Source of the DNA: a virus
IMG/VR virus record: IMGVR_UViG_3300043172_000883
Location: 1-63,607 of that record
DNA length: 63,607 nt
Direction: 5' to 3' (one strand)
Below, piece after piece: positions 1 through 63,607 of the stretch. Positions within the stretch are counted from its first letter, which is position 1. Each line of letters starts with the position of its first letter. Below the pieces are notes generated by a model. It was not told where the DNA came from, did not search any database, and worked only from the letters and a program-made list of their open reading frames with translations. The position numbers and the translations under genes were made by a program.

Positions 1-113
1 ATATTTGTCATCATCAAATGGTGGAGTTGTATTATGCAACTAATCGTGGTATCATGGAAAGTCCATTTGAGGCGTGTTTCAAATGTTGGAAATTAAGGAG
101 AATTGAAGAATGA
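1..113 (+). CDS. C-terminal fragment of the 99-residue protein that is complete at the right end
   Basis: This is the last 37 codons of the gene that is complete at 63294-63593, present again because of the terminal overlap. It carries the CxxC pair of that protein and ends in an ATGA overlap with the next gene. It is not a separate gene. Confidence 0.9.
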   Translation, partial: ICHHQMVELYYATNRGIMESPFEACFKCWKLRRIEE

Positions 114-127
114 CTAGACAAGACGAA
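1..127. repeat. Terminal direct repeat, left copy
   Basis: The first 127 bases are repeated without a mismatch at the right end of the window (63481-63607). The repeat cuts through the end of one gene and the beginning of the next, and both are intact when the ends are joined. This is what an assembled circular or circularly permuted genome looks like. A true fixed terminal repeat is possible but less likely because it bisects an operon. Confidence 0.95.
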
Positions 128-256
128 TATGAAGGACTGCTCAGAGAGCTGAACGAGGAAATAATTAGAGAATTGAAACTTTATAACAGGTTTCGTTTGA
201 CTGAATTGCATAATACTTACAAATCAGTGATAGAAGCATGGAGGAATGACAAATGA
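110..256 (+). CDS. Small hypothetical protein (48 aa), helical
   Basis: The start overlaps the stop of the preceding gene (ATGA) and its own stop overlaps the next start, with a GGAG about 10 bases upstream. The product is a short, charged, probably all-helical protein rich in Glu, Leu and Arg without Cys or membrane segments. The first codons are seen again at the right end of the window. No family recognised; the call rests on the perfect operon spacing. Confidence 0.75.
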   Translation: MTRQDEYEGLLRELNEEIIRELKLYNRFRLTELHNTYKSVIEAWRNDK

Positions 257-504
257 GTTATACCTTTCCAGAAGGTCATGCAGTTTGCACTTCAGGTCAT
301 TGTGGAACTTGTTCAGAATGTAAGCCAAAACAATTGATACCGACCAGTTGGGAACGTGGAGTGGGATGTAGTTTTCCAGGTTGTGAGGATAAGGAAGTGC
401 CACATGTTCACCGTGGCAAGTATCCAGAAATAGTGAAACCACTGGAGTACCATGCGAGTGATCTGTTGCCAGATGCGGCGAAATTTAGGGGCTTGGCAAA
501 ATGA
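253..504 (+). CDS. Cys-rich small protein (83 aa), probable zinc binder
   Basis: The N-terminal half has a dense set of Cys and His (CTSGHCGTCSEC, then CSFPGC and HVH), as in compact zinc-binding folds. It is coupled to both neighbours by ATGA overlaps. No enzymatic motif is visible. Function unknown; a structural zinc site with a protein- or nucleic-acid-binding role is inference. Confidence 0.75.
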   Translation: MSYTFPEGHAVCTSGHCGTCSECKPKQLIPTSWERGVGCSFPGCEDKEVPHVHRGKYPEIVKPLEYHASDLLPDAAKFRGLAK

Positions 505-638
505 GTGACCTGTTTATCCACTTTGTATATGGGTTTATTCGAGGCATGATGACAAAGGAAGATAAGGACCTTCGTGCAGGACTACTTGAATTAGAGGAGA
601 TTATCAAGGGATATATTGACAAGGAGAAAGGAAAATGA
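501..638 (+). CDS. Small hypothetical protein (45 aa)
   Basis: Start and stop overlap the neighbouring genes by ATGA. The product has an aromatic N-terminus followed by a charged helix ending in a Lys-rich tail. No family is recognised. It is supported by gene spacing only. Confidence 0.65.
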   Translation: MSDLFIHFVYGFIRGMMTKEDKDLRAGLLELEEIIKGYIDKEKGK

Positions 639-832
639 GAAGGCAAATTTTACTGGCGATTCATTATTTGAGGCATATTTGGCATAATAGGATCCATCCA
701 GACAAATTGACTGTTTCAGGTTGTCATTTTTGTGAGGAGAGTTGGATGGAATTTGGAGAATCTGAAGAATCGCTAAAAGAAACATGTTCAATATGCCAAC
801 TAGAGCATAAGGAGGAATATGAAAATGAGTAA
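635..832 (+). CDS. Zinc-ribbon-like small protein (65 aa)
   Basis: Two CxxC pairs (CHFC and CSIC) lie about 30 residues apart in the C-terminal half, after a basic N-terminus, which is typical of a small zinc ribbon. The start overlaps the previous stop. The downstream regulator begins inside its last codons behind a strong GGAGG. Confidence 0.75.
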   Translation: MRRQILLAIHYLRHIWHNRIHPDKLTVSGCHFCEESWMEFGESEESLKETCSICQLEHKEEYENE

Positions 833-1031
833 GAAACAATTATCGATAAGAATAAATGAGGACTTGCATAACAAGATGAAGGAGTTATGTGGTCCAGAGA
901 AGGAATATAATAGCGTCAGTCATTTTGTGGTGCATAAAATAGCTGAGTATGTTAAGAAGAAGGAGCTTGGTGAGAAGTGGTGGAATTCACTGACAGACGA
1001 GCAGAAATCGAAGGTGCTGGAAGATGAATAA
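825..1031 (+). CDS. Ribbon-helix-helix (CopG/Arc-like) DNA-binding protein (68 aa)
   Basis: The N-terminus has the alternating beta-strand pattern KKQLSIRINEDLHNKM followed by two helices, as in RHH proteins that bind operators as dimers. I chose the second ATG because GGAGG lies 9 bases upstream of it but only 3 bases from the in-frame ATG at 819. It probably regulates this or another viral operon; the operator is not identified. The gene overlaps its upstream neighbour by eight bases. Confidence 0.75.
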   Translation: MSKKQLSIRINEDLHNKMKELCGPEKEYNSVSHFVVHKIAEYVKKKELGEKWWNSLTDEQKSKVLEDE

Positions 1032-1227
1032 AGATAAATTCGCTCATATTCTAGTGCCTGTCCCATCTGGTGGTGCATTAGCTGAGAACGCAGAGATCCC
1101 CTTAAATCTTGGTAGATTATGCTTGCAAGATTCTAAATTCAAATATGCTTATGGAAGGTGGGAAACTGATGTTTTACCAAAGTGCAAGGAATGTGAGGAG
1201 TGGTTTGGGGTGAATCCAGATGAGTGA
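1024..1227 (+). CDS. Small CxxC protein (67 aa)
   Basis: A C-terminal CKECEEW motif is the only conspicuous feature; the N-terminal part has a hydrophobic stretch with a PSGG turn. It overlaps both neighbours by eight bases. No family recognised. Confidence 0.7.
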   Translation: MNKDKFAHILVPVPSGGALAENAEIPLNLGRLCLQDSKFKYAYGRWETDVLPKCKECEEWFGVNPDE

Positions 1228-1468
1228 AATGAGCGAGGCTGAATGGATTTCCACGCAGCATCAGATATTTATGCTGGCTGGTTTGATAGATAAATTACAA
1301 TTAAAAGAATTCATTCGTATTTGTCGTGTTGGTGATGCTTTTGGTCCATTTGTGGATCCCACGCTTTATAGGGAAAAGAGCAAGGATATTGAGCGAGTGT
1401 TGAATATGGCGTTGGCAATACAAGAATTACAGACAAAAAGCCGACGTATTATGGAGGTTAAATCATGA
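1220..1468 (+). CDS. Hypothetical protein (82 aa)
   Basis: A mostly helical soluble protein without Cys clusters; it has a short central VGDAFGPFVDP segment between two helices. The gene is embedded in the coupled operon (8-base overlap upstream, ATGA downstream). No family recognised. Confidence 0.7.
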   Translation: MSEMSEAEWISTQHQIFMLAGLIDKLQLKEFIRICRVGDAFGPFVDPTLYREKSKDIERVLNMALAIQELQTKSRRIMEVKS

Positions 1469-1815
1469 GTGGTGACAGGGATATGATCTCTTGGATGAGA
1501 GATTTGGAATTCGATATAATTATCAGACCACCTCCAGTACTACGAACTTGTATGTGTGGTAATATAGCAGTAAATAACCTTTTCTGCGAGAGATGCCAAA
1601 AAATAGAACCAGTATTTGATAATCAACTGATGACCCTCGATGATGCGAATGAACAGATAGTTAAAATACAAAATAGGTATTCAGCCCCCAGGGATCCTAT
1701 ACCACCACGTATCATATTTGATCCTGGGTTTTCTAAACTGAAAGCATTGTTGAAAGGAGTTACTCTGGGAGTTGGATTGCTAATAGTAATAATTGTGTTG
1801 AGGTCGATTCCATGA
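1465..1815 (+). CDS. Zinc ribbon plus C-terminal membrane anchor (116 aa)
   Basis: Residues about 29-43 form a zinc ribbon (CMCG then CERC). The last 25 residues are a single hydrophobic helix (ALLKGVTLGVGLLIVIIVLR) that should anchor the protein in the membrane with the zinc domain in the cytoplasm. The same ribbon-plus-tail-anchor design recurs at 7105-7404 and 58693-59031, suggesting a small paralogous set. Role unknown. Confidence 0.8.
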   Translation: MSGDRDMISWMRDLEFDIIIRPPPVLRTCMCGNIAVNNLFCERCQKIEPVFDNQLMTLDDANEQIVKIQNRYSAPRDPIPPRIIFDPGFSKLKALLKGVTLGVGLLIVIIVLRSIP

Positions 1816-2072
1816 GTTTTGATGAGATAGGAAAATCTATTGCTAGAGTATTAGTTCGTTATATACAACATTATCCGTTTACGATAATAGGTATGAAAGA
1901 AAACAGCTATCAGATACTAGAAGTCAAAATAAAATGTAAACAATGCGACGAAGAAATGAGATTTCCATTAGTAGCTGAAAATTTTGATACTGACAGTCCC
2001 TTTCTTACTGGTATGACCATTACCAATTGTTATTATTCGAACCACTACAAGCATCAGGAGAAAGAACCATGA
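1812..2072 (+). CDS. Hypothetical CxxC protein (86 aa)
   Basis: One CKQCDEE pair sits in a beta-rich context, with further Cys and His near the C-terminus. ATGA overlaps connect it to both neighbours. No family recognised. Confidence 0.7.
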   Translation: MSFDEIGKSIARVLVRYIQHYPFTIIGMKENSYQILEVKIKCKQCDEEMRFPLVAENFDTDSPFLTGMTITNCYYSNHYKHQEKEP

Positions 2073-2269
2073 AACTCTTTAGAAGATATAAAGGGGATAA
2101 GACAGAGGTTGAGAAACTCCTTCTTGGAACTGGTAGGATAACTTACCGATATATGAGTGAGGAAATTTTGGAAAATGATATGATCTGGGAACCAAAGTTC
2201 TTTGTTGGATTTATGACTTTTATATTTTTATGGGGCGTGGCTATTGGAGTGGTGGCGATGCTGCAATGA
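2069..2269 (+). CDS. Tail-anchored membrane protein (66 aa)
   Basis: The ATG preceded by AGGAGAAAGAACC is chosen over an upstream in-frame ATG because it overlaps the previous stop in the ATGA manner seen throughout the operon. A basic N-terminus is followed by a C-terminal hydrophobic helix of about 20 residues. Function unknown. Confidence 0.75.
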   Translation: MKLFRRYKGDKTEVEKLLLGTGRITYRYMSEEILENDMIWEPKFFVGFMTFIFLWGVAIGVVAMLQ

Positions 2270-2403
2270 GTTACATCAAACAATTTTGTGATGAATGCGA
2301 GACATCGCTTGAATGTTTCGAGAAGGAAGGAGATACGATTACAGATCAGAAAATTGTGTTGATCTGTATGGACTGCTATATGCAAAAGGAGAACGGAAAA
2401 TGA
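2266..2403 (+). CDS. Small Cys-rich protein (45 aa)
   Basis: CDEC near the N-terminus and CMDC near the C-terminus suggest a minimal zinc ribbon. Both ends are ATGA overlaps. Confidence 0.7.
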   Translation: MSYIKQFCDECETSLECFEKEGDTITDQKIVLICMDCYMQKENGK

Positions 2404-2678
2404 AGTTATTTAGTCATTTATTTCATCTTATGTTTTTCCATCATTGGTTCTCTCCTTTTAATTCTGGAGATCCCATGAGAATGGTATATTGTCGGAAGTG
2501 TTATGAAAAAAGAACAAAGCATAAGCCAATAGAATCTGTGAAACAAATGATGAAAGAATATTACCCAGGAATTAAAAGAGACAAAAATGATATTCCTATC
2601 CTAGATGCGACAGGGAATGTTCAATTTGATCAAGAATGGCTTGAAAAACATAAAAAGGAGTATGAGAAAAATGAGTGA
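2400..2678 (+). CDS. Hypothetical CxxC protein (92 aa)
   Basis: The start overlapping the previous stop is chosen; an open frame extends further upstream but would overlap the previous gene widely. The N-terminus is His- and Phe-rich (HLFHLMFFHHWF), followed by CRKC and a charged C-terminus. Possibly a membrane-associated zinc protein; this is inference. Confidence 0.7.
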   Translation: MKLFSHLFHLMFFHHWFSPFNSGDPMRMVYCRKCYEKRTKHKPIESVKQMMKEYYPGIKRDKNDIPILDATGNVQFDQEWLEKHKKEYEKNE

Positions 2679-2913
2679 AGATAAGGTCTTAAGAGATGAT
2701 AATACTTTGGCATTTAATAATTTTGAATCAATTGATCGAGTAACAGTATATAGTTATCGAGTAGATTATTCTAGATTTAGATTATTTTGGAGAATCTATT
2801 ATAGGGTTTGGAGAATTTATCATAGAATAAGAGAGAAAGAGGAAATACTAGGCATTGATCGTTCGCCTAATGAGAATTGGAGCGATTCGTATAGGATAAG
2901 GAATTTAGAATGA
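2671..2913 (+). CDS. Hypothetical protein (80 aa), Arg/Tyr-rich
   Basis: The internal ATG after AAGGAG is chosen. The centre is unusually rich in Arg and aromatic residues (FRLFWRIYYRVWRIYHR), as in amphipathic membrane-interacting or nucleic-acid-binding helices. No family recognised. Confidence 0.65.
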   Translation: MSEDKVLRDDNTLAFNNFESIDRVTVYSYRVDYSRFRLFWRIYYRVWRIYHRIREKEEILGIDRSPNENWSDSYRIRNLE

Positions 2914-3314
2914 GTGAAAAAGCAAACTGCCCGCATTGCGGGGAAGAATATACCAAACGAGGTATGAATAGGCACATCAGCGCATGTAAGAAGAAACTGG
3001 CATTTCCAGAATTTCATAAAGGTGGAATTGTCAAGAAAGAGAATAAGATCATAGTTGTGGGAACTCCAGGACCAGGTGAGGATATTTTGAAACGGGAATT
3101 TATATCTGAGGAATTATCGGCACTTTCCCATGAGCCATCAATTGCAATTGAATTCAAAAGGGAATTTATGGAAGAACCAGTGAGTGATAAGATGAAAACG
3201 CCTTCCCAAAAAGAACCTTCAAGAATGGCAACAATTGATGATCAAGGACCTAAGAAACTGAGCTGGTGGTATCTATTTTCTGGAAAGTTCAAATTCAGGA
3301 GAAAGAAGCAATGA
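2910..3314 (+). CDS. C2HC-type zinc finger protein (134 aa)
   Basis: Residues about 7-26 form a classical finger, CPHCGEEY then HISAC (CxxC-x12-HxxxC), followed by a basic patch and a disordered charged tail. This is probably a nucleic-acid or protein-binding finger. It is linked by ATGA overlaps to both neighbours. Confidence 0.75.
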   Translation: MSEKANCPHCGEEYTKRGMNRHISACKKKLAFPEFHKGGIVKKENKIIVVGTPGPGEDILKREFISEELSALSHEPSIAIEFKREFMEEPVSDKMKTPSQKEPSRMATIDDQGPKKLSWWYLFSGKFKFRRKKQ

Positions 3315-3703
3315 TGTCTGACAATATTGAAAGATTGACCCCCATCGTTGCAAGAGATGAATTAAAACTGATGGAGTTAAAGGAACGGAAAGATCAGTTT
3401 TCCCTAATACATAACATATTGGTCGAATTTTTGAGATGGATAATGCTCATTGCATTCATATGTATTATTTCAAGCATTATTAGCCTCCCATTTATCATAT
3501 TTTTCCCTTTTATTTGGAAAGCTTCAGTTTTTATGCTTATATTCTCAATATTGGCATTGTTGTTGGCTGGAGCTTTGGTGGGCGTAACTGGTAGATGGAA
3601 AACAGAACTTCAAATTAGGGAGATTAGAAAACAATTGAGCACGAATCGCCAATTATTGGAGTTCTTGATTAAGTTGGAGGATAAGAAAAATGCCAGTACT
3701 TGA
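3311..3703 (+). CDS. Two-helix membrane protein (130 aa)
   Basis: Two long hydrophobic segments (residues roughly 40-65 and 70-95) are flanked by helical, charged N- and C-terminal regions. The topology predicts both ends in the cytoplasm. It could be a holin-like or membrane-remodelling protein, but no lysis gene lies next to it, so this stays open. Confidence 0.75.
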   Translation: MMSDNIERLTPIVARDELKLMELKERKDQFSLIHNILVEFLRWIMLIAFICIISSIISLPFIIFFPFIWKASVFMLIFSILALLLAGALVGVTGRWKTELQIREIRKQLSTNRQLLEFLIKLEDKKNAST

Positions 3704-3902
3704 TGTTAAGAAACAGTTCAAGCCATATTTCGATAGGGACAGGCCAGAACCATATCCCTACAAGGATCCCAGTAATTGCAGTCATAGCAGATTACGCAAG
3801 GACAGACATCTATTCAATACTATTAAACGAGCATGTCCAGATTGTGGATCCAGGTTCAGATTTGTCAGCCAAAGTTCTCGATTGAAGGGGCTATTTGCAT
3901 GA
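3690..3902 (+). CDS. Zinc-ribbon-like protein (70 aa)
   Basis: A Pro/Asp/Tyr-rich N-terminus is followed by NCSHSR and CPDCGSR, giving a possible CxH plus CxxC site. The gene overlaps the previous one by 14 bases and has GGAGGATAAG in front of its start. Confidence 0.7.
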   Translation: MPVLDVKKQFKPYFDRDRPEPYPYKDPSNCSHSRLRKDRHLFNTIKRACPDCGSRFRFVSQSSRLKGLFA

Positions 3903-4135
3903 GCCACAATACCATTGACGATATGGATTTTGCTACAGATGGAGAGCATCACGCCATCGATATGGCCATTAATCTTGATGTTCGTTGTACGAAGTGTGAT
4001 AATCGGTATCCCATTGAAGAGGGATCCTGGGATGAGGATGGATATCACATCAAGATCAAGCCACATATCTGTGTCTGGATAGATGATGAATTGGAAGAGA
4101 AAATTGATAAGATTAAAGAGGAGCTACTTAAATGA
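3899..4135 (+). CDS. Hypothetical protein with CTKC motif (78 aa)
   Basis: The ATG overlapping the previous stop is chosen. A CTKCDNRYP segment and a later His/Cys pair (HICVW) may form a zinc site; the protein ends in a charged helix. Strongly acidic N-terminus. No family recognised. Confidence 0.7.
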   Translation: MSHNTIDDMDFATDGEHHAIDMAINLDVRCTKCDNRYPIEEGSWDEDGYHIKIKPHICVWIDDELEEKIDKIKEELLK

Positions 4136-4314
4136 CTGGTTTACATACAATAGATTTAGGGCTTCAAGATATCGAATTGGATGTTGATGATTGTAGATTA
4201 ATTTTTAAATCCATATCTCTTGGTGGTGTGAATATTAATAAATTATATGTTACTATTTGTAAAGAGGATATGATTAAATTGGTTGAACAAGTACTTACGG
4301 AGCTGAAAAAATGA
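4132..4314 (+). CDS. Hypothetical protein (60 aa)
   Basis: An alternating beta pattern followed by a C-terminal helix; no Cys cluster. ATGA overlaps on both sides. No family recognised. Confidence 0.65.
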   Translation: MTGLHTIDLGLQDIELDVDDCRLIFKSISLGGVNINKLYVTICKEDMIKLVEQVLTELKK

Positions 4315-4646
4315 CTTACGGTTACGAGGATTGGGTTGAACTCGATTGTTTAATTGAGCATATGGGTAATCATATATTCCATGAGGACATATACGAACTG
4401 GAAAAACATGAATTTGAGAAGTTCCAGAAAGCCAGGGATTTTATCAAAACAGCACTAAAAATTCATACTGGTGCTAAATTGGTGTACAGTGAGGTTAGCA
4501 AAACATATTATATCGCAAATATGTGGTATCATCACCGCGAAACTGATCTTATTGTTGCGATTTCCAAACGAGAGGCCACAGAGGAAGAGGTTAAAAAATA
4601 TGCTAGTGCCAATTTGAAGAGGACCACCAGCCAGATAAGGGATTAA
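4311..4646 (+). CDS. Hypothetical protein (111 aa)
   Basis: A soluble alpha/beta protein of unknown family with aromatic residues in the centre (YYIANMWYHHRE). Coupled to the preceding gene by ATGA; one base separates it from the next. Confidence 0.7.
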   Translation: MTYGYEDWVELDCLIEHMGNHIFHEDIYELEKHEFEKFQKARDFIKTALKIHTGAKLVYSEVSKTYYIANMWYHHRETDLIVAISKREATEEEVKKYASANLKRTTSQIRD

Positions 4647-4647
4647 C

Positions 4648-4800
4648 ATGAGCAAACTAATACATATTGTTGACGATGAGATGTTAAGCTGTGAGGATTT
4701 CGATAAAGAAATTGACGATTATGTAAGTAATGATTGCAGCTTCAAATTACAATTCCAGAATCTATGCGAGAAATGTAGAGAAAGGGAGGCAAGCCAATGA
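4648..4800 (+). CDS. Small CxxC protein (50 aa)
   Basis: An acidic protein with a C-terminal CEKCRER motif. It ends in an ATGA overlap with the next gene and is preceded by a short ATAAGGG region. No family recognised. Confidence 0.65.
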   Translation: MSKLIHIVDDEMLSCEDFDKEIDDYVSNDCSFKLQFQNLCEKCREREASQ

Positions 4801-5126
4801 GTAGCAATAAAAAAATAACATTTTATTTTGCAAAGGATTCAGCTCATTGTGGATCATGTGGTGAACCGATTGATGGACATCATGGAAAAATGGTAAGTTG
4901 TGATAGAATTTGGAGGAAACCACCGATGCAAAAAAATGATGCTATTACCTTTGCCAAGAAATATCTTGAAGTTAGAAAAGTTGAACAAATGCACCCTATA
5001 AATATCCCTGTACATTATAAAACCCCAAACCAACTAAATGAGAAATTAGAACATGTTTGGAATGTAGCTGTGGAATATATATTATTGGACATCATTCCTT
5101 ATTTGTATGGGGAGGCATTGGACTAA
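4797..5126 (+). CDS. Zinc-binding small protein (109 aa)
   Basis: HCGSCGEP then DGHHGKMVSC gives a Cys/His site in the first 35 residues; the rest is helical. No catalytic signature seen. ATGA overlap upstream. Confidence 0.7.
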   Translation: MSSNKKITFYFAKDSAHCGSCGEPIDGHHGKMVSCDRIWRKPPMQKNDAITFAKKYLEVRKVEQMHPINIPVHYKTPNQLNEKLEHVWNVAVEYILLDIIPYLYGEALD

Positions 5127-5127
5127 T

Positions 5128-5337
5128 ATGACCAAACGAGATCAAATATTGCATATTTTGAGAGATGGTCCAGTAAAACATCAAGATTTGATGGGAAAAA
5201 TGGGGATTCGAGCCTTTTATACCGTGTTTTTCATCGATAAACTGCTAGAAGAGGGCAAAATCAAGAAAATTGTGCAACCACTGGATTTACACACAATTTA
5301 CTATGAATTGGTGAAAAAGGATGATAAAGGGCGATAA
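5128..5337 (+). CDS. Winged-helix protein (69 aa)
   Basis: The sequence reads as a minimal wHTH: helix 1 (RDQILHILRDG), helix 2 and recognition helix (QDLMGKMGIRAFYTVFFIDKLLEEG), then a wing strand (KIKKIVQP). I chose the second in-frame ATG, after TAAT and behind GGAGGC. It directly precedes and overlaps the DNA methyltransferase by 17 bases, so it may control or assist it. Confidence 0.7.
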   Translation: MTKRDQILHILRDGPVKHQDLMGKMGIRAFYTVFFIDKLLEEGKIKKIVQPLDLHTIYYELVKKDDKGR

Positions 5338-6103
5338 TATAGTGATTTATAACCAATCTAGCGAGGATATGAGTGCTATTGATGATGAATCCGTGCATTT
5401 AATCATTGGTAGCCCTCCATATAAGGTAGGCATTGATTATGAGGGCTATGATGACAATCCTTCATGGTCTAGTTATACTATGATTATGCACACGGTACTG
5501 ACAGAATGTTATCGTGTTCTCGTTCCTGGAGGTCGCATTGCTATAGTGGTGGCTAATCTTGGTCGTAAACCATATATACCGCTTAGCGATTTGTTTCGTG
5601 AGTTGCTTGATGGTGCTGGATTTACCAATATGGGAGAGATTATTTGGAGAAAATTCAAAACTAGTAATTCAACCGCATGGGGATCCTATATGAAGGCATC
5701 TCGACCCATGATTCGTGATGTACATGAATATATTGTACTTGCCACGAAGGGGACCGACCCCATGAATATATATGACAAAAGCGATATTACTAAAGAAGAG
5801 TGGGCGCACTGGACCACCAGCATATGGGATATACAACCAGAAACTGGCAAGCAGAAAAAAGGGGTTCATCCAGCACCATTTCCAAAGGAGTTGCCAAAAC
5901 GATTGATCAAATTATTTACACATAAAGGCCATACAGTACTGGATCCATTTGCAGGAAGTGGGACCACGCTTTGGGTTGCAAGGGATCTCTTGCGAAATGG
6001 TATTGGATTCGAGATCAGCGAGAAATATTATGAGAAGATGCGTACCCCCGCAGGAGTGCAAAGACTTGAGAAATTCTGGAGTGGTTGGTTTGAGAAGATC
6101 TAG
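5321..6103 (+). CDS. DNA methyltransferase, SPPY type (N4-cytosine or N6-adenine)
   Basis: A 260-residue beta-class amino-methyltransferase: catalytic motif IV is S31-P-P-Y34 near the N-terminus and the S-adenosylmethionine-binding motif I is D208-PFAGSGTT near the C-terminus. SPPY in this class is most often, though not always, N4-cytosine specific (as in the BamHI methylase family). A short target-recognition region lies between. No restriction endonuclease is next to it, so it is an orphan methylase that could protect viral DNA from host restriction. The genome is strongly enriched in GGATCC, one of which encodes the D-P of motif I; see findings. Target specificity cannot be read from the sequence. 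Confidence 0.9.
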   Translation: MIKGDNIVIYNQSSEDMSAIDDESVHLIIGSPPYKVGIDYEGYDDNPSWSSYTMIMHTVLTECYRVLVPGGRIAIVVANLGRKPYIPLSDLFRELLDGAGFTNMGEIIWRKFKTSNSTAWGSYMKASRPMIRDVHEYIVLATKGTDPMNIYDKSDITKEEWAHWTTSIWDIQPETGKQKKGVHPAPFPKELPKRLIKLFTHKGHTVLDPFAGSGTTLWVARDLLRNGIGFEISEKYYEKMRTPAGVQRLEKFWSGWFEKI

Positions 6104-6371
6104 ATCGATACGTGGCGATGTTCGTAGATATCGCGAACAAAAAACAGATGATGATAGTGCTGCTAATACATATGAGATTATTACTCCCAGGAAACAAGGC
6201 AAAACCGCATTTGTAACTAATATTCAAGGAGCAACTATTAATGTGACCGCATCGAACGTGGCTGATTTAATGGATCAGTCTAGAGAAGGATGGATATGCG
6301 ATGACAAACAACAGAAGAAGGAAGAGAAAATGCGTAAGTATGTAGAGAAGATGAAGGGGATGAGGAAATGA
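6090..6371 (+). CDS. Hypothetical basic protein (93 aa)
   Basis: The frame continues upstream inside the methyltransferase, but a GGAG ends about 8 bases before a TTG at 6090, which I take as the start; GTG at 6081 is the alternative. The protein has a basic N-terminus (RRSRSIRGDVRRYRE), a beta-rich middle and a Lys-rich helix. Could bind nucleic acid. ATGA overlap downstream. Confidence 0.6.
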   Translation: MRRSRSIRGDVRRYREQKTDDDSAANTYEIITPRKQGKTAFVTNIQGATINVTASNVADLMDQSREGWICDDKQQKKEEKMRKYVEKMKGMRK

Positions 6372-6553
6372 CAAGAAAAGAAAAACCAATATTTTTTACT
6401 AATGATGAGTTACTTATGGTATACAGCGTAATATCTACCACAGCGAAAAATATGCCCATTTCCACTCCAGAACAGCTCAATATAGCATCTGCATCATTAA
6501 AAATTGAACATGAATGTTTCAAAAGAGAATTATCAAGGGGTGTAGGAAAATGA
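6368..6553 (+). CDS. Hypothetical protein (61 aa)
   Basis: An all-helical soluble protein; no motif seen. ATGA overlaps with both neighbours. Confidence 0.65.
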   Translation: MTRKEKPIFFTNDELLMVYSVISTTAKNMPISTPEQLNIASASLKIEHECFKRELSRGVGK

Positions 6554-6690
6554 TTAAGCGAGTAAGATGCCCCATGTGTAATTATAAAATTACTGATTGT
6601 AAAGAACTGGTTGCTGTATTTGCCTATAAATGTGAGAACACTGCCAAATGCGGGGTATCCTTCTGGATATTCAAGGAGACTAAGAAATGA
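6550..6690 (+). CDS. Zinc ribbon (46 aa)
   Basis: CPMCNYKITDC followed by CENTAKC gives four to five Cys in the order of a compact zinc ribbon, resembling Ogr/Delta-like short ribbons. Tight ATGA overlaps. A regulatory role like that of small phage zinc activators is possible but unproven. Confidence 0.7.
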   Translation: MIKRVRCPMCNYKITDCKELVAVFAYKCENTAKCGVSFWIFKETKK

Positions 6691-6962
6691 GCGATAGGAC
6701 CGTATCACACTTTAAAATCGAAGTTAATGAAGAAAGCATGATAATCGGTGTTGAATCAAAAATAGGTGGTGGTGAGAATATAATGATTGGCAAACAATTT
6801 CATAGCATGCCAGATAAAACTTTGGCTGCACTTATCGAAATCAATCTTAATCGATTAATCGCTGATGGTTTGATTCATGTTGAGATAACTGAGAGAGGTA
6901 AGATGGTCATTGATGAGATCACTCGGGTCGATTTTATCAAAGATGCGGAGGATTTCAAATGA
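6687..6962 (+). CDS. Hypothetical protein (91 aa)
   Basis: Beta-rich N-terminal half, then helix (ALIEINLNRLIADGLI) and a strand; no Cys. The pattern hints at a small alpha/beta domain. Coupled to neighbours by ATGA overlaps. Confidence 0.65.
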   Translation: MSDRTVSHFKIEVNEESMIIGVESKIGGGENIMIGKQFHSMPDKTLAALIEINLNRLIADGLIHVEITERGKMVIDEITRVDFIKDAEDFK

Positions 6963-7105
6963 AAAGAAATATTGAAGATATTGAAAAATTAAGACAATTT
7001 CTGTGGGACAATTATAATGTTTCAATGTCTAATTATGGAGTACATCAATTAGATAGATATATTTCTATGTTCGTAGAATGGAAAGTAAAGAAGGTGTTTG
7101 ATTAA
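6959..7105 (+). CDS. Small hypothetical protein (48 aa)
   Basis: Helical, with several aromatic residues (FLWDNYNVSMSNYG). Starts in an ATGA overlap and ends in a TAATG overlap. Confidence 0.6.
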   Translation: MKRNIEDIEKLRQFLWDNYNVSMSNYGVHQLDRYISMFVEWKVKKVFD

Positions 7106-7404
7106 TGAAAAAGAAGAAAATGATTGAGATCAAACAAAAAAATTGCCCCGACTGCGGTTTTGAGATGTCTATGCACATGTTCGATGATGACACAAAACAA
7201 GTATGGTGTGGACCATTATCTACCTGGAAAAAGACGGTTTGGTGTCTCAGTCTTGGACTGATTGATCTTGTTACAATCCCCATAGAAAAAGAAAACAAAG
7301 AAAAATTTAATTTACAAGAATGGATTACCGAAAATCCGGTTAAATTTAATTACATACTGGTTGGCTTGTTATTTATACTAATTGTTGTATTATTTTTGAT
7401 ATAA
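7105..7404 (+). CDS. Zinc ribbon with tail anchor (99 aa)
   Basis: N-terminal CPDCGFEM then a second Cys (VWCGP) form a probable zinc site; the last 22 residues are a hydrophobic helix (FNYILVGLLFILIVVLF). It is the same design as the gene at 1465-1815. It abuts the terminase start without a gap. Confidence 0.75.
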   Translation: MKKKKMIEIKQKNCPDCGFEMSMHMFDDDTKQVWCGPLSTWKKTVWCLSLGLIDLVTIPIEKENKEKFNLQEWITENPVKFNYILVGLLFILIVVLFLI

Positions 7405-8952
7405 TTGGCACTTTTCAGTCCTCCAGATCAGGAATTAATTTTCGAACCAAATAGTCCACTATCCTTGGCAGCACATCGACAAGCGGCATTTACTCATCTT
7501 CCATATTATCAGAAACATGTTTTGGGTATCGGTATTGCTGATTTCCATGAGGAATGGAATAATCTAGCTATGAACAATCCATATGTGGGTATAATATGCT
7601 CGCGTGGACATATCAAATCAACCTGGTCTCAAAGTCTCAATGCCCAGGAGATGTTGAGCACTCCAGAATTGATCCCGAAAAGTCAGAAACTTTTTCGACA
7701 CTATGAGAATATGACTGTGTGTTATGCCAACGATCAGACAAAAAGATGGCATGAGAATCTTAAATCCATGTTGGAATTCAGTTTTGAGAATCTGGACCTT
7801 GGTTACGAATTTATCAAGGATAATAAACTGGAATTACAACTACGTGGTCGAGCAACCAATGGAAGGGAGAATAAAAGCCAGAGTTTTGGAAAAGGAATGA
7901 CTGGCAATATCCGTATGTCTCATCCCAGTAGGGTCACATGCGATGATATTTTGAATGAACAGATGAGCATCAGTTTTGAAGAAGCTGAACGTAAATTCCG
8001 AGGATCCGTATTGGGGACCATGGTCCCAGGGACACAACTTACCGTGGTAGGAACTATTCTACGTGAGGGTGACATCCTGGATAAAATTAAAAACAAAGAA
8101 ATCGGTGGTCGATTATTCAAAGTAGGTTTCTATCCTGCGATATTGAATAATGAAAAATATGAACTTGGTCTGGAAGAACCACGCGTTTTATGGGAGCACA
8201 AACGACCATTCAGCTATCTTATGGATCAGAAGGATTTACTTGGTGAAATGGTATTTGAGATAGAATTCCTGCTCAATCCAATAAGCGATAAGCTGGCATT
8301 GATACCAAGGCATGTGATGGATACTTGCAAAGATACTAGTCTTATCCTTGGTCGTGGTGCTGCAGAGGGTGCAAAAATTGTCGGTGGTATTGATTTACAG
8401 ATCAGTCCAAGCGATGATGCCGATTGGACCGTTATTGTTTCACTTGAGGTATTGAAAGACAAGTGGAGATTTCTTAATATTCGTAGATTCAGAGGGCTGC
8501 GTTACGATGCACAGTTAAAACAAGTTGATGATGAGTATGGGACCTATAACCACGAATTGATAATTTGCGAGACAAATCAATTCCAAAAAATGTTTGCTCA
8601 GATGCTTGCTGATATGTATGAATATATTCCCATCGAAGAACAAACCACTCATCGATATAATAAACACGATGCCCAAACTGGGATTCCAAGTCTGGCTCAG
8701 TTGTACAGTAAGGGTAAATTGGTAATCCCATGGGGACATAAAGATATTCACACTCCAGAACAAATCAAACATACGCGGGAGATGATGCAAATAGTGATTA
8801 ATGAGGCCGCAAGTTGGCAATATGATAAGGATAAAGGTAAATTTGTATCGCGTGGTAGACATGATGATACGACAATTGGAACCTGGGAGGCAAGTTTAGC
8901 TGCCAGGAAAATAGAAGCTGGTTTCTCTATGAAGATGTTTGGGTCGGTGTGA
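7405..8952 (+). CDS. terL: Terminase large subunit
   Basis: At 515 residues it has the normal size and domain order. The N-terminal ATPase has a Walker A-like loop SRGHIKST (residues 66-73) and Walker B VTCDDI (about 177-182). The C-terminal RNase H-fold nuclease shows its acidic residues in GGIDLQIS (D330) and HDD (D487/D488). It powers DNA translocation through the portal and cuts the concatemer. It starts with TTG directly after the previous stop and is thus the last gene of the rightward operon. Its 3' end overlaps the converging membrane protein gene by 26 bases. No classical small subunit lies next to it. Confidence 0.93.
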   Translation: MALFSPPDQELIFEPNSPLSLAAHRQAAFTHLPYYQKHVLGIGIADFHEEWNNLAMNNPYVGIICSRGHIKSTWSQSLNAQEMLSTPELIPKSQKLFRHYENMTVCYANDQTKRWHENLKSMLEFSFENLDLGYEFIKDNKLELQLRGRATNGRENKSQSFGKGMTGNIRMSHPSRVTCDDILNEQMSISFEEAERKFRGSVLGTMVPGTQLTVVGTILREGDILDKIKNKEIGGRLFKVGFYPAILNNEKYELGLEEPRVLWEHKRPFSYLMDQKDLLGEMVFEIEFLLNPISDKLALIPRHVMDTCKDTSLILGRGAAEGAKIVGGIDLQISPSDDADWTVIVSLEVLKDKWRFLNIRRFRGLRYDAQLKQVDDEYGTYNHELIICETNQFQKMFAQMLADMYEYIPIEEQTTHRYNKHDAQTGIPSLAQLYSKGKLVIPWGHKDIHTPEQIKHTREMMQIVINEAASWQYDKDKGKFVSRGRHDDTTIGTWEASLAARKIEAGFSMKMFGSV

Positions 8953-9166
8953 ATATAGCAATCAATTTGCCAAGTAATTTTCGAATGATAATGTTGGCAG
9001 CCATGAGAAGTTCAAGAATTTCTTTGAAATCCACTTTTCCATCATCTGCTTTTTTCTCGGCAATCAATATGGTAAATCCACGTAGTTCTTTGATGATCCA
9101 GGCTGATAGTGGAATTAAAACCACATAACCAAAAATCAACCAATATGCTAGGGTTTGATAATTCAT
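8927..9166 (-). CDS. Membrane protein (79 aa), holin-like candidate
   Basis: An N-terminal hydrophobic helix (LAYWLIFGYVVLIPLSAWII) is followed by a charged amphipathic region and a second, weaker hydrophobic helix. The leftward gene is probably monocistronic: a TATA box (GTATATAAATT, 9185-9195) lies about 25 bases before its ATG, implying a leaderless mRNA. It runs into the 3' end of the terminase gene. Size and topology would fit a holin, but no endolysin is seen nearby. Confidence 0.75.
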   Translation of the reverse strand: MNYQTLAYWLIFGYVVLIPLSAWIIKELRGFTILIAEKKADDGKVDFKEILELLMAANIIIRKLLGKLIAIFTPTQTSS

Positions 9167-9184
9167 GCTAGTAATATGTATGTT

Positions 9185-9195
9185 AATTTATATAC
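9185..9195 (-). promoter_or_regulatory. TATA box of the leftward membrane protein gene
   Basis: Read on the minus strand the sequence is GTATATAAATT, centred about 25 bp upstream of the ATG at 9166, the archaeal spacing for a leaderless transcript. Confidence 0.65.
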
Positions 9196-9223
9196 TAAAA
9201 TAGGGCATACCCACATAATATGA

Positions 9224-9233
9224 CCATATATTT
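9224..9233 (+). promoter_or_regulatory. TATA box of the gene at 9261
   Basis: CCATATATTT lies about 30 bp before the start codon and about 30 bp from the divergent TATA box, so the 94-bp gap is a bidirectional promoter. Confidence 0.5.
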
Positions 9234-9260
9234 TTTAAGTCTAAAAACGAATATATATTC

Positions 9261-9557
9261 ATGGCAAAAGTAGAAATCTCATGCTTGGATGAATTCGAAG
9301 CTGAATTTAAGGATGCCCTGGTATTACTGGACACTCTTGAAGAGAGTAAAAAAGTAAAAGATGCCAAGAAATATTTGTCAAGTCTTATGTGGCACATGCA
9401 CGGGAAAACACAAAGACACAGCCATGATGGATGGGGACCAGCCAAGTATATGAAAATATGGCTTAAAAGAGTACGTAAGATTCCAGAAATGCAAACTTTT
9501 GTAGATAGCGTCCTAGAAAGGATGCCAATTAAAATAATAATAAGGTCGCTGATTTAA
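9261..9557 (+). CDS. Hypothetical protein (98 aa)
   Basis: Acidic helical N-terminus, then a His- and Trp-rich stretch (WHMHGKTQRHSHDGWG) that could bind metal, then a basic helix. First gene of the rightward block after the bidirectional promoter. No family recognised. Confidence 0.7.
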   Translation: MAKVEISCLDEFEAEFKDALVLLDTLEESKKVKDAKKYLSSLMWHMHGKTQRHSHDGWGPAKYMKIWLKRVRKIPEMQTFVDSVLERMPIKIIIRSLI

Positions 9558-9576
9558 TGTATAGGATTTGGTATAC

Positions 9577-9723
9577 ATGGTAGGAATGAAAAGACCTCGA
9601 TGCGTGATATGTGAGAATCTAATGAATATAATGCTTATTCGTACAGTAAACGATACTGGAAGCCAGATCTACAAAAGTGTTAACCATTGGTATTGTAAAC
9701 ATTGCAAGGAAATCCGTATATAA
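9577..9723 (+). CDS. Zinc ribbon (48 aa)
   Basis: CVIC and CKHC separated by about 30 residues in a 48-residue protein: a minimal zinc ribbon. The next ATG could also be the start. Its last codons contain the TATA box of the following gene. Confidence 0.7.
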   Translation: MVGMKRPRCVICENLMNIMLIRTVNDTGSQIYKSVNHWYCKHCKEIRI

Positions 9724-9724
9724 A
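9716..9724 (+). promoter_or_regulatory. TATA box of the BppU-like gene
   Basis: GTATATAAA is centred about 27 bp before the ATG at 9747 and overlaps the stop codon of the upstream gene. It decides the start of the next gene in favour of ATG 9747. Confidence 0.6.
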
Positions 9725-9746
9725 CTTAGAAAATATTGTATATGAA

Positions 9747-10079
9747 ATGGTAGACCAGATTACTGCGGGCGATGCTTTTCCACTTTTAACAGTAACTCTC
9801 AAAGATAAAGATGGAAGTGTAATTGATCTTACAGACGCGGTGGTTACTGTCTACGTGCGTTTTGAAGGGGAAACAACTGATCATTTTGAGCGTGTGGCAA
9901 CGAAAAAAACCCCACCTGGAGTAGATGGAATAATAGAATGGGAATTCGAAGTTACTGATTTCACAGGGGATCAGGCCAAACTTGGATTTATCAAATGGTG
10001 GCCACAGGCTGTTTGGAATACCACGGATCCGCTGACCTTTAGTAAGCTGTTCTACGAAGTTGTAGCCGAGGACGATTGA
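9747..10079 (+). CDS. BppU-N-like baseplate/fibre protein (110 aa)
   Basis: The pattern ITAGDAFPLLTVTLKDKDGS followed by DLTDAVVTVYVR is that of the N-terminal beta domain of BppU-family baseplate proteins and similar virion proteins, which holds an adhesin on the virion. Only that domain is present. The start is placed on the ATG about 27 bp behind a TATA box; an in-frame TTG lies at 9702. Confidence 0.7.
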   Translation: MVDQITAGDAFPLLTVTLKDKDGSVIDLTDAVVTVYVRFEGETTDHFERVATKKTPPGVDGIIEWEFEVTDFTGDQAKLGFIKWWPQAVWNTTDPLTFSKLFYEVVAEDD

Positions 10080-10174
10080 TTGTATATTAAATAATTTACA
10101 TAGGAATTAGCCATTTATAAACTTGCGAAGTAATTATTTATAACAACCAAAAAGAAAGTTTATACGGTGATACT

Positions 10175-10648
10175 ATGAAAGAAGAAGAAAGAAAATTAAT
10201 TATAAAAGCCCAATTGTCAGCAAAACATATTCGTGATGGTAAAGTAATAAAAGACTACGGCGTTGTCTGTAAGAAAGTAGTAACAGATGTTTTTGTTGCC
10301 TACCTAGTAGATGCAATGCAGGACAGTACAACCTACCCAATGGATGTATTCAAATACCATGATAGTGGTACAGGTTCTACGGGTCCAATTCCAGGGGATA
10401 CTACACTAGAAACACCCTGTGCAGAATCAAGAGATACAGGCACACTCGACGAGGGTGCAACAGCTAACATCTTTAAGACTGTTGCCACACACACCTATGC
10501 AGGTGGATTTGCTATCACTGAGCACGGAGTATTCTCTGAAGCTACAGGTGCAACATTGCTGGACAGATCAACATTCTCAGCTATTAATGTTGTGGCAAGT
10601 GATAAGATCGAATTTACCTATGAGTTGACTGTAACCGCTGGTGGTTAG
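10175..10648 (+). CDS. Virion structural protein, fibre-like (157 aa)
   Basis: The core has the features of a widespread family of phage fibre/decoration proteins: YHDSGTGSTGPIPGDTTLE, then TVATHTYAGGFAITEHGVF, then LLDRSTFSAINV and a closing beta-strand. A GGTGAT Shine-Dalgarno lies just before the ATG, and TATA-like ATTTATAAC further upstream. Probably sits on the capsid or tail tip; the exact location is unknown. Confidence 0.75.
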   Translation: MKEEERKLIIKAQLSAKHIRDGKVIKDYGVVCKKVVTDVFVAYLVDAMQDSTTYPMDVFKYHDSGTGSTGPIPGDTTLETPCAESRDTGTLDEGATANIFKTVATHTYAGGFAITEHGVFSEATGATLLDRSTFSAINVVASDKIEFTYELTVTAGG

Positions 10649-10653
10649 TATAA

Positions 10654-11880
10654 TTGGTTCAGCTATGGGCTAAGAATAGTACCACCCACATACTATCAAC
10701 AGGTACTTTTAATTTTGATATTGATACTCCCATTGGTACAAGTGTCCAATTACAGGATATTGAGAATGGAGAGACATGCTATTTTTATGAGGATACTGGT
10801 GGAGAGGAAGTACCTTCAGGTCAATGGACTTACAGAGTAAATATAGGAAAGGGCGGTGGTGGTGGTTCAGATCCTACCTGTGATATCACACTTGCTATTA
10901 TCAATTCAAGTGGAGTCATTGTTGATACTATCCTAGGCCCCGACAACTACACTGGGGATGCAAATGCCGGAGTCATCAAAACTAATACAGGGAGTATTGG
11001 AGTTAAGACTATTGGAGCTACTGAGAGAGTAGCATTGATTATAGATAATGTGGTTGCTGGTGCTCGTCAGTTAGAAGTCAGATTTGATGGTGTAACAGAT
11101 GATGACACAGATATTGTCAGACCCCAAACATTAGAAGGTGAGACTTATTATCAACCAATTGATGGTGCACTAACCCCCTCGGGTAGTCTTGCTAAACAGA
11201 CAAGTAAATATCCTGTAGGTGAACTAACATCTAGTGGTGAAGTAGCATCAGCTACCATCTTTAATAAAACAATTGAAGGTGAGTTAACCTCATCGGGTGC
11301 TATAGCAAAACAGACATCAAAATATCCAATAGGTGAGTTAACCTCATCGGGGGCTATAACTAAACAGACAAGCAAATTCCCCGTAGGAGAATTAACCTCA
11401 GTAGGTAGTATAGTCAAGAAAACATTTAAAACATTCACAGGGGCTTTTACTCCAGCAGGTATTGTAGCATCAGCAACCATCTTTATTAAAACATTAATTG
11501 GAACTCTTACAAGTTCAGGTAACGTTAGTAATGCTATGACATATGTCAGAGCGTTTGCTGGTACACTTACAAGTTCTGGTGTTCTTAGTGGCCTTACCAC
11601 ATATATCAGATCATTTGGTGGGACTCTTACCACAACAGGTACTGTTATCAAGAAAACAAGCACATCAATTGCTGGCGTATTGACAAGTGCAGGCACAGCA
11701 ATCAAAAAAGGATTTAAATCATTGCTCGGAACTTTGACAAATTCTGGATCATTGGGTGCTGAGAAACGGGGTGTTATTGAGGTTTTAATAGGTATAACAG
11801 AAGAGGTGTGGGCAATTAAGAATGTTTCATGTTCACTTGTGGCAAATAAAAATATCAGTGATGAGGTTGATATATTTTAG
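10654..11880 (+). CDS. Repeat-containing surface/fibre protein (408 aa)
   Basis: The N-terminal 150 residues form a beta-sandwich-like region with a Gly5 linker (KGGGGGSDP). Residues about 165-375 consist of some eleven tandem repeats of 18-20 residues with the core G(E/T)LTSSG, alternating with Lys-rich or aromatic strands, as in beta-helical or beta-roll fibres. The start is TTG, six bases after the preceding stop. It is probably a receptor-binding or capsid-surface protein. Its end overlaps the converging gene by four bases. Confidence 0.75.
   Translation: MVQLWAKNSTTHILSTGTFNFDIDTPIGTSVQLQDIENGETCYFYEDTGGEEVPSGQWTYRVNIGKGGGGGSDPTCDITLAIINSSGVIVDTILGPDNYTGDANAGVIKTNTGSIGVKTIGATERVALIIDNVVAGARQLEVRFDGVTDDDTDIVRPQTLEGETYYQPIDGALTPSGSLAKQTSKYPVGELTSSGEVASATIFNKTIEGELTSSGAIAKQTSKYPIGELTSSGAITKQTSKFPVGELTSVGSIVKKTFKTFTGAFTPAGIVASATIFIKTLIGTLTSSGNVSNAMTYVRAFAGTLTSSGVLSGLTTYIRSFGGTLTTTGTVIKKTSTSIAGVLTSAGTAIKKGFKSLLGTLTNSGSLGAEKRGVIEVLIGITEEVWAIKNVSCSLVANKNISDEVDIF
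11151..11736 (+). repeat. Tandem 54-60-bp coding repeats (about 11 copies)
   Basis: Each unit encodes G-x-L-T-S-S-G plus 11-13 variable residues. Third-position differences between units show that the array is old and under protein-level selection. It also produces a long spurious open frame on the other strand. Confidence 0.75.
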
Positions 11881-12236
11881 AAATAATCATCTATTTTATT
11901 ATTAAAACCTCTTTTCTTATCCAATTGCAATCCATGTTGTAGATCCCTAGCAATCTCTTCACTAGTTAGTGTTGGATCGATATGGAATATTGGCAAATCC
12001 TCTTTCTTCTTATGTAGATGACAAATATTACATTTCCATATTTCCCATTTTAATTTCATGTGGCTATATTCAAAAATACAATCATGGGGTAGACAAGCAC
12101 CATGAGGCAATTTTTTTCTATCATGATACATCTTTGCAACTATCCAGAGCAATCTTATATCAGCATCAAATGATTTATGATCTATCTCGATTTCTGGTGC
12201 ATCACCAGGAATAGAACAATACGCACAATCTTTCAT
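11877..12236 (-). CDS. Zinc-binding protein, possibly HNH-like (119 aa)
   Basis: CAYC at the N-terminus, an EIDHKSFDAD segment and a later CNICHLHKK resemble the metal ligands and DH of HNH-type domains, but the order is not convincing enough for a nuclease call. It is the last gene of a leftward five-gene cassette and converges on the fibre gene. Confidence 0.7.
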   Translation of the reverse strand: MKDCAYCSIPGDAPEIEIDHKSFDADIRLLWIVAKMYHDRKKLPHGACLPHDCIFEYSHMKLKWEIWKCNICHLHKKKEDLPIFHIDPTLTSEEIARDLQHGLQLDKKRGFNNKIDDYF

Positions 12237-12237
12237 T

Positions 12238-12486
12238 TTAAGCTCTCCTTATACATACTTTACAATCCACCTCAGCCCTATTCGTGGTTGATTTGACAAA
12301 AGCAATCTGACGACCACATACACAAATCTTACCATCTTTTACCAAATGGATCGCTAAAATCGTTCTTCGTGGCGTATCTTCACAATCTCCTTGAACGTGT
12401 TTTTGCAAACTGAATAAACTAATCAATGATTTATCACAATTAGGGCATACGAACCGCCCATATTCGATTTTAACCACGTAACTCAT
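12238..12486 (-). CDS. Zinc finger protein (82 aa)
   Basis: CPNCDKSL with a downstream HVQGDC gives a C2HC finger, and CVCG plus CKVC give a second zinc site. The ATG overlapping the upstream stop is chosen as start. Likely a DNA- or protein-binding zinc protein. Confidence 0.75.
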   Translation of the reverse strand: MSYVVKIEYGRFVCPNCDKSLISLFSLQKHVQGDCEDTPRRTILAIHLVKDGKICVCGRQIAFVKSTTNRAEVDCKVCIRRA

Positions 12487-12761
12487 CTTCCAAGATGCTC
12501 CTTGCAAATTTTACATGACTTGCACTTGTTACAACATAGGCTCTCATTCAATTCCCCATAGGCATGATTCAGACACCTATCACAGCACACAAGATCGGTG
12601 AGTGGCATCTTTCGCATTTTTCTAGCCATTTTTCTTATAATATGGCCTTTCTCAGCATCATTTAATACCAATATGCCCCATGCCTGGGTTAATTTGTAAT
12701 TAAGTGACTGGAATATCACCTCAATGGATGCTTCAAGAGCTTTTAGTTTATCAGCATTCAT
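12483..12761 (-). CDS. Cys-rich protein (92 aa)
   Basis: A helical N-terminal half with a basic patch (RKMARKMRKM) is followed by nine Cys in about 35 residues (CCDRC, CCNKCKSCKIC), enough for two zinc sites. ATGA overlaps to both neighbours in the cassette. Confidence 0.75.
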   Translation of the reverse strand: MNADKLKALEASIEVIFQSLNYKLTQAWGILVLNDAEKGHIIRKMARKMRKMPLTDLVCCDRCLNHAYGELNESLCCNKCKSCKICKEHLGR

Positions 12762-12919
12762 TTACCCAACTCCTTCATTAATTTTAGCCATATTTTCTCT
12801 ATTTCTAGTGCAACATTATGGCTTTGCATCGGATCCATGCCTTCATTTCTTAAAAGCCCTATAGTGTCATTAATTGCTATATTTCTATATAAAGAAGTCG
12901 ATTTCCAATAGTCACTCAT
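12758..12919 (-). CDS. Small hypothetical protein (53 aa)
   Basis: Helical, no Cys. It fills the gap between two genes with ATGA overlaps at both ends. Confidence 0.65.
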   Translation of the reverse strand: MSDYWKSTSLYRNIAINDTIGLLRNEGMDPMQSHNVALEIEKIWLKLMKELGK

Positions 12920-13209
12920 TCCTCGATCTTCTCCTTGCTTATTATCATAACATCACCAGTGAAATACACATACAACTTATCCAAGTTTTTTAACCCCATC
13001 TTTCGTACAAAATCATGGGGTACTGTCATCTTCATATACTGTCCTTTGATACTGTGGACTGCATATTTGCCCTTATAGAAAAACCATTTGGTTATTGATT
13101 CAATCAAATCATCTTGGTTCATATATATTCGTACGATCGTTCGTACAAAAAGGTTGTTATCGGCTCTCGGTTTAAATACCAACTTCCTAGACTGCTTATG
13201 AATTGACAT
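12916..13209 (-). CDS. AbrB/SpoVT-like transcriptional regulator (97 aa)
   Basis: The C-terminal 45 residues show the swapped-hairpin AbrB pattern MKMTVPHDFVRKMGLKNL followed by two short strands (KLYVYF, DVMIISK). Archaea and their viruses use such proteins as DNA-binding regulators. It heads the leftward cassette. A TATA box on the minus strand (AAATATAC, 13234-13241) sits 28 bp before this ATG, inside the first codons of the portal gene. An internal start (MNQDDL) is the alternative. Confidence 0.75.
   Translation of the reverse strand: MSIHKQSRKLVFKPRADNNLFVRTIVRIYMNQDDLIESITKWFFYKGKYAVHSIKGQYMKMTVPHDFVRKMGLKNLDKLYVYFTGDVMIISKEKIEE
13131..13150. promoter_or_regulatory. Direct repeat TTCGTAC, possible operator
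   Basis: Two TTCGTAC boxes start 12 bp apart around a GATCG core, some 60 bp downstream of the AbrB-gene start and 25 bp upstream of the portal TATA box. Position and spacing would suit control of the portal promoter by a dimeric regulator. Confidence 0.4.
13171..13178 (+). promoter_or_regulatory. TATA box of the portal gene
   Basis: TTTAAATA lies 25-32 bp before the TTG at 13203, supporting a leaderless start there. It lies within the coding region of the divergent AbrB-like gene. Confidence 0.6.
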
Positions 13210-16200
13210 ACCTTGGCACGCACGAAGATTCGGGTATATTTCCTGAACAAGAAAAATATATCACAGAATTGACCAAAGCAATAAATCCTCCGTTTACCAC
13301 ACGTTGGAGAAACAGAATTGCTAGTCGACTTGGCTTTGCACCAAGTATGAAAATGTTGGAAGCTAATAAAATGCTTACCAAACAGCTTCGAAAGATGCAA
13401 ATTATCAATAATCCCATCGCCACCAGGTTCCAAGGTGGTTCAGGTGGTGAGGCCATTGCATACCATCCAAATCAATATGAGCACATGTTTTACTCAGTGC
13501 TTACCAATTCAACTGCACGTCCTATGTTGAATACACGTAAGCGAGAATTATTCAGACAGGGTTTTGAAATCACACCCAAATTCGTTAAGAAGTGTAAGGC
13601 ATGTGAGGCTGATTTTGAATATGAGGTAAAGGAATGTGAGCTTTGTGGATCCTTTGATTTGCGTACACCAAACATTGCTGAGAAAGAATTACTTGAGGAT
13701 CTGATTGTAGAGAAGGTGAACAGGAATAATCAATCTTTGGTTGACGTATTGAAAGAATTACTCGAGGATATGGATATAACTGATGATTGTTGGCTTGCTG
13801 TTCGTAAGAATTACATGGAGATGGATGGTAAGATTATATCTGGGATCCCTATCGAATTATGGCGTGTCAATCCTGCTCATATGGCATTCAGTGTGACTGA
13901 ACACCGAGTAATCGGAGAATATGAATATACTTGTATAGATCATCGTATGTTTATCTCAAGCGATCCTTTTATACCATGTGAGGAATGTGGTAAATCGCTA
14001 CATGCTGTTATCGCTGTACAATATGAGGCGGGTATGCAAGAAATAATATTCAGATTCATTGCTGGAGAAATTATTCATTCATCCATGTATCGACCATCCG
14101 CACTTTATGGCTATCCAGGTGCACTTACACTTTATTATGATCTCAAATTGACCAATAAACAGGTTAAATATATGGCTGATTATTATGATGAGAAGAAGAT
14201 CGCCAATGCTTACCTGATGATACCCACTCGTAATGTCTCCAGTGTTAAAGAACATATGGAGGAGATGAAATTAAAATTACAGAAGGATCCGTATACTATT
14301 CCCTATACTATATACGATCCAGATAGCAAGACTGTCCCACAACTAATACGAATGGATGCCAGTCCTCAAGAAATGCAATTCATGGAGGTTCGTGAGGAAT
14401 CACGTAATCGTATGGGTGCATATTGGGGTGTTGCTCCCATTATGAATAGTGATATGTCCGCTGGTGGTGGACTTAATAATGAGGGTATGCAATTCACCGT
14501 CACCAATCGTGCCATGGAAGATGCTCAAACCACCATGAATAATAATCTGATAAGTCCTCTTACATTGATGTTTAATGTGATGGATTGGGATCTAGGCTTA
14601 CCACCAAGCGAGGAGCAAGATGAGGTGGCTGAGCTGGACCGTCAACTCAAAAAGGATCAAAGTGCGTTGTATAAGCAGCAATTGGGATTCAAAGTATCAC
14701 TACTACCAAATGGAGACTATCGATTTGAACAACCAAGCGAGGAGGAACTTGCGCAACAACAGCAAATGCAACAAATAGGAGAAGGTAATGGTGGTCCCAT
14801 GGGCGAAGGGGATCCTAATGAACAGGATACACCATTTTTTAATAATATCAATCCGCGTGGTGCTGGCAACCAGGCACTTGCGGAGAACCAATTCCAGGGA
14901 AGTCCAACCAAACCACAAGCGGATCATAACCTGGTTAAATTGCTACTGCAGAAGGGAACTCCCATCAAAACAGCCCTAGAAGTGGCTAAAGATCAGAATG
15001 GAGATAAATACAAATTCAATGATGAAATCCCTGATTGGGAATGGTCCGACGATTATGATGTAAAGGAATTTTTAACAGTTACGCTTGATGAGATCAGTCC
15101 ACACCCAGATTTTGAACTCAATGATGATGATATTCTGAAAGAAAGTCCCAGGGTACGACCAGAAACACTGGCTTATTATTTCAATGAGACAGATGAGATG
15201 CAACCGCTGGTGGTTGATGAGAGTTATAATCTACTAGATGGCTATCATCGCCATTATGTACTGAAAAACATGGACCAAAAGGATGTTCGTGTGGTAGTTG
15301 TAGGAGCCAAGTCATTGGCTAAGATGTACAAATTTTTTCTTGCCAAAGTAAAAGATCATCTACGAGCACCACCAGGCGGTGTTAATATACATGGCCAATT
15401 CTATCCTGGAGGACAATTCATTCCACAAGAAGTAATCGATGCAATGTCAGATGAGGAAAAACAGGCAGTGCAACAAGGGCAAGATGTGGGCGGTGAACCA
15501 GGTCAAGAAGAAAAGGAAGGAGATATCGAGGAATACCGAAAAGAGGTTGTTAATGAAAGACAGATCGAGCTAAATGAATATAATAGTATGTTGATGCAAA
15601 CAAATATAGAATTAGAAGGGTTAAATACTAGGCGTGATAAATTATACGAGGCAAATGAAAATTTAAGAAATGTTTTGAATAGAACCGTAAAACAACAAAA
15701 TAGGAAAGATGAAATAAACTGGGAATTATGGGAAATTTCTGATAAGATAACCCAAACTGAATCTGAAGCCACTAAAATAAATGTAAAAATAGAAAACACA
15801 TTAAAAAGAATGAATAACCCAGATTACGATCTAGCAGATAGATTATCTGAAATTGATGAAATAATTCATGCAGCATTAAAAAATGATACAATGAAGAAAA
15901 AATATCCAAGATGGATTAAACGAGAACAAAAAGATCTAGATAAAATTAATGTTGCAATAGTTAAAAAAGATGCCAGCTTGTATGATGTTGATTTTGTAGA
16001 GGATACTTGGGAGGAAACTGAACCAGTTTTGTTAGAAATGAAGGGGTATATGGAAATCAATATCAAAGAGTATAAAGAATCACTGGAGCAAACAGATGAA
16101 ACCAGTTTGGATGAAACTCTTTCAAAATATAATGAGGAGCATAAAGCATTACGAGATTTATCTATCAAAAAGGATGGAGAACATTGGCCATATTATAAAA

Positions 16201-16826
16201 ACAACGAAATGAAAACAGTGCAGGATCTTTCGGAACTAAAAGAAGCCGTTATGAACCAAGACACTTTATATATCGAGAATTTATTTAAAGAAGAACTGGC
16301 GTGGGCCATGGAGCGTTGTGAAATATCTAAAGATTTGTTACCTTATGGTGAAATTCGATTGGATATAGTAGCGGATCCTAATATTTCATATATAGGCCAA
16401 ACACAATTTTCAGACAACACAATTACCCTAAATTTGCCACTAATACAAAAAATAACTGAAAGTGGCTTTAATGTTGTGGTACTTCAAGAGGCAATTCGAC
16501 ATGAGATAGCACATTTTCTCACTGATTTGAAAACATATCCCAATTATCATCAACTACAAGAAGAATATCGAATGTTAGATTTTGATATAGGTGCTTATAG
16601 ATCCAAACCAGACAAACAAAGAGAGATGAAACAAAGAATGATTACCATTGTAAAAACAATAGATTCATATGATAGTCAGAAAATGGCCTCTTTCAATTCT
16701 AATAGGGAGGATACGTCTTTTAGAGAGGGGCACGGACAAGATTGGCAAGATACTATGTATGTATTGTTTGGTAGTAAACCACGACACCGAATGGCTGGTG
16801 GTGCAACCTTACCAGTAAGGAGTTGA
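13203..16826 (+). CDS. Portal protein fused to a ParB-like and a zinc metallopeptidase domain (1207 aa)
   Basis: Residues about 1-530 form the portal, with the typical EVREESRNRMGAYWGVAPIM segment and an acidic Gln-rich tail (EEELAQQQQMQQ). Two zinc ribbons are inserted (CKAC/CELC near residue 140; CEECGK near residue 260). Around residues 600-720 comes a ParB/sulfiredoxin-like module with LLDGYHRHYVLK. A linker with NIHGQFYPGGQFIP follows, then about 250 residues of coiled coil, and finally a metallopeptidase with H1100-E-I-A-H1104 and a distal GHGQDW (H1177), the ligand order of SprT-like enzymes. Ordinary portals are 400-700 residues, so this is a long fusion. The TTG start is supported by a TATA box; it overlaps the divergent gene by seven bases. 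Confidence 0.85.
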   Translation: MTYLGTHEDSGIFPEQEKYITELTKAINPPFTTRWRNRIASRLGFAPSMKMLEANKMLTKQLRKMQIINNPIATRFQGGSGGEAIAYHPNQYEHMFYSVLTNSTARPMLNTRKRELFRQGFEITPKFVKKCKACEADFEYEVKECELCGSFDLRTPNIAEKELLEDLIVEKVNRNNQSLVDVLKELLEDMDITDDCWLAVRKNYMEMDGKIISGIPIELWRVNPAHMAFSVTEHRVIGEYEYTCIDHRMFISSDPFIPCEECGKSLHAVIAVQYEAGMQEIIFRFIAGEIIHSSMYRPSALYGYPGALTLYYDLKLTNKQVKYMADYYDEKKIANAYLMIPTRNVSSVKEHMEEMKLKLQKDPYTIPYTIYDPDSKTVPQLIRMDASPQEMQFMEVREESRNRMGAYWGVAPIMNSDMSAGGGLNNEGMQFTVTNRAMEDAQTTMNNNLISPLTLMFNVMDWDLGLPPSEEQDEVAELDRQLKKDQSALYKQQLGFKVSLLPNGDYRFEQPSEEELAQQQQMQQIGEGNGGPMGEGDPNEQDTPFFNNINPRGAGNQALAENQFQGSPTKPQADHNLVKLLLQKGTPIKTALEVAKDQNGDKYKFNDEIPDWEWSDDYDVKEFLTVTLDEISPHPDFELNDDDILKESPRVRPETLAYYFNETDEMQPLVVDESYNLLDGYHRHYVLKNMDQKDVRVVVVGAKSLAKMYKFFLAKVKDHLRAPPGGVNIHGQFYPGGQFIPQEVIDAMSDEEKQAVQQGQDVGGEPGQEEKEGDIEEYRKEVVNERQIELNEYNSMLMQTNIELEGLNTRRDKLYEANENLRNVLNRTVKQQNRKDEINWELWEISDKITQTESEATKINVKIENTLKRMNNPDYDLADRLSEIDEIIHAALKNDTMKKKYPRWIKREQKDLDKINVAIVKKDASLYDVDFVEDTWEETEPVLLEMKGYMEINIKEYKESLEQTDETSLDETLSKYNEEHKALRDLSIKKDGEHWPYYKNNEMKTVQDLSELKEAVMNQDTLYIENLFKEELAWAMERCEISKDLLPYGEIRLDIVADPNISYIGQTQFSDNTITLNLPLIQKITESGFNVVVLQEAIRHEIAHFLTDLKTYPNYHQLQEEYRMLDFDIGAYRSKPDKQREMKQRMITIVKTIDSYDSQKMASFNSNREDTSFREGHGQDWQDTMYVLFGSKPRHRMAGGATLPVRS
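13234..13241 (-). promoter_or_regulatory. TATA box of the AbrB-like gene
   Basis: On the minus strand AAATATAC is centred 28 bp before the ATG at 13209. It overlaps codons of the portal gene, so the two promoters interlock. Confidence 0.55.
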
Positions 16827-16830
16827 ATTT

Positions 16831-18738
16831 ATGTTAAAATATAGACCACCAACCCAAAAAAGAGAGAAAATACGACTTTATTTGAAAGCAAGAAATCCTA
16901 AACAAAATATGCAAAAACTTTTTTCACAATTAATAATTGGGAAAAAGATATCTCGTATTAATAGTGGCATGTTTAACAAAGGATGGATACATGTATCTTC
17001 TTTCGTTTCTACACTAGATGAAATTTATAATACTTATAAAATTAGTGATAAGATTAATCTTGGATTAACAAAGGTTATTCTATCAAAGGGCGATATAATT
17101 AAAGCTGAAGATGGATACTATATACTAGCTGGTCCTAATAATTGGGTCCCAATAGAAATAAGTTCCACGGATCTTGAGAAGGGATGGTCCAGTGAGAGTT
17201 TTAAGAGTGCAGTAGCACAAGGAGTGGTCCAGCGAGATAAGTCTGGAAGATTTGCATCCACTGGGACTAGTGAGGTTAAACCAGTTGTTACTCAAGAAAT
17301 CAAACCTAAACAACCCAAAATGAATGCCAAAGAAAAGAAAGTATATGATAAATACGTCCAGGCCCGTAGCTTAAAATCATCCCTGGATAAACAAATGAAT
17401 GATCTTTTGCAAAAAGAATCTTATGGATCTTATAGTGATAAGGAATTATCAGTGAGCCGAGAGAAAATTGAAAAATTAAAGCCACGAATTGAGAATCTTA
17501 ATGCAGCGGTTGAAGTGTTTGTTCAGAATACCCCTCAAGGAAGTGATATTCGTAAGATCAGAAAGAAGATTGATATGCACCAGACAAAATCTGAAGGGTT
17601 TGAATCTGAGAAAGAGGGTCTAATGGATGAATATCGAGAAATAATCCAAGCATATGATAAAAGTGATATTAGCAGCAAAAGCGGGAAGGAATTATATCAA
17701 CAACTCATAGATAAATCAGATGAGGTTGAAAAAATATCTAAGAAGAAAGAATACCAGGATAAACAGGTTAATGCCAGCCATCGTAAGCAAGATGCGATTA
17801 TGCGGGGATTGGCCCATCCATTCCAAGGGGTTGCTGATAAAATATATGCTATCGAGAAAAAAATTGGTAAAACAGATCGAAAACATAAGAAATTAGTGGC
17901 TGAAAAGGCTCATGCAGAGAAATATTATAATTGGGCCAAAGAAAATATAGATAGAAAGGACCCCAAAGGGTTTTATAAAAACACATATGATATGCGCGTT
18001 CGAATGCTAGAAGTCGCAAATCATAATTTAGAAGAATTTGAAAACAAAAAAACATTTGAGAATTTGGAAAAACAAAGAGGAGAGATTGCAGAGCTGGCAA
18101 AACAGACAACCCTCAGAAAATATGATTATTGGGGATATATTGAGGAGGATACATATAAGGGTGCAAGGAAAACTCATATGAATAAAGTATTAAATACCAC
18201 CGAGATTAGACAGTTGTTTAGAGAGGAATTTAATTATGCAATTGATCGTCTCGGTATCGATTTGAATGAACATCCAGAATTGTTGAATATAAAACTTCAA
18301 GTGACAAAAGACATGAAAAGTAGTTGGTTAGGTTTTTCCAATTCTTATACCCAAAAAATCGCTTTAAGACCAGGAAACACAGGAATTGAGATACAAGAAA
18401 CTATTAGGCATGAATTCGCCCATCATTTTGCAGATTGGAATATGGAACGTGATTACTATAAAGCCAAGAAGTTTTTGGATGAATTTACCGAAATGAAAAT
18501 TGAGGAATTTAACCAATCATCCTCTGAAGAACGAGGTCGTTTGAACAAAGAATACCAAAACTATCGTAATATTATATTTAATAGAGATCAAAAGAGATGG
18601 GATAATAAAAATAGAGGTCGTGGAGAATGGTCACAAGGGCACGGCAAATATTGGCAACAAACCATGCACGTTTTATTTGGGTCATACCCAACATATAAAT
18701 ATCATGGTGGTGTTAATTTCAGAGAGGAGGAAACCTAG
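16831..18738 (+). CDS. Head-associated zinc metallopeptidase, paralogue of the portal C-terminus (635 aa)
   Basis: The C-terminal 170 residues match the end of the portal protein in layout: RHEFAHH (H527, E528, H531), a spacer, then GHGKYWQQTMHVLFGS with H604 as likely third ligand. In front are about 300 residues of coiled coil and an N-terminal beta domain (residues 1-115) that ends in a VQRDKSGRFAS linker of the kind found in phage head proteins. A GGAG precedes the ATG by eight bases. It follows the portal by four bases, so it is probably a virion or procapsid component. The substrate is unknown: scaffold, capsid or a host protein. Confidence 0.8.
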   Translation: MLKYRPPTQKREKIRLYLKARNPKQNMQKLFSQLIIGKKISRINSGMFNKGWIHVSSFVSTLDEIYNTYKISDKINLGLTKVILSKGDIIKAEDGYYILAGPNNWVPIEISSTDLEKGWSSESFKSAVAQGVVQRDKSGRFASTGTSEVKPVVTQEIKPKQPKMNAKEKKVYDKYVQARSLKSSLDKQMNDLLQKESYGSYSDKELSVSREKIEKLKPRIENLNAAVEVFVQNTPQGSDIRKIRKKIDMHQTKSEGFESEKEGLMDEYREIIQAYDKSDISSKSGKELYQQLIDKSDEVEKISKKKEYQDKQVNASHRKQDAIMRGLAHPFQGVADKIYAIEKKIGKTDRKHKKLVAEKAHAEKYYNWAKENIDRKDPKGFYKNTYDMRVRMLEVANHNLEEFENKKTFENLEKQRGEIAELAKQTTLRKYDYWGYIEEDTYKGARKTHMNKVLNTTEIRQLFREEFNYAIDRLGIDLNEHPELLNIKLQVTKDMKSSWLGFSNSYTQKIALRPGNTGIEIQETIRHEFAHHFADWNMERDYYKAKKFLDEFTEMKIEEFNQSSSEERGRLNKEYQNYRNIIFNRDQKRWDNKNRGRGEWSQGHGKYWQQTMHVLFGSYPTYKYHGGVNFREEET

Positions 18739-19113
18739 ATGAAGATATGGATGAAACGAAAGGAACTGGATGATTTTGTCGAGATGGTTGCCTTTGATAA
18801 GATGATACATGATTATGATTTCCAGGAACCAATGAAGATGGATAGTGAGGATCTTGACAAATACTGGATAATGGTTGGCGAACATGATGATTGTCGAATA
18901 TTTGATATGGATCCAGATAAAATCACATTCAATGAACATCGATATGTGAGCTACGGCAACTTATCTTATGGGGATCTTATCGAGAAAGATGGTACATTCA
19001 TCTTTTATGGAACGCATGTTGAAAATGGAGTAATTGATTTTGGTGGTCCAACAGATGCCAGCGAAGAGGATCTATTTGATATAGAGGGAACTACACATGA
19101 GCGTGGAGATTGA
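18739..19113 (+). CDS. Acidic hypothetical protein (124 aa)
   Basis: Very acidic, aromatic-rich, predicted beta-rich and soluble. It follows the metallopeptidase without a gap and overlaps the next gene by 17 bases, so it is probably a morphogenesis factor. No family recognised. Confidence 0.7.
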   Translation: MKIWMKRKELDDFVEMVAFDKMIHDYDFQEPMKMDSEDLDKYWIMVGEHDDCRIFDMDPDKITFNEHRYVSYGNLSYGDLIEKDGTFIFYGTHVENGVIDFGGPTDASEEDLFDIEGTTHERGD

Positions 19114-19567
19114 TACCGCTGAGCTAGCCAAATTTGTTCTTACTGCACAATTGGCAGTGAAAGCCCTGGCCAATGAGATTGCTGATGCCATCGCTGATAG
19201 AATACTTGAGGAAGCACAAACCTTGTTATCACAGACGCCACAGATGTTAATACCAGTATTCGATTTCGAGGAGGCACTTAATTCTGGAGAAGTGATTAAG
19301 AAACGAGATAAGAAGATCGTTGCTTTCAATGCCGATGCTGCCATTATTGAGTTTGGTAGTGCCAGCTTTATTCCAGATTATGATAAAATATTTGCATGGG
19401 CGCAAGGTTATGGCTTTGATGATCCAAAGAAACAGGCATGGAAGGTAATTAACAAACTGAAAAAAGAGGGAATTGAATCACATCCCTTTTTCAGTTATGC
19501 CATTGCACGCGGTATTGCCGCTGCAGATAAGATTGCTAAAGAAATTACACTAAGTTTCAAAACATAA
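19097..19567 (+). CDS. HK97 gp10-like neck/tail completion protein (156 aa)
   Basis: The sequence has the hallmark order of the HK97 gp10 family: an N-terminal helix, then IIEFGSASFIP, then IFAWAQGYG, then a helix and the closing KKEGIESHPFFSYAIARG. Such proteins join head and tail in siphoviruses. Its position before the protease and capsid genes is unusual but still within the morphogenesis block. Confidence 0.75.
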   Translation: MSVEIDTAELAKFVLTAQLAVKALANEIADAIADRILEEAQTLLSQTPQMLIPVFDFEEALNSGEVIKKRDKKIVAFNADAAIIEFGSASFIPDYDKIFAWAQGYGFDDPKKQAWKVINKLKKEGIESHPFFSYAIARGIAAADKIAKEITLSFKT

Positions 19568-19816
19568 AAGTATAGTAATCAGAGCTAAGGATAGGTATGG
19601 GTATACCCCGAAAAGTTGCTTAGAATCGCTTAGGTGAAGTCAATTTTTGGTGAATTATTATGCAATTACATATGACGCTGCTTTAACCCCTTGTACTAAC
19701 GTTTTATGTTTGAGATTATTATATCACCTAATTAATAGGGCATTCCCATGAAGTTAATATAATCATCCTCGAACGGTTCTAGATTTATATACTAGGCGAT
19801 TAATTACTAATGTAGT
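19568..19816. other. Intergenic region with palindrome and promoter
   Basis: This 249-bp gap splits the morphogenesis block. It holds a perfect GGGTATACCC palindrome (19599-19608) shortly after the upstream stop, an AT-rich middle, and the TATA box of the protease gene. No open frame of note. Confidence 0.5.
19784..19792 (+). promoter_or_regulatory. TATA box of the prohead protease/capsid operon
   Basis: TTTATATAC lies 25-33 bp before the ATG at 19817. No Shine-Dalgarno precedes that ATG, so a leaderless transcript for protease, capsid and downstream genes is likely. Confidence 0.7.
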
Positions 19817-21931
19817 ATGAGTGTAGGATCTAGCCAGAGCGAGTTGATGGTAAATCAGCTTTTTAACGAGTATTTTGGAACTGATATCAATTATACCAAC
19901 GTGGACAGGAAACGCAGTCTACGCAAGAGATCCTTTGGCTCTTGGATAGAGACATTCCAGACAAAGGCCATGCAAACACTCATTATTGATGAAGAAAATG
20001 AGGGGCGTGTTTTCAAAGGTATTATCACCAGCGAGGATGTTGATAGTGATAAGGAAATCCAGAACATCGATGATTTTGCTGCCAATATCGACAAGATGAT
20101 GAATAGTGAGCGAGGTGTAATGGTTAGCGTTATCCATACTGATATGTTGCCTGGCAAGGTAGATCATATGGAGAAAACAACCCTTGGATGGATTGCTGAT
20201 AATTATCCACACAAGGCTGAGAAATTGAAAATTAATGATAATAATCGCGATACCAAGTGTATATTCTTCGAGGCTCACATATTTGATGATTATCCAGAGA
20301 TGGATGATTTCATATGGGATATGATTCAACAGGAAAAACTTGATGCTGTCAGCTTACGTGGTGTTGGTATACCAAGTGCAATTAAATGTAGTCTCGATGG
20401 TCAGTGTGGAACTGAGGTGAAAAATACTCGTATCTGGGCTTTGACACTTGCACCAAGCGGAGAACAGGCAGCGGATCGAGCGATAATACTGGAAAAAGTA
20501 AAAGATACTGAATTCGAAGGCAAGCATCCACGGGCTGATGATGGCAAATTTGGGTCCAAGCCAAGTGATAATGATTCTGATAAACCAAGCTCTAAAAAGA
20601 AAGAAGAAATAGACGAAGTGAATTGGGAAGAAGAAGCCAATAAATTGAAGAATATGAATAGAAGAGAGGTGATGTCAACAATATCTGAAATGGAAATAGA
20701 TAAATTAGGCAATCTTACTATTTCAATCAGTAATGCAAAAACATACCGTGATTTCTCCTCTACTATGTGGCGATCTATTATTAGACGATTTAAGAATGAA
20801 CAAAAAAAACTCCCTTCAATTGTTCTTTTTAATATTGTAAAAAATGAACGATCTCTTATCCAATCCGACAATTTGTGGTATTTCAAAGAGAATATGAGCA
20901 AAAACGATTATGGGAAATTGAAACGATTGGCCCAATCGGGTCATATAGATGTGACGGAACTTCATAATCCTAGGAAACCAAAAGATCAATCTAAGATGAG
21001 TAAAGAGGAGATTGCGGTCCTCAAAGAAATACGCAATGAGGTAAATAAAAAAATGCAACTACAAAAAGAGATACCATCTGATCAGGAAAAGATGATGACT
21101 AATGATGAGCCAGAGAGTACTATGGGTATTCTCAAAGAGATACGCGAGAGTGTAATTCAGATAGGCGATAATGTAACTGAAGATAACTCCGAGCTGGAAG
21201 GCGAGGATGTAATGAACGACCCCCTGGAAGAAGGCGAGATGGAATATGATGATTTCGCTGCAGAGGGTGACGAACACGAGGATGATGCCAAGATGGATGA
21301 TGAATCTGAAACAGGCGACCTCGATTCCGAATCATCAATGGATGAAGATTCTGAGTACTCAGAAGATGAATCCGAGGAAACAGACGATGATTATGAGGAT
21401 TCCGACATGGAAAAAGATGATGACATGGAGGATGAATATGAGGAAGATGAATCTTATGAGGATGATGAAGATTCTGATGATGATATAAATATCGACATCG
21501 ATATTGATGATGAGGAAGAAGAAGAGGACATGAAAAAAATGACCGACAAGAAACCAAAAGACCCGCTAGTTCGGATCAGATCATCCGAGCTGAGGGCTTT
21601 AGAGGACAGGGCTACCAATGCAGAGGCTCAACTGATTAAAATGAAACCAGTTGCCGAAAAACCTGACATTGAAGCCATGATTAAAGCGAAAGTTGCCGAG
21701 GAACTAAAAACCCTTGGTGTTCGCAAGACGAAAACACCAGAAATCGGTGCTGATGGCACTGATAAAGGTGATGCAAATGCTGGTGCTGAGACACCCGCTG
21801 CGGTTAAAAAACCCGCTGGACCAACCTTTGGCGAGGTATCCAATCATTTCTTGACAAAAATGAAAAGACCACCTACCAGACAGGAACTGCATGACCATAT
21901 GGTTATGGAGAAAACCCTCCCAGGTGCTTGA
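19817..21931 (+). CDS. Prohead maturation protease fused to an acidic scaffold (704 aa)
   Basis: The N-terminal 235 residues resemble the HK97/U35-type prohead serine protease: IITSEDVDSDKEIQN, a catalytic-type His in VIHTDMLPG (H107) and the serine in LDAVSLRG (S179). A linker GKHPRADDGKFGSK follows, then about 200 helical residues, an extremely acidic stretch (residues about 455-570) and a C-terminal coiled coil that reads like a scaffold (delta domain) with an Ala/Pro linker. It should assemble the prohead and then cleave itself and the capsid. A long acidic insertion of this size is unusual. Confidence 0.82.
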   Translation: MSVGSSQSELMVNQLFNEYFGTDINYTNVDRKRSLRKRSFGSWIETFQTKAMQTLIIDEENEGRVFKGIITSEDVDSDKEIQNIDDFAANIDKMMNSERGVMVSVIHTDMLPGKVDHMEKTTLGWIADNYPHKAEKLKINDNNRDTKCIFFEAHIFDDYPEMDDFIWDMIQQEKLDAVSLRGVGIPSAIKCSLDGQCGTEVKNTRIWALTLAPSGEQAADRAIILEKVKDTEFEGKHPRADDGKFGSKPSDNDSDKPSSKKKEEIDEVNWEEEANKLKNMNRREVMSTISEMEIDKLGNLTISISNAKTYRDFSSTMWRSIIRRFKNEQKKLPSIVLFNIVKNERSLIQSDNLWYFKENMSKNDYGKLKRLAQSGHIDVTELHNPRKPKDQSKMSKEEIAVLKEIRNEVNKKMQLQKEIPSDQEKMMTNDEPESTMGILKEIRESVIQIGDNVTEDNSELEGEDVMNDPLEEGEMEYDDFAAEGDEHEDDAKMDDESETGDLDSESSMDEDSEYSEDESEETDDDYEDSDMEKDDDMEDEYEEDESYEDDEDSDDDINIDIDIDDEEEEEDMKKMTDKKPKDPLVRIRSSELRALEDRATNAEAQLIKMKPVAEKPDIEAMIKAKVAEELKTLGVRKTKTPEIGADGTDKGDANAGAETPAAVKKPAGPTFGEVSNHFLTKMKRPPTRQELHDHMVMEKTLPGA

Positions 21932-21933
21932 TT

Positions 21934-23175
21934 ATGGGTATTACACAAGAAACCGTAACCCAAGAACAGATGCAAGGCATTCAAACACATGCCAGGAATC
22001 TGAACACACAGTTGATGGTTAATCAACAGGTAAAGACTGGACGCCCACCCAAAATGGATTCCATTCACGATATGATGAACTATTATTATCCATATCAGAA
22101 CAACCCCAACTATTTCAGTGATCTGAAAAAGATTGATGACCCAGTATTGAGTGATACAACCAATTTCCTGGTCACAACCTATGGGGCCATGTTATTCTCA
22201 CAACTTGATTTGGAGGATAATATCTGGAAATTCCTACCTAAAACCACATGGGACAGAAGAGGTTGGAGAATGCTGACCGCTCGCCATCAAACTGGTGGAG
22301 GTCTTGCTGAAGATGGTGATCTTCCAGAAACTGATATGGCTGATGTTGGTATTGGCAGCGCTGCACCCAAAACGATTGTTCACACATTCGATGCCAGTGC
22401 ACAGGCCATCCTAGAGGGTGATACCGCTGATGACAGTTATGGTAATCCACTCGATGCTCAGCGACCAATTGTGGGTCAAGAGCACACCAAGGACATGAAT
22501 GCCTATCTGACGCAGGATGCTGATACCCTAGCTGGTGTCAATCTTGAATCCATTGACAGGCTAACCATTGATACAGCCACCGTTACCGCATTATCCTACA
22601 CCGCCGACGATGAGGATATATTTGGTATCGATAGGTCCGCAGTATCATGGGCTGATCCTTACAGTGACCACAATAGCGGGTCTGACAGAGATTTCAGTCT
22701 TGGTTTGGTTGATGATTTGCTCAAATCAGTGCGTAGGTATCAAATAAACAGTCCTGGAGGCCAAGGGGTGTTCATCACTGGTGAGGACACTTATGAACGA
22801 TGGAATCGTGAGCTTGCACCACAACAGAGGTTTGATGACAAGGCTAATGTTGCCAGAATAAGTACTGGGTTGAATGGAGTTCAACCAATCGGAGATCGGG
22901 AAACTGGCTTCGAGATTGCCACTTATCGTAAATATCCAGTCGTGATATCCAATGATGTTGCACAGGATACGCTAAGCAGGATTTACTTCTTGTGGCTTGG
23001 TCAAAATGCAACCAATATGAAGGTTCTTGCTCCCACACAGTACTATGAGGCTGGATGGTCGCATGGAGATCCCTTTATTCTTAACAAGTTAGGAACCGAG
23101 GGCGCGTTCGTTACATTCTGTGAATTGAATTGTAAGAACTTCCCAGCAAATGGATCCATCAGGGATCTTAAATAG
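21934..23175 (+). CDS. Major capsid protein, HK97 fold (413 aa)
   Basis: It lies directly behind the protease/scaffold. Features consistent with an HK97-type capsid protein are the helical N-terminus, the long extended E-loop-like region with Gly-rich HQTGGGLAEDGD, the central DDLLKSVRRYQINSPGG spine helix region, and the P-domain-like C-terminus (YRKYPVVISNDV, then LWLGQN). The ATG is chosen over a TTG six bases upstream. This is the best marker for placing the virus in a family. Confidence 0.85.
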   Translation: MGITQETVTQEQMQGIQTHARNLNTQLMVNQQVKTGRPPKMDSIHDMMNYYYPYQNNPNYFSDLKKIDDPVLSDTTNFLVTTYGAMLFSQLDLEDNIWKFLPKTTWDRRGWRMLTARHQTGGGLAEDGDLPETDMADVGIGSAAPKTIVHTFDASAQAILEGDTADDSYGNPLDAQRPIVGQEHTKDMNAYLTQDADTLAGVNLESIDRLTIDTATVTALSYTADDEDIFGIDRSAVSWADPYSDHNSGSDRDFSLGLVDDLLKSVRRYQINSPGGQGVFITGEDTYERWNRELAPQQRFDDKANVARISTGLNGVQPIGDRETGFEIATYRKYPVVISNDVAQDTLSRIYFLWLGQNATNMKVLAPTQYYEAGWSHGDPFILNKLGTEGAFVTFCELNCKNFPANGSIRDLK

Positions 23176-23191
23176 GAGGCGACGGTTAAAA

Positions 23192-23746
23192 ATGGTAATC
23201 GTACCTGAAAATGATTTCAAAAAACAATATGGTAAAACATGGGATGAAATCAGAGGTAATGAAAAAAATTGGAGGAATAACCTACGTATATGGATACGAT
23301 GGATTGGTCCCGAAAATTCTCACTGGCATAACATGAGATCACTATATTCTAGGAGAAACCCCTGGCAATTCTATAAGAATGTCTGGAAAGAAGTTTCTTT
23401 TAGAACTACCACTTACAGGACCGCACTTGGTCAACTACGTGGTATTGATCGTGAATCGCTAGAGCTGGATATCAAATTCTGGCTAAAATATCGAAAAAGA
23501 GATTTTCAGGTACTACTCAAAGATCCAGCCACGGTTAAAGAAGCAATGATGAATGAACTAGCTGATAAAAACCTCGAAATAGGAGGAGTAAATCTGCTAA
23601 CCAACGAAACTGCAATCACCAAACAGGCAATTGTCGAGGAGGCTGAGCGTAGAGGTTGGGAATTCAACATGCGGGACCGTAAGGTTGATCTTGTCAAACA
23701 ATTCATTGAAAAAGTCGCAAAAGAAGAGGAGGTAATACTAGCATGA
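23192..23746 (+). CDS. Virion-associated hypothetical protein (184 aa)
   Basis: The first ATG after a strong TAGGAGGCGA is chosen. Basic, Trp-rich N-terminal half (KNWRNNLRIWIRWIG), helical C-terminal half with Lys/Glu repeats. Being between capsid and connector genes it may be a head protein. No family recognised. Confidence 0.7.
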   Translation: MVIVPENDFKKQYGKTWDEIRGNEKNWRNNLRIWIRWIGPENSHWHNMRSLYSRRNPWQFYKNVWKEVSFRTTTYRTALGQLRGIDRESLELDIKFWLKYRKRDFQVLLKDPATVKEAMMNELADKNLEIGGVNLLTNETAITKQAIVEEAERRGWEFNMRDRKVDLVKQFIEKVAKEEEVILA

Positions 23747-24156
23747 AAATTTATGTAACAACCGAAAGACCTGGAGTGATTTCACATCTAGGTAGAAGCC
23801 AGCATGGTAAAAAAATCAATGGCTACCAGTTCCAAGCTGGTAAGTTTTTGGTTATTAACCATCCGCAGGATATTGACTATTTCAAAGCCAAGGCCGAGAA
23901 CCTTGGATTGAAAATATTGGATAAAGAACCAAAAGACGCTCATCTAATTGATTGTTGCGCAACCGAGGAGATTATCGCGTTTTATTTCAAAAACCACAAG
24001 GAAGCAACTTTGGCTGTTGAAAAACGCAGAAAACTAGCAAAAGCAGTTGCCGATGTCGAGGAAGTTCCAGTGTTTCCAAAAAAGGAACCGCCCAAAAAAG
24101 TGGAACCAACCAAGGATGACATCGAAGCGGCCAAGCTACGCGAAGGAGCTGAGTAA
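23743..24156 (+). CDS. Head-region hypothetical protein (137 aa)
   Basis: Beta-rich N-terminal domain with GYQFQAGKFLVIN, then a Lys/Pro-rich disordered tail (FPKKEPPKKVEP). Such tails are common in capsid-binding proteins. Coupled to the previous gene by ATGA. Confidence 0.7.
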   Translation: MKIYVTTERPGVISHLGRSQHGKKINGYQFQAGKFLVINHPQDIDYFKAKAENLGLKILDKEPKDAHLIDCCATEEIIAFYFKNHKEATLAVEKRRKLAKAVADVEEVPVFPKKEPPKKVEPTKDDIEAAKLREGAE

Positions 24157-24158
24157 TC

Positions 24159-24797
24159 ATGGGAACTGTAACATTTACTGATCTTAAAAAGACAGTATTT
24201 GGTGATTTAAAGGCGATTATGGGAATAATGACCCTATCTAATTCATACGCCACTAATGGGGAAACAATTGCACCATCAGATTTGGGACTCGACAGGATTG
24301 AGAATTTATTCGTCAATCCTAGCGATATTAGTCTTGAATTTGATAAGGATAGCAACAAAATTCTTGCTTATGATTCACAAAATCGAGTAGAAAGATTTAC
24401 CTATTTCGCTGGCACACCTTCAGCCGCAGTGGTTGAAATGTGGAGAGCACCATTCGATGGTGATATTACCGATGTAATGATGACCTTAGGTGTTGGTGGA
24501 ACTGGTGGTGGACCAACAGTGATCGATGTAAACAAAGGTATCGCTGGAACATCCATATTCACTACTAAACCTAGCCTGGCTCACGATGACGCAGATGGCT
24601 CAGAAGATAATGGTACTATTGATGCAGCCGCAGATGATTTCGCAGAAGGTGATATCATTGAACTTGAAATCGATGCTGTTTCTACTGGTGGAGCTGCGAA
24701 TATGACTGTAACTATTGAATTCACCGGAACTGGAGAAGTAATTAACGCAATTGATCTATCCGGTATTACAGTGCCATTCATCGCATATGGAAGGTAA
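24159..24797 (+). CDS. Capsid decoration/fibre protein (212 aa)
   Basis: The second half has the recurring phage beta-sandwich pattern VIDVNKGIAGTSIFTT, then FAEGDIIELEIDAVSTGG, then VTIEFTGTGE, known from virion fibre and decoration proteins. The N-terminal half contains a capsid-type helix and FVNPSD. It probably decorates the head surface. Confidence 0.7.
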   Translation: MGTVTFTDLKKTVFGDLKAIMGIMTLSNSYATNGETIAPSDLGLDRIENLFVNPSDISLEFDKDSNKILAYDSQNRVERFTYFAGTPSAAVVEMWRAPFDGDITDVMMTLGVGGTGGGPTVIDVNKGIAGTSIFTTKPSLAHDDADGSEDNGTIDAAADDFAEGDIIELEIDAVSTGGAANMTVTIEFTGTGEVINAIDLSGITVPFIAYGR

Positions 24798-24802
24798 TTT
24801 AA

Positions 24803-25222
24803 ATGGGAATTGATTCAGCGTACTTGAATGATAACAGAAATCGCTCTGCTAATAAGAGTATTTCGCGTGGTCATCAAGATCGAGAGATCGTTGCAACCAT
24901 TCTTGATACAGCTACGGTGATAAGCGAGGATTTTGATGCTTGGGGTCAATTAGTTGGTCTATTGGTTGACATTCCCCCGCTTGACGCTTCTTCAGCAACC
25001 TTAACAGTTGCTATTTTCCCACGCGATGCAACCAACGCGGAGGCCACAATATTTAGCGTGGCCACTTTAACTGCGAATAAGGTTCATATGATTTGGATCG
25101 AGGAAGAATTAGCTAACCACGACTTTCGGTATCTATTTGGTGCACATGTCATCAAATTCACCTCATCCGCAGCCGTTACCGATGATAGAGAAATCAAAGT
25201 ACATCCAATATTGAGAAATTAA
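24803..25222 (+). CDS. Structural protein, beta-rich (139 aa)
   Basis: A beta-sandwich-like sequence (DAWGQLVGLLVDIPPLD, then LTVAIFPRDAT) following the decoration-like gene by five bases. Likely a companion decoration protein. No family recognised. Confidence 0.65.
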   Translation: MGIDSAYLNDNRNRSANKSISRGHQDREIVATILDTATVISEDFDAWGQLVGLLVDIPPLDASSATLTVAIFPRDATNAEATIFSVATLTANKVHMIWIEEELANHDFRYLFGAHVIKFTSSAAVTDDREIKVHPILRN

Positions 25223-25240
25223 TAAAATATTTAAAAATAC

Positions 25241-25250
25241 TATAAAAATA
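25241..25250 (+). promoter_or_regulatory. TATA box of the coiled-coil membrane protein gene
   Basis: TATAAAAATA lies about 25 bp before the ATG at 25271, in an otherwise AT-rich 48-bp gap with no Shine-Dalgarno. Confidence 0.6.
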
Positions 25251-25270
25251 ATTAAATCAATTAATAATAG

Positions 25271-25837
25271 ATGGCATTAGAGGATATAGTTTGGGAATTT
25301 CCACTTAAAAGTATAATCCAGATGGCGATTATTTTTGTATTTTGGGATGTTGCTAAGCTACTTATTAAAAGATATACGGGTAAAATCCCTCGCGATAAAG
25401 TGGAGGGGTTTAGTTTGGTATTTCATCGATTGGTTGATGATGTGATTACACTTGAACCCAAAATTTCTATGTTTTTTGAGAAAATAAAACGTAAACTGAG
25501 TAAAATAGATGACAAGTTGGCAAAGCTTCCTGCTATACCGCCTAAAGTTGGAATGTCCCTGAATAATAAACAAGCTATTGGTGAGATGAAAAAAATACGT
25601 ATTGAAGTTGGCGAGATGCTATCATCCATTGCCACCAACGAAGATGATTTGAAGTATGAGATCCAGAAAATAAAACGTAAGCTTGGTATAAATGGCCACG
25701 AAGCTGAGCAGCTAGCCATTGAGAATTTAAATAACTCTCTAAAAAAATACCAAGAGGATGTCAAAGAGGTTGTAAAAGAGATGAATACTAGTAAAGTTGA
25801 ACTAAAACCACCACCAAATCTGGAGGAAGAAGAATAA
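25271..25837 (+). CDS. Membrane-anchored coiled-coil protein (188 aa)
   Basis: An N-terminal hydrophobic helix (IIQMAIIFVFWDVAKLLI) is followed by about 150 residues of charged coiled coil and a Pro-rich acidic end. It has its own TATA box. Position within the head-tail block suggests a virion or assembly role, but a membrane anchor is odd for that; an egress factor is conceivable. Confidence 0.7.
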   Translation: MALEDIVWEFPLKSIIQMAIIFVFWDVAKLLIKRYTGKIPRDKVEGFSLVFHRLVDDVITLEPKISMFFEKIKRKLSKIDDKLAKLPAIPPKVGMSLNNKQAIGEMKKIRIEVGEMLSSIATNEDDLKYEIQKIKRKLGINGHEAEQLAIENLNNSLKKYQEDVKEVVKEMNTSKVELKPPPNLEEEE

Positions 25838-26508
25838 TGGTATATTGTAATCCAAGCGACGTATCTCGCGTAGTAGGTGCAATGATGAGCGGGAAAAGAA
25901 TGTCATTCGAATCAGATTCAACTCCGACTGAGAATGAGGTGGAGAAAATGATTGAAGGGGCTGAGGCTAGGATTAATAGAATTACCAGTAATTCATTTGG
26001 TTCAATTGCCGTGGTTAATGAATATCATAATTGCGAGGTCCGAAACAGGGCAGTATTCTATCACCGCAACCACATGACTTGGAAACTGAATTCTTATCCA
26101 ACACTTCCTTTTGATACCGAGAAAGGTGATAAAATAGAAGTTTGGTATAACGACGCATGGATCAATTTGGTGGCTGATAAAACCGAGGGCCTGGCTGTGG
26201 GCGATGAGGATTGGTGGGTTGATATCGCTGATGGTATGGTTTATTTACATACAACCTTCCCAGAATTTGGTCATCGTAAGATAAGATTCAGCTATCGCCA
26301 TGGTAGAGCACTCGTACCCGCTGATATCCGCGAGGCCACCGCTATGATGTGTAGTGTTGCCATCTTACTACAATATGGTAATGATCCCATAAGGACAGAG
26401 GGGGAAAAAACACCCAATGTAGAAAACCAGATAAAACTCTGGAAAGAAGAGATCAAAGATATACTTGATACATGGTCCCAAAAGGCATTCAAATCATTTC
26501 TAAGCTAA
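25837..26508 (+). CDS. Head-tail adaptor (223 aa)
   Basis: The N-terminus fits connector proteins of the gp6/gp15 type: YCNPSDVSRVVG, then VEKMIEGAEARINRITSNSF. The middle is beta-rich and the C-terminus returns to the helix REATAMMCSVAILLQYG. It binds the portal ring. Starts in an ATGG overlap with the previous stop. Confidence 0.75.
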   Translation: MVYCNPSDVSRVVGAMMSGKRMSFESDSTPTENEVEKMIEGAEARINRITSNSFGSIAVVNEYHNCEVRNRAVFYHRNHMTWKLNSYPTLPFDTEKGDKIEVWYNDAWINLVADKTEGLAVGDEDWWVDIADGMVYLHTTFPEFGHRKIRFSYRHGRALVPADIREATAMMCSVAILLQYGNDPIRTEGEKTPNVENQIKLWKEEIKDILDTWSQKAFKSFLS

Positions 26509-26668
26509 TGCTGTTTAGGGATGGGTTTCACTTCTCCTTCTCTAAGCAGTAATCATTTATATACAATTTTTCATATTACTACTGAACATTGGTAAGCAAT
26601 ACCGAATCGTGTTTCATGGTACTATGCACCCGCATGGTATAAAAAAAATAAAAAGTTGGTGAAAACGT
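26509..26668. promoter_or_regulatory. Intergenic promoter region before the tail operon
   Basis: It contains CATTTATATAC near 26550 and GGTATAAAAAAAATA at 26637-26650; the latter is about 27 bp before the TTG start of the next gene. Nothing else is apparent. Confidence 0.55.
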
Positions 26669-27094
26669 TTGGAGGCAATAGACGTAGTTGAGACTATTTT
26701 TGGCGATGATTATTGGGATAGTTCCCTATTTTCAACAAAGAAACTGGTCAGAGATAGAAATAAGAATGTCAGAAACCCAAACGTGTTAAACAACCAATAT
26801 TTGATGTATAAAGAAATTACAAGTGATCTTAAGAATGAATCATTGGCATTGCCAGGAATGGTAAGTACCAAAGGACAAGTAAGATTAGACCTACGTACAA
26901 GTTCCAAGAAACTTATGGATTCTTTATACAAACAAGTAAGAAGAATAGTTAATACCTACGCAACAAATCTACCAGGCGATTATTCAACCATCTGGATCAT
27001 CCGTAAAATGGAGCGATCTAGTGGAGCCAAGGGTGATTCGTTTTGGTGGTGGCTAGTTGACTTACAAGTGAACCGATACAGTGAGTTTCCATAG
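26669..27094 (+). CDS. Tail completion/terminator-like protein (141 aa)
   Basis: Size, position between adaptor and tail tube, and the beta-alpha pattern with a long helix (SSKKLMDSLYKQVRRIVNTY) fit a tail terminator. TTG is the only usual start in frame and a TATA box lies about 27 bp before it. The family is not certain. Confidence 0.65.
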   Translation: MEAIDVVETIFGDDYWDSSLFSTKKLVRDRNKNVRNPNVLNNQYLMYKEITSDLKNESLALPGMVSTKGQVRLDLRTSSKKLMDSLYKQVRRIVNTYATNLPGDYSTIWIIRKMERSSGAKGDSFWWWLVDLQVNRYSEFP

Positions 27095-27105
27095 GAGAAT
27101 TAAAA

Positions 27106-28029
27106 ATGGCACTAGATATTACTGCAATACAAGTGGGCGAAGAAAACGTCCCTGGAACCGAGGCTGCCAGCTACAAACAGTGGCCTGGCATCATCAAGAG
27201 CGTTAAGATACTTATTAATAAGCAAGAACTATTGCTTAGCGATATAAGTACTCAGGAAGAAGCGTATATGGCACTACATGGCAAGGCTGAATATGGATGG
27301 GAAATCGAATTTAATATCCAAAACTTCATGTGGCTTTACTGGATTATGGGAACGGATGTTGTAACCGAAACCTATACGCACACCATGGCTTTAAACAACT
27401 TATTGCCATCGCTAAGCATTGAGATGGTCCAATTACTTGGAGAGACAGATTCATACAGTATTTTATTTACTGGATCCAAATGTGAGGAAGCAACTATGAA
27501 TTTTGTTTATGGTGAAACCCCCACAGTGGTATTGAAGGGTAAGTCTCTACTAGGGGCTATTAGTGATACACCAGGGTCACCAGCCAAATTAACCACAATT
27601 GTTTATGAATGGCATCAATCAACCACGTTTACCGTTAATGCTGTTGATTACAAGGCCAAAGTAGAAAGGGCATCTTATACTTTCAAGAGAACTGTCACCG
27701 CTGGTGGATCCCTATCAAGCCAAGATCCAAGTGAATTATCTGAGGGGCTACGTGGTCTAGTTGCCACATATGATCTCAAACCAGAAGATGAATCACTTTT
27801 GGCTCTTATTGTCGATGAGACTGATTTTGTGATTGCACATGTGATTGAGAGAACCGCAAGCACTGATAATCTAACTCTTGGCATCCCCAATGGTAAGACT
27901 TTTAATTTCAATCGTAAATCTGCGGGCGATTCAAGTGGTGTACGTGTGGAAACAGTGCCAGTTCGTGCTATTGGTGGTTATACGGCGATTGCCATAGATT
28001 CCATAGCACTTTATGAAGATCCGGTGTGA
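27106..28029 (+). CDS. Major tail tube protein (307 aa)
   Basis: The beta-rich protein has a repeated organisation (YGWEIEFNIQNFMWLYWIMG, then AEYGW-like strands) and lies between the terminator and the chaperones, where siphoviruses keep the tail tube. No sheath gene follows, hence a non-contractile tail. AGGAG precedes the ATG. At 307 residues it is somewhat long, probably with an added surface domain. Confidence 0.75.
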   Translation: MALDITAIQVGEENVPGTEAASYKQWPGIIKSVKILINKQELLLSDISTQEEAYMALHGKAEYGWEIEFNIQNFMWLYWIMGTDVVTETYTHTMALNNLLPSLSIEMVQLLGETDSYSILFTGSKCEEATMNFVYGETPTVVLKGKSLLGAISDTPGSPAKLTTIVYEWHQSTTFTVNAVDYKAKVERASYTFKRTVTAGGSLSSQDPSELSEGLRGLVATYDLKPEDESLLALIVDETDFVIAHVIERTASTDNLTLGIPNGKTFNFNRKSAGDSSGVRVETVPVRAIGGYTAIAIDSIALYEDPV

Positions 28030-28033
28030 TGTT

Positions 28034-28357
28034 ATGAGTCTAGAGGAAAATTTGGCCAAATTGCCAGAACTGAAAGATGAGGATTCATTTACTTTCAGTA
28101 CCAGGAAACACCCCAAAGAAAATACTTTTACCTTTGAGCAGCCAACCATTGGTGCATTGATGGATTTTGAGGAAGCCTTGCCAAAAACGAAAGGATATAC
28201 CAGATTTAAACTTGCTGCAGATTTTTTTGATGAGATCCTAGTTAAAAAAACATTCAAAAAATCACTTATGGTGTATATTAGGGGTATGCGGGCGTCGGAA
28301 TTCTTAAAATTTATGACCGCATTTCAGCAACTCTTCATAGAAGAGGAAAAAAAATGA
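28034..28357 (+). CDS. Tail assembly chaperone, G-like (107 aa)
   Basis: A small acidic-then-helical protein between tube and tape measure genes, the position of the lambda G/HK97 gp13-type chaperone. The ATG after GTGATGTT is chosen. It overlaps the next frame by ATGA, replacing the frameshift arrangement of many siphoviruses by a simple overlap. Confidence 0.65.
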   Translation: MSLEENLAKLPELKDEDSFTFSTRKHPKENTFTFEQPTIGALMDFEEALPKTKGYTRFKLAADFFDEILVKKTFKKSLMVYIRGMRASEFLKFMTAFQQLFIEEEKK

Positions 28358-28593
28358 TGGACCACATTCATAAATTGAAATATATCTATATGGGTATTTC
28401 CGATACTGTGCCTGCGGAAATCGCTAGATTATTTCAACTACATACTATTGCAAAAACGTATCATTGCACACCGATGGTAGCAAGAACGTTCAAACCAAAA
28501 TATGTGGCTTTTATGAATGTGGCAACGATGGCGAAAAATGAGGCTCAGGATGACCCCCATTTGACTAATGCAAGCAGTATGGAGCTGATATAA
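28354..28593 (+). CDS. Tail assembly chaperone, T-like (79 aa)
   Basis: Follows the G-like gene in an overlapping frame and directly precedes the tape measure gene, as the T part of a G/GT pair does. Helical, with Met-rich segments. Function inferred from position. Confidence 0.6.
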   Translation: MMDHIHKLKYIYMGISDTVPAEIARLFQLHTIAKTYHCTPMVARTFKPKYVAFMNVATMAKNEAQDDPHLTNASSMELI

Positions 28594-30122
28594 TGACAGA
28601 AGAATTTCCAGTATCAATGGTTATGAATCTTAGCACACAACAGGCGATGACCCGTATAACTGCGCTTAGTGATAGAGTTAAATCCGTTGCTAATCAAATG
28701 TCCACTGATATATCTGGCGTTGGTGAAACTGTGGGAAGTTTTACCGACGATTTTACCAAATCTGATAGTAAGATTGAAGCAAGTAGCCAGAAACAGACAC
28801 AATCGCTTGGTCGTGTAGCTAAAGGAGCGGCTGCTGTGGCTGCTATTTCTGGTGGCATGTTCAAGAAAATGGTTGATGCTAGTCCAGGTCTTGCAAGTGC
28901 CATGGCTGAGATCAATTTCTTGTTTGAAGAAATGTTTATGGTTTTGGGAGAATCACTTGCACCCATAATTGAGGATTATGTAATTCCTGCGGTTGAGGGT
29001 TTGACCGAATGGGTAATGGATCTTGATGATTCATTTAAATTATTAATTTCTGGAGGAATTGGCCTCACCACCATGTTTTCTGGTGCATCCGCAATATTGA
29101 GTTTATTTGGTGTGAGCTTGTCGGCCATACTTGGACCAATAGCGCTGATAATCGCTGCGTTGGTATTATTATGGCTCGCATGGGAAACCAATTTTGGTAA
29201 CATACAAGAACACACTGGAGCGGTGATTACGGCGTTACAAGAAACGTTTGCATCATTGGTTGAAAGTTTTACCGAGATAATGGAGACTTTTGTAACCATT
29301 TTTGAGGAAAATAAGGAATCCTTAGCTGCAATTGGTGAATCTATTAAAAATATGTTTGACAGCATTTTTGAAGGAATTGCAAACATATTTATTGGATTAT
29401 TTGACGTAATAAAAGATACCGTCGCGGGTATTTCGGAATCATTTAAAACGTGGGCTAAGGATAATGAGGAACTGATTGGTAAATTTACGGCTGCGTTCGC
29501 TAAATTTATGAAATTCTTGGAGCCTGTGGTTGCTTGGATTGTAGATAAAATTGGTACTGTTTTGGTTAATGTATTTAAATTTCTTGGTAATCATATAAAA
29601 AACGTGTTTGATGGAATATTGGTTGCCATTGGATGGGTAATGAAAGGATTTATCTGGTTTGTTGATTGGATCACTGGTGTTGATTGGGGGGCTTTTGGTG
29701 AACATATAGAAATGGCTTTTGTCGGAGCACTCAACGGTGTTATTGTTTTTATTAATAGCATTATTGAGGGCATAAATTGGATAATTAATCTGATTGAAAC
29801 AGTAATTAATGCCATACCAGGTGTCGAGGTTTCTCTAGGAAGGATTGCTGAAATACCACTTATGCATTCTGGAGGAGTGGTAGGTATGCCTGGGACCGGA
29901 ACTGATGAAGTTCTTACTATTCTTCAACGCGGTGAGGGCGTGGTTGATAAAGGAACCATGCAATCAAGTGTTCGTGGTCCAGCACCAATGCGACCGATTA
30001 TGCTAACTCAGAATTTTTATGGATACAAACAAGCCGAGGCAACCAAACTCGGTGGTATTGCTGAACGGGGATTAGATCGTGCATTTAGGCAACAATATCG
30101 AGGAGGGACCTTAAGCGAATGA
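28593..30122 (+). CDS. Tape measure protein (509 aa)
   Basis: A helical N-terminus rich in Ser/Gln, a hydrophobic centre (residues about 150-205, strongly apolar), a long amphipathic region, and a C-terminus with the usual MHSGGVVGMPGTGTDEVLTIL segment seen near the end of many tape measure proteins. It sets tail length; at 509 residues a tail of very roughly 75 nm is expected if the common 1.5 A-per-residue rule holds. Confidence 0.85.
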   Translation: MTEEFPVSMVMNLSTQQAMTRITALSDRVKSVANQMSTDISGVGETVGSFTDDFTKSDSKIEASSQKQTQSLGRVAKGAAAVAAISGGMFKKMVDASPGLASAMAEINFLFEEMFMVLGESLAPIIEDYVIPAVEGLTEWVMDLDDSFKLLISGGIGLTTMFSGASAILSLFGVSLSAILGPIALIIAALVLLWLAWETNFGNIQEHTGAVITALQETFASLVESFTEIMETFVTIFEENKESLAAIGESIKNMFDSIFEGIANIFIGLFDVIKDTVAGISESFKTWAKDNEELIGKFTAAFAKFMKFLEPVVAWIVDKIGTVLVNVFKFLGNHIKNVFDGILVAIGWVMKGFIWFVDWITGVDWGAFGEHIEMAFVGALNGVIVFINSIIEGINWIINLIETVINAIPGVEVSLGRIAEIPLMHSGGVVGMPGTGTDEVLTILQRGEGVVDKGTMQSSVRGPAPMRPIMLTQNFYGYKQAEATKLGGIAERGLDRAFRQQYRGGTLSE

Positions 30123-30529
30123 CATCCACCATAGTCTGTGGAACTTCCACACCAACACTTAATTTATCAGTTAAAACAGCCATTGATTATAATCATAAGC
30201 GAAGTGCTATGAATTCAAAGAATTTTGGTGGTAAAGAGGGGCCTGGCAAGGCAAGATCAAGTGGAAGAACCATTGGTACTTTGCAATTTTCATTTATTTT
30301 GACTACCGATACGGTAAGTAGTGCGGTGGTAAAACTGGGACCATTTGCCATCTACGTACGCGACGATCAGAAAGAGACTGTAACCGTAACGCTAGATCTT
30401 GGTGATGATGATTTGATATTTACCGGAATAATCACTGATATTGATGATACTGGTGTTGCTGGTGAGGTTGTGACTAAAATACCAGTAACCATGAGTATGG
30501 ATATAATCTCGGAGATTTGGCCAATATGA
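30119..30529 (+). CDS. Distal tail/baseplate protein (136 aa)
   Basis: Beta-rich protein between tape measure and hub, the position of distal tail or LysM-like baseplate components. ATGA overlaps with both neighbours. The FAIYVRDDQKETVTVTLDLG segment has no family I can name. Confidence 0.6.
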   Translation: MTSTIVCGTSTPTLNLSVKTAIDYNHKRSAMNSKNFGGKEGPGKARSSGRTIGTLQFSFILTTDTVSSAVVKLGPFAIYVRDDQKETVTVTLDLGDDDLIFTGIITDIDDTGVAGEVVTKIPVTMSMDIISEIWPI

Positions 30530-32106
30530 GCTTACAATTCCTTATTGATGATGTGGACTACACCGCCGATTTTCTTGATGGTAATATCGCTATGAATGCA
30601 AATTTCAAAAACACCTTTGCTACCCTTAAATTCATCGATGATGTTGATGATACGCTAATAAAATCAGTGGTTGAATTCAAAACTGATATAAAAATTTATG
30701 AAACATCGGTGTTAAAATTCAGAGGTTTGATCCAAGATGTTGATCCAAGCGAAGAAAAAGAAATTACGCTTTATTGCCCAGATTATTCATTCCATTTATC
30801 AAAAAAAGGAATTGATGCTTACAATGCCAGTAATCAAACTGCCAGCACCATAGTTAGCGATTTGGTAACAACTTATGGTGATGGTATAGTTATCGAGAGT
30901 TCCAGTATTGCCACAACCACTAGAACGTATGATCGTATTTGGCGAGGGTATACACCCATGGAGATAATTCAATGGTTGGCTATCCAGGAAATACATAATA
31001 CCTGGGTAGATAAGGATAGGGTGCTTTGGTTCCAACCACATGGCTATAATGATTTGGGGGTTACGCTCACCGATGGTGAAGAAATCGATTCATATAATTT
31101 TCCCATTATTGGGAATAAAGTCCGAAATAGGGTTTTGGTTATAGGAAGAGGAGCACAACCTGATAGCTCAGGTATTGCCGAGTTGGTCCGTGATAGTGTT
31201 AGTATGGGCGATTATGAAGAACACTACATGCGACATGAGGATAATACCATAATAACTTCAGATCAAGCAATCGAAGTGGGAAATGAAATATTGTTACGGT
31301 TGGCTAATCCCACACAACCAGGCGAGGCAAGTCTTGAGCCTGATTGGAATTATGCACAAGGAGACATATTGCGTTTAACGATACCACAACATGATTTTGT
31401 GGCAAAACAATTTGTTATCCTCGGATTAATACAAGAACTTGAAAACCAACAAACACATGTAAGTTTGGTTAATTTTACCGATTACAATAGTGAATCCATA
31501 GCCAACCTATTTGCTGATATGAGGAATATTAAACAGCGATTTCAAGATATAGCGACCCCTATCAGTTCTAACGAGCAGTGGTATGAGGAAATCGTTATGG
31601 AGGTGTTTGCTACTGTTGAAAAACAATCAATCAGAAGGTGGAATGAAGGTAAATGGAATACGGGTGCTGTATGGAATGAACAAAGTCCAATATGGACAAC
31701 GGAGATAGATGATGAACAGATGGTAATAACAACATTAGGATTACAAAGAGCCAGAGACAGATATATTGGGATTGCATCAGATCCTATGGATGCGGCCACA
31801 GCCAGGATTGCATTTGGTGATGGGACCACACCCGCAACGGTGGGTGATACAGCCCTTGAAAATGAGATTATTCGTAAGGATATGGATAGTGGGTTTCCAC
31901 GTGTGGGTACTGGAGCTGCCGAGAGCGAACATCAAGTTAGTATGGATGATAGTGATATTGTTGACGACACTTTCAATGAGCTTGGCATATTAGATGATGA
32001 TCCGGCGGGTGAATTGCTTGCCAGAGTAGTCACTGCTAGTGCATTCAATAAATCAGCGGATTCACAGCTTCGTGCTAGGATGCGAACAAACTTTAAACAG
32101 GTGTAA
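30526..32106 (+). CDS. Tail hub protein, gp27/Tal-like (526 aa)
   Basis: The N-terminal half has hub features: beta-barrel strands with KIYETSVLKFRGLIQDVDPS, then an ITLYCPDYSFHL segment and a YTPMEIIQWLAIQEI helix. The C-terminal third is a linker to the fibre. Hubs of this type cap the tube and hold the receptor-binding proteins. The ATG inside the previous stop is chosen. Confidence 0.75.
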   Translation: MSLQFLIDDVDYTADFLDGNIAMNANFKNTFATLKFIDDVDDTLIKSVVEFKTDIKIYETSVLKFRGLIQDVDPSEEKEITLYCPDYSFHLSKKGIDAYNASNQTASTIVSDLVTTYGDGIVIESSSIATTTRTYDRIWRGYTPMEIIQWLAIQEIHNTWVDKDRVLWFQPHGYNDLGVTLTDGEEIDSYNFPIIGNKVRNRVLVIGRGAQPDSSGIAELVRDSVSMGDYEEHYMRHEDNTIITSDQAIEVGNEILLRLANPTQPGEASLEPDWNYAQGDILRLTIPQHDFVAKQFVILGLIQELENQQTHVSLVNFTDYNSESIANLFADMRNIKQRFQDIATPISSNEQWYEEIVMEVFATVEKQSIRRWNEGKWNTGAVWNEQSPIWTTEIDDEQMVITTLGLQRARDRYIGIASDPMDAATARIAFGDGTTPATVGDTALENEIIRKDMDSGFPRVGTGAAESEHQVSMDDSDIVDDTFNELGILDDDPAGELLARVVTASAFNKSADSQLRARMRTNFKQV

Positions 32107-32109
32107 ATT

Positions 32110-33273
32110 GTGTCGGTTGTCGGTGGTAATGGTGATTATGATCCTGATTGGGATGGATTCAGTAATGTCAGCGGTGATCTACATGGATGGATGGATCCAG
32201 TGGATGGTAGCTCGCGAGGAGCTAAATATAAGATCATTGATGGTCTAGCACATATGTTCTGTGAAAGTGGAGCCTATGGAGCCAGTTGGGCAGATATAGC
32301 CAGTCACTTACCAGCAAATCCTAAACCTGGTCGAACGGTTTTGAGAGTAAACACCGATGAATCAAACGCGGAAAGGCTTTATGTGTATAATGGCGAAACG
32401 ACATCATGGAAATATTTTGATACGCTAGGTGGTGGTGTTACAGACCATCCTTCATTAACTGACAAGAACACTGAAGCTGATATCCAGCACCTCACCGCTG
32501 CACAAGTTGGAGCTTTACATGAAATCTATGTACATCCTACCTCAGATATTAATCATCTCACTGATTCAGAATATGGGGATTTACATTCAATCTATGTACA
32601 TCCCACATCAAACGTAAATCATTTAACAGATATAGAATATGGAGATTTACATGAAAAATGGACGACAGGCAACACAGAAACCGTGATAACAGCAGAATTG
32701 GCAAATGATCAATCTATCGATAATGCTATTGATGGTTTGATCACAACACATAAAAATATTTCAACTGCTCATCATACGAAATACACGGATAATGAAGCAA
32801 AAGCCGCAATAAGAGCAGCCAAATTAGAAGAAGTAGAGGGTAGATTTCCATCGGTACAAGTTGGCAATGGTGCGAGTATACAAGGATACAATAGTCTGTC
32901 TGTAATAAGAATGCCCAACAACGACGCTGATTGCTATTTCAGATTTAATCAGAGAATACCTCGACATTTTGACGATGGTAATATCACTATTAAATTCTTA
33001 TATAGATTATCGTCTGCCAATTTATATAATGTAAAATGGAATATTGATTCTGTTGATAGAATAATCGGAGAACAACTTTCTACTACTCTGAAAAACATAT
33101 TGAATGTATCCACAGCTTATGATTTTCCTGCCGCTACAGCTAATACATGGCGAATACATACTATGAATCTCACTGATGCTGATTTACATGCTGGAGATTT
33201 ATTGGGAATCCAGTGTCTATCTGATGCGAGTAATACAGCGACGTTAGATATATTCGAGATATGGTTGGAGTGA
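32110..33273 (+). CDS. Tail fibre protein (387 aa)
   Basis: GTG start four bases behind the hub gene. Residues about 135-185 contain two and a half copies of a 22-residue repeat (GDLH-IYVHPTS-NHLTD), typical of fibre shafts; the C-terminal 120 residues form a beta domain that may bind the receptor. Likely host-range determinant. Confidence 0.75.
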   Translation: MSVVGGNGDYDPDWDGFSNVSGDLHGWMDPVDGSSRGAKYKIIDGLAHMFCESGAYGASWADIASHLPANPKPGRTVLRVNTDESNAERLYVYNGETTSWKYFDTLGGGVTDHPSLTDKNTEADIQHLTAAQVGALHEIYVHPTSDINHLTDSEYGDLHSIYVHPTSNVNHLTDIEYGDLHEKWTTGNTETVITAELANDQSIDNAIDGLITTHKNISTAHHTKYTDNEAKAAIRAAKLEEVEGRFPSVQVGNGASIQGYNSLSVIRMPNNDADCYFRFNQRIPRHFDDGNITIKFLYRLSSANLYNVKWNIDSVDRIIGEQLSTTLKNILNVSTAYDFPAATANTWRIHTMNLTDADLHAGDLLGIQCLSDASNTATLDIFEIWLE

Positions 33274-33278
33274 TAAAA

Positions 33279-33467
33279 ATGAAGTACGAAGGAGAAATAC
33301 TTGGCTTTCATTATATGAAAGAATTTGAGACAAAAGAAGAATTTGAACAATGGTTGGAAGCCAAATTAATCAAATATCGATTCAAAAACATGGAATTAAA
33401 AATGATGCGTAAAATATTAGGTATTGACGATTTAGAACAACGTATAAAAGATTTGGAGTTGAAATAA
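33279..33467 (+). CDS. Small coiled-coil protein (62 aa)
   Basis: The ATG eight bases behind GGAG is chosen over an upstream start within the fibre gene. Helical, charged; may be a fibre assembly or trimerisation partner. Confidence 0.6.
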   Translation: MKYEGEILGFHYMKEFETKEEFEQWLEAKLIKYRFKNMELKMMRKILGIDDLEQRIKDLELK

Positions 33468-33492
33468 TGGTATGGATAATGAGGTTAAAATT

Positions 33493-33828
33493 ATGAGTAA
33501 GAAGAAATTACAAAATAAATTGATAAAGATACAGGAAGATAGGCTACTACCACCAAAGAATGATGGTAGGATACCACTTAACGAGGCAACCCATGAGGAT
33601 TTGCTTAGTGTCATAAATAGTGTTATCGATAAGGTTCGAGGCCAAGCGAATACCAATAATGCAGCGCATATTGATTTGGATGCCAAAGTTCAATCGCTTA
33701 GCAGAAATATTAAACGTGATGAGCAGCGGATCAACAGCCTTACAGCAAAGATGAAGGAGCAAGATAAATTAATTGATGATATCTTGAAATTCATATTACC
33801 AAAGAAGGAGACTGAATCTGATGGATAA
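33493..33828 (+). CDS. Coiled-coil tail protein (111 aa)
   Basis: The second ATG, with GAGG in front, is chosen. A coiled coil spans most of the protein (heptads from residue 50 on). Located between two fibre genes, so likely part of the fibre network. Confidence 0.65.
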   Translation: MSKKKLQNKLIKIQEDRLLPPKNDGRIPLNEATHEDLLSVINSVIDKVRGQANTNNAAHIDLDAKVQSLSRNIKRDEQRINSLTAKMKEQDKLIDDILKFILPKKETESDG

Positions 33829-33895
33829 GTCGATTATGTGGAAAGAATTGGGTTATCTGGTTGCCGAGGATCCCGTAGAGGAGGTTAAATTATGA
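33821..33895 (+). CDS. Possible micropeptide (24 aa)
   Basis: ATG overlaps the previous stop region by eight bases and the TGA overlaps the next ATG, with GGAG upstream. It may be a real micropeptide or only a coupling device for the following fibre gene. Confidence 0.35.
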   Translation: MDKSIMWKELGYLVAEDPVEEVKL

Positions 33896-34938
33896 CCTGG
33901 CCAGATGGTGGTCAGCAATTATTGATTGGTGGATTTTATTCCGCGGGCCCAGGCAATGATACACCGTTCAGTGAGCAAATAAATTCTATGATCATGGCTA
34001 TGCGTGGAAACTATGTGGTCAGTGCTTGTGCTCCAACTATAGGTGCGAATACTGATTTATCAGTGGCTGATAATCATTTGGCAGTTGCCAGTGGGACCAT
34101 TCATGTGAATAGTACAAGTGTGGTTGTCACTGGTGCAAGTATTGATCTTAATGCCGCGTGGGCAACGCTGAGCAGTGCCGTGGATGATCAATCATGCTAT
34201 GTATTGATCTACATCAATAGTTCTGGAACTATTAGTACATTACAAGGATCCAATGCAACTGATGGAGAACAAGAACCACCAGAAACACCGCAAGATGTTG
34301 CCGTGATTGCCCTGGTTTATCTCAACTATGCAGATAGTACATTCGATACAAATGATTTTGCAGACTGGCGTTTCTTTGCACCAGATGGAATATTAAAATT
34401 AGGGGGCGTCTTAGTTACCGCTACGGGGGATGAGCTTAATTATGTAGATGGTGTTACATCTGCAATTCAAACACAGCTTGACGCTATCACTGGTAATTTA
34501 GCAATTGGATCTGGAAATGCTCAATGGGAAAATTGTAGTTATAACCACGCTCCACATATTAATCTTGAAAGATCGGGAATGTGGTATTCAAATTCAACGA
34601 ATAGCACTGATATATTTATGTCTTTCACATTACCATTACCTACGACAAGAAACGGTTTATCGTTATTTGTCGAAGAGGTTGGGGTTTCAGTTAAGGCTGC
34701 CGATGCTAGTTATTACATAAATAGTTTAATAGTATATGGTTTGAAGGCTAGTTCTGAAGATCAAAACATTATCCCTTCAAGTGATCAAAAATCACAAGGG
34801 GAGCTTGAAGTAGCATTTACAGCAATTGATTTTTCAGCGTATAAATGGGTTGTAATTGAAATTTGGGTTGTAGTAGGAGGAGCAGCCGCTGACCAAGTAA
34901 AATGGGGAACTCCTCGTTTGAAATATTATTATGCTTAG
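33892..34938 (+). CDS. Tail fibre/tip protein (348 aa)
   Basis: Residues about 180-200 carry VTATGDELNYVDGVTSAIQT, the phage fibre shaft motif. The N-terminal half is beta-rich and ends in an acidic loop; the C-terminal 130 residues form a separate domain, probably receptor-binding. GAGGAGG precedes the ATG. Confidence 0.75.
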   Translation: MTWPDGGQQLLIGGFYSAGPGNDTPFSEQINSMIMAMRGNYVVSACAPTIGANTDLSVADNHLAVASGTIHVNSTSVVVTGASIDLNAAWATLSSAVDDQSCYVLIYINSSGTISTLQGSNATDGEQEPPETPQDVAVIALVYLNYADSTFDTNDFADWRFFAPDGILKLGGVLVTATGDELNYVDGVTSAIQTQLDAITGNLAIGSGNAQWENCSYNHAPHINLERSGMWYSNSTNSTDIFMSFTLPLPTTRNGLSLFVEEVGVSVKAADASYYINSLIVYGLKASSEDQNIIPSSDQKSQGELEVAFTAIDFSAYKWVVIEIWVVVGGAAADQVKWGTPRLKYYYA

Positions 34939-34974
34939 GAGCTGAATAACTGTGGGTGATGATGGAGACTACGA

Positions 34975-35199
34975 ATGAGGACTAAAATTAATAATTACAT
35001 ACTAAATATTATGATTGGAATATGTATTTCATTAATAATATTTATTTTACTTTTACTAATTAGTCCTTTTTCACTACTAATTATTTTATTAATATCTGTA
35101 ATAGATAGTATTACAATTACTAAATATCTAATAATTAAAATAAATGAAATAAATATAAAAATTTATGGTGACTTATATCCCAGAATTAATAATATCTGA
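34975..35199 (+). CDS. Two-helix membrane protein, holin-like candidate (74 aa)
   Basis: Almost the entire protein is hydrophobic: one helix at residues about 10-35 and a second at 33-55, with a basic N-terminus and Ile/Asn-rich composition. Position after the tail genes is where holins often lie. The DNA is markedly AT-rich compared with its neighbours. Overlaps the 3' end of the converging regulator gene by 27 bases. Confidence 0.65.
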   Translation: MRTKINNYILNIMIGICISLIIFILLLLISPFSLLIILLISVIDSITITKYLIIKINEINIKIYGDLYPRINNI

Positions 35200-36066
35200 T
35201 ATTGTTGATTTGCTTATACTTACATTATAGGTAATCGCCAGATGGACTTCTATTTTGCGATAACTCATGGTTTTTGATAATTCAATGATTTCGCTTTCAT
35301 ATTTTGCATTTCTCCGTTGTTTTGGTCCAGGTCTTTGGTTTTTAATTCCTGCTTTTATCCGAATTTGATGGTAATAGTAGCTTGATACTGGTCTTTTAAC
35401 AGTGTCACAAATTTCGCGGACCGTTCTCCGAAATTTATATTTTAATTTACGCTCGCGATTGATAATGTTCTCTAGATTTGGGGCATACCCGTCCAGTAAT
35501 TCGTTGGAATATTCCCTGGTATTTCGTGAATCGTCCTTTTTACCGCTTAATATTTTTTTATTATTGTGCAAATGTTCTATTTTGCCTATACAATCATTAC
35601 AAGCCAGTCTCACCGTTTTATTCCATTGGCGTACCCCTTTCTGGTTACTGACAAAATTTTTTAACTCAAAATTATCACCATTGGTGAATGTTTGGACATC
35701 CCCTATATAACTATGATATAAATAAATGGAAGTGAAAAGTAAATGTGGTGATGGATATTTGAATTCAAGTAGCGTATGTTTACCCATGATATACGGTATG
35801 TGTTTGTAGCGATGATCTATCGATATTTCTATACCAAAATAATCGCAGAAATCATCAATCACCATGATAATATCCTTGATTTTCTTTGGATCATAAATCA
35901 CAAATAATCCAAGCGAGCTGGATCCATCACTGTAATTTTCTAGTTTGTTCTCCCTGATATATTCCTCATAAACCTGGTCTATCACCACTGCACACTTGCG
36001 ACAGACCACATCACTAAGGGTCCAAGTAGGTGATGATTTGTTGCAATCGCATTGTCTCACAAGCAA
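35173..36066 (-). CDS. TFIIB-type zinc ribbon plus C-terminal HTH regulator (297 aa)
   Basis: The N-terminus has CDC, then WTLSDVVCRKCAVVIDQVYEE, the zinc-ribbon pattern of archaeal TFB/TFIIB, which contacts RNA polymerase. The cyclin repeats of TFB are not recognisable. A second Cys pair (CNDC) lies near residue 155. The C-terminal 90 residues are basic with RPGPKQRRNAKYESEII followed by a helix-turn-helix (MSYRKIEVHLAITYNVS then ISKSTISDII). It looks like a viral transcription factor combining a polymerase-contacting ribbon with its own DNA reader. It ends the leftward transcription from 36.5 kb. Confidence 0.7.
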   Translation of the reverse strand: MLVRQCDCNKSSPTWTLSDVVCRKCAVVIDQVYEEYIRENKLENYSDGSSSLGLFVIYDPKKIKDIIMVIDDFCDYFGIEISIDHRYKHIPYIMGKHTLLEFKYPSPHLLFTSIYLYHSYIGDVQTFTNGDNFELKNFVSNQKGVRQWNKTVRLACNDCIGKIEHLHNNKKILSGKKDDSRNTREYSNELLDGYAPNLENIINRERKLKYKFRRTVREICDTVKRPVSSYYYHQIRIKAGIKNQRPGPKQRRNAKYESEIIELSKTMSYRKIEVHLAITYNVSISKSTISDIINSGI

Positions 36067-36094
36067 TAATATACGTACTTCTTATTTTAAGTTT

Positions 36095-36457
36095 TCATCC
36101 GTACAATAGCTTAATCGCATGTATGACCGCATTAACTATGTAGCGATCTCGTTTCTTCGCTCCAGTGCATCGTTCATCAATCAGTCCTGCATATGGGATA
36201 TGTGGATTGTCCTCTAGATCTTTAAGAAATTCATCGATATTGTCTGGCAATTTCTTCCTGGGTTTACGTTTCACTTTTGGTTTGGGAATTGTGCTCTGTA
36301 ATATTTTCTGTTGTTTTTCATATGCTTGTTTCCATCGTGAATAAGCACTCTCAACAGATCGTTGATTAGTATGGTGTAGCAAGGCATGGATCTCATACCA
36401 TTCCTTGCCTTCTTTCTCTTTTAGCTGGTAAATCTTAGGGAAATCATATTTCGCCAT
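36095..36457 (-). CDS. Myb/SANT-like DNA-binding protein (120 aa)
   Basis: The N-terminal 45 residues (KEGKEWYEIHALLHHTNQRS, then AYSRWKQAYEKQ) have the helix spacing and Trp positions of Myb/SANT-type HTH modules. A basic Pro/Lys linker follows (PKPKVKRKPRKKLP). It has its own TATA box and six phased TGTTGA boxes directly upstream, so it is probably strongly regulated, perhaps by itself. Confidence 0.65.
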   Translation of the reverse strand: MAKYDFPKIYQLKEKEGKEWYEIHALLHHTNQRSVESAYSRWKQAYEKQQKILQSTIPKPKVKRKPRKKLPDNIDEFLKDLEDNPHIPYAGLIDERCTGAKKRDRYIVNAVIHAIKLLYG

Positions 36458-36476
36458 GATATACCATGGTATAAAC

Positions 36477-36488
36477 GATTATAAAAAT
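36477..36488 (-). promoter_or_regulatory. TATA box of the Myb-like gene
   Basis: The minus-strand sequence ATTTTTATAATC is centred 25 bp before the ATG at 36457 and abuts the first TGTTGA box. Confidence 0.6.
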
Positions 36489-36546
36489 GTTGATTATTGT
36501 TGATGTTCTGTTGATCTTTTGTTGATTTGGTGTTGACAAATGTTGA
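36488..36546. repeat. Six TGTTGA direct repeats phased at 10-11 bp
   Basis: Copies start at 36488, 36498, 36509, 36520, 36531 and 36541. The spacing of 10, 11, 11, 11 and 10 bp places every box on the same face of the helix, directly upstream of a TATA box. This is the layout of a cooperative operator/activator array or an iteron set. Confidence 0.8.
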
Positions 36547-36549
36547 CAT

Positions 36550-37014
36550 TCAAAATATGTACTTGGTTAAATTTGTTGGTGCTGACTTTGCCCTTCTATA
36601 ATTATTGAAGGAGAAGTTACATAGTCTACATTCCATCTCGTTTGGAACCCATACCTTCCCATTCAATGCAGCCAACCAGTGTTTGTCTATATAGATGGTA
36701 TTGGGTTGGCTTGGATGTTCTATGTCAATTGATAACATTACTTTGCCAGCGGTGTTAATGGCTGCTTTTAGAACTTCAAATGGATATTGAATGATTCTGC
36801 AACTGGAGGTAAAAATCTGAACGGATGGTCCGCGAGTAAATCCAACGCATAGGATCCTACGTAGATGGCCATCATTGATCAGTTCAGTTACATATGGGGC
36901 AATAGTTTGTCTTGTAACTCCTAGCTCGTCTGCGATGATCTGTGTGGTCCAGGCATCTTGTCTGGAATGTGTTCGATCCATAATATATTGGATGGTAGCA
37001 TCTTTGGCCATCAT
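36550..37014 (-). CDS. HTH regulator (154 aa)
   Basis: The N-terminal 50 residues form a clear winged-HTH (WTTQIIADELGVTRQTIAPYV then ELINDGHLRRI). The C-terminal domain holds CRLC, possibly a zinc site, near residue 132. It may control the adjacent operator array. A second ATG one codon on is the alternative start. Confidence 0.75.
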   Translation of the reverse strand: MMAKDATIQYIMDRTHSRQDAWTTQIIADELGVTRQTIAPYVTELINDGHLRRILCVGFTRGPSVQIFTSSCRIIQYPFEVLKAAINTAGKVMLSIDIEHPSQPNTIYIDKHWLAALNGKVWVPNEMECRLCNFSFNNYRRAKSAPTNLTKYIF

Positions 37015-37289
37015 TTTTCATCCTTTTCCTTAGCGTCGAATTTATCCAGTTCTTCTTTGATGTCCCATGCAAGTTGCTGAGCTGCATTGAATATTCTACC
37101 ACCATGACCACGTATGGGATTATCTTTAGCTGTACTAGAAACAGCGGTGGACCCCTTGCTACGTGGGACCACATGTACCTGATTTACATGGAAGCTAATC
37201 TCGTATCGATATCCCATAATCTTGGCTGCGTATGGGTGATTCTCATCGATGGCTTTGATGATCTTACGCATGGTCCTGCTAGTTACCAT
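37011..37289 (-). CDS. Hypothetical protein (92 aa)
   Basis: An alpha/beta protein with VVPRSKGSTAVSS and GHGGRIF loops in the middle and a helical C-terminus. Overlaps the HTH gene by ATGA. No family recognised. Confidence 0.65.
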   Translation of the reverse strand: MVTSRTMRKIIKAIDENHPYAAKIMGYRYEISFHVNQVHVVPRSKGSTAVSSTAKDNPIRGHGGRIFNAAQQLAWDIKEELDKFDAKEKDEK

Positions 37290-37291
37290 GT

Positions 37292-37525
37292 TTAGGGCCT
37301 CCTGCTAATTTCCCATAGAGCCTTTTCCATTCTCTCCAATATTTCACCGATGTAATCAACGCCAAGCATCCTACCATCTTTTACCATATGATAATGATGA
37401 TGGGTTTCTGCTCTAGATGATTTATGCAAGGTGATTACATCAACCCTCCATCCGTCATCTTCAAGGATTTGGATTTCTTTTAAGGCATCTAAATCGTGGT
37501 TAATAACAGTAATTATTGTCCTCAT
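37292..37525 (-). CDS. Hypothetical protein (77 aa)
   Basis: ATG behind GAGGAGAAGAA is chosen. Beta-alpha-beta pattern with a HHHYHMVKDG metal-binding-like segment. No family recognised. Confidence 0.7.
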   Translation of the reverse strand: MRTIITVINHDLDALKEIQILEDDGWRVDVITLHKSSRAETHHHYHMVKDGRMLGVDYIGEILERMEKALWEISRRP

Positions 37526-37902
37526 TTCTTCTCCTCCAGCCAATCAGAGACACATTTCGTGCATACTGTCTTGCCAGGATGCTTATCCGTGTACAAAATG
37601 GTCCTATCAAATGTACAGCACATATTACCACATTTGAAACAGATATCCTCTCCATATTTATCGCTATCACGACCACAGATATGACAAGAGGTTTGTTCGT
37701 ATACTCTACCAGTATCCTCATTTCTTACGGTTTTTCTGACTTTGACGATGGTTTCAATAGGTTCAGCGGTTAGGATATTAACAACTCTGTCAGCCAGGTC
37801 CTCAGTTAATCCAATTCCACAATTTGAACAATATTTCTCTCCAGAAATTAATTCATTGATTGGTGATCTGCAACATTCACTCTTTTCTTTGGTTTGAACC
37901 AT
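37522..37902 (-). CDS. Multi-zinc-ribbon protein (126 aa)
   Basis: CSNCG near the N-terminus, CHICG, then CFKCGNMCC and CTKC make at least two or three zinc sites. Highly Cys-rich protein likely binding nucleic acid or protein. Its start is preceded by the recurrent GGAGG/TAGAATG junction. Confidence 0.75.
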   Translation of the reverse strand: MVQTKEKSECCRSPINELISGEKYCSNCGIGLTEDLADRVVNILTAEPIETIVKVRKTVRNEDTGRVYEQTSCHICGRDSDKYGEDICFKCGNMCCTFDRTILYTDKHPGKTVCTKCVSDWLEEKK

Positions 37903-37903
37903 T

Positions 37904-38092
37904 CTAGTTGTCCTCCTTTAATGCTTCTTCTAAATCACACAGATGCCATACACATATTTTATCATCTCGGTGGGTGATAGTGCCACAGTGCAAACAATAA
38001 TTATGTTTTTCTAATAAAACAAGGCGGCCTTCGATAAAAGCATAAACAGGATAGGTCTTGCTATCTATAGGGTGAGTGTTATCGGTTGGCAT
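37904..38092 (-). CDS. Small zinc protein ending in EDN (62 aa)
   Basis: LHCGTITH with an upstream Cys/His may form a zinc site. The last codons (KEDN and TAG) contain the Shine-Dalgarno of the next gene. The ATG one base after the upstream stop is chosen. Confidence 0.7.
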   Translation of the reverse strand: MPTDNTHPIDSKTYPVYAFIEGRLVLLEKHNYCLHCGTITHRDDKICVWHLCDLEEALKEDN

Positions 38093-38093
38093 T

Positions 38094-38285
38094 CTAGTTG
38101 CCTCCCTCATAGCATTCAAAACATAATTGGCTATCATCCGTTACGTTAGGATTATCCTCTGTGAAGGCTCTAAGACATTCATTGCATGTCCAGTACCATA
38201 GATCATTATGATATTCCATAATCATAGCATTCAGTTCCATTCGTTCATTGTGTTGAATGATGGATAAATTTTTAAAAAAGCCCAT
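38094..38285 (-). CDS. Zinc ribbon protein (63 aa)
   Basis: CNEC and CFEC are spaced by about 23 residues in a short protein. Its start follows GGAGTGATTAAGA. Confidence 0.7.
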   Translation of the reverse strand: MGFFKNLSIIQHNERMELNAMIMEYHNDLWYWTCNECLRAFTEDNPNVTDDSQLCFECYEGGN

Positions 38286-38287
38286 TC

Positions 38288-38656
38288 TTAATCACTCCTC
38301 GCAAATGCGTACCATTTCCCTAGTTCTGGTACATGTGCTTTCATTGTATTGGTTCTACCAACTAGATCAAGGATGGCAAATATCTTACCCATGTAATAAG
38401 CATACATGGGCATTTTGTACTGGGTACGAGCCTTCATGGCTTTATCATTATATTTGATCAGTAGCCTCACGGAATGGTTTGGTTTCTCGGTTTTACGCTG
38501 GCATCCTGCACACAATTGGTGTGCGATTGGTATTGTAGTGCCAAAGGTTCCTCCACAGTCATCGCAATTTACCATGGTTACTTTGCTATCCTTTTTCTCG
38601 GCTCCCTGCTCATCAATTCTCAGGTTTTCATAATGTTGTTCATCTTCATGTGACAT
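38288..38656 (-). CDS. Zinc ribbon protein (122 aa)
   Basis: CDDCGGTFG and CAGCQ form a ribbon around residues 32-55; the rest is beta/alpha. The ATG after GGAGGATAATTAGA is chosen over upstream in-frame ATGs inside the neighbour. Confidence 0.7.
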   Translation of the reverse strand: MSHEDEQHYENLRIDEQGAEKKDSKVTMVNCDDCGGTFGTTIPIAHQLCAGCQRKTEKPNHSVRLLIKYNDKAMKARTQYKMPMYAYYMGKIFAILDLVGRTNTMKAHVPELGKWYAFARSD

Positions 38657-38657
38657 T

Positions 38658-39089
38658 CTAATTATCCTCCCTTCTCCTAAGCTCATCAAAGACCAATTCC
38701 TTTTGGGCGTTGGTCTTGGCCCTATCATGCTTCATTCCTCCATATCCTCCGCTCGATAGGGCTTTTAGGTTTTCCAATACCATTCTAAGGTAACGGGTTG
38801 GTACTTTCTCAAGTGAGAAAGGTAGTAATGGTTCCTCTTTCTTTCTCATAACTCGGTGTCCTAATTGCTGTTCATGGATAACTGCGGCCTCTTGATCCAT
38901 ATGGGTCTCAGGACAATCAGTACAGTAGAAGTAATCCCCTTTCTCTACCATCTTATTAAATTCACATGTGCATGACTTGTAGCCTTCTTCTCCCCAATTA
39001 AGTTTGCACTCTTTGGGGTGTTCTTTCTCGGCTTCCAATCTAGTGTCGAAAGGGGGTTCTTGGTTCCCATCTTGGTCCACGTTTGGCAT
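38658..39089 (-). CDS. Zinc finger protein ending in EDN (143 aa)
   Basis: CTCEFN and YFYCTDCPETHMD with a downstream HEQQLGHRV give a C2H2-like finger after an acidic N-terminus. The C-terminal EDN is encoded by the following gene's Shine-Dalgarno. Confidence 0.7.
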   Translation of the reverse strand: MPNVDQDGNQEPPFDTRLEAEKEHPKECKLNWGEEGYKSCTCEFNKMVEKGDYFYCTDCPETHMDQEAAVIHEQQLGHRVMRKKEEPLLPFSLEKVPTRYLRMVLENLKALSSGGYGGMKHDRAKTNAQKELVFDELRRREDN

Positions 39090-39090
39090 T

Positions 39091-39396
39091 CTAATTGTCC
39101 TCCTTGGTAGTAATGCAGATTACATACTTGACAACGTCAAAAGTGAGATAAATAACTGAATGCCCTGCTAGAACACTGTCTAAATGCTCTTGGTAAACAG
39201 TGTTAATATCACAAATGACACGGTTATATCTATTGGCATCATGGCCAATCAGCACGTTAATTACTTTCCTGAGTTCGCTTATATCATCTAAATAAACCGT
39301 ATTGGTTACACCTAGGGGGGTGTTGGTGGTATTGATCTTAAGTTCAATACTGGCTTCCTCTTTCGAGGCGGGTATGATTGGTTCGGTTGATTCCAT
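39091..39396 (-). CDS. Hypothetical protein ending in EDN (101 aa)
   Basis: Beta-rich soluble protein with a central VLIGHDANRYNR loop. No family recognised. Same TAGAATG junction as its neighbours. Confidence 0.65.
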   Translation of the reverse strand: MESTEPIIPASKEEASIELKINTTNTPLGVTNTVYLDDISELRKVINVLIGHDANRYNRVICDINTVYQEHLDSVLAGHSVIYLTFDVVKYVICITTKEDN

Positions 39397-39397
39397 T

Positions 39398-39601
39398 TTA
39401 GTTGGCCTCCAATTGGATTGTATCTTGCTCCATCATTCTTAGAAGCGTAGCAATGTTATTATTGGGGTACATTTCGTTTGTGGCTTTTAGAAATCCATAG
39501 ATGAAAGCCATCGAGACGTTTTTATTATTCTCTAATAATAGATTCTTGAATGGTCGATCCTCTTTCGAGGCTGTTGGTGAACGATCTTTATTACTACTCA
39601 T
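39398..39601 (-). CDS. Hypothetical helical protein (67 aa)
   Basis: First gene of the leftward unit 39601 to about 37011. Disordered, charged N-terminus then two helices. A TATA box on the minus strand sits 28 bp before the ATG. Confidence 0.65.
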   Translation of the reverse strand: MSSNKDRSPTASKEDRPFKNLLLENNKNVSMAFIYGFLKATNEMYPNNNIATLLRMMEQDTIQLEAN

Positions 39602-39624
39602 TCTAATTAAATATAGGGCATGGT

Positions 39625-39634
39625 CATATATATT
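39625..39634 (-). promoter_or_regulatory. TATA box for the leftward unit starting at 39601
   Basis: AATATATATG on the minus strand is centred 28 bp before the start codon; it lies beside the stop codon of the upstream gene. Confidence 0.6.
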
Positions 39635-39803
39635 ACTTTCCTTTACTTTCCGTCTGTTTCTTCAAATTTTCACAAAATATTTTTCCATACTGTAATTCCA
39701 TTAATTTTTCAATGGTATCATATTTTACTAGAACTTGTTTTCCACAATTGGAACAGAATTTATGCTCATCGGTAATAATAGCATTACAGTCTTTGCACTT
39801 CAT
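39633..39803 (-). CDS. Zinc ribbon (56 aa)
   Basis: CKDC and CSNCGK in the first 22 residues form a typical short zinc ribbon of the double-CxxC kind, followed by a helical tail. ATGA overlap with the upstream gene. Confidence 0.7.
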   Translation of the reverse strand: MKCKDCNAIITDEHKFCSNCGKQVLVKYDTIEKLMELQYGKIFCENLKKQTESKGK

Positions 39804-40108
39804 TTTTTCTTACCCATATCCAGAAGTGGTAACCTGGTATCATTCATCAGATTTCTTATCTTGTCTTTTGGTCCAGTGTACTCGCATCCTGCAAAATCAA
39901 AGTTATTAACAATCATAATTCTGAAAAATAATTCAGCTTCCAAGCGATTACCCACATCAGCCATGATCTGTTTGACAACTCCATTCAACTGTCTCTCAAA
40001 ATTAGCTTTTGTGTCTTTCAGCAATTGCTTCTCATCTCGTATTTTCCTACGTAGTTGACCGATCTTCTTATCGCGTTCGGCAACTAATTTATAGATGTTA
40101 TTGCTCAT
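39800..40108 (-). CDS. Coiled-coil protein (102 aa)
   Basis: Residues 5-50 are a strongly charged coiled coil; the C-terminal half is mixed. Coupled to the recombination genes by ATGA overlaps, so a role in DNA transactions is possible. Confidence 0.65.
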   Translation of the reverse strand: MSNNIYKLVAERDKKIGQLRRKIRDEKQLLKDTKANFERQLNGVVKQIMADVGNRLEAELFFRIMIVNNFDFAGCEYTGPKDKIRNLMNDTRLPLLDMGKKK

Positions 40109-40425
40109 TTTAAATCCCTAACCCTAAATTTTTCTTTGAGTGGTTTATCCGTGGTTTTAATTATTTCTGGACCTGTATACCCTTCTACGCGTACCCATCT
40201 AGATTTCATCATATGACCACATTGACAAGTTAATGTATTTGGGCGTCCATACATTAGTGTTATGGATCCCTCAAAATCATTTTTACAATCACTGCATTTG
40301 ATTGGAAGTATTTGGATAAAAGTTGGCATAACACCAAGCGGTTCTGGTGTCATAATGAACTCATTTGTACCCTTAAGTTTTTTTTCCAAGTCATTAATCT
40401 TGGATAAATAATCTCCGTATTTCAT
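40105..40425 (-). CDS. Zinc ribbon protein (106 aa)
   Basis: A helical N-terminus, then CSDCKNDF and CQCGHM forming a ribbon with a basic end. Overlaps the annealing-type gene by ATGA. Confidence 0.7.
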   Translation of the reverse strand: MKYGDYLSKINDLEKKLKGTNEFIMTPEPLGVMPTFIQILPIKCSDCKNDFEGSITLMYGRPNTLTCQCGHMMKSRWVRVEGYTGPEIIKTTDKPLKEKFRVRDLK

Positions 40426-41267
40426 ACCATATCCTCATTGGAACTGATTCCATACCCGACCAAGTCAGCTATCGCTCTCGAAATAGCACGTGTGGTGGCT
40501 TTTCCAAGCGCATCATGTGGTGAGTAATACAAGCCATTATCAAAACTAGATACTATGCCCCATTGCTCGGCAAATGCGTTATCCGGCATGGTCACTCGGA
40601 CCTTGACTCGGTATTGCCAATAGATATCATGCGAGTTGTGTTTCTTATCCTTTATGGGCAGTGGTGGCTCAAATCTGTCCAGATGTGTCTCCTTAATAAC
40701 AGTACTTAATCGAAATGCCTGGCCAAGCTTACGGAATCCCGATTTCTTCAGGAATTTCTTAGATCCTATTTGATGCCAATCACTATCGCTTATAATCTCA
40801 TTTTTGATGAAATTAAACATCTTCCACTTATCCATGAAATCAATTTTTGATTCCTCAAATGACATAACGTGCTGTGGTGATAGCATCAATGCCTCCTCAC
40901 TCACTATCTCACCAGTGTATTCTTTAGCATCACTGACGCCCTCATCATAACTCTTTTTCTTAGCAAGAGCTGTTTCAAACATATTACTTTTTTCTGTCAT
41001 TTTTTCACCAACTGCGCCATCTAGTATGGCATCTAAATCTAAGGTCCAGCCCCATTTATCATGTTTAGTTTTTATGGGTAATTCATACTGGATCCCTCTA
41101 ACTAGTTCGAATGGTAGTTTAGTTTCATCCTCATAAAGTTGCAATCTGAATGGTTCTTTTCTGATTTCATCATCATTTACAACTTCCAAGATCTTCCAGA
41201 CAAAGGGTAGGTTTGGTTCTATACGACCTACTACCTCATCAATAATCAGTTTCTCTTTATTACTCAT
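40422..41267 (-). CDS. Putative recombination (annealing-type) protein (281 aa)
   Basis: The C-terminal 150 residues run FLKKSGFRKLGQAF, a beta region, YWQYRVKVRVTMP and finally LGKATTRAISRAIADLVGYG, a TRA-x-x-RA ending that I associate with viral and archaeal proteins thought to act in ssDNA annealing. It neighbours a RecB/Cas4-like nuclease, the usual recombination pair. Family assignment is inference; it could be another replication accessory factor. Confidence 0.55.
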   Translation of the reverse strand: MSNKEKLIIDEVVGRIEPNLPFVWKILEVVNDDEIRKEPFRLQLYEDETKLPFELVRGIQYELPIKTKHDKWGWTLDLDAILDGAVGEKMTEKSNMFETALAKKKSYDEGVSDAKEYTGEIVSEEALMLSPQHVMSFEESKIDFMDKWKMFNFIKNEIISDSDWHQIGSKKFLKKSGFRKLGQAFRLSTVIKETHLDRFEPPLPIKDKKHNSHDIYWQYRVKVRVTMPDNAFAEQWGIVSSFDNGLYYSPHDALGKATTRAISRAIADLVGYGISSNEDMV

Positions 41268-41550
41268 CTGTTACAACCGCCTTTATTACAATATCTTTTA
41301 TCTTATATGCTTCACTGTTTAACAGACTCTTGAGAATGCTTCTTTTAACAACTCGAGTGGTAGATTTTATCAATTCTTCAGTAAAAACAGTATTTATCCA
41401 TATTTCCCATTGTTCGATACTTACATCCGAAAGCATATTTGAATCGATATCTAGTAATTCTCTTGCTACGTCTCCCCAATGAAATTTAATTACATGGAAA
41501 TATGCCTTATCGCGTACTTTATTACTGATTAGTTGTCCTAGATCGACCAT
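41260..41550 (-). CDS. Hypothetical protein (96 aa)
   Basis: Soluble helical protein in the recombination operon, eight-base overlap downstream and one-base overlap upstream. No family recognised. Confidence 0.65.
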   Translation of the reverse strand: MVDLGQLISNKVRDKAYFHVIKFHWGDVARELLDIDSNMLSDVSIEQWEIWINTVFTEELIKSTTRVVKRSILKSLLNSEAYKIKDIVIKAVVTDE

Positions 41551-41771
41551 TATTTTTCCTCCTTCAAATCACTCAGTAATAATTCTTTCACAATTACCAA
41601 ATGTTCTTTATCTTGAAGTTTGATAACCAAATCATAACACGTATCACAGACTTCGATTCTGTTGCTATCTTTGATTGATGTGTATTCAAGCAATAATGTT
41701 TTCTCAACGATAAGTAATCTTTTGGTTGCCTCTGATCTGATTCCAATCCTAAAACATAATCGACACATCAT
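41550..41771 (-). CDS. Zinc-binding small protein (73 aa)
   Basis: CRLC at the N-terminus and CDTC about 35 residues later; helical otherwise. ATGA overlap with the nuclease gene. Confidence 0.65.
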   Translation of the reverse strand: MMCRLCFRIGIRSEATKRLLIVEKTLLLEYTSIKDSNRIEVCDTCYDLVIKLQDKEHLVIVKELLLSDLKEEK

Positions 41772-42859
41772 TTGCGACCCATCTCCTCTTTCAAATCTGT
41801 CTCACAACAGTATCTGAATTTGCAATATAGCTCACGACATTCCCAAAAATTATTATTACCCAGAAGTGCTCCACGCTGCATGGCAGTAAGTGGGATAATG
41901 GTCCGTTCTTCCTCTGCAGTGAACACGAGATCAAGTTTTTCCTGAAGTGGTTCAAGCCAGCTCTCATCGAAATCTTGCTTGTAATACCTCATCTCGTAGT
42001 TATTACGGTCCATATAGAGTATTGCGCCTTTGATACCGCCGAGTGCAGCTTGATAGCCCAATAACTGTTCGAGATGACCAGCTTTGGGTGTGTATTGGAA
42101 TCCTTTGGTTGATTTGATATCAATTACCACCAGCTCATTATCAACCCTGCATAGCATATCTGGATGGCCTGTCACCTTACCAGGTCGGCCTTTGATAAGT
42201 GCTGTTGGTGGTATATCAAATTCCATATTGATAACAATATCGGATCCCTCAAGCCTTGATTGAATATACTCATGTACTGATTGGCCAGCCTCGGCTTCAT
42301 TTAACACGTCGAGTGATTTATGGCGATAGTGACGATCAAATGATTCTTTGACAATCGCTTTATCAAAATACAGCGTTTTTGGTTTCTTCAGATTCATCTT
42401 GGCAAATTGCATCTTTCGCATACATCCTGGGAGTGAGGACATGCGCTGCGTTCCCTTATCTGGTACGTACCCATGACCAAACTCCCTGTTCTTCTTGTGG
42501 AGCCTCTCACGAATGGCGATGTAAAGCGGATCACTGTTATCCAGGGTTGGTTGTCTACTAACCGCTGCTTTGCTGATCTGACGGAATAATAAAACACCAC
42601 CTTTTTTATTCTTCTCGATGTTGAACCTGCGTTTACCAACACTGTAATCATCACTGGTGGTGGTTTCTCGACCCATAAATTCATATTCTGCAAATGGTAT
42701 AACTGGAGCGTTTTCCAGTGCATGATGACCAAAATAACTTATGATGGCATCGCCTTGAAATGTTGCATGTGCAATCCACATGGGTACATCACCAGGTAGC
42801 ACCATGGCCTTATCCCACTGCGTTGTTACCATTACTTTGTAAAGTAAAAGTTCTGGCAT
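41768..42859 (-). CDS. PD-(D/E)XK exonuclease, RecB/Cas4-like, with Cys cluster (363 aa)
   Basis: The nuclease core is visible as GHPDML (acidic residue) followed by VVIDIKSTKG (D-x-K) in residues about 235-260, then a helix with QLLGYQAAL. C-terminal Cys residues (CRELYCKFRYCC) plus an upstream PGCMRK resemble the 4Fe-4S ligands of Cas4 and AddB nucleases. It should resect DNA ends for recombination or replication. The start after GGAGGCAAGAAAAATA, in a TAATG overlap, is chosen over one six codons upstream. Confidence 0.85.
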   Translation of the reverse strand: MPELLLYKVMVTTQWDKAMVLPGDVPMWIAHATFQGDAIISYFGHHALENAPVIPFAEYEFMGRETTTSDDYSVGKRRFNIEKNKKGGVLLFRQISKAAVSRQPTLDNSDPLYIAIRERLHKKNREFGHGYVPDKGTQRMSSLPGCMRKMQFAKMNLKKPKTLYFDKAIVKESFDRHYRHKSLDVLNEAEAGQSVHEYIQSRLEGSDIVINMEFDIPPTALIKGRPGKVTGHPDMLCRVDNELVVIDIKSTKGFQYTPKAGHLEQLLGYQAALGGIKGAILYMDRNNYEMRYYKQDFDESWLEPLQEKLDLVFTAEEERTIIPLTAMQRGALLGNNNFWECRELYCKFRYCCETDLKEEMGRK

Positions 42860-43047
42860 TATTTTTCTTGCCTCCATTCTTCCTCGGTGGTTTGTTTGGC
42901 TACTGTCTGTCGTACTGCCCTACAATTTTCACACCAGAGTAATGTTGTGTTTATCCACTGTCGCACGGCGCGACCGTTGATCTTGGCACGTTTCCTGATT
43001 TTTGGTATGTATAGCCTTGCATTACACACGTTACACTTAGGATTCAT
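42859..43047 (-). CDS. Zinc ribbon (62 aa)
   Basis: CNVC and CENC flank a basic region (RKRAKINGRAVRQ), a nucleic-acid-binding ribbon by composition. Leaderless promoter: a TATA box lies 28 bp before the ATG. It heads the recombination operon. Confidence 0.7.
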   Translation of the reverse strand: MNPKCNVCNARLYIPKIRKRAKINGRAVRQWINTTLLWCENCRAVRQTVAKQTTEEEWRQEK

Positions 43048-43070
43048 ATTAGTTATAGCTTGTATTTTGA

Positions 43071-43080
43071 ATATAAAAAC
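43071..43080 (-). promoter_or_regulatory. TATA box of the recombination operon
   Basis: GTTTTTATAT on the minus strand, about 28 bp before the start at 43047. A CTAGGG/CCCTAG palindrome (43080-43095) touches its upstream side and could be an operator. Confidence 0.6.
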
Positions 43081-43098
43081 TAGGGTATCCCCTAGTGG

Positions 43099-43135
43099 AA
43101 AAATAAATAAAAAAAGTCGGAGGTTTTTAGCCTCC
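43099..43135 (-). terminator. Hairpin and U-tract terminator of the noncoding RNA
   Basis: On the minus strand GGAGG-CTAAAAA-CCTCC is followed by GAC and seven T, then a further T-rich stretch. This is a good intrinsic terminator for transcription coming from 44.1 kb and ends the structured region. Confidence 0.65.
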
Positions 43136-44095
43136 TTTCGGAAATCGTCATTTCCCTTTGTTAGTTAAAACGAAATTATGGTAATTGGTCTGGTTACATC
43201 CCCTACCACTAAGGGAGTAGTATTGTAGTCACTCCATATTAATCCTTTATTCACACAATTTAGAGAGGGCCAGAGAAGCCGTGCTGAAATCGTTTCTCCA
43301 ACCAGTCTCAGTGAGGATGGTCGATAATCCTCTTCATCATACCCTTGCGGGTACGGGAAGCGACCAACTCTTCCCTTTAGGGGGGTTATTGAAAGGCGGA
43401 GCTTGTGGTCATGTTTCAACCACGCCCGTTATTTCCCATGGGATCAGGGTTTGCCAGCTCCGTTGTAAGAGAGAAGGCGAAAGTTTATCGGTTTAGGATT
43501 GTAAGACAACCTTCTCTGGTTACTGTAAGAGAGAGGGCTTGTACCTTCCTACTAACCCTCTCTTGTTACTGTCAGCCTACTATTGTAAGACCGTAGGCTA
43601 TGGACTGGTATACACTGTCTCGGTAGACCGAGCTTAGGTATTATAAGGGAGAAGGCTGCCATGCATTTTTTTCACAGCTTTATAGGGTGCACCCTAAATA
43701 AACCTTCTCTTTAGTATTGAAGGACTTATGGAGTGACCGTGATGGGGTCAGTACCACCTTCGCAACTACTGTAAGAGAGAAGGCGAGTCCTACTACCACG
43801 AGCTCGAAAGCAATGTGTTCCTTCTCTTGTTACTGTAATCGGGATAAGTCCTGACAGCTACCTTCAATCTATTTAAAGTCAGATCACGACAACCATTCAG
43901 TAGCGTAACTTATCCCTAAGTTGGTATTGTAATGAAAGAAGGGTATTTTTACTACTGGAAACCTTCCCTCGTTACTATAATGGGGACCTACATCCGTGAG
44001 GAATGCCCCTAGTTTTGCCAATGTAATGGGGAAATAGGTTCGTAAACCACATTCCCCGTTTGTGAAGTAGTCAGTTCCACGCTCTGCCTAAGACA
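43105..44095 (-). ncRNA. Candidate 1-kb structured noncoding RNA with repeated hairpins
   Basis: No convincing gene lies in this stretch. Instead a chain of hairpins is joined by variants of one linker, on the minus strand UUACAGUAAC (seen about a dozen times, as UUACAAUACC, UUAUAGUAAC, UUACAGUAG and so on). Plus-strand stems include 43470-43477/43510-43517 (AGAGAAGG), 43530-43537/43556-43563 (AGAGAGGG, a paired change against the first), 43574-43580/43593-43599, 43649-43655/43703-43709, 43776-43783/43820-43827, 43841-43848/43909-43916 and 44028-44033/44052-44057. A TATA box at 44117-44124 and a terminator at 43099-43135 define a transcript of about 990 nt. Strand is inferred from those two signals. 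Function unknown. Confidence 0.75.
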
Positions 44096-44116
44096 TTTAA
44101 TAATACGGGCAACCCC

Positions 44117-44124
44117 TATTTAAT
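44117..44124 (-). promoter_or_regulatory. TATA box of the noncoding RNA
   Basis: ATTAAATA on the minus strand, followed by GGGG and TTGCC, nearly the same core promoter as that of the neighbouring 58-aa gene (ATTAAATA, GGG, TATTGCC). Transcription would begin near 44095. Confidence 0.55.
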
Positions 44125-44144
44125 TATTTCTTATTTAATAGGAT

Positions 44145-44321
44145 TTATTGTCCAGTAATCTTGATAATTGCCTTGATATATCCATCATAAATGCGTTTTA
44201 TTTCATCGTGAGCTTGTTCTTTTGTATAGCTCCCTTTCAAAGTACTTGCGTCCTTCACAACTTGACCAATCGATCCGAGTGTGAAAGCCAACAAACTGAT
44301 TATATCTGCTGAGTCAGTCAT
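44145..44321 (-). CDS. Small hypothetical protein (58 aa)
   Basis: Begins with an ATG 26 bp behind a TATA box (44343-44350), so it is probably leaderless. Hydrophobic N-terminal helix (ADIISLLAFTLGSIGQVV) then a charged helix. Its stop lies just before the promoter of the noncoding RNA, so the two may be co-regulated. Confidence 0.65.
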   Translation of the reverse strand: MTDSADIISLLAFTLGSIGQVVKDASTLKGSYTKEQAHDEIKRIYDGYIKAIIKITGQ

Positions 44322-44342
44322 AGCTAATTATTGGCAATACCC

Positions 44343-44350
44343 TATTTAAT
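44343..44350 (-). promoter_or_regulatory. TATA box of the 58-aa gene
   Basis: ATTAAATA on the minus strand, followed by GGGTATTGCC, about 26 bp before the ATG at 44321; twin of the noncoding RNA promoter. Confidence 0.55.
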
Positions 44351-44365
44351 CCTTGCTTATGTTAT

Positions 44366-44725
44366 TTAGTTAGAAGTTTCCACTGATGCTTTTTCTTGTT
44401 TTGCAATCTTTACTAATTCATAGCTTATGATTGCATTTTTTATCTTAATCCATGTCTGTTCATTGAATTTACCATCTGGTAAATCATTGCCTCTTGTCCA
44501 ATCTTCTCCTGCTCTTGGTTTCCTATTCGAAACTTGGCATCCTAAATAATCATTATTGGCTGTAATTGAATATCTATTATTCTTTGTAAAAAAATGGATG
44601 TTAAATTTATCTTTGCGATCTTGTAATATAAATTTAAAATGATCTTCTATATTATTTGTACGATATAATAGTTCACTCAACCAATCTATAAGTTGTTGAT
44701 GTAATGGGGTTAATATTTTATTCAT
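44366..44725 (-). CDS. Hypothetical protein (119 aa)
   Basis: Alpha/beta protein with FTKNNRYSITANNDYLG strands and a central DWTRGNDLPDG loop. ATG 44725 is preferred; a GTG three codons upstream is possible and would put the start 25 bp from the TATA box. A perfect palindrome sits between TATA box and start, so expression is likely repressible. No family recognised. Confidence 0.65.
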   Translation of the reverse strand: MNKILTPLHQQLIDWLSELLYRTNNIEDHFKFILQDRKDKFNIHFFTKNNRYSITANNDYLGCQVSNRKPRAGEDWTRGNDLPDGKFNEQTWIKIKNAIISYELVKIAKQEKASVETSN

Positions 44726-44740
44726 TTGTATCACTTTTAT

Positions 44741-44763
44741 ACCGCTAAGCAGCGGTTATATAA
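44741..44763 (-). promoter_or_regulatory. TATA box with adjacent ACCGCT/AGCGGT operator
   Basis: TTATATAA (44756-44763, minus strand) is followed by the inverted repeat ACCGCT-AAGC-AGCGGT (44741-44756) in the position of the transcription start, where a bound repressor would block initiation. Confidence 0.5.
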
Positions 44764-44802
44764 TAATACGAGAATCAAGTATTTAATATTTTGTTTGTAC
44801 TT

Positions 44803-45153
44803 TTAAGTTAAAACACATTTCATCTCACATTTAAAAATGCGACACATGTTTGGTCTATCCTCATAGATTAAACATTTACTATTAACCGCTAGTGGGCATA
44901 TACGTACGCCCTCCAATACCTCTATTAAAATAAAATCATCATTGAATTGTCTATATGCTTTACCATCATTGTTTCTCTTGTCATAATCTCCATACGGATA
45001 ATCCACTGGATTTACAAATCCGTTCATATTCATATAAAAACAGCATGGAGCCAAACAATCATTACATCTATCTATCCAGTTTTGTCGATATCTGGTTAGA
45101 TTCTTATGCCCTACCATATTATCAAGTTGTCCCCATCTATTCAAAATAATCAC
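44803..45153 (-). CDS. YkgJ-type Cys-cluster protein (116 aa)
   Basis: The Cys pattern CNDCLAPCC, then CPLAVNSKCLIYEDRP and CRIFKC is that of the YkgJ family, which binds a metal (zinc or iron-sulfur) and is of unclear biochemical function. It overlaps the methyltransferase gene downstream of it by 17 bases and may assist nucleic-acid modification. Confidence 0.8.
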   Translation of the reverse strand: MIILNRWGQLDNMVGHKNLTRYRQNWIDRCNDCLAPCCFYMNMNGFVNPVDYPYGDYDKRNNDGKAYRQFNDDFILIEVLEGVRICPLAVNSKCLIYEDRPNMCRIFKCEMKCVLT

Positions 45154-45844
45154 CTAACTCCGCATTTTGCCAGTATGGACTAAATCTAACCCAGGGATCC
45201 AAATCACATGCAAATATCTGTGCTCCTCGCCCATATGCCGCTGCTATGCTTGCACCATAACCAGCGAAGGGGTCCAGAATACAAGTGCTTTTCAGATGCC
45301 TAAATAACTCGCTTAGTAATTCTTTAGGCTTGGCCGCTGATCTTGCCAGTTTGGTACTGCCATTTTTGGCCTTACGCATGGGACCAGGCAATGTGATATA
45401 TTTATTGAGAATTTGACCTTTTGGTTTTCCCTTGATTTTCGTTCCTTGAACATAAATATGCTCTCCGTTGTTACGGTCCGCGTTACCAGCTATGGTAATA
45501 TTAATTGGTTTTACCCAGGCATGCTTGCATGCAATATTATCAAGATGTTGTAATCGCTCCTCTTGGCTATGAAAGTGAATGATATAGGTATCTGGTTTGA
45601 TTCTTGATTTGATATAATCAAATATTTTTTTCCTAAGTACTGGATCCATTAATCTAACTGCGGGATTATTCCATGGGACACACGCATCCTTCTTCATCTT
45701 GGTCCTACCATTAACTCGTTCCTCATCTTCTTTGTTGCCAGCATCAAAATAGGGAGGATCCCATACCACCGTATCGATAATGGGCCAAACCTCATCTGGA
45801 ATAGATTTTACGAAATCATATCCATCAATACCAAATTTAATCAA
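45137..45844 (-). CDS. DNA methyltransferase, DPPY type (probable N6-adenine)
   Basis: D29-PPY is the catalytic motif and D191-PFAGYGAS the S-adenosylmethionine site, in beta-class order. At 235 residues it is a small orphan methylase; DPPY usually signals N6-methyladenine. A long basic loop between the motifs may recognise the target. It begins within the end of a small HTH-like gene and lies near the DpdA-like enzyme, forming a DNA modification group. Confidence 0.88.
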   Translation of the reverse strand: MIKFGIDGYDFVKSIPDEVWPIIDTVVWDPPYFDAGNKEDEERVNGRTKMKKDACVPWNNPAVRLMDPVLRKKIFDYIKSRIKPDTYIIHFHSQEERLQHLDNIACKHAWVKPINITIAGNADRNNGEHIYVQGTKIKGKPKGQILNKYITLPGPMRKAKNGSTKLARSAAKPKELLSELFRHLKSTCILDPFAGYGASIAAAYGRGAQIFACDLDPWVRFSPYWQNAELGDYFE

Positions 45845-46013
45845 TCTTAATCACCACTGGTTTACCATTGCTCTTGGACCTCGCATACATATCTAACAAA
45901 TGATCCAAGAAATCATCATGTGTTATATTCTCTCGTCTGAGATCGCCCTTGTGTCGCTCTTTCTTTTCCAAGAATCGCTCATGTGTGGCTCGACTGATAG
46001 TTATCACACTCAT
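45837..46013 (-). CDS. RHH/antitoxin-like small protein (58 aa)
   Basis: The N-terminal SVITISRATHERFLEKKE looks like a ribbon plus first helix of an RHH or VapB-like antitoxin domain; the C-terminus (DFLDHLLDMY) is helical. No toxin gene is next to it. ATGA overlap with the transglycosylase gene. Confidence 0.65.
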   Translation of the reverse strand: MSVITISRATHERFLEKKERHKGDLRRENITHDDFLDHLLDMYARSKSNGKPVVIKID

Positions 46014-46738
46014 ATAAAAAACTCCTGCAATGGTCGCGATCTTATTAAAAATTCATCAGAATTAAATTTCAATTGGTGATGTGTGGTTATTTCAATTCTC
46101 TTCAAATATTCTTGGAAATATAACTCAAATTCATGGGTTTTAGCTGATGCCTTTCCAAGCCCGCCTATCCTTGGAAACTTCCAACTCATACTATCAAAAC
46201 TATCTATAATTGCAAAAACGTTTTTCAAATGGTATAATCTCAGACCAAAGGCGTGGATGAAGCTTTCTGGAAATTGTTTTCTCAGGTAGTGCAGGGCATG
46301 TTTAACAAAATCACGGTTCCCACTTTTACACATGGTTCCAACTGCAATCTTATCATGTGGCCCATATTCCTTTTTGAACCAAGTTATAAATTCAACAAAA
46401 CTACCGTAATTATCATAATAGCCTTGGATCACTGGAAGTTGACTAGGATCCTCTGGATTGAATAGATCCATCAAAAGCTGTTTACTATATTCCACATTAT
46501 CAACATCTGTTTTTTTACCAAATTCACCAACCAAGTCTGGACAATCTGGGACCACCTTCCAACCATCAGTTTTCAGATTCTTCCATTTGTTAATTTTTTT
46601 GTCAGAATGCCTATCAGATTTCAGTAAATCATAGATCCCAATATCCACAATCTCATGCTTATAATTCTTCCTTGGTTTTTGTTTGATATTCCGCATGATG
46701 TATGGGTAATCAATCGGTGCGTAAGTATAGAACCTCAT
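46010..46738 (-). CDS. dpdA: DpdA-like tRNA-guanine transglycosylase family protein (242 aa)
   Basis: The sequence follows the TGT/DpdA TIM barrel: a N-terminal EIVDIGIYDLL with the active Asp, then VGEFG, PVIQGYYDN, KIAVGTMCKSGN, and FIHAFGLRLYHLKN ending in IIDSFDSMSW, the family's second Asp region. DpdA proteins exchange guanine in DNA for a 7-deazaguanine such as preQ0, which archaea make for tRNA archaeosine. No preQ0 synthesis gene is here, so the base would come from the host. The ATG behind GGGTGATATT is chosen over one 13 codons upstream. It likely protects viral DNA from restriction. Confidence 0.8.
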   Translation of the reverse strand: MRFYTYAPIDYPYIMRNIKQKPRKNYKHEIVDIGIYDLLKSDRHSDKKINKWKNLKTDGWKVVPDCPDLVGEFGKKTDVDNVEYSKQLLMDLFNPEDPSQLPVIQGYYDNYGSFVEFITWFKKEYGPHDKIAVGTMCKSGNRDFVKHALHYLRKQFPESFIHAFGLRLYHLKNVFAIIDSFDSMSWKFPRIGGLGKASAKTHEFELYFQEYLKRIEITTHHQLKFNSDEFLIRSRPLQEFFI

Positions 46739-46742
46739 AATA

Positions 46743-46889
46743 TCACCCACAATTACCCATATGGCTTTCAATCGCAATTTTAATCATTTTCAATTGGTCC
46801 TTTGATAATGGTACTTCTTTGGTTTCTTCTTCAATATGACCGCAAATATGAAGATATAAATCTGAGAATTGATATTTTAGTTTCTTCAT
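46743..46889 (-). CDS. Small hypothetical protein (48 aa)
   Basis: Helical protein with a short HICGH segment. Overlaps the upstream gene by ATGA. No family recognised. Confidence 0.6.
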   Translation of the reverse strand: MKKLKYQFSDLYLHICGHIEEETKEVPLSKDQLKMIKIAIESHMGNCG

Positions 46890-47068
46890 AATCCTCTCTC
46901 CTCATAGATATCCAGGGTTTGCTCATTATATCTGCATGTTTCACAACACTTGGCAAATCTCCATTTATGGTAGTAGAATTGCTCTCTGCACTTGAAACAT
47001 CGAAGCCTCCAATATTTCTGCTTACGATATCGTGTGGATCTACGCAGTCGTATCAATCTCAAAATCAT
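46886..47068 (-). CDS. Basic zinc ribbon (60 aa)
   Basis: An Arg-rich N-terminus (RLRRSTRYRKQKYWRLR) followed by CFKC and CCETC: a nucleic-acid-binding zinc ribbon. Overlaps the membrane gene upstream by 29 bases. Confidence 0.65.
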   Translation of the reverse strand: MILRLIRLRRSTRYRKQKYWRLRCFKCREQFYYHKWRFAKCCETCRYNEQTLDIYEERGL

Positions 47069-47279
47069 AATTATCCTCTTCTTCTATTTCTATATTTTGA
47101 TTATAGCGGTCCGCCATGATACCAACCGTTAGGATCCAGATAATCAACACTAGCACAGTCATCTCAAAGGTCCAAGCATCCGAGATTGCTTTTAATATGT
47201 TAACTATGAAAATTATCACGAAGATAAATAATCCTGCGAAGAAAGCAAAGCGAACCCGCTCATATTGTTGCATACTCAT
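47040..47279 (-). CDS. Two-helix membrane protein (79 aa)
   Basis: Two hydrophobic segments (FAFFAGLFIFVIIFIVNILKA-like at residues 11-31 and TVLVLIIWILTVGIMA at 41-57) and an acidic C-terminus. Function unknown. Confidence 0.7.
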   Translation of the reverse strand: MSMQQYERVRFAFFAGLFIFVIIFIVNILKAISDAWTFEMTVLVLIIWILTVGIMADRYNQNIEIEEEDNYDFEIDTTA

Positions 47280-47566
47280 CCTTCTTTCCTCCTTATCTGT
47301 CGTCCACTGATCGCAGGATTATATGCAAATTTAATTGCACCATCCCGTATATTTGGGCTAATTATGACCATCATACCATAGATTACTGTTATACCATAAT
47401 CTTGATACAAAATCACATATTCTGGTTTTACACCATGGTTGTGTATTATACGATCCATCCCCTGTTTCACCTCGTATATCATGGCATGGCGTTCCTGATC
47501 AGCTAGCGGTTCAAGCTTCTTCAATTCAGCTTCCAGTTCTTCTATCTTGTCATCTACATTCATCAT
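47276..47566 (-). CDS. Hypothetical protein (96 aa)
   Basis: An acidic coiled-coil N-terminus followed by a beta-rich half ending in a basic tail. No family recognised; ATGA overlaps. Confidence 0.65.
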   Translation of the reverse strand: MMNVDDKIEELEAELKKLEPLADQERHAMIYEVKQGMDRIIHNHGVKPEYVILYQDYGITVIYGMMVIISPNIRDGAIKFAYNPAISGRQIRRKEG

Positions 47567-47844
47567 CAGTCATCCTCCAAATCGTACACTTCCAAGGTGG
47601 CTTTATAATATTCATCAAATGTCGCTATTCCTATTTGAACCCATGTTTCATATTTTATATTGTATTTTGTCCCTAATTCTTTCATAATCTTTTCCACATC
47701 ATTTGGTGCTTTGCTAAACCTGATTTTCTCGCCTTTGTAATCCTCTTTTGAAACAAAAAAACTTTTACTTTCAAAAATAGGTTCTATGCTTTTTATCTCA
47801 AACCCTAGCAATCTTAGCTCGAATTCTAGTTCACTTAGTTTCAT
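47566..47844 (-). CDS. Hypothetical protein (92 aa)
   Basis: Alpha/beta protein, no Cys; one-base overlaps on both sides. No family recognised. Confidence 0.65.
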   Translation of the reverse strand: MKLSELEFELRLLGFEIKSIEPIFESKSFFVSKEDYKGEKIRFSKAPNDVEKIMKELGTKYNIKYETWVQIGIATFDEYYKATLEVYDLEDD

Positions 47845-48173
47845 TAGTTAATCCTCCAAGACATATAAGGTACAATAACACCATCTGGGTTCATTTCCCA
47901 TCTCTTGATATCTTCTAGGATCTCCAGACATATATAAGTAAGGTGTGCTTCGAATGCATTAAATTTTGAATCTACAATTGACCAAACTCCAATTTGTAGT
48001 ACATCCATAAACATTTTACCCGCATAGAAAGTGAAAATATAGTAATAGCCATTCATGGTGAGGCTGGTATCACTCATCACACCAAAATAGAAGAAAGTCA
48101 TCTTCTCAGCCAGTTGTGGTAATTTTCCTATATCTTTTTCTAGGGTTATCTGTCCATGTTCTAAGTCAATCAT
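47844..48173 (-). CDS. Hypothetical protein (109 aa)
   Basis: Mixed alpha/beta protein with aromatic strands (FYFGVMSDTSLTMNGYYYIF). No family recognised. Confidence 0.65.
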   Translation of the reverse strand: MIDLEHGQITLEKDIGKLPQLAEKMTFFYFGVMSDTSLTMNGYYYIFTFYAGKMFMDVLQIGVWSIVDSKFNAFEAHLTYICLEILEDIKRWEMNPDGVIVPYMSWRIN

Positions 48174-48183
48174 AATATCACCT

Positions 48184-49479
48184 TCAAAAATATTCCTCCA
48201 AACGATATGATTCTATTTTAGGTTCCAATTTAATAGGTTCTAGCTTAAATGCCTCTTCTAATGTGGTGGCATTTAATATTTTCTCAACCAACGCTGTGTA
48301 AGGAGGCAATGCACCAGCAAACCCTAATACTCTTCTACCTTTTGCAATCAAATCTAATTGTTCTTTGGTCCAATTGGATGAAATATATTGGTTCTTTTTT
48401 AGTGAAGTCAAAGGTTCAAATCTCATTGGATACGATACCACTCCCCATGACATCAAATCTTTTAGTCTGTATAGAAAATCTTCAGGTGTATCTTTATGAT
48501 TGAACAACGTGTAAAATATCATTTTTTGGCCTTTAAACCCTACATCTTTCAGAAATTGAATTCCGTTTTTCACTCCATTCCTTGCTGACTTCGTATCGTA
48601 GGCCAAATGTAAAAATGGTAATTTAATTTCTTTTAAGTTTCTCGCAATTTTTGGTGTGATTAACCTTGCATCCAAACCTTGATTGAAATCTACTTTTTGA
48701 TTGAATTTCTTAAGATCCATTATTACTTGTTCAAAATTCGGTGCAGCTAGTATATTATTATCCCAAATATACACTCGCTTATGGTTTTCGTTCAACATAG
48801 AATAAATATCATTTTTCACACTGTTGATTCGACCCTCAATTTTGGGAACTACACAGAAAGAACATCTCCTTACACAACCCCTTGTAGTGAACAATATATT
48901 GCCGTTCCAATTTGGAACCAAATCATAAGCAGGATTAAGGTTTTCTACTTCCCTAGATAGCCCTACGTGAACTGCATCAGCGCCAGAAAGAGATGCATGA
49001 TCAGGTAATATTGAAGCGTATATTCCTCCAAGAATAATTTTAGCGGTTGGAAAATATTTTTTATATAGTTTAACAGCTTTCCATACTGACCCCCATGACC
49101 ATGTAAATAAACTGGTAATATAAATAATATTCGGATTAAATTTTGGGAATTGAGATCTCTTTTTTTCTTTCAATCTTATTAGTTCAATATTATCCCCGCG
49201 ATTTCTATGAAATGTAGCTATTTTCAATAATCCTAATGGTGGATATTTTGTGTAATAATTTGGTTCAACTAGTAAAACATTCATTTTCTGAGTGAACTCA
49301 AATTTGAATTGTGTCATTAAGTTTTTCACTTTTCCATTTTTTAGTTTATCAGAATACCATACAAAAGGTAAATCATGGCATATTTTACAAACCCATTGAT
49401 AAGGTCCTGTTGTGTAGGGACCAAGCAATATTTCTGTTTTCTGACCACAACAATCACAGTGCGTTTTTATTAATTTCAT
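48184..49479 (-). CDS. B12-binding-type radical SAM enzyme (431 aa)
   Basis: An N-terminal zinc ribbon (CDCCGQ, CKIC) precedes a cobalamin-binding-like Rossmann region (VLLVEPNYYTKYPPLGLLKIA, then ILGGIYASILPDHA). The radical SAM core follows with C202-x3-C206-x2-C209 in TTRGCVRRCSFCV. This order is that of class B enzymes such as MiaB-like relatives and B12-dependent methylases. In a virus with DpdA it may modify the deazaguanine or another nucleotide, but the substrate cannot be read from the sequence. Confidence 0.85.
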   Translation of the reverse strand: MKLIKTHCDCCGQKTEILLGPYTTGPYQWVCKICHDLPFVWYSDKLKNGKVKNLMTQFKFEFTQKMNVLLVEPNYYTKYPPLGLLKIATFHRNRGDNIELIRLKEKKRSQFPKFNPNIIYITSLFTWSWGSVWKAVKLYKKYFPTAKIILGGIYASILPDHASLSGADAVHVGLSREVENLNPAYDLVPNWNGNILFTTRGCVRRCSFCVVPKIEGRINSVKNDIYSMLNENHKRVYIWDNNILAAPNFEQVIMDLKKFNQKVDFNQGLDARLITPKIARNLKEIKLPFLHLAYDTKSARNGVKNGIQFLKDVGFKGQKMIFYTLFNHKDTPEDFLYRLKDLMSWGVVSYPMRFEPLTSLKKNQYISSNWTKEQLDLIAKGRRVLGFAGALPPYTALVEKILNATTLEEAFKLEPIKLEPKIESYRLEEYF

Positions 49480-49483
49480 AGTA

Positions 49484-51223
49484 TCACCTATTAGCAGCTA
49501 CTATCCCCTCTTTTGGACAGAACAACGTTCCATCGGTCAACCACTGTTTAAGCATATCCTCCACATAATCAACATCGATATTGAATGTTTCAGCCATCTC
49601 AAATAATTTAGTCATGGGTGTAAGATCCTCCGCTGTAATACGCAAAACCTCATCACGATAACGTCTACGTATCTCCATATTGTCACCCTCTTTCTCTGGT
49701 TCCTCAAGCGGTGGATCCGCAAAATGCTCGCTTATATCTGAATTCCAGTTAGGATTAATATCATTTAGTTTACTGATGAATAATTCAAACCCACGATAGC
49801 CACGACTGCCTTTATAATTAAATCGCGATATTCGGTTCTTACCATAGAAACTGGTCAATCTCCGACCAATCACGTTAGGTGTGGCACGGTCCGCTTGGAA
49901 CTTAAATCTGAATGCCTCATATGCACGTCTTATTTCAGTGGTCGACACCTCGCCTTCTAGGTTCTCATAGGTGTATCGTTCGATGAATATACCCACGGGA
50001 TCCCTGAAGCTCTCTATAATGGATGCGGATCTATCACTAATACCTGTTTTCAATTCCTGGATCTTATCAATCAGATAAGATAATGATTCGATACACCAAT
50101 TGAATATACCACTCTTTTCTTGCTCCAGTCGATGGGCAAGACCCGTATCATCTTTGGATCCCACGAATTTATTAGGGCAACGTACTATGATAAATCTCCG
50201 TAGCTCACTGTCTTGCTGCAGATTGGGTAATTTGTTGGCAGTGATAACCACTTTGGCATCTATTATCGTTTCATATGGCCTCTGGAATTTGGGATTTACT
50301 GTTATGGGTTCTCCAACAATCAGCGTTTTGATTGCGCTTGTATCCGTCACTGTTTTATTACTCTCACTTGCATAGATGAATTCCTTACCAATCAAGCCTG
50401 CGGTCCCATGCTTATCATCAGCCATCTGATCAAGTCGCATACTGCTATAATTATTGAACATGTTCATCCAGGGTTGCATGATGGTTCCCTTACCATTGGC
50501 CCCATCTCCATAAAGAAACATACATGCTTGCCACTCGAAGAAATTATTGACAAAACTATATGCCATAAAATGCTTGAATAAGCGGCGATCAAGCTGATCT
50601 GGAACCACCTCTTTCAGAGCGGTCATATATTGTGGTGCTTTGGCTTCCTTATCATATTCCAAGTTGAGGCGGCTGGTAAAGCGATATGCACTGTTGAAAG
50701 GCAATAGATTAATAGATTTGGTAAACAGGTTATACTCAACCACTCCATTATTAACATTGAATAATATTATATCACCAACATCCAGCGATAACTTACGACT
50801 GAATGGTGCATAATCGTGATTATAATCCCTCATCTTTAGCATATCATCATAACATATCATCTTGTATTTGGCTACCATATCAGCGATATTCTTAGCACTG
50901 CACAATTTGATATAGTCAACCGTCTTGAGTAACATTATCACGTAATCTGTAATCCAACGATTATCAATATCTAGCTTCCAATACCCCTCAATATTATCAT
51001 AGAAAAGAAAACAATCTCGCTCGCTTATGAATTGGTGTGGATTGCCATCGCTGGTGATTAACTCAATCACTGTCTCACGCACCTCTGCTATACTTGGTGG
51101 TTTAATCCCAGATTTAACAATGATATTGTCAAGATTCATCTCCTTTGGCTCGAATGCTTTGCCCACCGCATCAGGGTTTGCATCCACCGCTTCTGTTATC
51201 TTGTCTAGTAAATCGTTGGTCAT
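49484..51223 (-). CDS. SF3 helicase-primase, P4/D5 type (579 aa)
   Basis: The C-terminal half carries the SF3/D5 ATPase: Walker A YGDGANGKGT (K245), Walker B-like LIGKEFIYASES, and the sensor segment VITANKLPNLQQDSELRRF. The N-terminal part fits a D5_N-type domain. It should open and unwind the origin and load the replisome. No catalytic primase (AEP) motif is evident, so the priming role is uncertain. No polymerase is encoded, so a host polymerase must be used. Confidence 0.88.
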   Translation of the reverse strand: MTNDLLDKITEAVDANPDAVGKAFEPKEMNLDNIIVKSGIKPPSIAEVRETVIELITSDGNPHQFISERDCFLFYDNIEGYWKLDIDNRWITDYVIMLLKTVDYIKLCSAKNIADMVAKYKMICYDDMLKMRDYNHDYAPFSRKLSLDVGDIILFNVNNGVVEYNLFTKSINLLPFNSAYRFTSRLNLEYDKEAKAPQYMTALKEVVPDQLDRRLFKHFMAYSFVNNFFEWQACMFLYGDGANGKGTIMQPWMNMFNNYSSMRLDQMADDKHGTAGLIGKEFIYASESNKTVTDTSAIKTLIVGEPITVNPKFQRPYETIIDAKVVITANKLPNLQQDSELRRFIIVRCPNKFVGSKDDTGLAHRLEQEKSGIFNWCIESLSYLIDKIQELKTGISDRSASIIESFRDPVGIFIERYTYENLEGEVSTTEIRRAYEAFRFKFQADRATPNVIGRRLTSFYGKNRISRFNYKGSRGYRGFELFISKLNDINPNWNSDISEHFADPPLEEPEKEGDNMEIRRRYRDEVLRITAEDLTPMTKLFEMAETFNIDVDYVEDMLKQWLTDGTLFCPKEGIVAANR

Positions 51224-51666
51224 TCGCTTACCTCTGTGAATATAATACCAGAGACAGCATTAAGTTTTATATTGCCATGTCTAGCCATGGCCCTGGCTGT
51301 TTCTATATCTAGATGTAGTGGATCCCCTCGGCTTATCATGGTTATTCTCACATCTTTATTCGATGTTGGAACTATTATAAAATCAGATTTAATAATCAAT
51401 CTTATTTTTGATTCATCAAACTTACTCAGCTCGTATTTAAAATTGAATAACTTCCACTCAAAAATTATCCCCTCATGCACTTCTTCGAAACAAATATTAC
51501 ACCATTCTTTTTCATGTTTGTGAACACAGAAGTCTGATACATTTTTGTAACTAAAACATTTCCTACAGAATTCATTTTCATAATCAAATAATTCATCCCT
51601 TGATTTTAGTCCACACCAAGTAGTACTGCTTGGTCTAGTGTAATGTGGCATTCCATGAAACTTCAT
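51220..51666 (-). CDS. Cys/His-rich protein (148 aa)
   Basis: The N-terminal half contains CRKC, a later Cys/His and CNIC, probably two zinc sites; the C-terminal half is beta-rich. ATGA overlaps with helicase and DUF5131 genes suggest co-function in replication or modification. Confidence 0.7.
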   Translation of the reverse strand: MKFHGMPHYTRPSSTTWCGLKSRDELFDYENEFCRKCFSYKNVSDFCVHKHEKEWCNICFEEVHEGIIFEWKLFNFKYELSKFDESKIRLIIKSDFIIVPTSNKDVRITMISRGDPLHLDIETARAMARHGNIKLNAVSGIIFTEVSE

Positions 51667-52436
51667 TCAATCTTCTCCAGTGATTGATATTTTTTTCCTC
51701 TGAAATATTTACAACCTTTGATGCCTTTGCATTTATCCCCCTCATGGTCTCCGATGCATGGTTGAAGTACACCTGATTGTTTATAGAAAAATACAATTCC
51801 TAATTCTCTACATTTTTTAAGTATTGGATCCACCCATTCATATTCCATTTTAATCGGTTTCCTATGGGTTGGTCTATCTATTTTTGGTTGGTCAGATTCT
51901 CCACCCACAATTACAAGATCGATTCCTGTAAGATCGATCTCATCCATTGGTCCAAGTAAGGGTTCAAGTGATAGCCATTTTACTGCAGCACTTGTTTTTC
52001 TAAGAAGATTAATTCTACCATAATGTTTGGCAAGTTCAACCGATGTGCCAAACCAAATATTATCATGTAATTTTAGCATGCCTGATTTATCCATCTTCAA
52101 CATTCTACCTGGTCTTTTGGTTAGAATTTGGTATATGTGCTGAGGATGTTTATTAAATAGATTAAACATCTTTTGGATGAAATTATCAGATACGTCCTTA
52201 TTAAAAGTATCAGACATTGAATTAACAAATATTTTGTATGGTTTTTTCCAAGGAATTTCTAGACGATTTGGTAGTTCTTTAACCATATTGAATCCGTCTG
52301 TGTAATTGGGTTGTGTTGGGTTATGTAAATTCCTATTATGCATGGTCCGAGCATAGCACAGATCACAGCCTGCGGATACCTCTTTACATCCAATAACGAA
52401 ATTGCGGGATTTATCAGCCCATTCTACATTTGTCAT
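51663..52436 (-). CDS. DUF5131 (phage Gp37/Gp68 family), radical SAM-like (257 aa)
   Basis: Starts with NVEWADKSRNFVIGC and then GCDLCYARTM, the N-terminal signature of DUF5131, with the Cys triad (residues 16, 23, 26) arranged as in radical SAM-like proteins. Later blocks PWKKPYKIFVNSMSDTF, IYQILTKRPGRM and NIWFGTSVE are family hallmarks. The function of the family is unresolved; it recurs in phages and often beside DNA-modification genes. Confidence 0.88.
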   Translation of the reverse strand: MTNVEWADKSRNFVIGCKEVSAGCDLCYARTMHNRNLHNPTQPNYTDGFNMVKELPNRLEIPWKKPYKIFVNSMSDTFNKDVSDNFIQKMFNLFNKHPQHIYQILTKRPGRMLKMDKSGMLKLHDNIWFGTSVELAKHYGRINLLRKTSAAVKWLSLEPLLGPMDEIDLTGIDLVIVGGESDQPKIDRPTHRKPIKMEYEWVDPILKKCRELGIVFFYKQSGVLQPCIGDHEGDKCKGIKGCKYFRGKKYQSLEKIE

Positions 52437-52460
52437 TCCTCATCATCCTCCGCTATCCCT

Positions 52461-52616
52461 TTACTCATTACTTTTGGCCTCCTTCATATGAGTGGGTCTT
52501 GCTTTGCAATGTTTGGCATGTCCTCCTGCGGCTGATATTATTGTTTGATGAGATCCTGTTTTATCCCATGCTTCACAATATCTACAATATATGGTATATA
52601 GAAATTGATCACCCAT
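52461..52616 (-). CDS. Small zinc finger (51 aa)
   Basis: YCRYCEAWD with a later HAKHC makes a C2HC-type finger. Overlaps the upstream gene by eight bases. A further 11-codon frame follows but is too short to call. Confidence 0.65.
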   Translation of the reverse strand: MGDQFLYTIYCRYCEAWDKTGSHQTIISAAGGHAKHCKARPTHMKEAKSNE

Positions 52617-52998
52617 CACTTTCATCCTCCTCTGCGATACCTAATAGTATCATCAACCATCGATGCTCTTTGATATTCAGTTCTATCCAAGCGTTATGGC
52701 TTCCACAACCACGGCAATAGATGGCTGTCCCATGACCCTCCAGATCTGGAACTACTTTATCCTCAATTTCATATACAAAATCCTCAGCACATCCATTACA
52801 TTCCAAGTACCCACAGCTCAAACATAAGAAAGTCGGACTGTCACATTCACCACATCCCCATCCACAATGACCATTACATAACAGGAACCCTTTGATATTT
52901 GGGCGATGTTCACCGAGCGTATGCGGTATTACCTTTCTAACCTCTTCCAAATCCAAAACTATTGGATGTGGTGGTCCATTACATTCAGTGCAGATCAC
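52609..52998 (-). CDS. Multi-zinc protein (129 aa)
   Basis: GTG start overlapping the upstream stop. Zinc-ligand clusters CTECN, CNGHCGWGCGEC, CLSCGYLECNGC and CRGCG make up about three zinc sites. Role unknown; one of several large zinc proteins of this operon. Confidence 0.7.
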   Translation of the reverse strand: MICTECNGPPHPIVLDLEEVRKVIPHTLGEHRPNIKGFLLCNGHCGWGCGECDSPTFLCLSCGYLECNGCAEDFVYEIEDKVVPDLEGHGTAIYCRGCGSHNAWIELNIKEHRWLMILLGIAEEDESDG

Positions 52999-53156
52999 TC
53001 GCTCTCCTCCTTCATCTTTTCAGTCAGCCTTCTCAACACATTTGAAGCGCCGAGCAATTTTAACAGTTCTTTCTCATCAACAGTTTCAGAAGAAATTTTT
53101 ATTAGTCTTTCATTCTCTTCATTTATCAGTTCAATAACTCTTTTAATTTTTATCAC
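52995..53156 (-). CDS. Small coiled-coil protein (53 aa)
   Basis: GTG start in a GTGA overlap; the whole sequence is a charged amphipathic helix. No family recognised. Confidence 0.6.
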   Translation of the reverse strand: MIKIKRVIELINEENERLIKISSETVDEKELLKLLGASNVLRRLTEKMKEESE

Positions 53157-54094
53157 TCGCTCTCAGCCTCCATACTCAGCACTATCTTGAACGGACCCTT
53201 TGTATAGGTAACGCTGCTTGTGGTCCACTCCACCTCATAATCACGCAGTTCGAGTTTGAATTCTACACACTCGAAAAGAACCGTTGGTTTTGATATGGGG
53301 CGTTCCGCAGCAATTATGTGTGTCATCGTCTCATTAATCAAGTCTTTATTGATGGGATCCTCCATGAGCAATTGGTAAAGGTCATCGTAGCTTGGACATC
53401 CACATTCCAACGGATGTGAGCCACATTTAGTACATGGTTTAGTTATCAACATCTTCTCGCCTTCTTTATGAGCATCGTAACAAGCAGTATTGCAATAGGA
53501 TCCACCAGAGGTCAGTTCCTTACCACACTGTAGACAATTCAAGGATCCCCCGCAAAGATGCTCACTAGCATCTTCTGGTATTTGTGCTCTCTCTGCAGCA
53601 GCATAATATTTAGGATCCACCACAAGTCGTGGATGCAACTCACAGAATCCACCATCCGCACAACTACACAATGGCGTGCATGTAAATTCCATTCCAGTAT
53701 CTCGGCAATCCTTACCACATTTGGGGCATATCTTAGTTGTGTATGGTCCTCCTTCAATCACCCGCTTTTCTGGTATTAATGGATTACTTTGCTCATCCCT
53801 GGGTTTAATGGCTCTATATGTGGGATCCCATGGGATTTTAATATCTCCAGCCATCACCTTATATTTAGAACAACTAAGGGCACATTCTGGGTATCCACCA
53901 CATTCCTCGCATGCATTTTTAACAACAGTTTCGTGGCTATGGTCCCTGGGAGGAAACACAGGCGTATTAGCATAAGTCTTTTTCTCGGTGACTCCCATTG
54001 CACGTTTCTCATTATCTATATTATACCATCCACATTTGCCACATTTAGCGGTGACTTTATCACCCAAATCATTTTCACAATTCATGCATTTCAT
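53153..54094 (-). CDS. Large multi-zinc-ribbon protein (313 aa)
   Basis: More than 25 Cys in recurring CxxC pairs: CMNC/CGKC, CEECGG/CALSC, CPKCGKDC, CSCADGGFC, CLQCGKELTSGGSYC and CTKCGSHPLECGC, five to six zinc sites in a row. The last 60 residues form a Cys-free alpha/beta domain. Such an array could bridge several nucleic-acid or protein partners. No family recognised. Confidence 0.7.
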   Translation of the reverse strand: MKCMNCENDLGDKVTAKCGKCGWYNIDNEKRAMGVTEKKTYANTPVFPPRDHSHETVVKNACEECGGYPECALSCSKYKVMAGDIKIPWDPTYRAIKPRDEQSNPLIPEKRVIEGGPYTTKICPKCGKDCRDTGMEFTCTPLCSCADGGFCELHPRLVVDPKYYAAAERAQIPEDASEHLCGGSLNCLQCGKELTSGGSYCNTACYDAHKEGEKMLITKPCTKCGSHPLECGCPSYDDLYQLLMEDPINKDLINETMTHIIAAERPISKPTVLFECVEFKLELRDYEVEWTTSSVTYTKGPFKIVLSMEAESE

Positions 54095-54294
54095 TGGATC
54101 TCGCTACCTCCATTAACAATCATTAATTGTTCACGTAGCGATAGGATTGTCCTATCTTTCGCTAGTATCAGCTTTTCTTGAGTGATGATAACCTCGGTTT
54201 TCAATTTATTCTCATTCTTAACTATTTCAAACTGTTTCTCTATTGTATCCATATCATTATTAAGGCCAGATATGGTATCGCAGTGCTCACACAT
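54091..54294 (-). CDS. Coiled-coil protein (67 aa)
   Basis: An N-terminal CEHC followed by a continuous coiled coil; probably a dimeric accessory protein. ATGA overlap with the zinc-array gene. Confidence 0.65.
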   Translation of the reverse strand: MCEHCDTISGLNNDMDTIEKQFEIVKNENKLKTEVIITQEKLILAKDRTILSLREQLMIVNGGSEIQ

Positions 54295-54563
54295 TATGAT
54301 ACCTCCAATCTTATCCTGAGACGTTCTAGTTTGATCTCTTCAAGGTCCTTTACCAATTCTTTAATATCAAATATTATCTCAAGCTGATCAAGCATGATTT
54401 TAACATCAGCGATTTCAGATGCCAAATCTCCTTTGGTTTCCCTACCACGAACTAGTTTAGCCAATATATTCTGTAATTCAGCCATTTCTTCAAAACACAT
54501 CATAATCTGTGCATCTTCACCCCATGAATCAATAGCCAGCGTTAATAATTCATCGCGTTCCAT
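54294..54563 (-). CDS. MazG-like NTP pyrophosphohydrolase (89 aa)
   Basis: The MazG core is intact: FEEMAELQNILAKL with the EExxE-like metal site, then DLASEIADVKIMLDQL giving the ExxD pair. Short MazG proteins hydrolyse non-canonical NTPs or alarmone-like nucleotides; viral ones adjust the nucleotide pool. Second gene of the leftward replication operon. Confidence 0.82.
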   Translation of the reverse strand: MERDELLTLAIDSWGEDAQIMMCFEEMAELQNILAKLVRGRETKGDLASEIADVKIMLDQLEIIFDIKELVKDLEEIKLERLRIRLEVS

Positions 54564-54775
54564 TATGATTCCTCGCTCAGATCATCGGTGGTAAGGTCCT
54601 CTATCTTTCCACCAAGCAATCTAAAAGTCTCATCGATTGCGGTTCTTATTGCCCTGGTCTGGCTTTGCTCCAGTTTATCAGCTATATAGTCTAGCTTCCT
54701 GGTATCCATAGGACTAAGCGTTATACCTAGTCGCTTGCTTTTATCCACAGTTTCCATCTTGTTTTTACTTAACAT
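54563..54775 (-). CDS. Ribbon-helix-helix regulator (70 aa)
   Basis: KRLGITLSPMDTRKLDYIA is a ribbon and first helix, QSQTRAIRTAIDETF the second: a CopG-like DNA-binding protein. As first gene of the leftward operon, beside the candidate origin, it may control that operon. Leaderless start behind a TATA box. Confidence 0.8.
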   Translation of the reverse strand: MLSKNKMETVDKSKRLGITLSPMDTRKLDYIADKLEQSQTRAIRTAIDETFRLLGGKIEDLTTDDLSEES

Positions 54776-54800
54776 CGGTAAAATTCAATTGCCAACCACA

Positions 54801-54810
54801 TTATTTAAAC
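54801..54810 (-). promoter_or_regulatory. TATA box of the leftward replication operon
   Basis: GTTTAAATAA on the minus strand, about 30 bp before the ATG at 54775. Confidence 0.6.
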
Positions 54811-55131
54811 TATGAATCGCGATAGAATTTCATCAGTCATTATTGTAGTAAAATTAACACTTATTTACAGATTTGGTGCATTGAAATACCCACAACAAGT
54901 GCACCGTATTTCCATATATTGGCGCTATTATCCATGGGCATACCACAATTAACCATAATACGCTAAGCATATTTACCGTATTTCGTTGTCACTAATTTAT
55001 ATGTGTTTGCCATATTATTCGTGTATCACTTGGCATATGGGTTGTAATATATTACATTGTCTACTAATACCACTGCATAATTCACAAAACTACAATATCT
55101 GGATTTACTCACCTTTTAGATATTGACAGAG

Positions 55132-55147
55132 TATTGACGCGTCAATA
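55132..55147. repeat. Perfect palindrome TATTGACGCGTCAATA
   Basis: A 16-bp perfect palindrome, with a further half-copy TATTGAC 11 bp to its left. Typical of a dimeric regulator or initiator site. Confidence 0.7.
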
Positions 55148-55181
55148 TTGATACAACGCATTATGCGGATCCAAAATATTG

Positions 55182-55253
55182 CGAGGGTCGTACAAAAGTG
55201 TCTGGCTACGTCTAATACTGGCTAAATCTGAACTTAATTCCGTACGACCCTCG
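55182..55253. repeat. Inverted repeat CGAGGGTCGTAC (12 bp arms)
   Basis: Arms at 55182-55193 and 55242-55253 match perfectly; a third copy in direct orientation is at 55356-55367. Three copies in 190 bp suggest initiator or regulator binding sites. Confidence 0.75.
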
Positions 55254-55355
55254 TAACAACGAATTATTGCTCTACATCATTTATATGTATAATGTGTGTA
55301 TGTTACTACTATACTATTATTCATAACTTAATTGTTTACTAAAATATATGGAATA

Positions 55356-55367
55356 CGAGGGTCGTAC
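55356..55367 (+). repeat. Third CGAGGGTCGTAC copy
   Basis: Exact repeat of the left arm of the inverted repeat 174 bp upstream. Confidence 0.75.
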
Positions 55368-55411
55368 CAATAGGAGAGCTTAATACCAGATAAACTTGCA
55401 ACTACGGACAA

Positions 55412-55478
55412 ACAACGGATTCTCGACAATCCGCGACATTACGTTGTTTTTCGTACGAAAATAGCATGAATCCGTTGT
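55412..55478. repeat. Inverted repeat ACAACGGATTC with nested palindrome
   Basis: Eleven-bp arms (55412-55422 and 55468-55478) enclose TTTTCGTACGAAAA, a perfect 14-bp palindrome (55448-55461). The arrangement could extrude as a cruciform. Confidence 0.7.
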
Positions 55479-55541
55479 CTAAAATACTATACTACTGTTG
55501 TAATTCATCATTTCCCATACAAAACTTAACAATATTCCATC

Positions 55542-55581
55542 AGTACCACTATCAGTAGTAAGTACTACCCGCAGTGGTACT
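55542..55581. repeat. Nested inverted repeat AGTACCACT/AGTGGTACT
   Basis: Nine-bp arms with an inner GTAGTA/TACTAC stem form a nearly continuous stem-loop 140 bp before the start of the kinase-like gene. Confidence 0.7.
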
Positions 55582-55690
55582 AACAAAAGTAATACCCACA
55601 TCATACACACGTAATACTTATCACTATCCATACTCAAACGGTCATACCCTAATATGTATTACGGGTTCCCCTCGCTTGTCAATATCAAAG

Positions 55691-55698
55691 TTTTTAAA
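55691..55698 (+). promoter_or_regulatory. TATA box of the HTH-kinase gene
   Basis: TTTTTAAA centred about 26 bp before the ATG at 55721; supports that start over an upstream in-frame GTG. Confidence 0.6.
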
Positions 55699-55720
55699 CT
55701 CTCTTGACGTAATTACTAGT

Positions 55721-57088
55721 ATGGTATTAGATGGTTCGAGCATTAACGAGGAAGTGACAAGAGCACGCATTATGGTGGAATATGACGGGCTGATGATCAA
55801 CAATTCATTTAAGCGTCATAAGAATGGAAGGGAACTATTCTACAAATGGCGACTCGACATCATAGGGAATGAGGAGCTTTCTTCCCTGCTTGGCGTTGGT
55901 GAACCAACGCTGCGCATGCTTCGAAAGCGGTTTAAGGACAACCGATCAAAGCACGACAAACTGCCTGATGCACTGGTGCGGACCCTCCAGACAAAGCGAT
56001 ATGAGGGGACCAAGGCGGCCAGGGATGAGATGATAAAAGCAGAATTTGAATTTGTGGGCGGTGCAATCGTGGATAACGAGAATGGTGGCATCGAGACGTC
56101 TATATATGATCTGCTCGGTCTGGACGAGAGTGCGGACCTTCACCGCGTGAGCCTGGTCGTGCACAAGAAAGTTACATTTGATATGGTAGGGCTGTTTAAT
56201 ATGGCCAGACAAAAAGCCATGATTTCAGATAGTGATAGAAAGAAACAGGAATGGGCCAAGATAGCACTAAAAGCTGGTGGTGAGATCCGCCCGTATATTA
56301 TGGATATAATCGATAGATACAGCTCGCTCCATGCAGATGTCGCAGGTGATATGATTGATGCCCAGGAAGAACAAGTTAAACGCCTTGTAGATTTGATGGT
56401 GCAAGAAAATCCTGCGATGCTACCGCAGATCATGGGGATCCTCGGAAATGCTGGAGGACCGCAACCTGATATTATCGGAGACATGATAACCAAGCCGATT
56501 CCTCCAGTGGAAGCACAGGATCCACAGGAAATGGAGATAAATCAGTGGGATCCACCAACCCCTATTTCCAATGGAACTACTATACAAAGTCGCGTTTATC
56601 TTGTCGGTGGATTCCCAGGCTCTGGTAAATCACAGTTTGCCGAGTACTTGAGTGAGGCCACCAACCTACCCATCATCACATACGATGGTGTTGAAGGTAA
56701 GGATGGCTATCGTGAGGTATGGCATGAGTTCATCGAGAATAAGGATGAGTGCATCCTGGATATGGTATTCAGTGATCCAAAGCAGAATAAGAAATTTTTA
56801 AGTCGAGTGGCCCATCCTGCGATAATCTACATTAAATCATCCTTTGAGGCTGCGGTCATCCGTAATAATGAGCGTGAGCGTACCCTGAGCATGGATAAGA
56901 TGAAACAATACTGGAGCAAGCCCCATCCATTCGTATCGATGAGTGGTGTGATGATCATCGATAATGATGGTGATAAGGATACACTGCGAGAGTTGGCCAG
57001 AAGCTTTGCTCGCGGTGATAGTGATGAGATATCGATGGTTAGTGATGATGTCATCGATGAAGGCCCACCATTTCGTGTGGAAATGTGA
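55721..57088 (+). CDS. HTH protein with C-terminal P-loop kinase domain (455 aa)
   Basis: The N-terminal region carries a HTH (LSSLLGVGEPTLRMLRKRF, residues about 50-68) of the kind found in terminase small subunits and other DNA binders, followed by a long helical middle. The C-terminal 160 residues form a P-loop nucleotide kinase: VYLVGGFPGSGKSQFAEYL (K303), DGVEG, and a lid-like ERERTLSMDK. Together this may be a DNA-bound kinase or an unusual terminase small subunit; no TerS lies next to the terminase. The codon use is somewhat G+C-richer than that of the neighbouring small genes. The next gene starts 616 bp further on. Confidence 0.7.
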   Translation: MVLDGSSINEEVTRARIMVEYDGLMINNSFKRHKNGRELFYKWRLDIIGNEELSSLLGVGEPTLRMLRKRFKDNRSKHDKLPDALVRTLQTKRYEGTKAARDEMIKAEFEFVGGAIVDNENGGIETSIYDLLGLDESADLHRVSLVVHKKVTFDMVGLFNMARQKAMISDSDRKKQEWAKIALKAGGEIRPYIMDIIDRYSSLHADVAGDMIDAQEEQVKRLVDLMVQENPAMLPQIMGILGNAGGPQPDIIGDMITKPIPPVEAQDPQEMEINQWDPPTPISNGTTIQSRVYLVGGFPGSGKSQFAEYLSEATNLPIITYDGVEGKDGYREVWHEFIENKDECILDMVFSDPKQNKKFLSRVAHPAIIYIKSSFEAAVIRNNERERTLSMDKMKQYWSKPHPFVSMSGVMIIDNDGDKDTLRELARSFARGDSDEISMVSDDVIDEGPPFRVEM

Positions 57089-57704
57089 GCCATTACTTTT
57101 GCATTATATGACTGTCGCGATAGGCCAAGGCTTCCATTGCAAAATACTTGTTTTTTTTGCACTCTTCCATAGGATCCACAGGAAATAAGGGTATAAATTC
57201 TCCACTGGAAACGAAGGTTATTTGCGTATATCGTACTCTACAGGCAATGTAGGTTGAGCACCTCTATTTCATATGCAGCTCTCTGGGTGTATGTATTAAT
57301 GCACACATTATATGAGGGTATGTCCAATAGACTAATATTACACTATAACCTTATATACTTGAATTCTTGTCAGTTTAATTACATTAACTAATCATTTATC
57401 TATGTGTGCAATATAGCTTGTAATAGCTTAAGACTATCTGAAACGTAGTTCTACGTAGTTTCAGAGAGTTGCAAAGCAAGGCACTTTCAGAGGCACACAA
57501 TCACATATCATAGAACATGAGTAGAGGATCCCAGACATAGTTCCCTCCAGTGGAAGAGGAGGTGCACACCCCCCACCACCGTTTTTACGCGTGCAGATCA
57601 CCCAGAAACGCCCGATAGTAGGTGTTCAGTATTTGTGTAATTTTTGCATTTGATGTGTAGTATAGGGTAGCAATTTATATACGTTGTGTGGTATATAATG
57701 TTTA
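57089..57704. other. Intergenic region with hairpins before the rightward operon
   Basis: No convincing open frame. A hairpin lies at 57438-57464 (CTGAAAC/GTTTCAG around GTAG-TT-CTAC), and a GC-rich patch near 57565-57600 has TGCAC/GTGCA arms. The right end carries the promoter of the SWIM gene. It may hold a regulatory RNA or replication signal; I see no tRNA. Confidence 0.45.
57674..57681 (+). promoter_or_regulatory. TATA box of the long rightward operon
   Basis: TTTATATA is centred 27 bp before the ATG at 57705; no Shine-Dalgarno precedes that ATG, so the transcript is probably leaderless. Confidence 0.7.
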
Positions 57705-57944
57705 ATGTCTGAAGAACGATTGACCAAAGCCTTAGAATTATTAAACACAGGTAAAGTCTTGCCAATATACCAAGAATCGATGAAATTCCTGGTTCTAGGC
57801 GGCGAGAATTATCTTGTGGACTTAGAAACACAATATTGCCCGTGTCTTGATAGAGTTACTAGAGGAGTTTACTGTAAACATATCCTCGCTGCGATACTCA
57901 AGCGTAATCGTATAATAGTCGGGGAGATGGTAGAGAATGCCTGA
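57705..57944 (+). CDS. SWIM zinc finger protein (79 aa)
   Basis: Contains the complete SWIM signature CxC-xn-CxH as CPCLDRVTRGVYCKH, preceded by the short beta-hairpin typical for the domain. SWIM fingers bind DNA or proteins. It is the first gene of the operon running to the terminase, and its position suggests an early regulator. Confidence 0.82.
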   Translation: MSEERLTKALELLNTGKVLPIYQESMKFLVLGGENYLVDLETQYCPCLDRVTRGVYCKHILAAILKRNRIIVGEMVENA

Positions 57945-58116
57945 AAGGGGAATTAATTTTACGAAGATGTGTGAGAACCATTCTATTTTGACAGTTGAAG
58001 ATACGCATGATGGTAGAACGACAATGAAAGTTGAATTACATCTGACTGATGATGAAGTGAAGATACTGGCTACGCGAATGTTATCTGAAGGAGCATTGAG
58101 GATAGTGGTTAAATGA
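57937..58116 (+). CDS. Hypothetical protein (59 aa)
   Basis: Short alpha/beta protein; overlaps the SWIM gene by eight bases and the next by ATGA. No family recognised. Confidence 0.65.
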   Translation: MPERGINFTKMCENHSILTVEDTHDGRTTMKVELHLTDDEVKILATRMLSEGALRIVVK

Positions 58117-58250
58117 TAAAGGCCAAGATCATTATAACTGGTTTTGATGATAGTGAGACTGTGGTGGAATTTACTGTGGAATGCCTAGAGATAATTTTGG
58201 GTGATAATCTAGAGGAGATTACATTGAAACAATGTAAGGTGGTCAAATGA
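58113..58250 (+). CDS. Hypothetical protein (45 aa)
   Basis: Beta-rich, ends in ITLKQCKVVK. Both ends ATGA overlaps. No family recognised. Confidence 0.6.
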   Translation: MIKAKIIITGFDDSETVVEFTVECLEIILGDNLEEITLKQCKVVK

Positions 58251-58426
58251 GTAAAGATTGTTCACATCAAACACATTTCATAGATACTGTAACCACTATA
58301 AAAAAAATTGTGGTTAATTTCAATGCTATTAAAAAGGCAGGCCTTGAGAACGTGGAGCACATCAGTTCCGAGACCATGAGAGAATGCCTGGAGTGTGGGC
58401 ATACAGCTAAGGTGATTTTCAGATGA
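58247..58426 (+). CDS. Small zinc protein (59 aa)
   Basis: DCSHQTH near the N-terminus and ECLECGH near the C-terminus form a probable zinc site. ATGA overlaps on both sides. Confidence 0.65.
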   Translation: MSKDCSHQTHFIDTVTTIKKIVVNFNAIKKAGLENVEHISSETMRECLECGHTAKVIFR

Positions 58427-58542
58427 AAGACAAGAAGCTGAATGATTTCATTTGGACACGCAATTTTCTAATATTTGTATTGGTTATTGTGTTTATATGG
58501 GGCTTTGCTATCGGCTTCAGGGTTGGAAAGGCGATTGAATGA
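58423..58542 (+). CDS. Single-helix membrane peptide (39 aa)
   Basis: A charged N-terminus and one hydrophobic helix (FLIFVLVIVFIWGFAIGF). Too short for a known family; supported by the ATGA overlaps. Confidence 0.65.
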   Translation: MKDKKLNDFIWTRNFLIFVLVIVFIWGFAIGFRVGKAIE

Positions 58543-58700
58543 GTGATATTAGCGATCAAGTCAGTAATATAGCATCTGCTATTAAAAAAATTGCTGAAGA
58601 AGGATTTGAGGACTGTGATGAAAGAAGAGCAATTGTAGGCGGTTGTGATTTATTATTCATGCTCTCGTTCAAAATAAGGGTAGTGGTATCTGATGAGTGA
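58539..58700 (+). CDS. Hypothetical protein (53 aa)
   Basis: Helical with a hydrophobic C-terminal strand; overlaps the next gene by eight bases. No family recognised. Confidence 0.6.
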   Translation: MSDISDQVSNIASAIKKIAEEGFEDCDERRAIVGGCDLLFMLSFKIRVVVSDE

Positions 58701-59031
58701 AGAAGCGAAACAAATTCTAAATGATGAACTTGCATCGTCCATAGATAAAATGAAGTGTCCTGAATGTGAAGGATCAGTCATAATCTATAAAGAAGGAACC
58801 GATGTTTTTTTAGATTATGCACACAGTATCTATTGCGAAAATTGTAAAATGATATATTCACTCATGGCGTATCATATACTCACGGAGAATAAAAAGGAGG
58901 CCACGAGTGATGATTCGGCAAGACCTTTTCCGACTTATACATTTAAGTCTGGAAGAGATCCGATTATAGTTTTGGCATTTGGTGTGGTCTTCTATCTGAT
59001 ATTTATATTTATACTGGAGACGATTAAATGA
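58693..59031 (+). CDS. Zinc ribbon with tail anchor (112 aa)
   Basis: CPECEG and CENC form the ribbon, followed by a linker and a C-terminal hydrophobic helix (VLAFGVVFYLIFIFIL). Third member of the tail-anchored zinc set (compare 1465-1815 and 7105-7404). Confidence 0.72.
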   Translation: MSEEAKQILNDELASSIDKMKCPECEGSVIIYKEGTDVFLDYAHSIYCENCKMIYSLMAYHILTENKKEATSDDSARPFPTYTFKSGRDPIIVLAFGVVFYLIFIFILETIK

Positions 59032-59126
59032 GTGAATTCATAATTGGCCTTTTATTAGGATTTACTGTGGTTCTGGGCATATGTGGGTTTATAGCGTTGT
59101 TAATTGTATGGTTACTGGAGCGATGA
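59028..59126 (+). CDS. Single-helix membrane peptide (32 aa)
   Basis: Nearly the whole peptide is a transmembrane helix. Linked by ATGA overlaps to both neighbours. Confidence 0.6.
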   Translation: MSEFIIGLLLGFTVVLGICGFIALLIVWLLER

Positions 59127-59296
59127 AGATGAGTAAATTTAAAGTTTATAGGCAATTTCCGCTATGGAAATTTTGGAAGTTACTACGTTATTGGAAGATT
59201 AGGAGAGCAGTATACAAAATGGATACTGACAAATTCGATGATAAAATGGATGATTTACTCATGGATCTGCTCATTTATGGAGATGCAACGATATGA
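59123..59296 (+). CDS. Basic aromatic protein (57 aa)
   Basis: The N-terminal half is rich in Trp, Arg and Lys (PLWKFWKLLRYWKIRR), reminiscent of the protein at 2671-2913; the C-terminus is acidic. An ATG two codons on is an alternative start. Confidence 0.6.
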   Translation: MKMSKFKVYRQFPLWKFWKLLRYWKIRRAVYKMDTDKFDDKMDDLLMDLLIYGDATI

Positions 59297-59466
59297 GTAA
59301 ACGTAGACATATCCTGCATATTATTAAAGGGATCAATATGGAGAATTTTCAGTATTTGTTTGATTACAAAGAATGCGAGTATTGCGTATTTGAAGTGGAA
59401 GGAGCATTGTTCTGGACCAGGTGGTTGAGGATTAAACACTGGATTATGGGAGACTGGCAGCGATGA
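59293..59466 (+). CDS. Hypothetical protein (57 aa)
   Basis: Contains CEYC and a Trp-rich C-terminus (FWTRWLRIKHW). ATGA overlaps. No family recognised. Confidence 0.62.
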   Translation: MSKRRHILHIIKGINMENFQYLFDYKECEYCVFEVEGALFWTRWLRIKHWIMGDWQR

Positions 59467-59744
59467 GTGTTAAGGATATGCCAGATACTGATGAGCTGCA
59501 GTCAAGCATCAAGGAATTACAAATTTTTATCAATACTATGTTTGGTGAAATATATGATTTGGCACATTCATTTGGTCCACTTGTAGTTATACGAAAAGGG
59601 ATGTTATTAGACGTGGAGGAGGATGGAAAGATAAATATCGGCGATGCCGCGAGATCGTTGTCCAAGCTGAGAAGTGATATAGCAGTGGAACTTTTGGTTT
59701 TCAAATCTGATTGGCAAGTCAAGTACAGGGAGTTATTTGCATGA
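59463..59744 (+). CDS. Hypothetical helical protein (93 aa)
   Basis: Acidic, helical, soluble; no motif. ATGA overlaps with both neighbours. Confidence 0.65.
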   Translation: MSVKDMPDTDELQSSIKELQIFINTMFGEIYDLAHSFGPLVVIRKGMLLDVEEDGKINIGDAARSLSKLRSDIAVELLVFKSDWQVKYRELFA

Positions 59745-59896
59745 GTGTTGATGAACATGTCGAGGCGTTATCAAGGATATTTGAGAAGCAAGAACGAAAG
59801 ATATCATCGCTTAGATCACAGAATAGTTTTCTTACGTGTTTAATGGGACTGCATATAGTTTTGTTCTGGCTGTACCAATGGAGTTTGCTAGAATGA
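59741..59896 (+). CDS. Coiled coil with C-terminal membrane helix (51 aa)
   Basis: The ATG inside the previous stop is chosen. Charged helix then a hydrophobic tail (FLTCLMGLHIVLFWLYQW). Spanin-like by size, but no lipoprotein or signal feature. Confidence 0.6.
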   Translation: MSVDEHVEALSRIFEKQERKISSLRSQNSFLTCLMGLHIVLFWLYQWSLLE

Positions 59897-60054
59897 GTGA
59901 ACTTGAAAGACCTAAAGTAATTCATCGATGTCCTAGGTGTAAGAGATACACAGCATACCAATACATCAATAAATATGGTAAAGCAAGTTATGTATGCGGT
60001 CAACCTAAACGCTGTTGGGAGCTTACCGAGAGAGACGCTAAGAGGAGAGTATAA
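59893..60054 (+). CDS. Zinc ribbon (53 aa)
   Basis: CPRCKRYTAYQ followed by CGQPKRC: a basic zinc ribbon, likely nucleic-acid binding. Internal ATG in overlap with the previous stop is chosen. Confidence 0.7.
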   Translation: MSELERPKVIHRCPRCKRYTAYQYINKYGKASYVCGQPKRCWELTERDAKRRV

Positions 60055-60055
60055 A

Positions 60056-60289
60056 ATGAGTGACTATTCAACTACAACTCCTAATACAGATAACCAATGT
60101 GTTCTAAAGCATGAGCATACAGGGGATCATATTCTATCAACAGAAATAGGAGAACACAAATGCACTGGAAAATTAGATTGTTGTTTTTGCAAAGGTTATT
60201 ACTTGTCAGAATTTGATAGATGTGGTGCAAGAAAAGTACTAATTGAAACGTGGTTAGATGCCACAAATACAGAGAGAGTGTTTAAATGA
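60056..60289 (+). CDS. Cys/His-rich protein (77 aa)
   Basis: A run of Cys/His (CVLKHEHTGDH, then KCTGKLDCCFC) suggests two interleaved metal sites. The start follows GGAGAGTATAAA. ATGA overlap downstream. Confidence 0.65.
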   Translation: MSDYSTTTPNTDNQCVLKHEHTGDHILSTEIGEHKCTGKLDCCFCKGYYLSEFDRCGARKVLIETWLDATNTERVFK

Positions 60290-60570
60290 GTGAAGATTTA
60301 AGGAAATGGCTGGATGCTGTTGGTATTAAAACATTGGAAGAATCAATCAAGGAATACAAAGAAGAGGGGTTTGTGCAGGCATTGTTAATGACCTGTGAGA
60401 TGATCTCACAAGGCGAGATGGAAATCTGTAAAGAATCGAAAACAACCCTTGGCTACAATAATGTGTTTTGTAATTTAATTAAGGAGCATAAGGTGGACCA
60501 TGAGGCCGTTGTAAAATATTACAACAGTGATGGTGAATTGCTATCAGAATATAAGGTGGTATGGAAATAA
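60286..60570 (+). CDS. Hypothetical protein (94 aa)
   Basis: Helical N-terminal two thirds and a beta C-terminal hairpin (VVKYYNSDGELLSEYKVV). No family recognised. Confidence 0.65.
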   Translation: MSEDLRKWLDAVGIKTLEESIKEYKEEGFVQALLMTCEMISQGEMEICKESKTTLGYNNVFCNLIKEHKVDHEAVVKYYNSDGELLSEYKVVWK

Positions 60571-60827
60571 TGACTGTAGAAAAAGAAGAAAAAAGACAAT
60601 TAGAGCAATTTGAGAAGGAATTCGAGAAATTGATAGCCCATGATGTAGGTTTGGGCAAGGGTTATATTACGGCTGCAGAGAAGAATAATGCGATTTTGTT
60701 GATGTATCAATCATTAAAAGAAGGTGAACCAAATGCTTTGGGACGTTATACCCTCGATATGAATCCAGCCAGAAGGGATGTTTTGCTTAAGGTTCTGAAA
60801 CAGAGGATGAAGGAGCTGGTGAAATGA
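60570..60827 (+). CDS. Hypothetical helical protein (85 aa)
   Basis: Start in a TAATG overlap; an upstream in-frame ATG three codons earlier is possible. Charged helices, no motif. Confidence 0.65.
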   Translation: MTVEKEEKRQLEQFEKEFEKLIAHDVGLGKGYITAAEKNNAILLMYQSLKEGEPNALGRYTLDMNPARRDVLLKVLKQRMKELVK

Positions 60828-60973
60828 ATAGGATTATTGGTGAAATGATTAAATCTATATGTAATGATTGCCGTCAAATTATTTGGGTGAGCAAATCACA
60901 AAAAAGTATTCATTTATGTACTGGATGTTCATATCAACGATATTTAGACAAAAAGGAGTTGGTGATGAAATGA
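60824..60973 (+). CDS. Zinc ribbon (49 aa)
   Basis: CNDC and CTGC about 22 residues apart, with a beta-hairpin between them. ATGA overlaps on both sides. Confidence 0.68.
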   Translation: MNRIIGEMIKSICNDCRQIIWVSKSQKSIHLCTGCSYQRYLDKKELVMK

Positions 60974-61107
60974 AACAAGTAAAATGTACAAGTTGTGGGA
61001 CTGATATCGAGTCCCATTTTGTAGAAGGAACGGACGAACCTCACTTTTGTTCAGGAAAATGTTTTGATGAATGGTGTAACAAACAAAAAAAGGAGCTAGT
61101 GAAATGA
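60970..61107 (+). CDS. TRASH/MYM-like zinc finger (45 aa)
   Basis: CTSCGTDIESHF followed by HFCSGKCFDEW is the pattern of small MYM/TRASH-type fingers (CxxC, then FCS-x2-C). Possibly a metal-sensing or protein-binding module. Internal ATG with ATGA overlap is chosen. Confidence 0.72.
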   Translation: MKQVKCTSCGTDIESHFVEGTDEPHFCSGKCFDEWCNKQKKELVK

Positions 61108-61574
61108 ATATTAAAAATTATACAACTAAGGTTCCTGCATTTAGGACGATAGGTAGAATTGAAAAATATCTACTTGAGATGGGTGCTAGAAACATAACTA
61201 AGAATTATGATGAAAATGGAAGGGCTATAAAAATAAGATTCGGAGTGAATACTAAAACAGGGATGATTCAATTCCAACTCCCTTGTGAGATTCACAAGAT
61301 TTCAAACAGATTACAAGAGTTAAAATCGGATGGGAAAATCAAATCAATTTCATGGAAACTGGCTCGTAGTTCTACACATGCCTATAATCTGGGATGGAGA
61401 CTATTGCAAGACTGGATAGAAGTTCAGCTAACATTGATACAGATTGACCAGGTCAAGCTAGAGCAGATATTTTTGCCCTACGCTTACGATCCAAGAAGCG
61501 ATCGCACGTTCTTTGAGATGGTTGAGGAAGGGAATTACAAATTATTAACTGGAGAAAATAAGAATGAAATTTAA
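61104..61574 (+). CDS. Hypothetical protein (156 aa)
   Basis: Alpha/beta protein with RAIKIRFGVNTKTGMIQFQLP strands and a Trp-rich amphipathic helix (GWRLLQDWIEVQLTLIQID). It is one of the largest proteins of the operon. It resembles small viral proteins of unknown function; not assigned. Confidence 0.7.
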   Translation: MNIKNYTTKVPAFRTIGRIEKYLLEMGARNITKNYDENGRAIKIRFGVNTKTGMIQFQLPCEIHKISNRLQELKSDGKIKSISWKLARSSTHAYNLGWRLLQDWIEVQLTLIQIDQVKLEQIFLPYAYDPRSDRTFFEMVEEGNYKLLTGENKNEI

Positions 61575-61791
61575 TGATATTAGACGACTAACCCATAATT
61601 TCCCTATTATAACTAGAGGTAGCGACATATTTCTTATACCAGACGAGATAGCAAAAATAGTTTGGGAGGAATATAACAAGGAGTACCCAGGTCAATCATT
61701 TGAAACGATTAAAGAGCGTGGTGGATTTAGTCTACGAGAGATCATCTACTATCTTTACAGTAGGATTGATGGTATGGAGCTGAAGAAATGA
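61564..61791 (+). CDS. Hypothetical protein (75 aa)
   Basis: Overlaps the previous gene by 11 bases, start behind GGAG. Mixed alpha/beta with YLYSRIDG near the end. No family recognised. Confidence 0.65.
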   Translation: MKFNDIRRLTHNFPIITRGSDIFLIPDEIAKIVWEEYNKEYPGQSFETIKERGGFSLREIIYYLYSRIDGMELKK

Positions 61792-61955
61792 CCCCCCACG
61801 ATCTTGCCTATGAAGGCAAGCGGTGGTGTGGTTGGTGCGAAAAGCTCTGTTATACTTGGGTAGCTGAATTTGGTGGTAGGGTATGGAGAGAATGCCCCAA
61901 TAACCACAAACTAACAAAAGCATACAAAAAAAAGGAGGTTTACAAAAATGAGTGA
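61788..61955 (+). CDS. Zinc ribbon (55 aa)
   Basis: RWCGWCEKLC and REC provide ligands; Trp-rich. Its 3' end contains the AAAGGAGG of the next gene, so the two are translationally linked. Confidence 0.65.
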   Translation: MTPHDLAYEGKRWCGWCEKLCYTWVAEFGGRVWRECPNNHKLTKAYKKKEVYKNE

Positions 61956-62475
61956 ATGGGTTAAATGCTTGCGGTGTGGTAATGAATTCACACAAGAGAA
62001 TGAGGGCGACGAGGTGGAAGCATTCGAGGAATGTGATTTATTATGCTTAGTTTGCCAAGAAGAGCAAGCGAAAACAAAGGCCGAGCTTGAATTGATAGAT
62101 GAGCCAGGCGTGCTAGTCCGCTATGATAATCAGATGGAGGAACTTGTAAAATACGGATCCAGTAAACTGATTTTATTGATAGGACCGGATTCGAGGAGTA
62201 GTCCTTTTCCAACGGAGGAATTTAGAAGATTCAATGAAATCTATGGCAAACCTATCAGATATAATAATCAAGAAATCCAATATAAGAACGGAACGAGGAT
62301 GATTTACAATACCTATAAATCGGTTGTTGGCATACGTGGTGTTCATCCAGACATGATTGTAATTGTCAATGTATACCTGTTTGATGTGAAAGAGTGGTGG
62401 AAATTCTTGGATAGGGAAATAAAACCAATGATGACCTGGAATAAAGATATAGTGGTGAAATACTGGAGATGGTAG
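61948..62475 (+). CDS. Zinc ribbon plus degenerate P-loop-like domain (175 aa)
   Basis: CLRCGNEF and CLVCQEE form an N-terminal ribbon. The C-terminal 110 residues (NGTRMIYNTYKSVVGIRGV followed by HPDMIVIVNVYLFD) recall the second half of terminase or helicase ATPase cores, where a Walker B acid would follow the hydrophobic strand, but Walker A is absent and the acid is replaced by Asn. Probably a non-catalytic relic. Confidence 0.6.
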   Translation: MSEWVKCLRCGNEFTQENEGDEVEAFEECDLLCLVCQEEQAKTKAELELIDEPGVLVRYDNQMEELVKYGSSKLILLIGPDSRSSPFPTEEFRRFNEIYGKPIRYNNQEIQYKNGTRMIYNTYKSVVGIRGVHPDMIVIVNVYLFDVKEWWKFLDREIKPMMTWNKDIVVKYWRW

Positions 62476-62786
62476 AAGTGGCAAGTCAACGAGAAAAATA
62501 CGAAATGGAAAGAGGACAGTCGCTTATTGCGGATATATTCAATATATTGAAATTGGAAACTAAAATAATAGACAAATGGACCTTTGAACTGGATTCATTG
62601 TGGCAAACCCCCTACAATGTGGTTTTTACACTTAAAGGGCGAGCTCATCGTGATATAGGTTTATTACCTAATATTCTCACTGTGCTTGGAAAATTCGAAT
62701 TGAAAATTGATAATTATATGGCACTTAAATTTGAATGGCATGTGTCATTTTATGAGATAGAACGTTATTTGGAGACGGTAAAATGA
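62469..62786 (+). CDS. Hypothetical protein (105 aa)
   Basis: Beta-rich protein with LWQTPYNVVFTLKG; no Cys. Eight-base overlap upstream, ATGA downstream. No family recognised. Confidence 0.65.
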   Translation: MVEVASQREKYEMERGQSLIADIFNILKLETKIIDKWTFELDSLWQTPYNVVFTLKGRAHRDIGLLPNILTVLGKFELKIDNYMALKFEWHVSFYEIERYLETVK

Positions 62787-62986
62787 ATACAATTAGATTA
62801 GATATGAATACTGATAAAAAAGGGCATCGCGTACTAGACGGTGAATATATAGGCGAAACTGGGATTAAATTAACATCGGATAGTTTTGAACTGGTGTTGA
62901 TGAATTGTGAGGTTACAAGAATTAAAAACAAGTTAACCTACAAGAATAATTATTTTATTATTATAATTGAGGATGAAGAGAAATGA
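62783..62986 (+). CDS. Hypothetical protein (67 aa)
   Basis: A beta-rich small protein; ATGA overlaps on both sides. No family recognised. Confidence 0.62.
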   Translation: MNTIRLDMNTDKKGHRVLDGEYIGETGIKLTSDSFELVLMNCEVTRIKNKLTYKNNYFIIIIEDEEK

Positions 62987-63297
62987 GTTTGGAATTATTA
63001 AACACAAACAGATCAATGTTTCATCCCGTCAGAATGCTATTAACTCAAAATTTATATCATTTTGGATTAACTTCATTTAGTGATCTCAAAAAATTACTGG
63101 AAATATCTGATGGTAATCTTTCTAGCCACTTGAAGGCTTTAATAGACAATGATATTATTATCAGAAAGAAAGAGATAATTAATGATAAATTTGTAACACA
63201 GTATAAATTGAGTACAAATGGATTGTTTGAATATCGTGGTTTTATTAAGAGTTTAAAGACATTTGCAGGGAAATTACTAGGAGAAGTGATTGAATGA
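62983..63297 (+). CDS. Winged-helix transcriptional regulator (104 aa)
   Basis: The wHTH is clear: HPVRMLLTQNLYHFGLTSFS, then the recognition helix region DGNLSSHLKALIDN and a wing (IIIRKKEII, then YKLSTNG). It matches the ArsR/MarR-like wHTH regulators frequent in archaea. Likely controls viral or host genes. Confidence 0.8.
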   Translation: MSLELLNTNRSMFHPVRMLLTQNLYHFGLTSFSDLKKLLEISDGNLSSHLKALIDNDIIIRKKEIINDKFVTQYKLSTNGLFEYRGFIKSLKTFAGKLLGEVIE

Positions 63298-63593
63298 GTT
63301 ACGGGATAATAGATAAGCCAGATCTAGAGAATGTGATTACCGCATCTATTAACTGGAGTGAAATTATTACACTTCGACTAGATGAGCATATTATTGTTAG
63401 TAAAATAGCAGATGCGGTACTAGAATCAATAAAAGAGGTGAATACCAAGAGTGAGTTTGATGGTAATCCAGATATTGTCGATATTTGTCATCATCAAATG
63501 GTGGAGTTGTATTATGCAACTAATCGTGGTATCATGGAAAGTCCATTTGAGGCGTGTTTCAAATGTTGGAAATTAAGGAGAATTGAAGAATGA
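63294..63593 (+). CDS. Hypothetical CxxC protein (99 aa)
   Basis: Complete copy of the gene whose end is repeated at the left edge. Helical with a CFKC pair near the C-terminus. ATGA overlap with both the wHTH gene and the next small gene. Confidence 0.7.
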   Translation: MSYGIIDKPDLENVITASINWSEIITLRLDEHIIVSKIADAVLESIKEVNTKSEFDGNPDIVDICHHQMVELYYATNRGIMESPFEACFKCWKLRRIEE

Positions 63594-63607
63594 CTAGACA
63601 AGACGAA
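63481..63607. repeat. Terminal direct repeat, right copy
   Basis: Identical to the first 127 bases of the window; joining the ends restores two interrupted genes. Confidence 0.95.
63590..63607 (+). CDS. Start of the 48-residue protein (truncated by the window end)
   Basis: Six codons identical to the start of the gene at 110-256; present only because of the terminal overlap. Confidence 0.85.

Follow-up and report, generated by a model that had tools for sequence, protein, structure and literature searches.

A Predicted Noncoding RNA Built as a Chain of Local Hairpins in a Tailed Virus with a Probable Archaeal Host

We describe a structured noncoding RNA of ∼985 nt that is very probably encoded by the minus strand of a virus genome (IMG/VR record IMGVR_UViG_3300043172_000883, 63,607 bp, listed as a virus record). 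It is predicted to lie at 43106–44095 and to fold as a chain of ∼13 local hairpins, joined by variants of the linker UUACAGUAAC. The window, that is, the whole stretch of DNA that was analyzed, is this record at its full length of 63,607 nucleotides. A structured viral RNA from this one genome is well supported by the stability of the fold relative to shuffled sequences, the weak coding signal, and the signals for transcription that flank the region; that it represents a new class of RNA is plausible but unproven.

RESULTS

The Virus Genome and Its Probable Host

Identical 127-bp repeats are found at both ends of the record (1–127 and 63481–63607), which indicates that the genome of ∼63.5 kb is complete; the 63,607-bp record thus appears to be an entire tailed-virus genome, circular or terminally redundant. 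In the phage collection searched, the portal and major capsid proteins matched archaeal viruses solely, namely haloarchaeal tailed viruses and viruses assigned to Methanomassiliicoccales and Methanofastidiosa. The capsid matches in GTDB genomes fell in two archaeal MAGs and one bacterial MAG. A TTTAWATA box (at most one mismatch) was present in 8 of 36 gene leaders, and 6 of these boxes were located 30–34 nt before the start codon (p = 0.01), as archaeal promoters would have them when leaders are very short. Taken together, the capsid and portal matches and the positions of the TATA boxes suggest that the host is most likely an archaeon.

The virus is isolated: relatives were detectable mostly for virion proteins, at ∼30–43% identity, the exceptions being widespread enzymes and a B12-binding radical-SAM protein. 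The latter (48184–49479, minus strand) shares 47% identity with a protein from a bacterial virus, Marinitoga camini virus 1, whereas the virion genes are of the archaeal-virus type. Weak similarity to DpdA and queuine tRNA-ribosyltransferase was seen for a protein encoded at 46010–46777 (minus strand), a hint that an archaeal virus may modify its DNA with 7-deazaguanine. Tandem repeats of ∼54–68 bp lie inside predicted virion-module genes (11164–11399 and 32479–32610), possibly encoding receptor-binding or fibre proteins. No tRNA genes were found in the complete virus genome by ARAGORN. A stretch of ∼800 bp without genes (54790–55575), near the turn of the GC skew and the divergence of gene direction, is a likely replication origin; it contains inverted copies of CGAGGGTCGTAC at ∼55182, 55242–55253, and 55354–55367, plus several other hairpins.

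A Gene-free Stretch Without Coding Signal

Approximately 1.1 kb without a credible gene separates a gene at 42859–43047 from a 58-amino acid open reading frame at 44145–44321, both on the minus strand, and a Cas4-like nuclease gene is located just downstream of the hairpin array. Real genes of this virus have codon scores of 11–14, and shuffling the region gives 1.8 ± 2.4; the best score in this stretch was 3.5, and the short frames within it had no Pfam matches. On these grounds a protein-coding reading was rejected, and the first-pass annotation of the stretch as gene-free was borne out.

Architecture of the Hairpin Chain

The units predicted on the minus strand are listed below in the order of the transcript, with the basis of each in parentheses.

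44028–44057, minus strand: U1, GGGGAA/UUCCCC with an apical GGUU-UACG-AACC hairpin, UNCG-type loop (fold, tetraloop list)
43983–44009, minus strand: U2, AGGGGC.../GUCCCC, weak (fold)
43929–43975, minus strand: U3, GUAA-C-GAGGGAAGG/CCCUUCUUUC-A-UUAC, with two G-U pairs on the minus strand (fold, arm pairing)
43841–43916, minus strand: U4, GGGAUAAGU/ACUUAUCCC, 9 bp (stem count, fold)
43771–43833, minus strand: U5, GUAA...AGAGAAGG/CCUUCUCU...UUAC (stem count, fold)
43719–43761, minus strand: U6, GAAGG/CCUUC, weak, with an alternative pairing of the 3' half to 43243–43224 possible (fold)
43649–43709, minus strand: U7, GAGAAGG/CCUUCUC plus an inner palindromic hairpin, UAGGGUGCACCCUA (stem count, fold)
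43610–43641, minus strand: U8a, AUAC...CUCGG/CCGAG...GUAU (fold)
43574–43599, minus strand: U8b, AGCCUAC/GUAGGCU (stem count, fold)
43525–43569, minus strand: U9, GUAA...AGAGAGGG/CCCUCUCU...UUAC (stem count, fold)
43465–43523, minus strand: U10, GUAA...AGAGAAGG/CCUUCUCU...UUAC (stem count, fold)
43397–43462, minus strand: U11, CGGAGCU/AGCUCCG plus inner hairpins (stem count, fold)
43313–43370, minus strand: U12, contains CGUACCC-GCAA-GGGUAUG, GNRA loop (fold, tetraloop list)
43263–43309, minus strand: U13, GGAGAA/UUCUCU (fold)
43140–43155, minus strand: U14, GGAAAU-GACG-AUUUCC, directly before the terminator (fold, tetraloop list)

U3, U5, U9, and U10 follow a common plan: GUAA, one or two unpaired bases, a purine/pyrimidine stem of 8–9 bp, a variable loop that is often a hairpin itself, and UUAC. 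A single A follows the UUAC of such a unit and precedes the next GUAA, so that the linker UUACAGUAAC is the 3' end of one unit, the A, and the 5' end of the next. The GAGAAGG/CCTTCTC cores and the loop hairpins TAGGGTGCACCCTA and GGTT-TACG-AACC (minus strand) reported in the first-pass annotation were found in the minus-strand array. Tetraloops of the GNRA and UNCG types (UACG, GCAA, and GAAA) occur mainly on the minus strand.

The linkers recognized by repeat and motif comparison are as follows.

43829–43838, minus strand: linker TTACAGTAAC, exact copy
43519–43528, minus strand: linker TTACAGTAAC, second exact copy
43971–43980, 43923–43932, 43765–43774, 43637–43646, and 43565–43574, minus strand: linker variants

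The short linker had been described as conserved; it is indeed a repeated element, but the exact form TTACAGTAAC is limited to two copies, and the others are variants with one to three changes. Linkers and arms are repeated in register at a spacing of 58–60 nt, with a repeated segment of ∼28 nt.

Excess of Local Stems

The minus strand of 44110–43105 folded with an energy z of −4.2 relative to shuffles, both globally and with the pair span limited to 150 nt; the plus strand reached z = −3.2 (global) and −2.7 (150-nt span). For the predicted 986-nt transcript (44095–43110), z was −5.7, and none of 20 shuffles was as stable. The fold of the minus strand is thus more stable than that of composition-matched shuffles in both calculations.

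Perfect stems were counted when they had at least 7 bp and at least three G-C pairs and enclosed a loop of 8–120 nt. The region contained 11. Across 60 dinucleotide shuffles the count was 4.1 ± 2.0 and never exceeded 10, and other windows from the same genome gave 2.6 ± 1.9. Similar stem counts were seen at 55.0–57.5 kb, where the stems sit in the putative replication origin and a gene. The first-pass annotation had proposed at least nine stem-loops; the chain itself exceeds chance, but its hairpins number about 13, not nine.

Local helices of at least 9 bp were also in excess (24 versus 12.8 in shuffles, maximum 20), whereas long-range helices of at least 9 bp were not (31 versus 32.7), and on the minus strand the global fold gained no extra energy over the 150-nt-limited fold from pairing beyond the local range. 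The combination of a local excess with long-range pairing at the chance level points to hairpins that form locally, one after another in a row, and gives no support to an ornate long-range fold. A 10-bp long-range helix of the global fold, between GUCACUCCAU (near 43734) and AUGGAGUGAC (near 43243), was likewise not above chance.

Pairing Is Maintained Between Diverged Units

With hand-chosen arms, 86 of 96 positions paired within units, compared with mostly 4–6 of 8 across the linker; because the arms had been picked for pairing, a unit-permutation test with them is partly circular. When linkers were chosen by sequence alone, cognate arms paired modestly better than permuted arms (p = 0.019). 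The arms of U4, U8b, and U11 differ in sequence and are equally well paired, and the pairing of U3 is kept through its two G-U pairs. The compensating change claimed earlier for two hairpins (AGAGAAGG/CCTTCTCT versus AGAGAGGG/CCCTCTCT) is real, but it distinguishes duplicated units of one genome, not species, and such paralogous compensation is weaker than covariation across species.

Promoter and Terminator Signals

The following elements flank the array.

44114–44139, minus strand: predicted promoter, a purine-rich stretch followed by the TATA-type box ATTAAATA(GGG) (26-nt element common to the upstream region of the next gene)
43100–43135, minus strand: predicted terminator, GGAGG-CUAAAAA-CCUCC followed by the T-tract GACTTTTTTTATTTATTTTT (sequence)
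43079–43096, minus strand: a further terminator-like hairpin, ACTAGGGGATACCCTAGT and then TTTTATATTC, directly next to the TATA-like box of gene 42859–43047 (sequence)

The TATA-like element ATTAAATAGGG (44124–44114) lies inside a 26-nt promoter element that is 81% shared with 44340–44365, upstream of the next gene, where it stands ∼28 nt before the ATG. From this spacing, the start of the RNA is predicted near 44095. For the downstream gene 42859–43047, a separate TATA-like box is found 30 nt ahead of the start. Terminator-like sites were not enriched over 36–55 kb (11 found versus 12.8 expected), so the reading as hairpin plus T-tract rests on the two sites at the end of the array; a T-tract alone would fit archaeal termination. 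A TATA-like box and a U-tract terminator bracketing ∼990 nt, as first annotated, are both present, and the transcript that they predict is ∼985 nt of the minus strand.

Search for Relatives

Blastn of the region against phage and plasmid records gave no match, nor did the exact unit pattern in IMG/VR. Two-linker and linker-plus-arm patterns retrieved no hairpin array from IMG/VR, the inspected matches being coding repeats or ordinary terminators, and a profile search with a linker model recovered essentially the window alone. The Cas4-like nuclease, primase, and radical SAM proteins yielded no relatives when used as baits in IMG/VR. A capsid alignment search identified 71 IMG/VR relatives and three genome loci; DNA similar to the array in 50 capsid-related virus records was limited to short chance words at most. 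A DNA search of 458 archaeal genomes (371 + 87) revealed no homologous array; the one match, of 28 nt, falls within a Thr/Pro-rich gene of an archaeal genome and was judged to be chance.

A folding screen of gene-free stretches in the capsid relatives did not reveal the array, but brought up a tRNA array and hairpin-rich genes. The former served as a positive control, in that the screen found a real structured-RNA cluster of ∼28 tRNAs in the virus record L108. This array (3900–14656; IMGVR_UViG_3300028340_000001), in a capsid-related virus, covers nearly all amino acids. The hairpin-rich genes are two related short genes of one virus (L118 7487–7858 and L120 2126–2470; IMGVR_UViG_3300033232_000051), in which small perfect hairpins (e.g. 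ctcccgaaa/tttcgggag) crowd the coding sequence; RNA-level selection inside the coding region is possible.

No Rfam family matched the region in cmscan at gathering thresholds, and a search of 42900–44300 at E values up to 10 returned none of GOLLD, ROOL, and OLE. The earlier statement that the RNA could not be assigned to a known class accordingly holds even at lax E values.

DISCUSSION

A Model for the Hairpin Array

Our preferred explanation, to which we give about an even chance as a whole, is a stand-alone noncoding RNA that grew by hairpin duplication and acts as a multivalent platform. An archaeal TATA promoter would drive minus-strand transcription of an RNA of ∼985 nt, which would end at a hairpin plus T-tract. 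The array would have grown by duplication of a ∼60-nt unit consisting of GUAA, a purine-rich 5' arm, a variable loop, a pyrimidine-rich 3' arm, and UUAC. The resulting ∼13 hairpins, like beads on a string, would present the same stem base and junction again and again; such repetition would offer many binding sites for one partner, and we therefore favor a sponge or scaffold of multivalent type. A single kind of RNA-binding protein, of the host or the virus, might be bound in many copies at the recurring stem bases and A-linked junctions, and would be titrated, as CsrB titrates CsrA, or scaffolded into a complex. This binding role is the more doubtful part of the model, and we consider it rather unlikely in itself. 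The computations support the structure and the signals for transcription; transcription itself and function we infer, and the protein partner is wholly conjectural. Counter to the model, folding better than chance is seen for the plus strand as well, and U2 and U6 are weak.

Alternative Explanations

Among the alternatives, an ornate RNA resembling GOLLD or ROOL, the nearest idea of the first-pass annotation, would be a compact large viral RNA that forms homo-oligomers via loop-loop contacts. Its size and viral origin would be similar, GOLLD being viral and often >800 nt (PMC12286853), and three self-complementary segments (TAGGGTGCACCCTA, TCCCATGGGA, and CGAGCTCG) could kiss or dimerise. However, three palindromes is about the chance number for 1 kb, and cage or dimer formation through them, although conceivable, is unsupported; Rfam returned no such family at either stringency, the genome lacks tRNAs, and long-range pairing is not in excess. 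The comparison was thus not borne out, and we regard this reading as unlikely.

We consider it similarly unlikely that the array is a DNA-level element, in which an array of dyad sites (TTACWGTAA) and inverted repeats serve partition, replication, packaging, or recombination and the folding of RNA is incidental. In its favor, the linker TTACAGTAA comes close to being a dyad, and the plus strand folds as well (z −2.7 to −3.2). Yet the dyad is lost in most linkers, the arms pair within units and not across the linker, the minus strand folds better, the array has promoter and terminator signals of its own, and the likely origin, with its GC-skew turn and inverted CGAGGGTCGTAC repeats, is elsewhere (54.8–55.6 kb).

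The divergence of the units, the weakness of some stems, and the position of the array directly upstream of a same-strand gene would also suit a decaying tandem duplication, or a structured untranslated leader of gene 42859–43047, with no RNA function of its own. This appears quite improbable, since a terminator and T-tract lie between the array and that gene, a TATA-like box belonging to the gene itself stands 30 nt before the start, and stems remain paired despite differences in arm sequence between units.

Least probable, and very unlikely in our judgment, is a CRISPR-like array or RNA anti-CRISPR, in which linker and flanking arms would form a 28-nt repeat that mimics those of the host, loops would stand for spacers, and Cas proteins would be captured: the 58–60-nt periodicity, the ∼28-nt repeated segment, the Cas4-like gene just downstream, and the precedent of viral RNA anti-CRISPRs (PMC10651486) speak for it, but the repeats are too diverged (76–100% identical over 17 nt) and the "spacers" range in length from 12 to 58 nt, with hairpins of their own, where a CRISPR array has near-identical repeats and spacers of similar length, the pairing of arms is within units and not over the linker, no Rfam CRISPR family reaches threshold, and the 458 archaeal genomes hold no similar DNA except the chance match in the Thr/Pro-rich gene. 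A CRISPR array proper was rejected on the diverged repeats and the within-unit pairing.

Significance and Comparison with Known RNAs

Large structured RNAs such as GOLLD, ROOL, and OLE are known from phages and bacteria, and their functions are poorly understood. A limited literature search found no large structured RNA described for an archaeal virus. The array may tentatively be proposed, at somewhat less than even likelihood, as the first known large (∼1 kb) modular hairpin-array RNA class of archaeal tailed viruses, with a dedicated promoter and a role as a multivalent scaffold or sponge in infection. Approximately 1.5% of the virus genome is given over to this one predicted noncoding RNA, which suggests an important role in infection, and the modular hairpin architecture would permit direct tests that are hard to do with compact cage RNAs.

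A tRNA array or cluster was rejected as an identity for the region, as no tRNA models match, and the same tools found the ∼28 tRNAs of L108. GOLLD and ROOL are RNAs of bacterial phages, often near tRNA islands, with elaborate cage-building folds (PMC12286853). The array resembles GOLLD as a large, intricate, noncoding, virus-encoded RNA of similar size; it differs in having neither a sequence nor a covariance match to it, in lying in a genome without tRNAs (a tRNA-island location being frequent for GOLLD, not obligatory), in being a local hairpin chain rather than a fold with long-range junctions, and in belonging to a virus of archaeal, not bacterial, type. ROOL and OLE are likewise large structured noncoding RNAs, ROOL being phage-borne, but neither gives an Rfam match, and a long-range or multi-junction fold is not supported in the array. 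Viral RNA anti-CRISPRs exist in the form of Racr, which are solitary repeat units, and the array shares with them the character of a viral noncoding RNA with repeat-like, partly palindromic segments (PMC10651486). It differs from Racr in consisting of ∼13 diverged units, without a match to a known host CRISPR repeat. RNAs of the CsrB/RsmZ type act on the bacterial protein CsrA/RsmE via GGA motifs, mostly in hairpin loops. Although the repeated motif of the array is in linkers and stems instead of loops, it resembles these sponge RNAs in its possible mode of action, and in that respect only, as a chain of hairpins repeating a short motif that could bind many copies of a protein.
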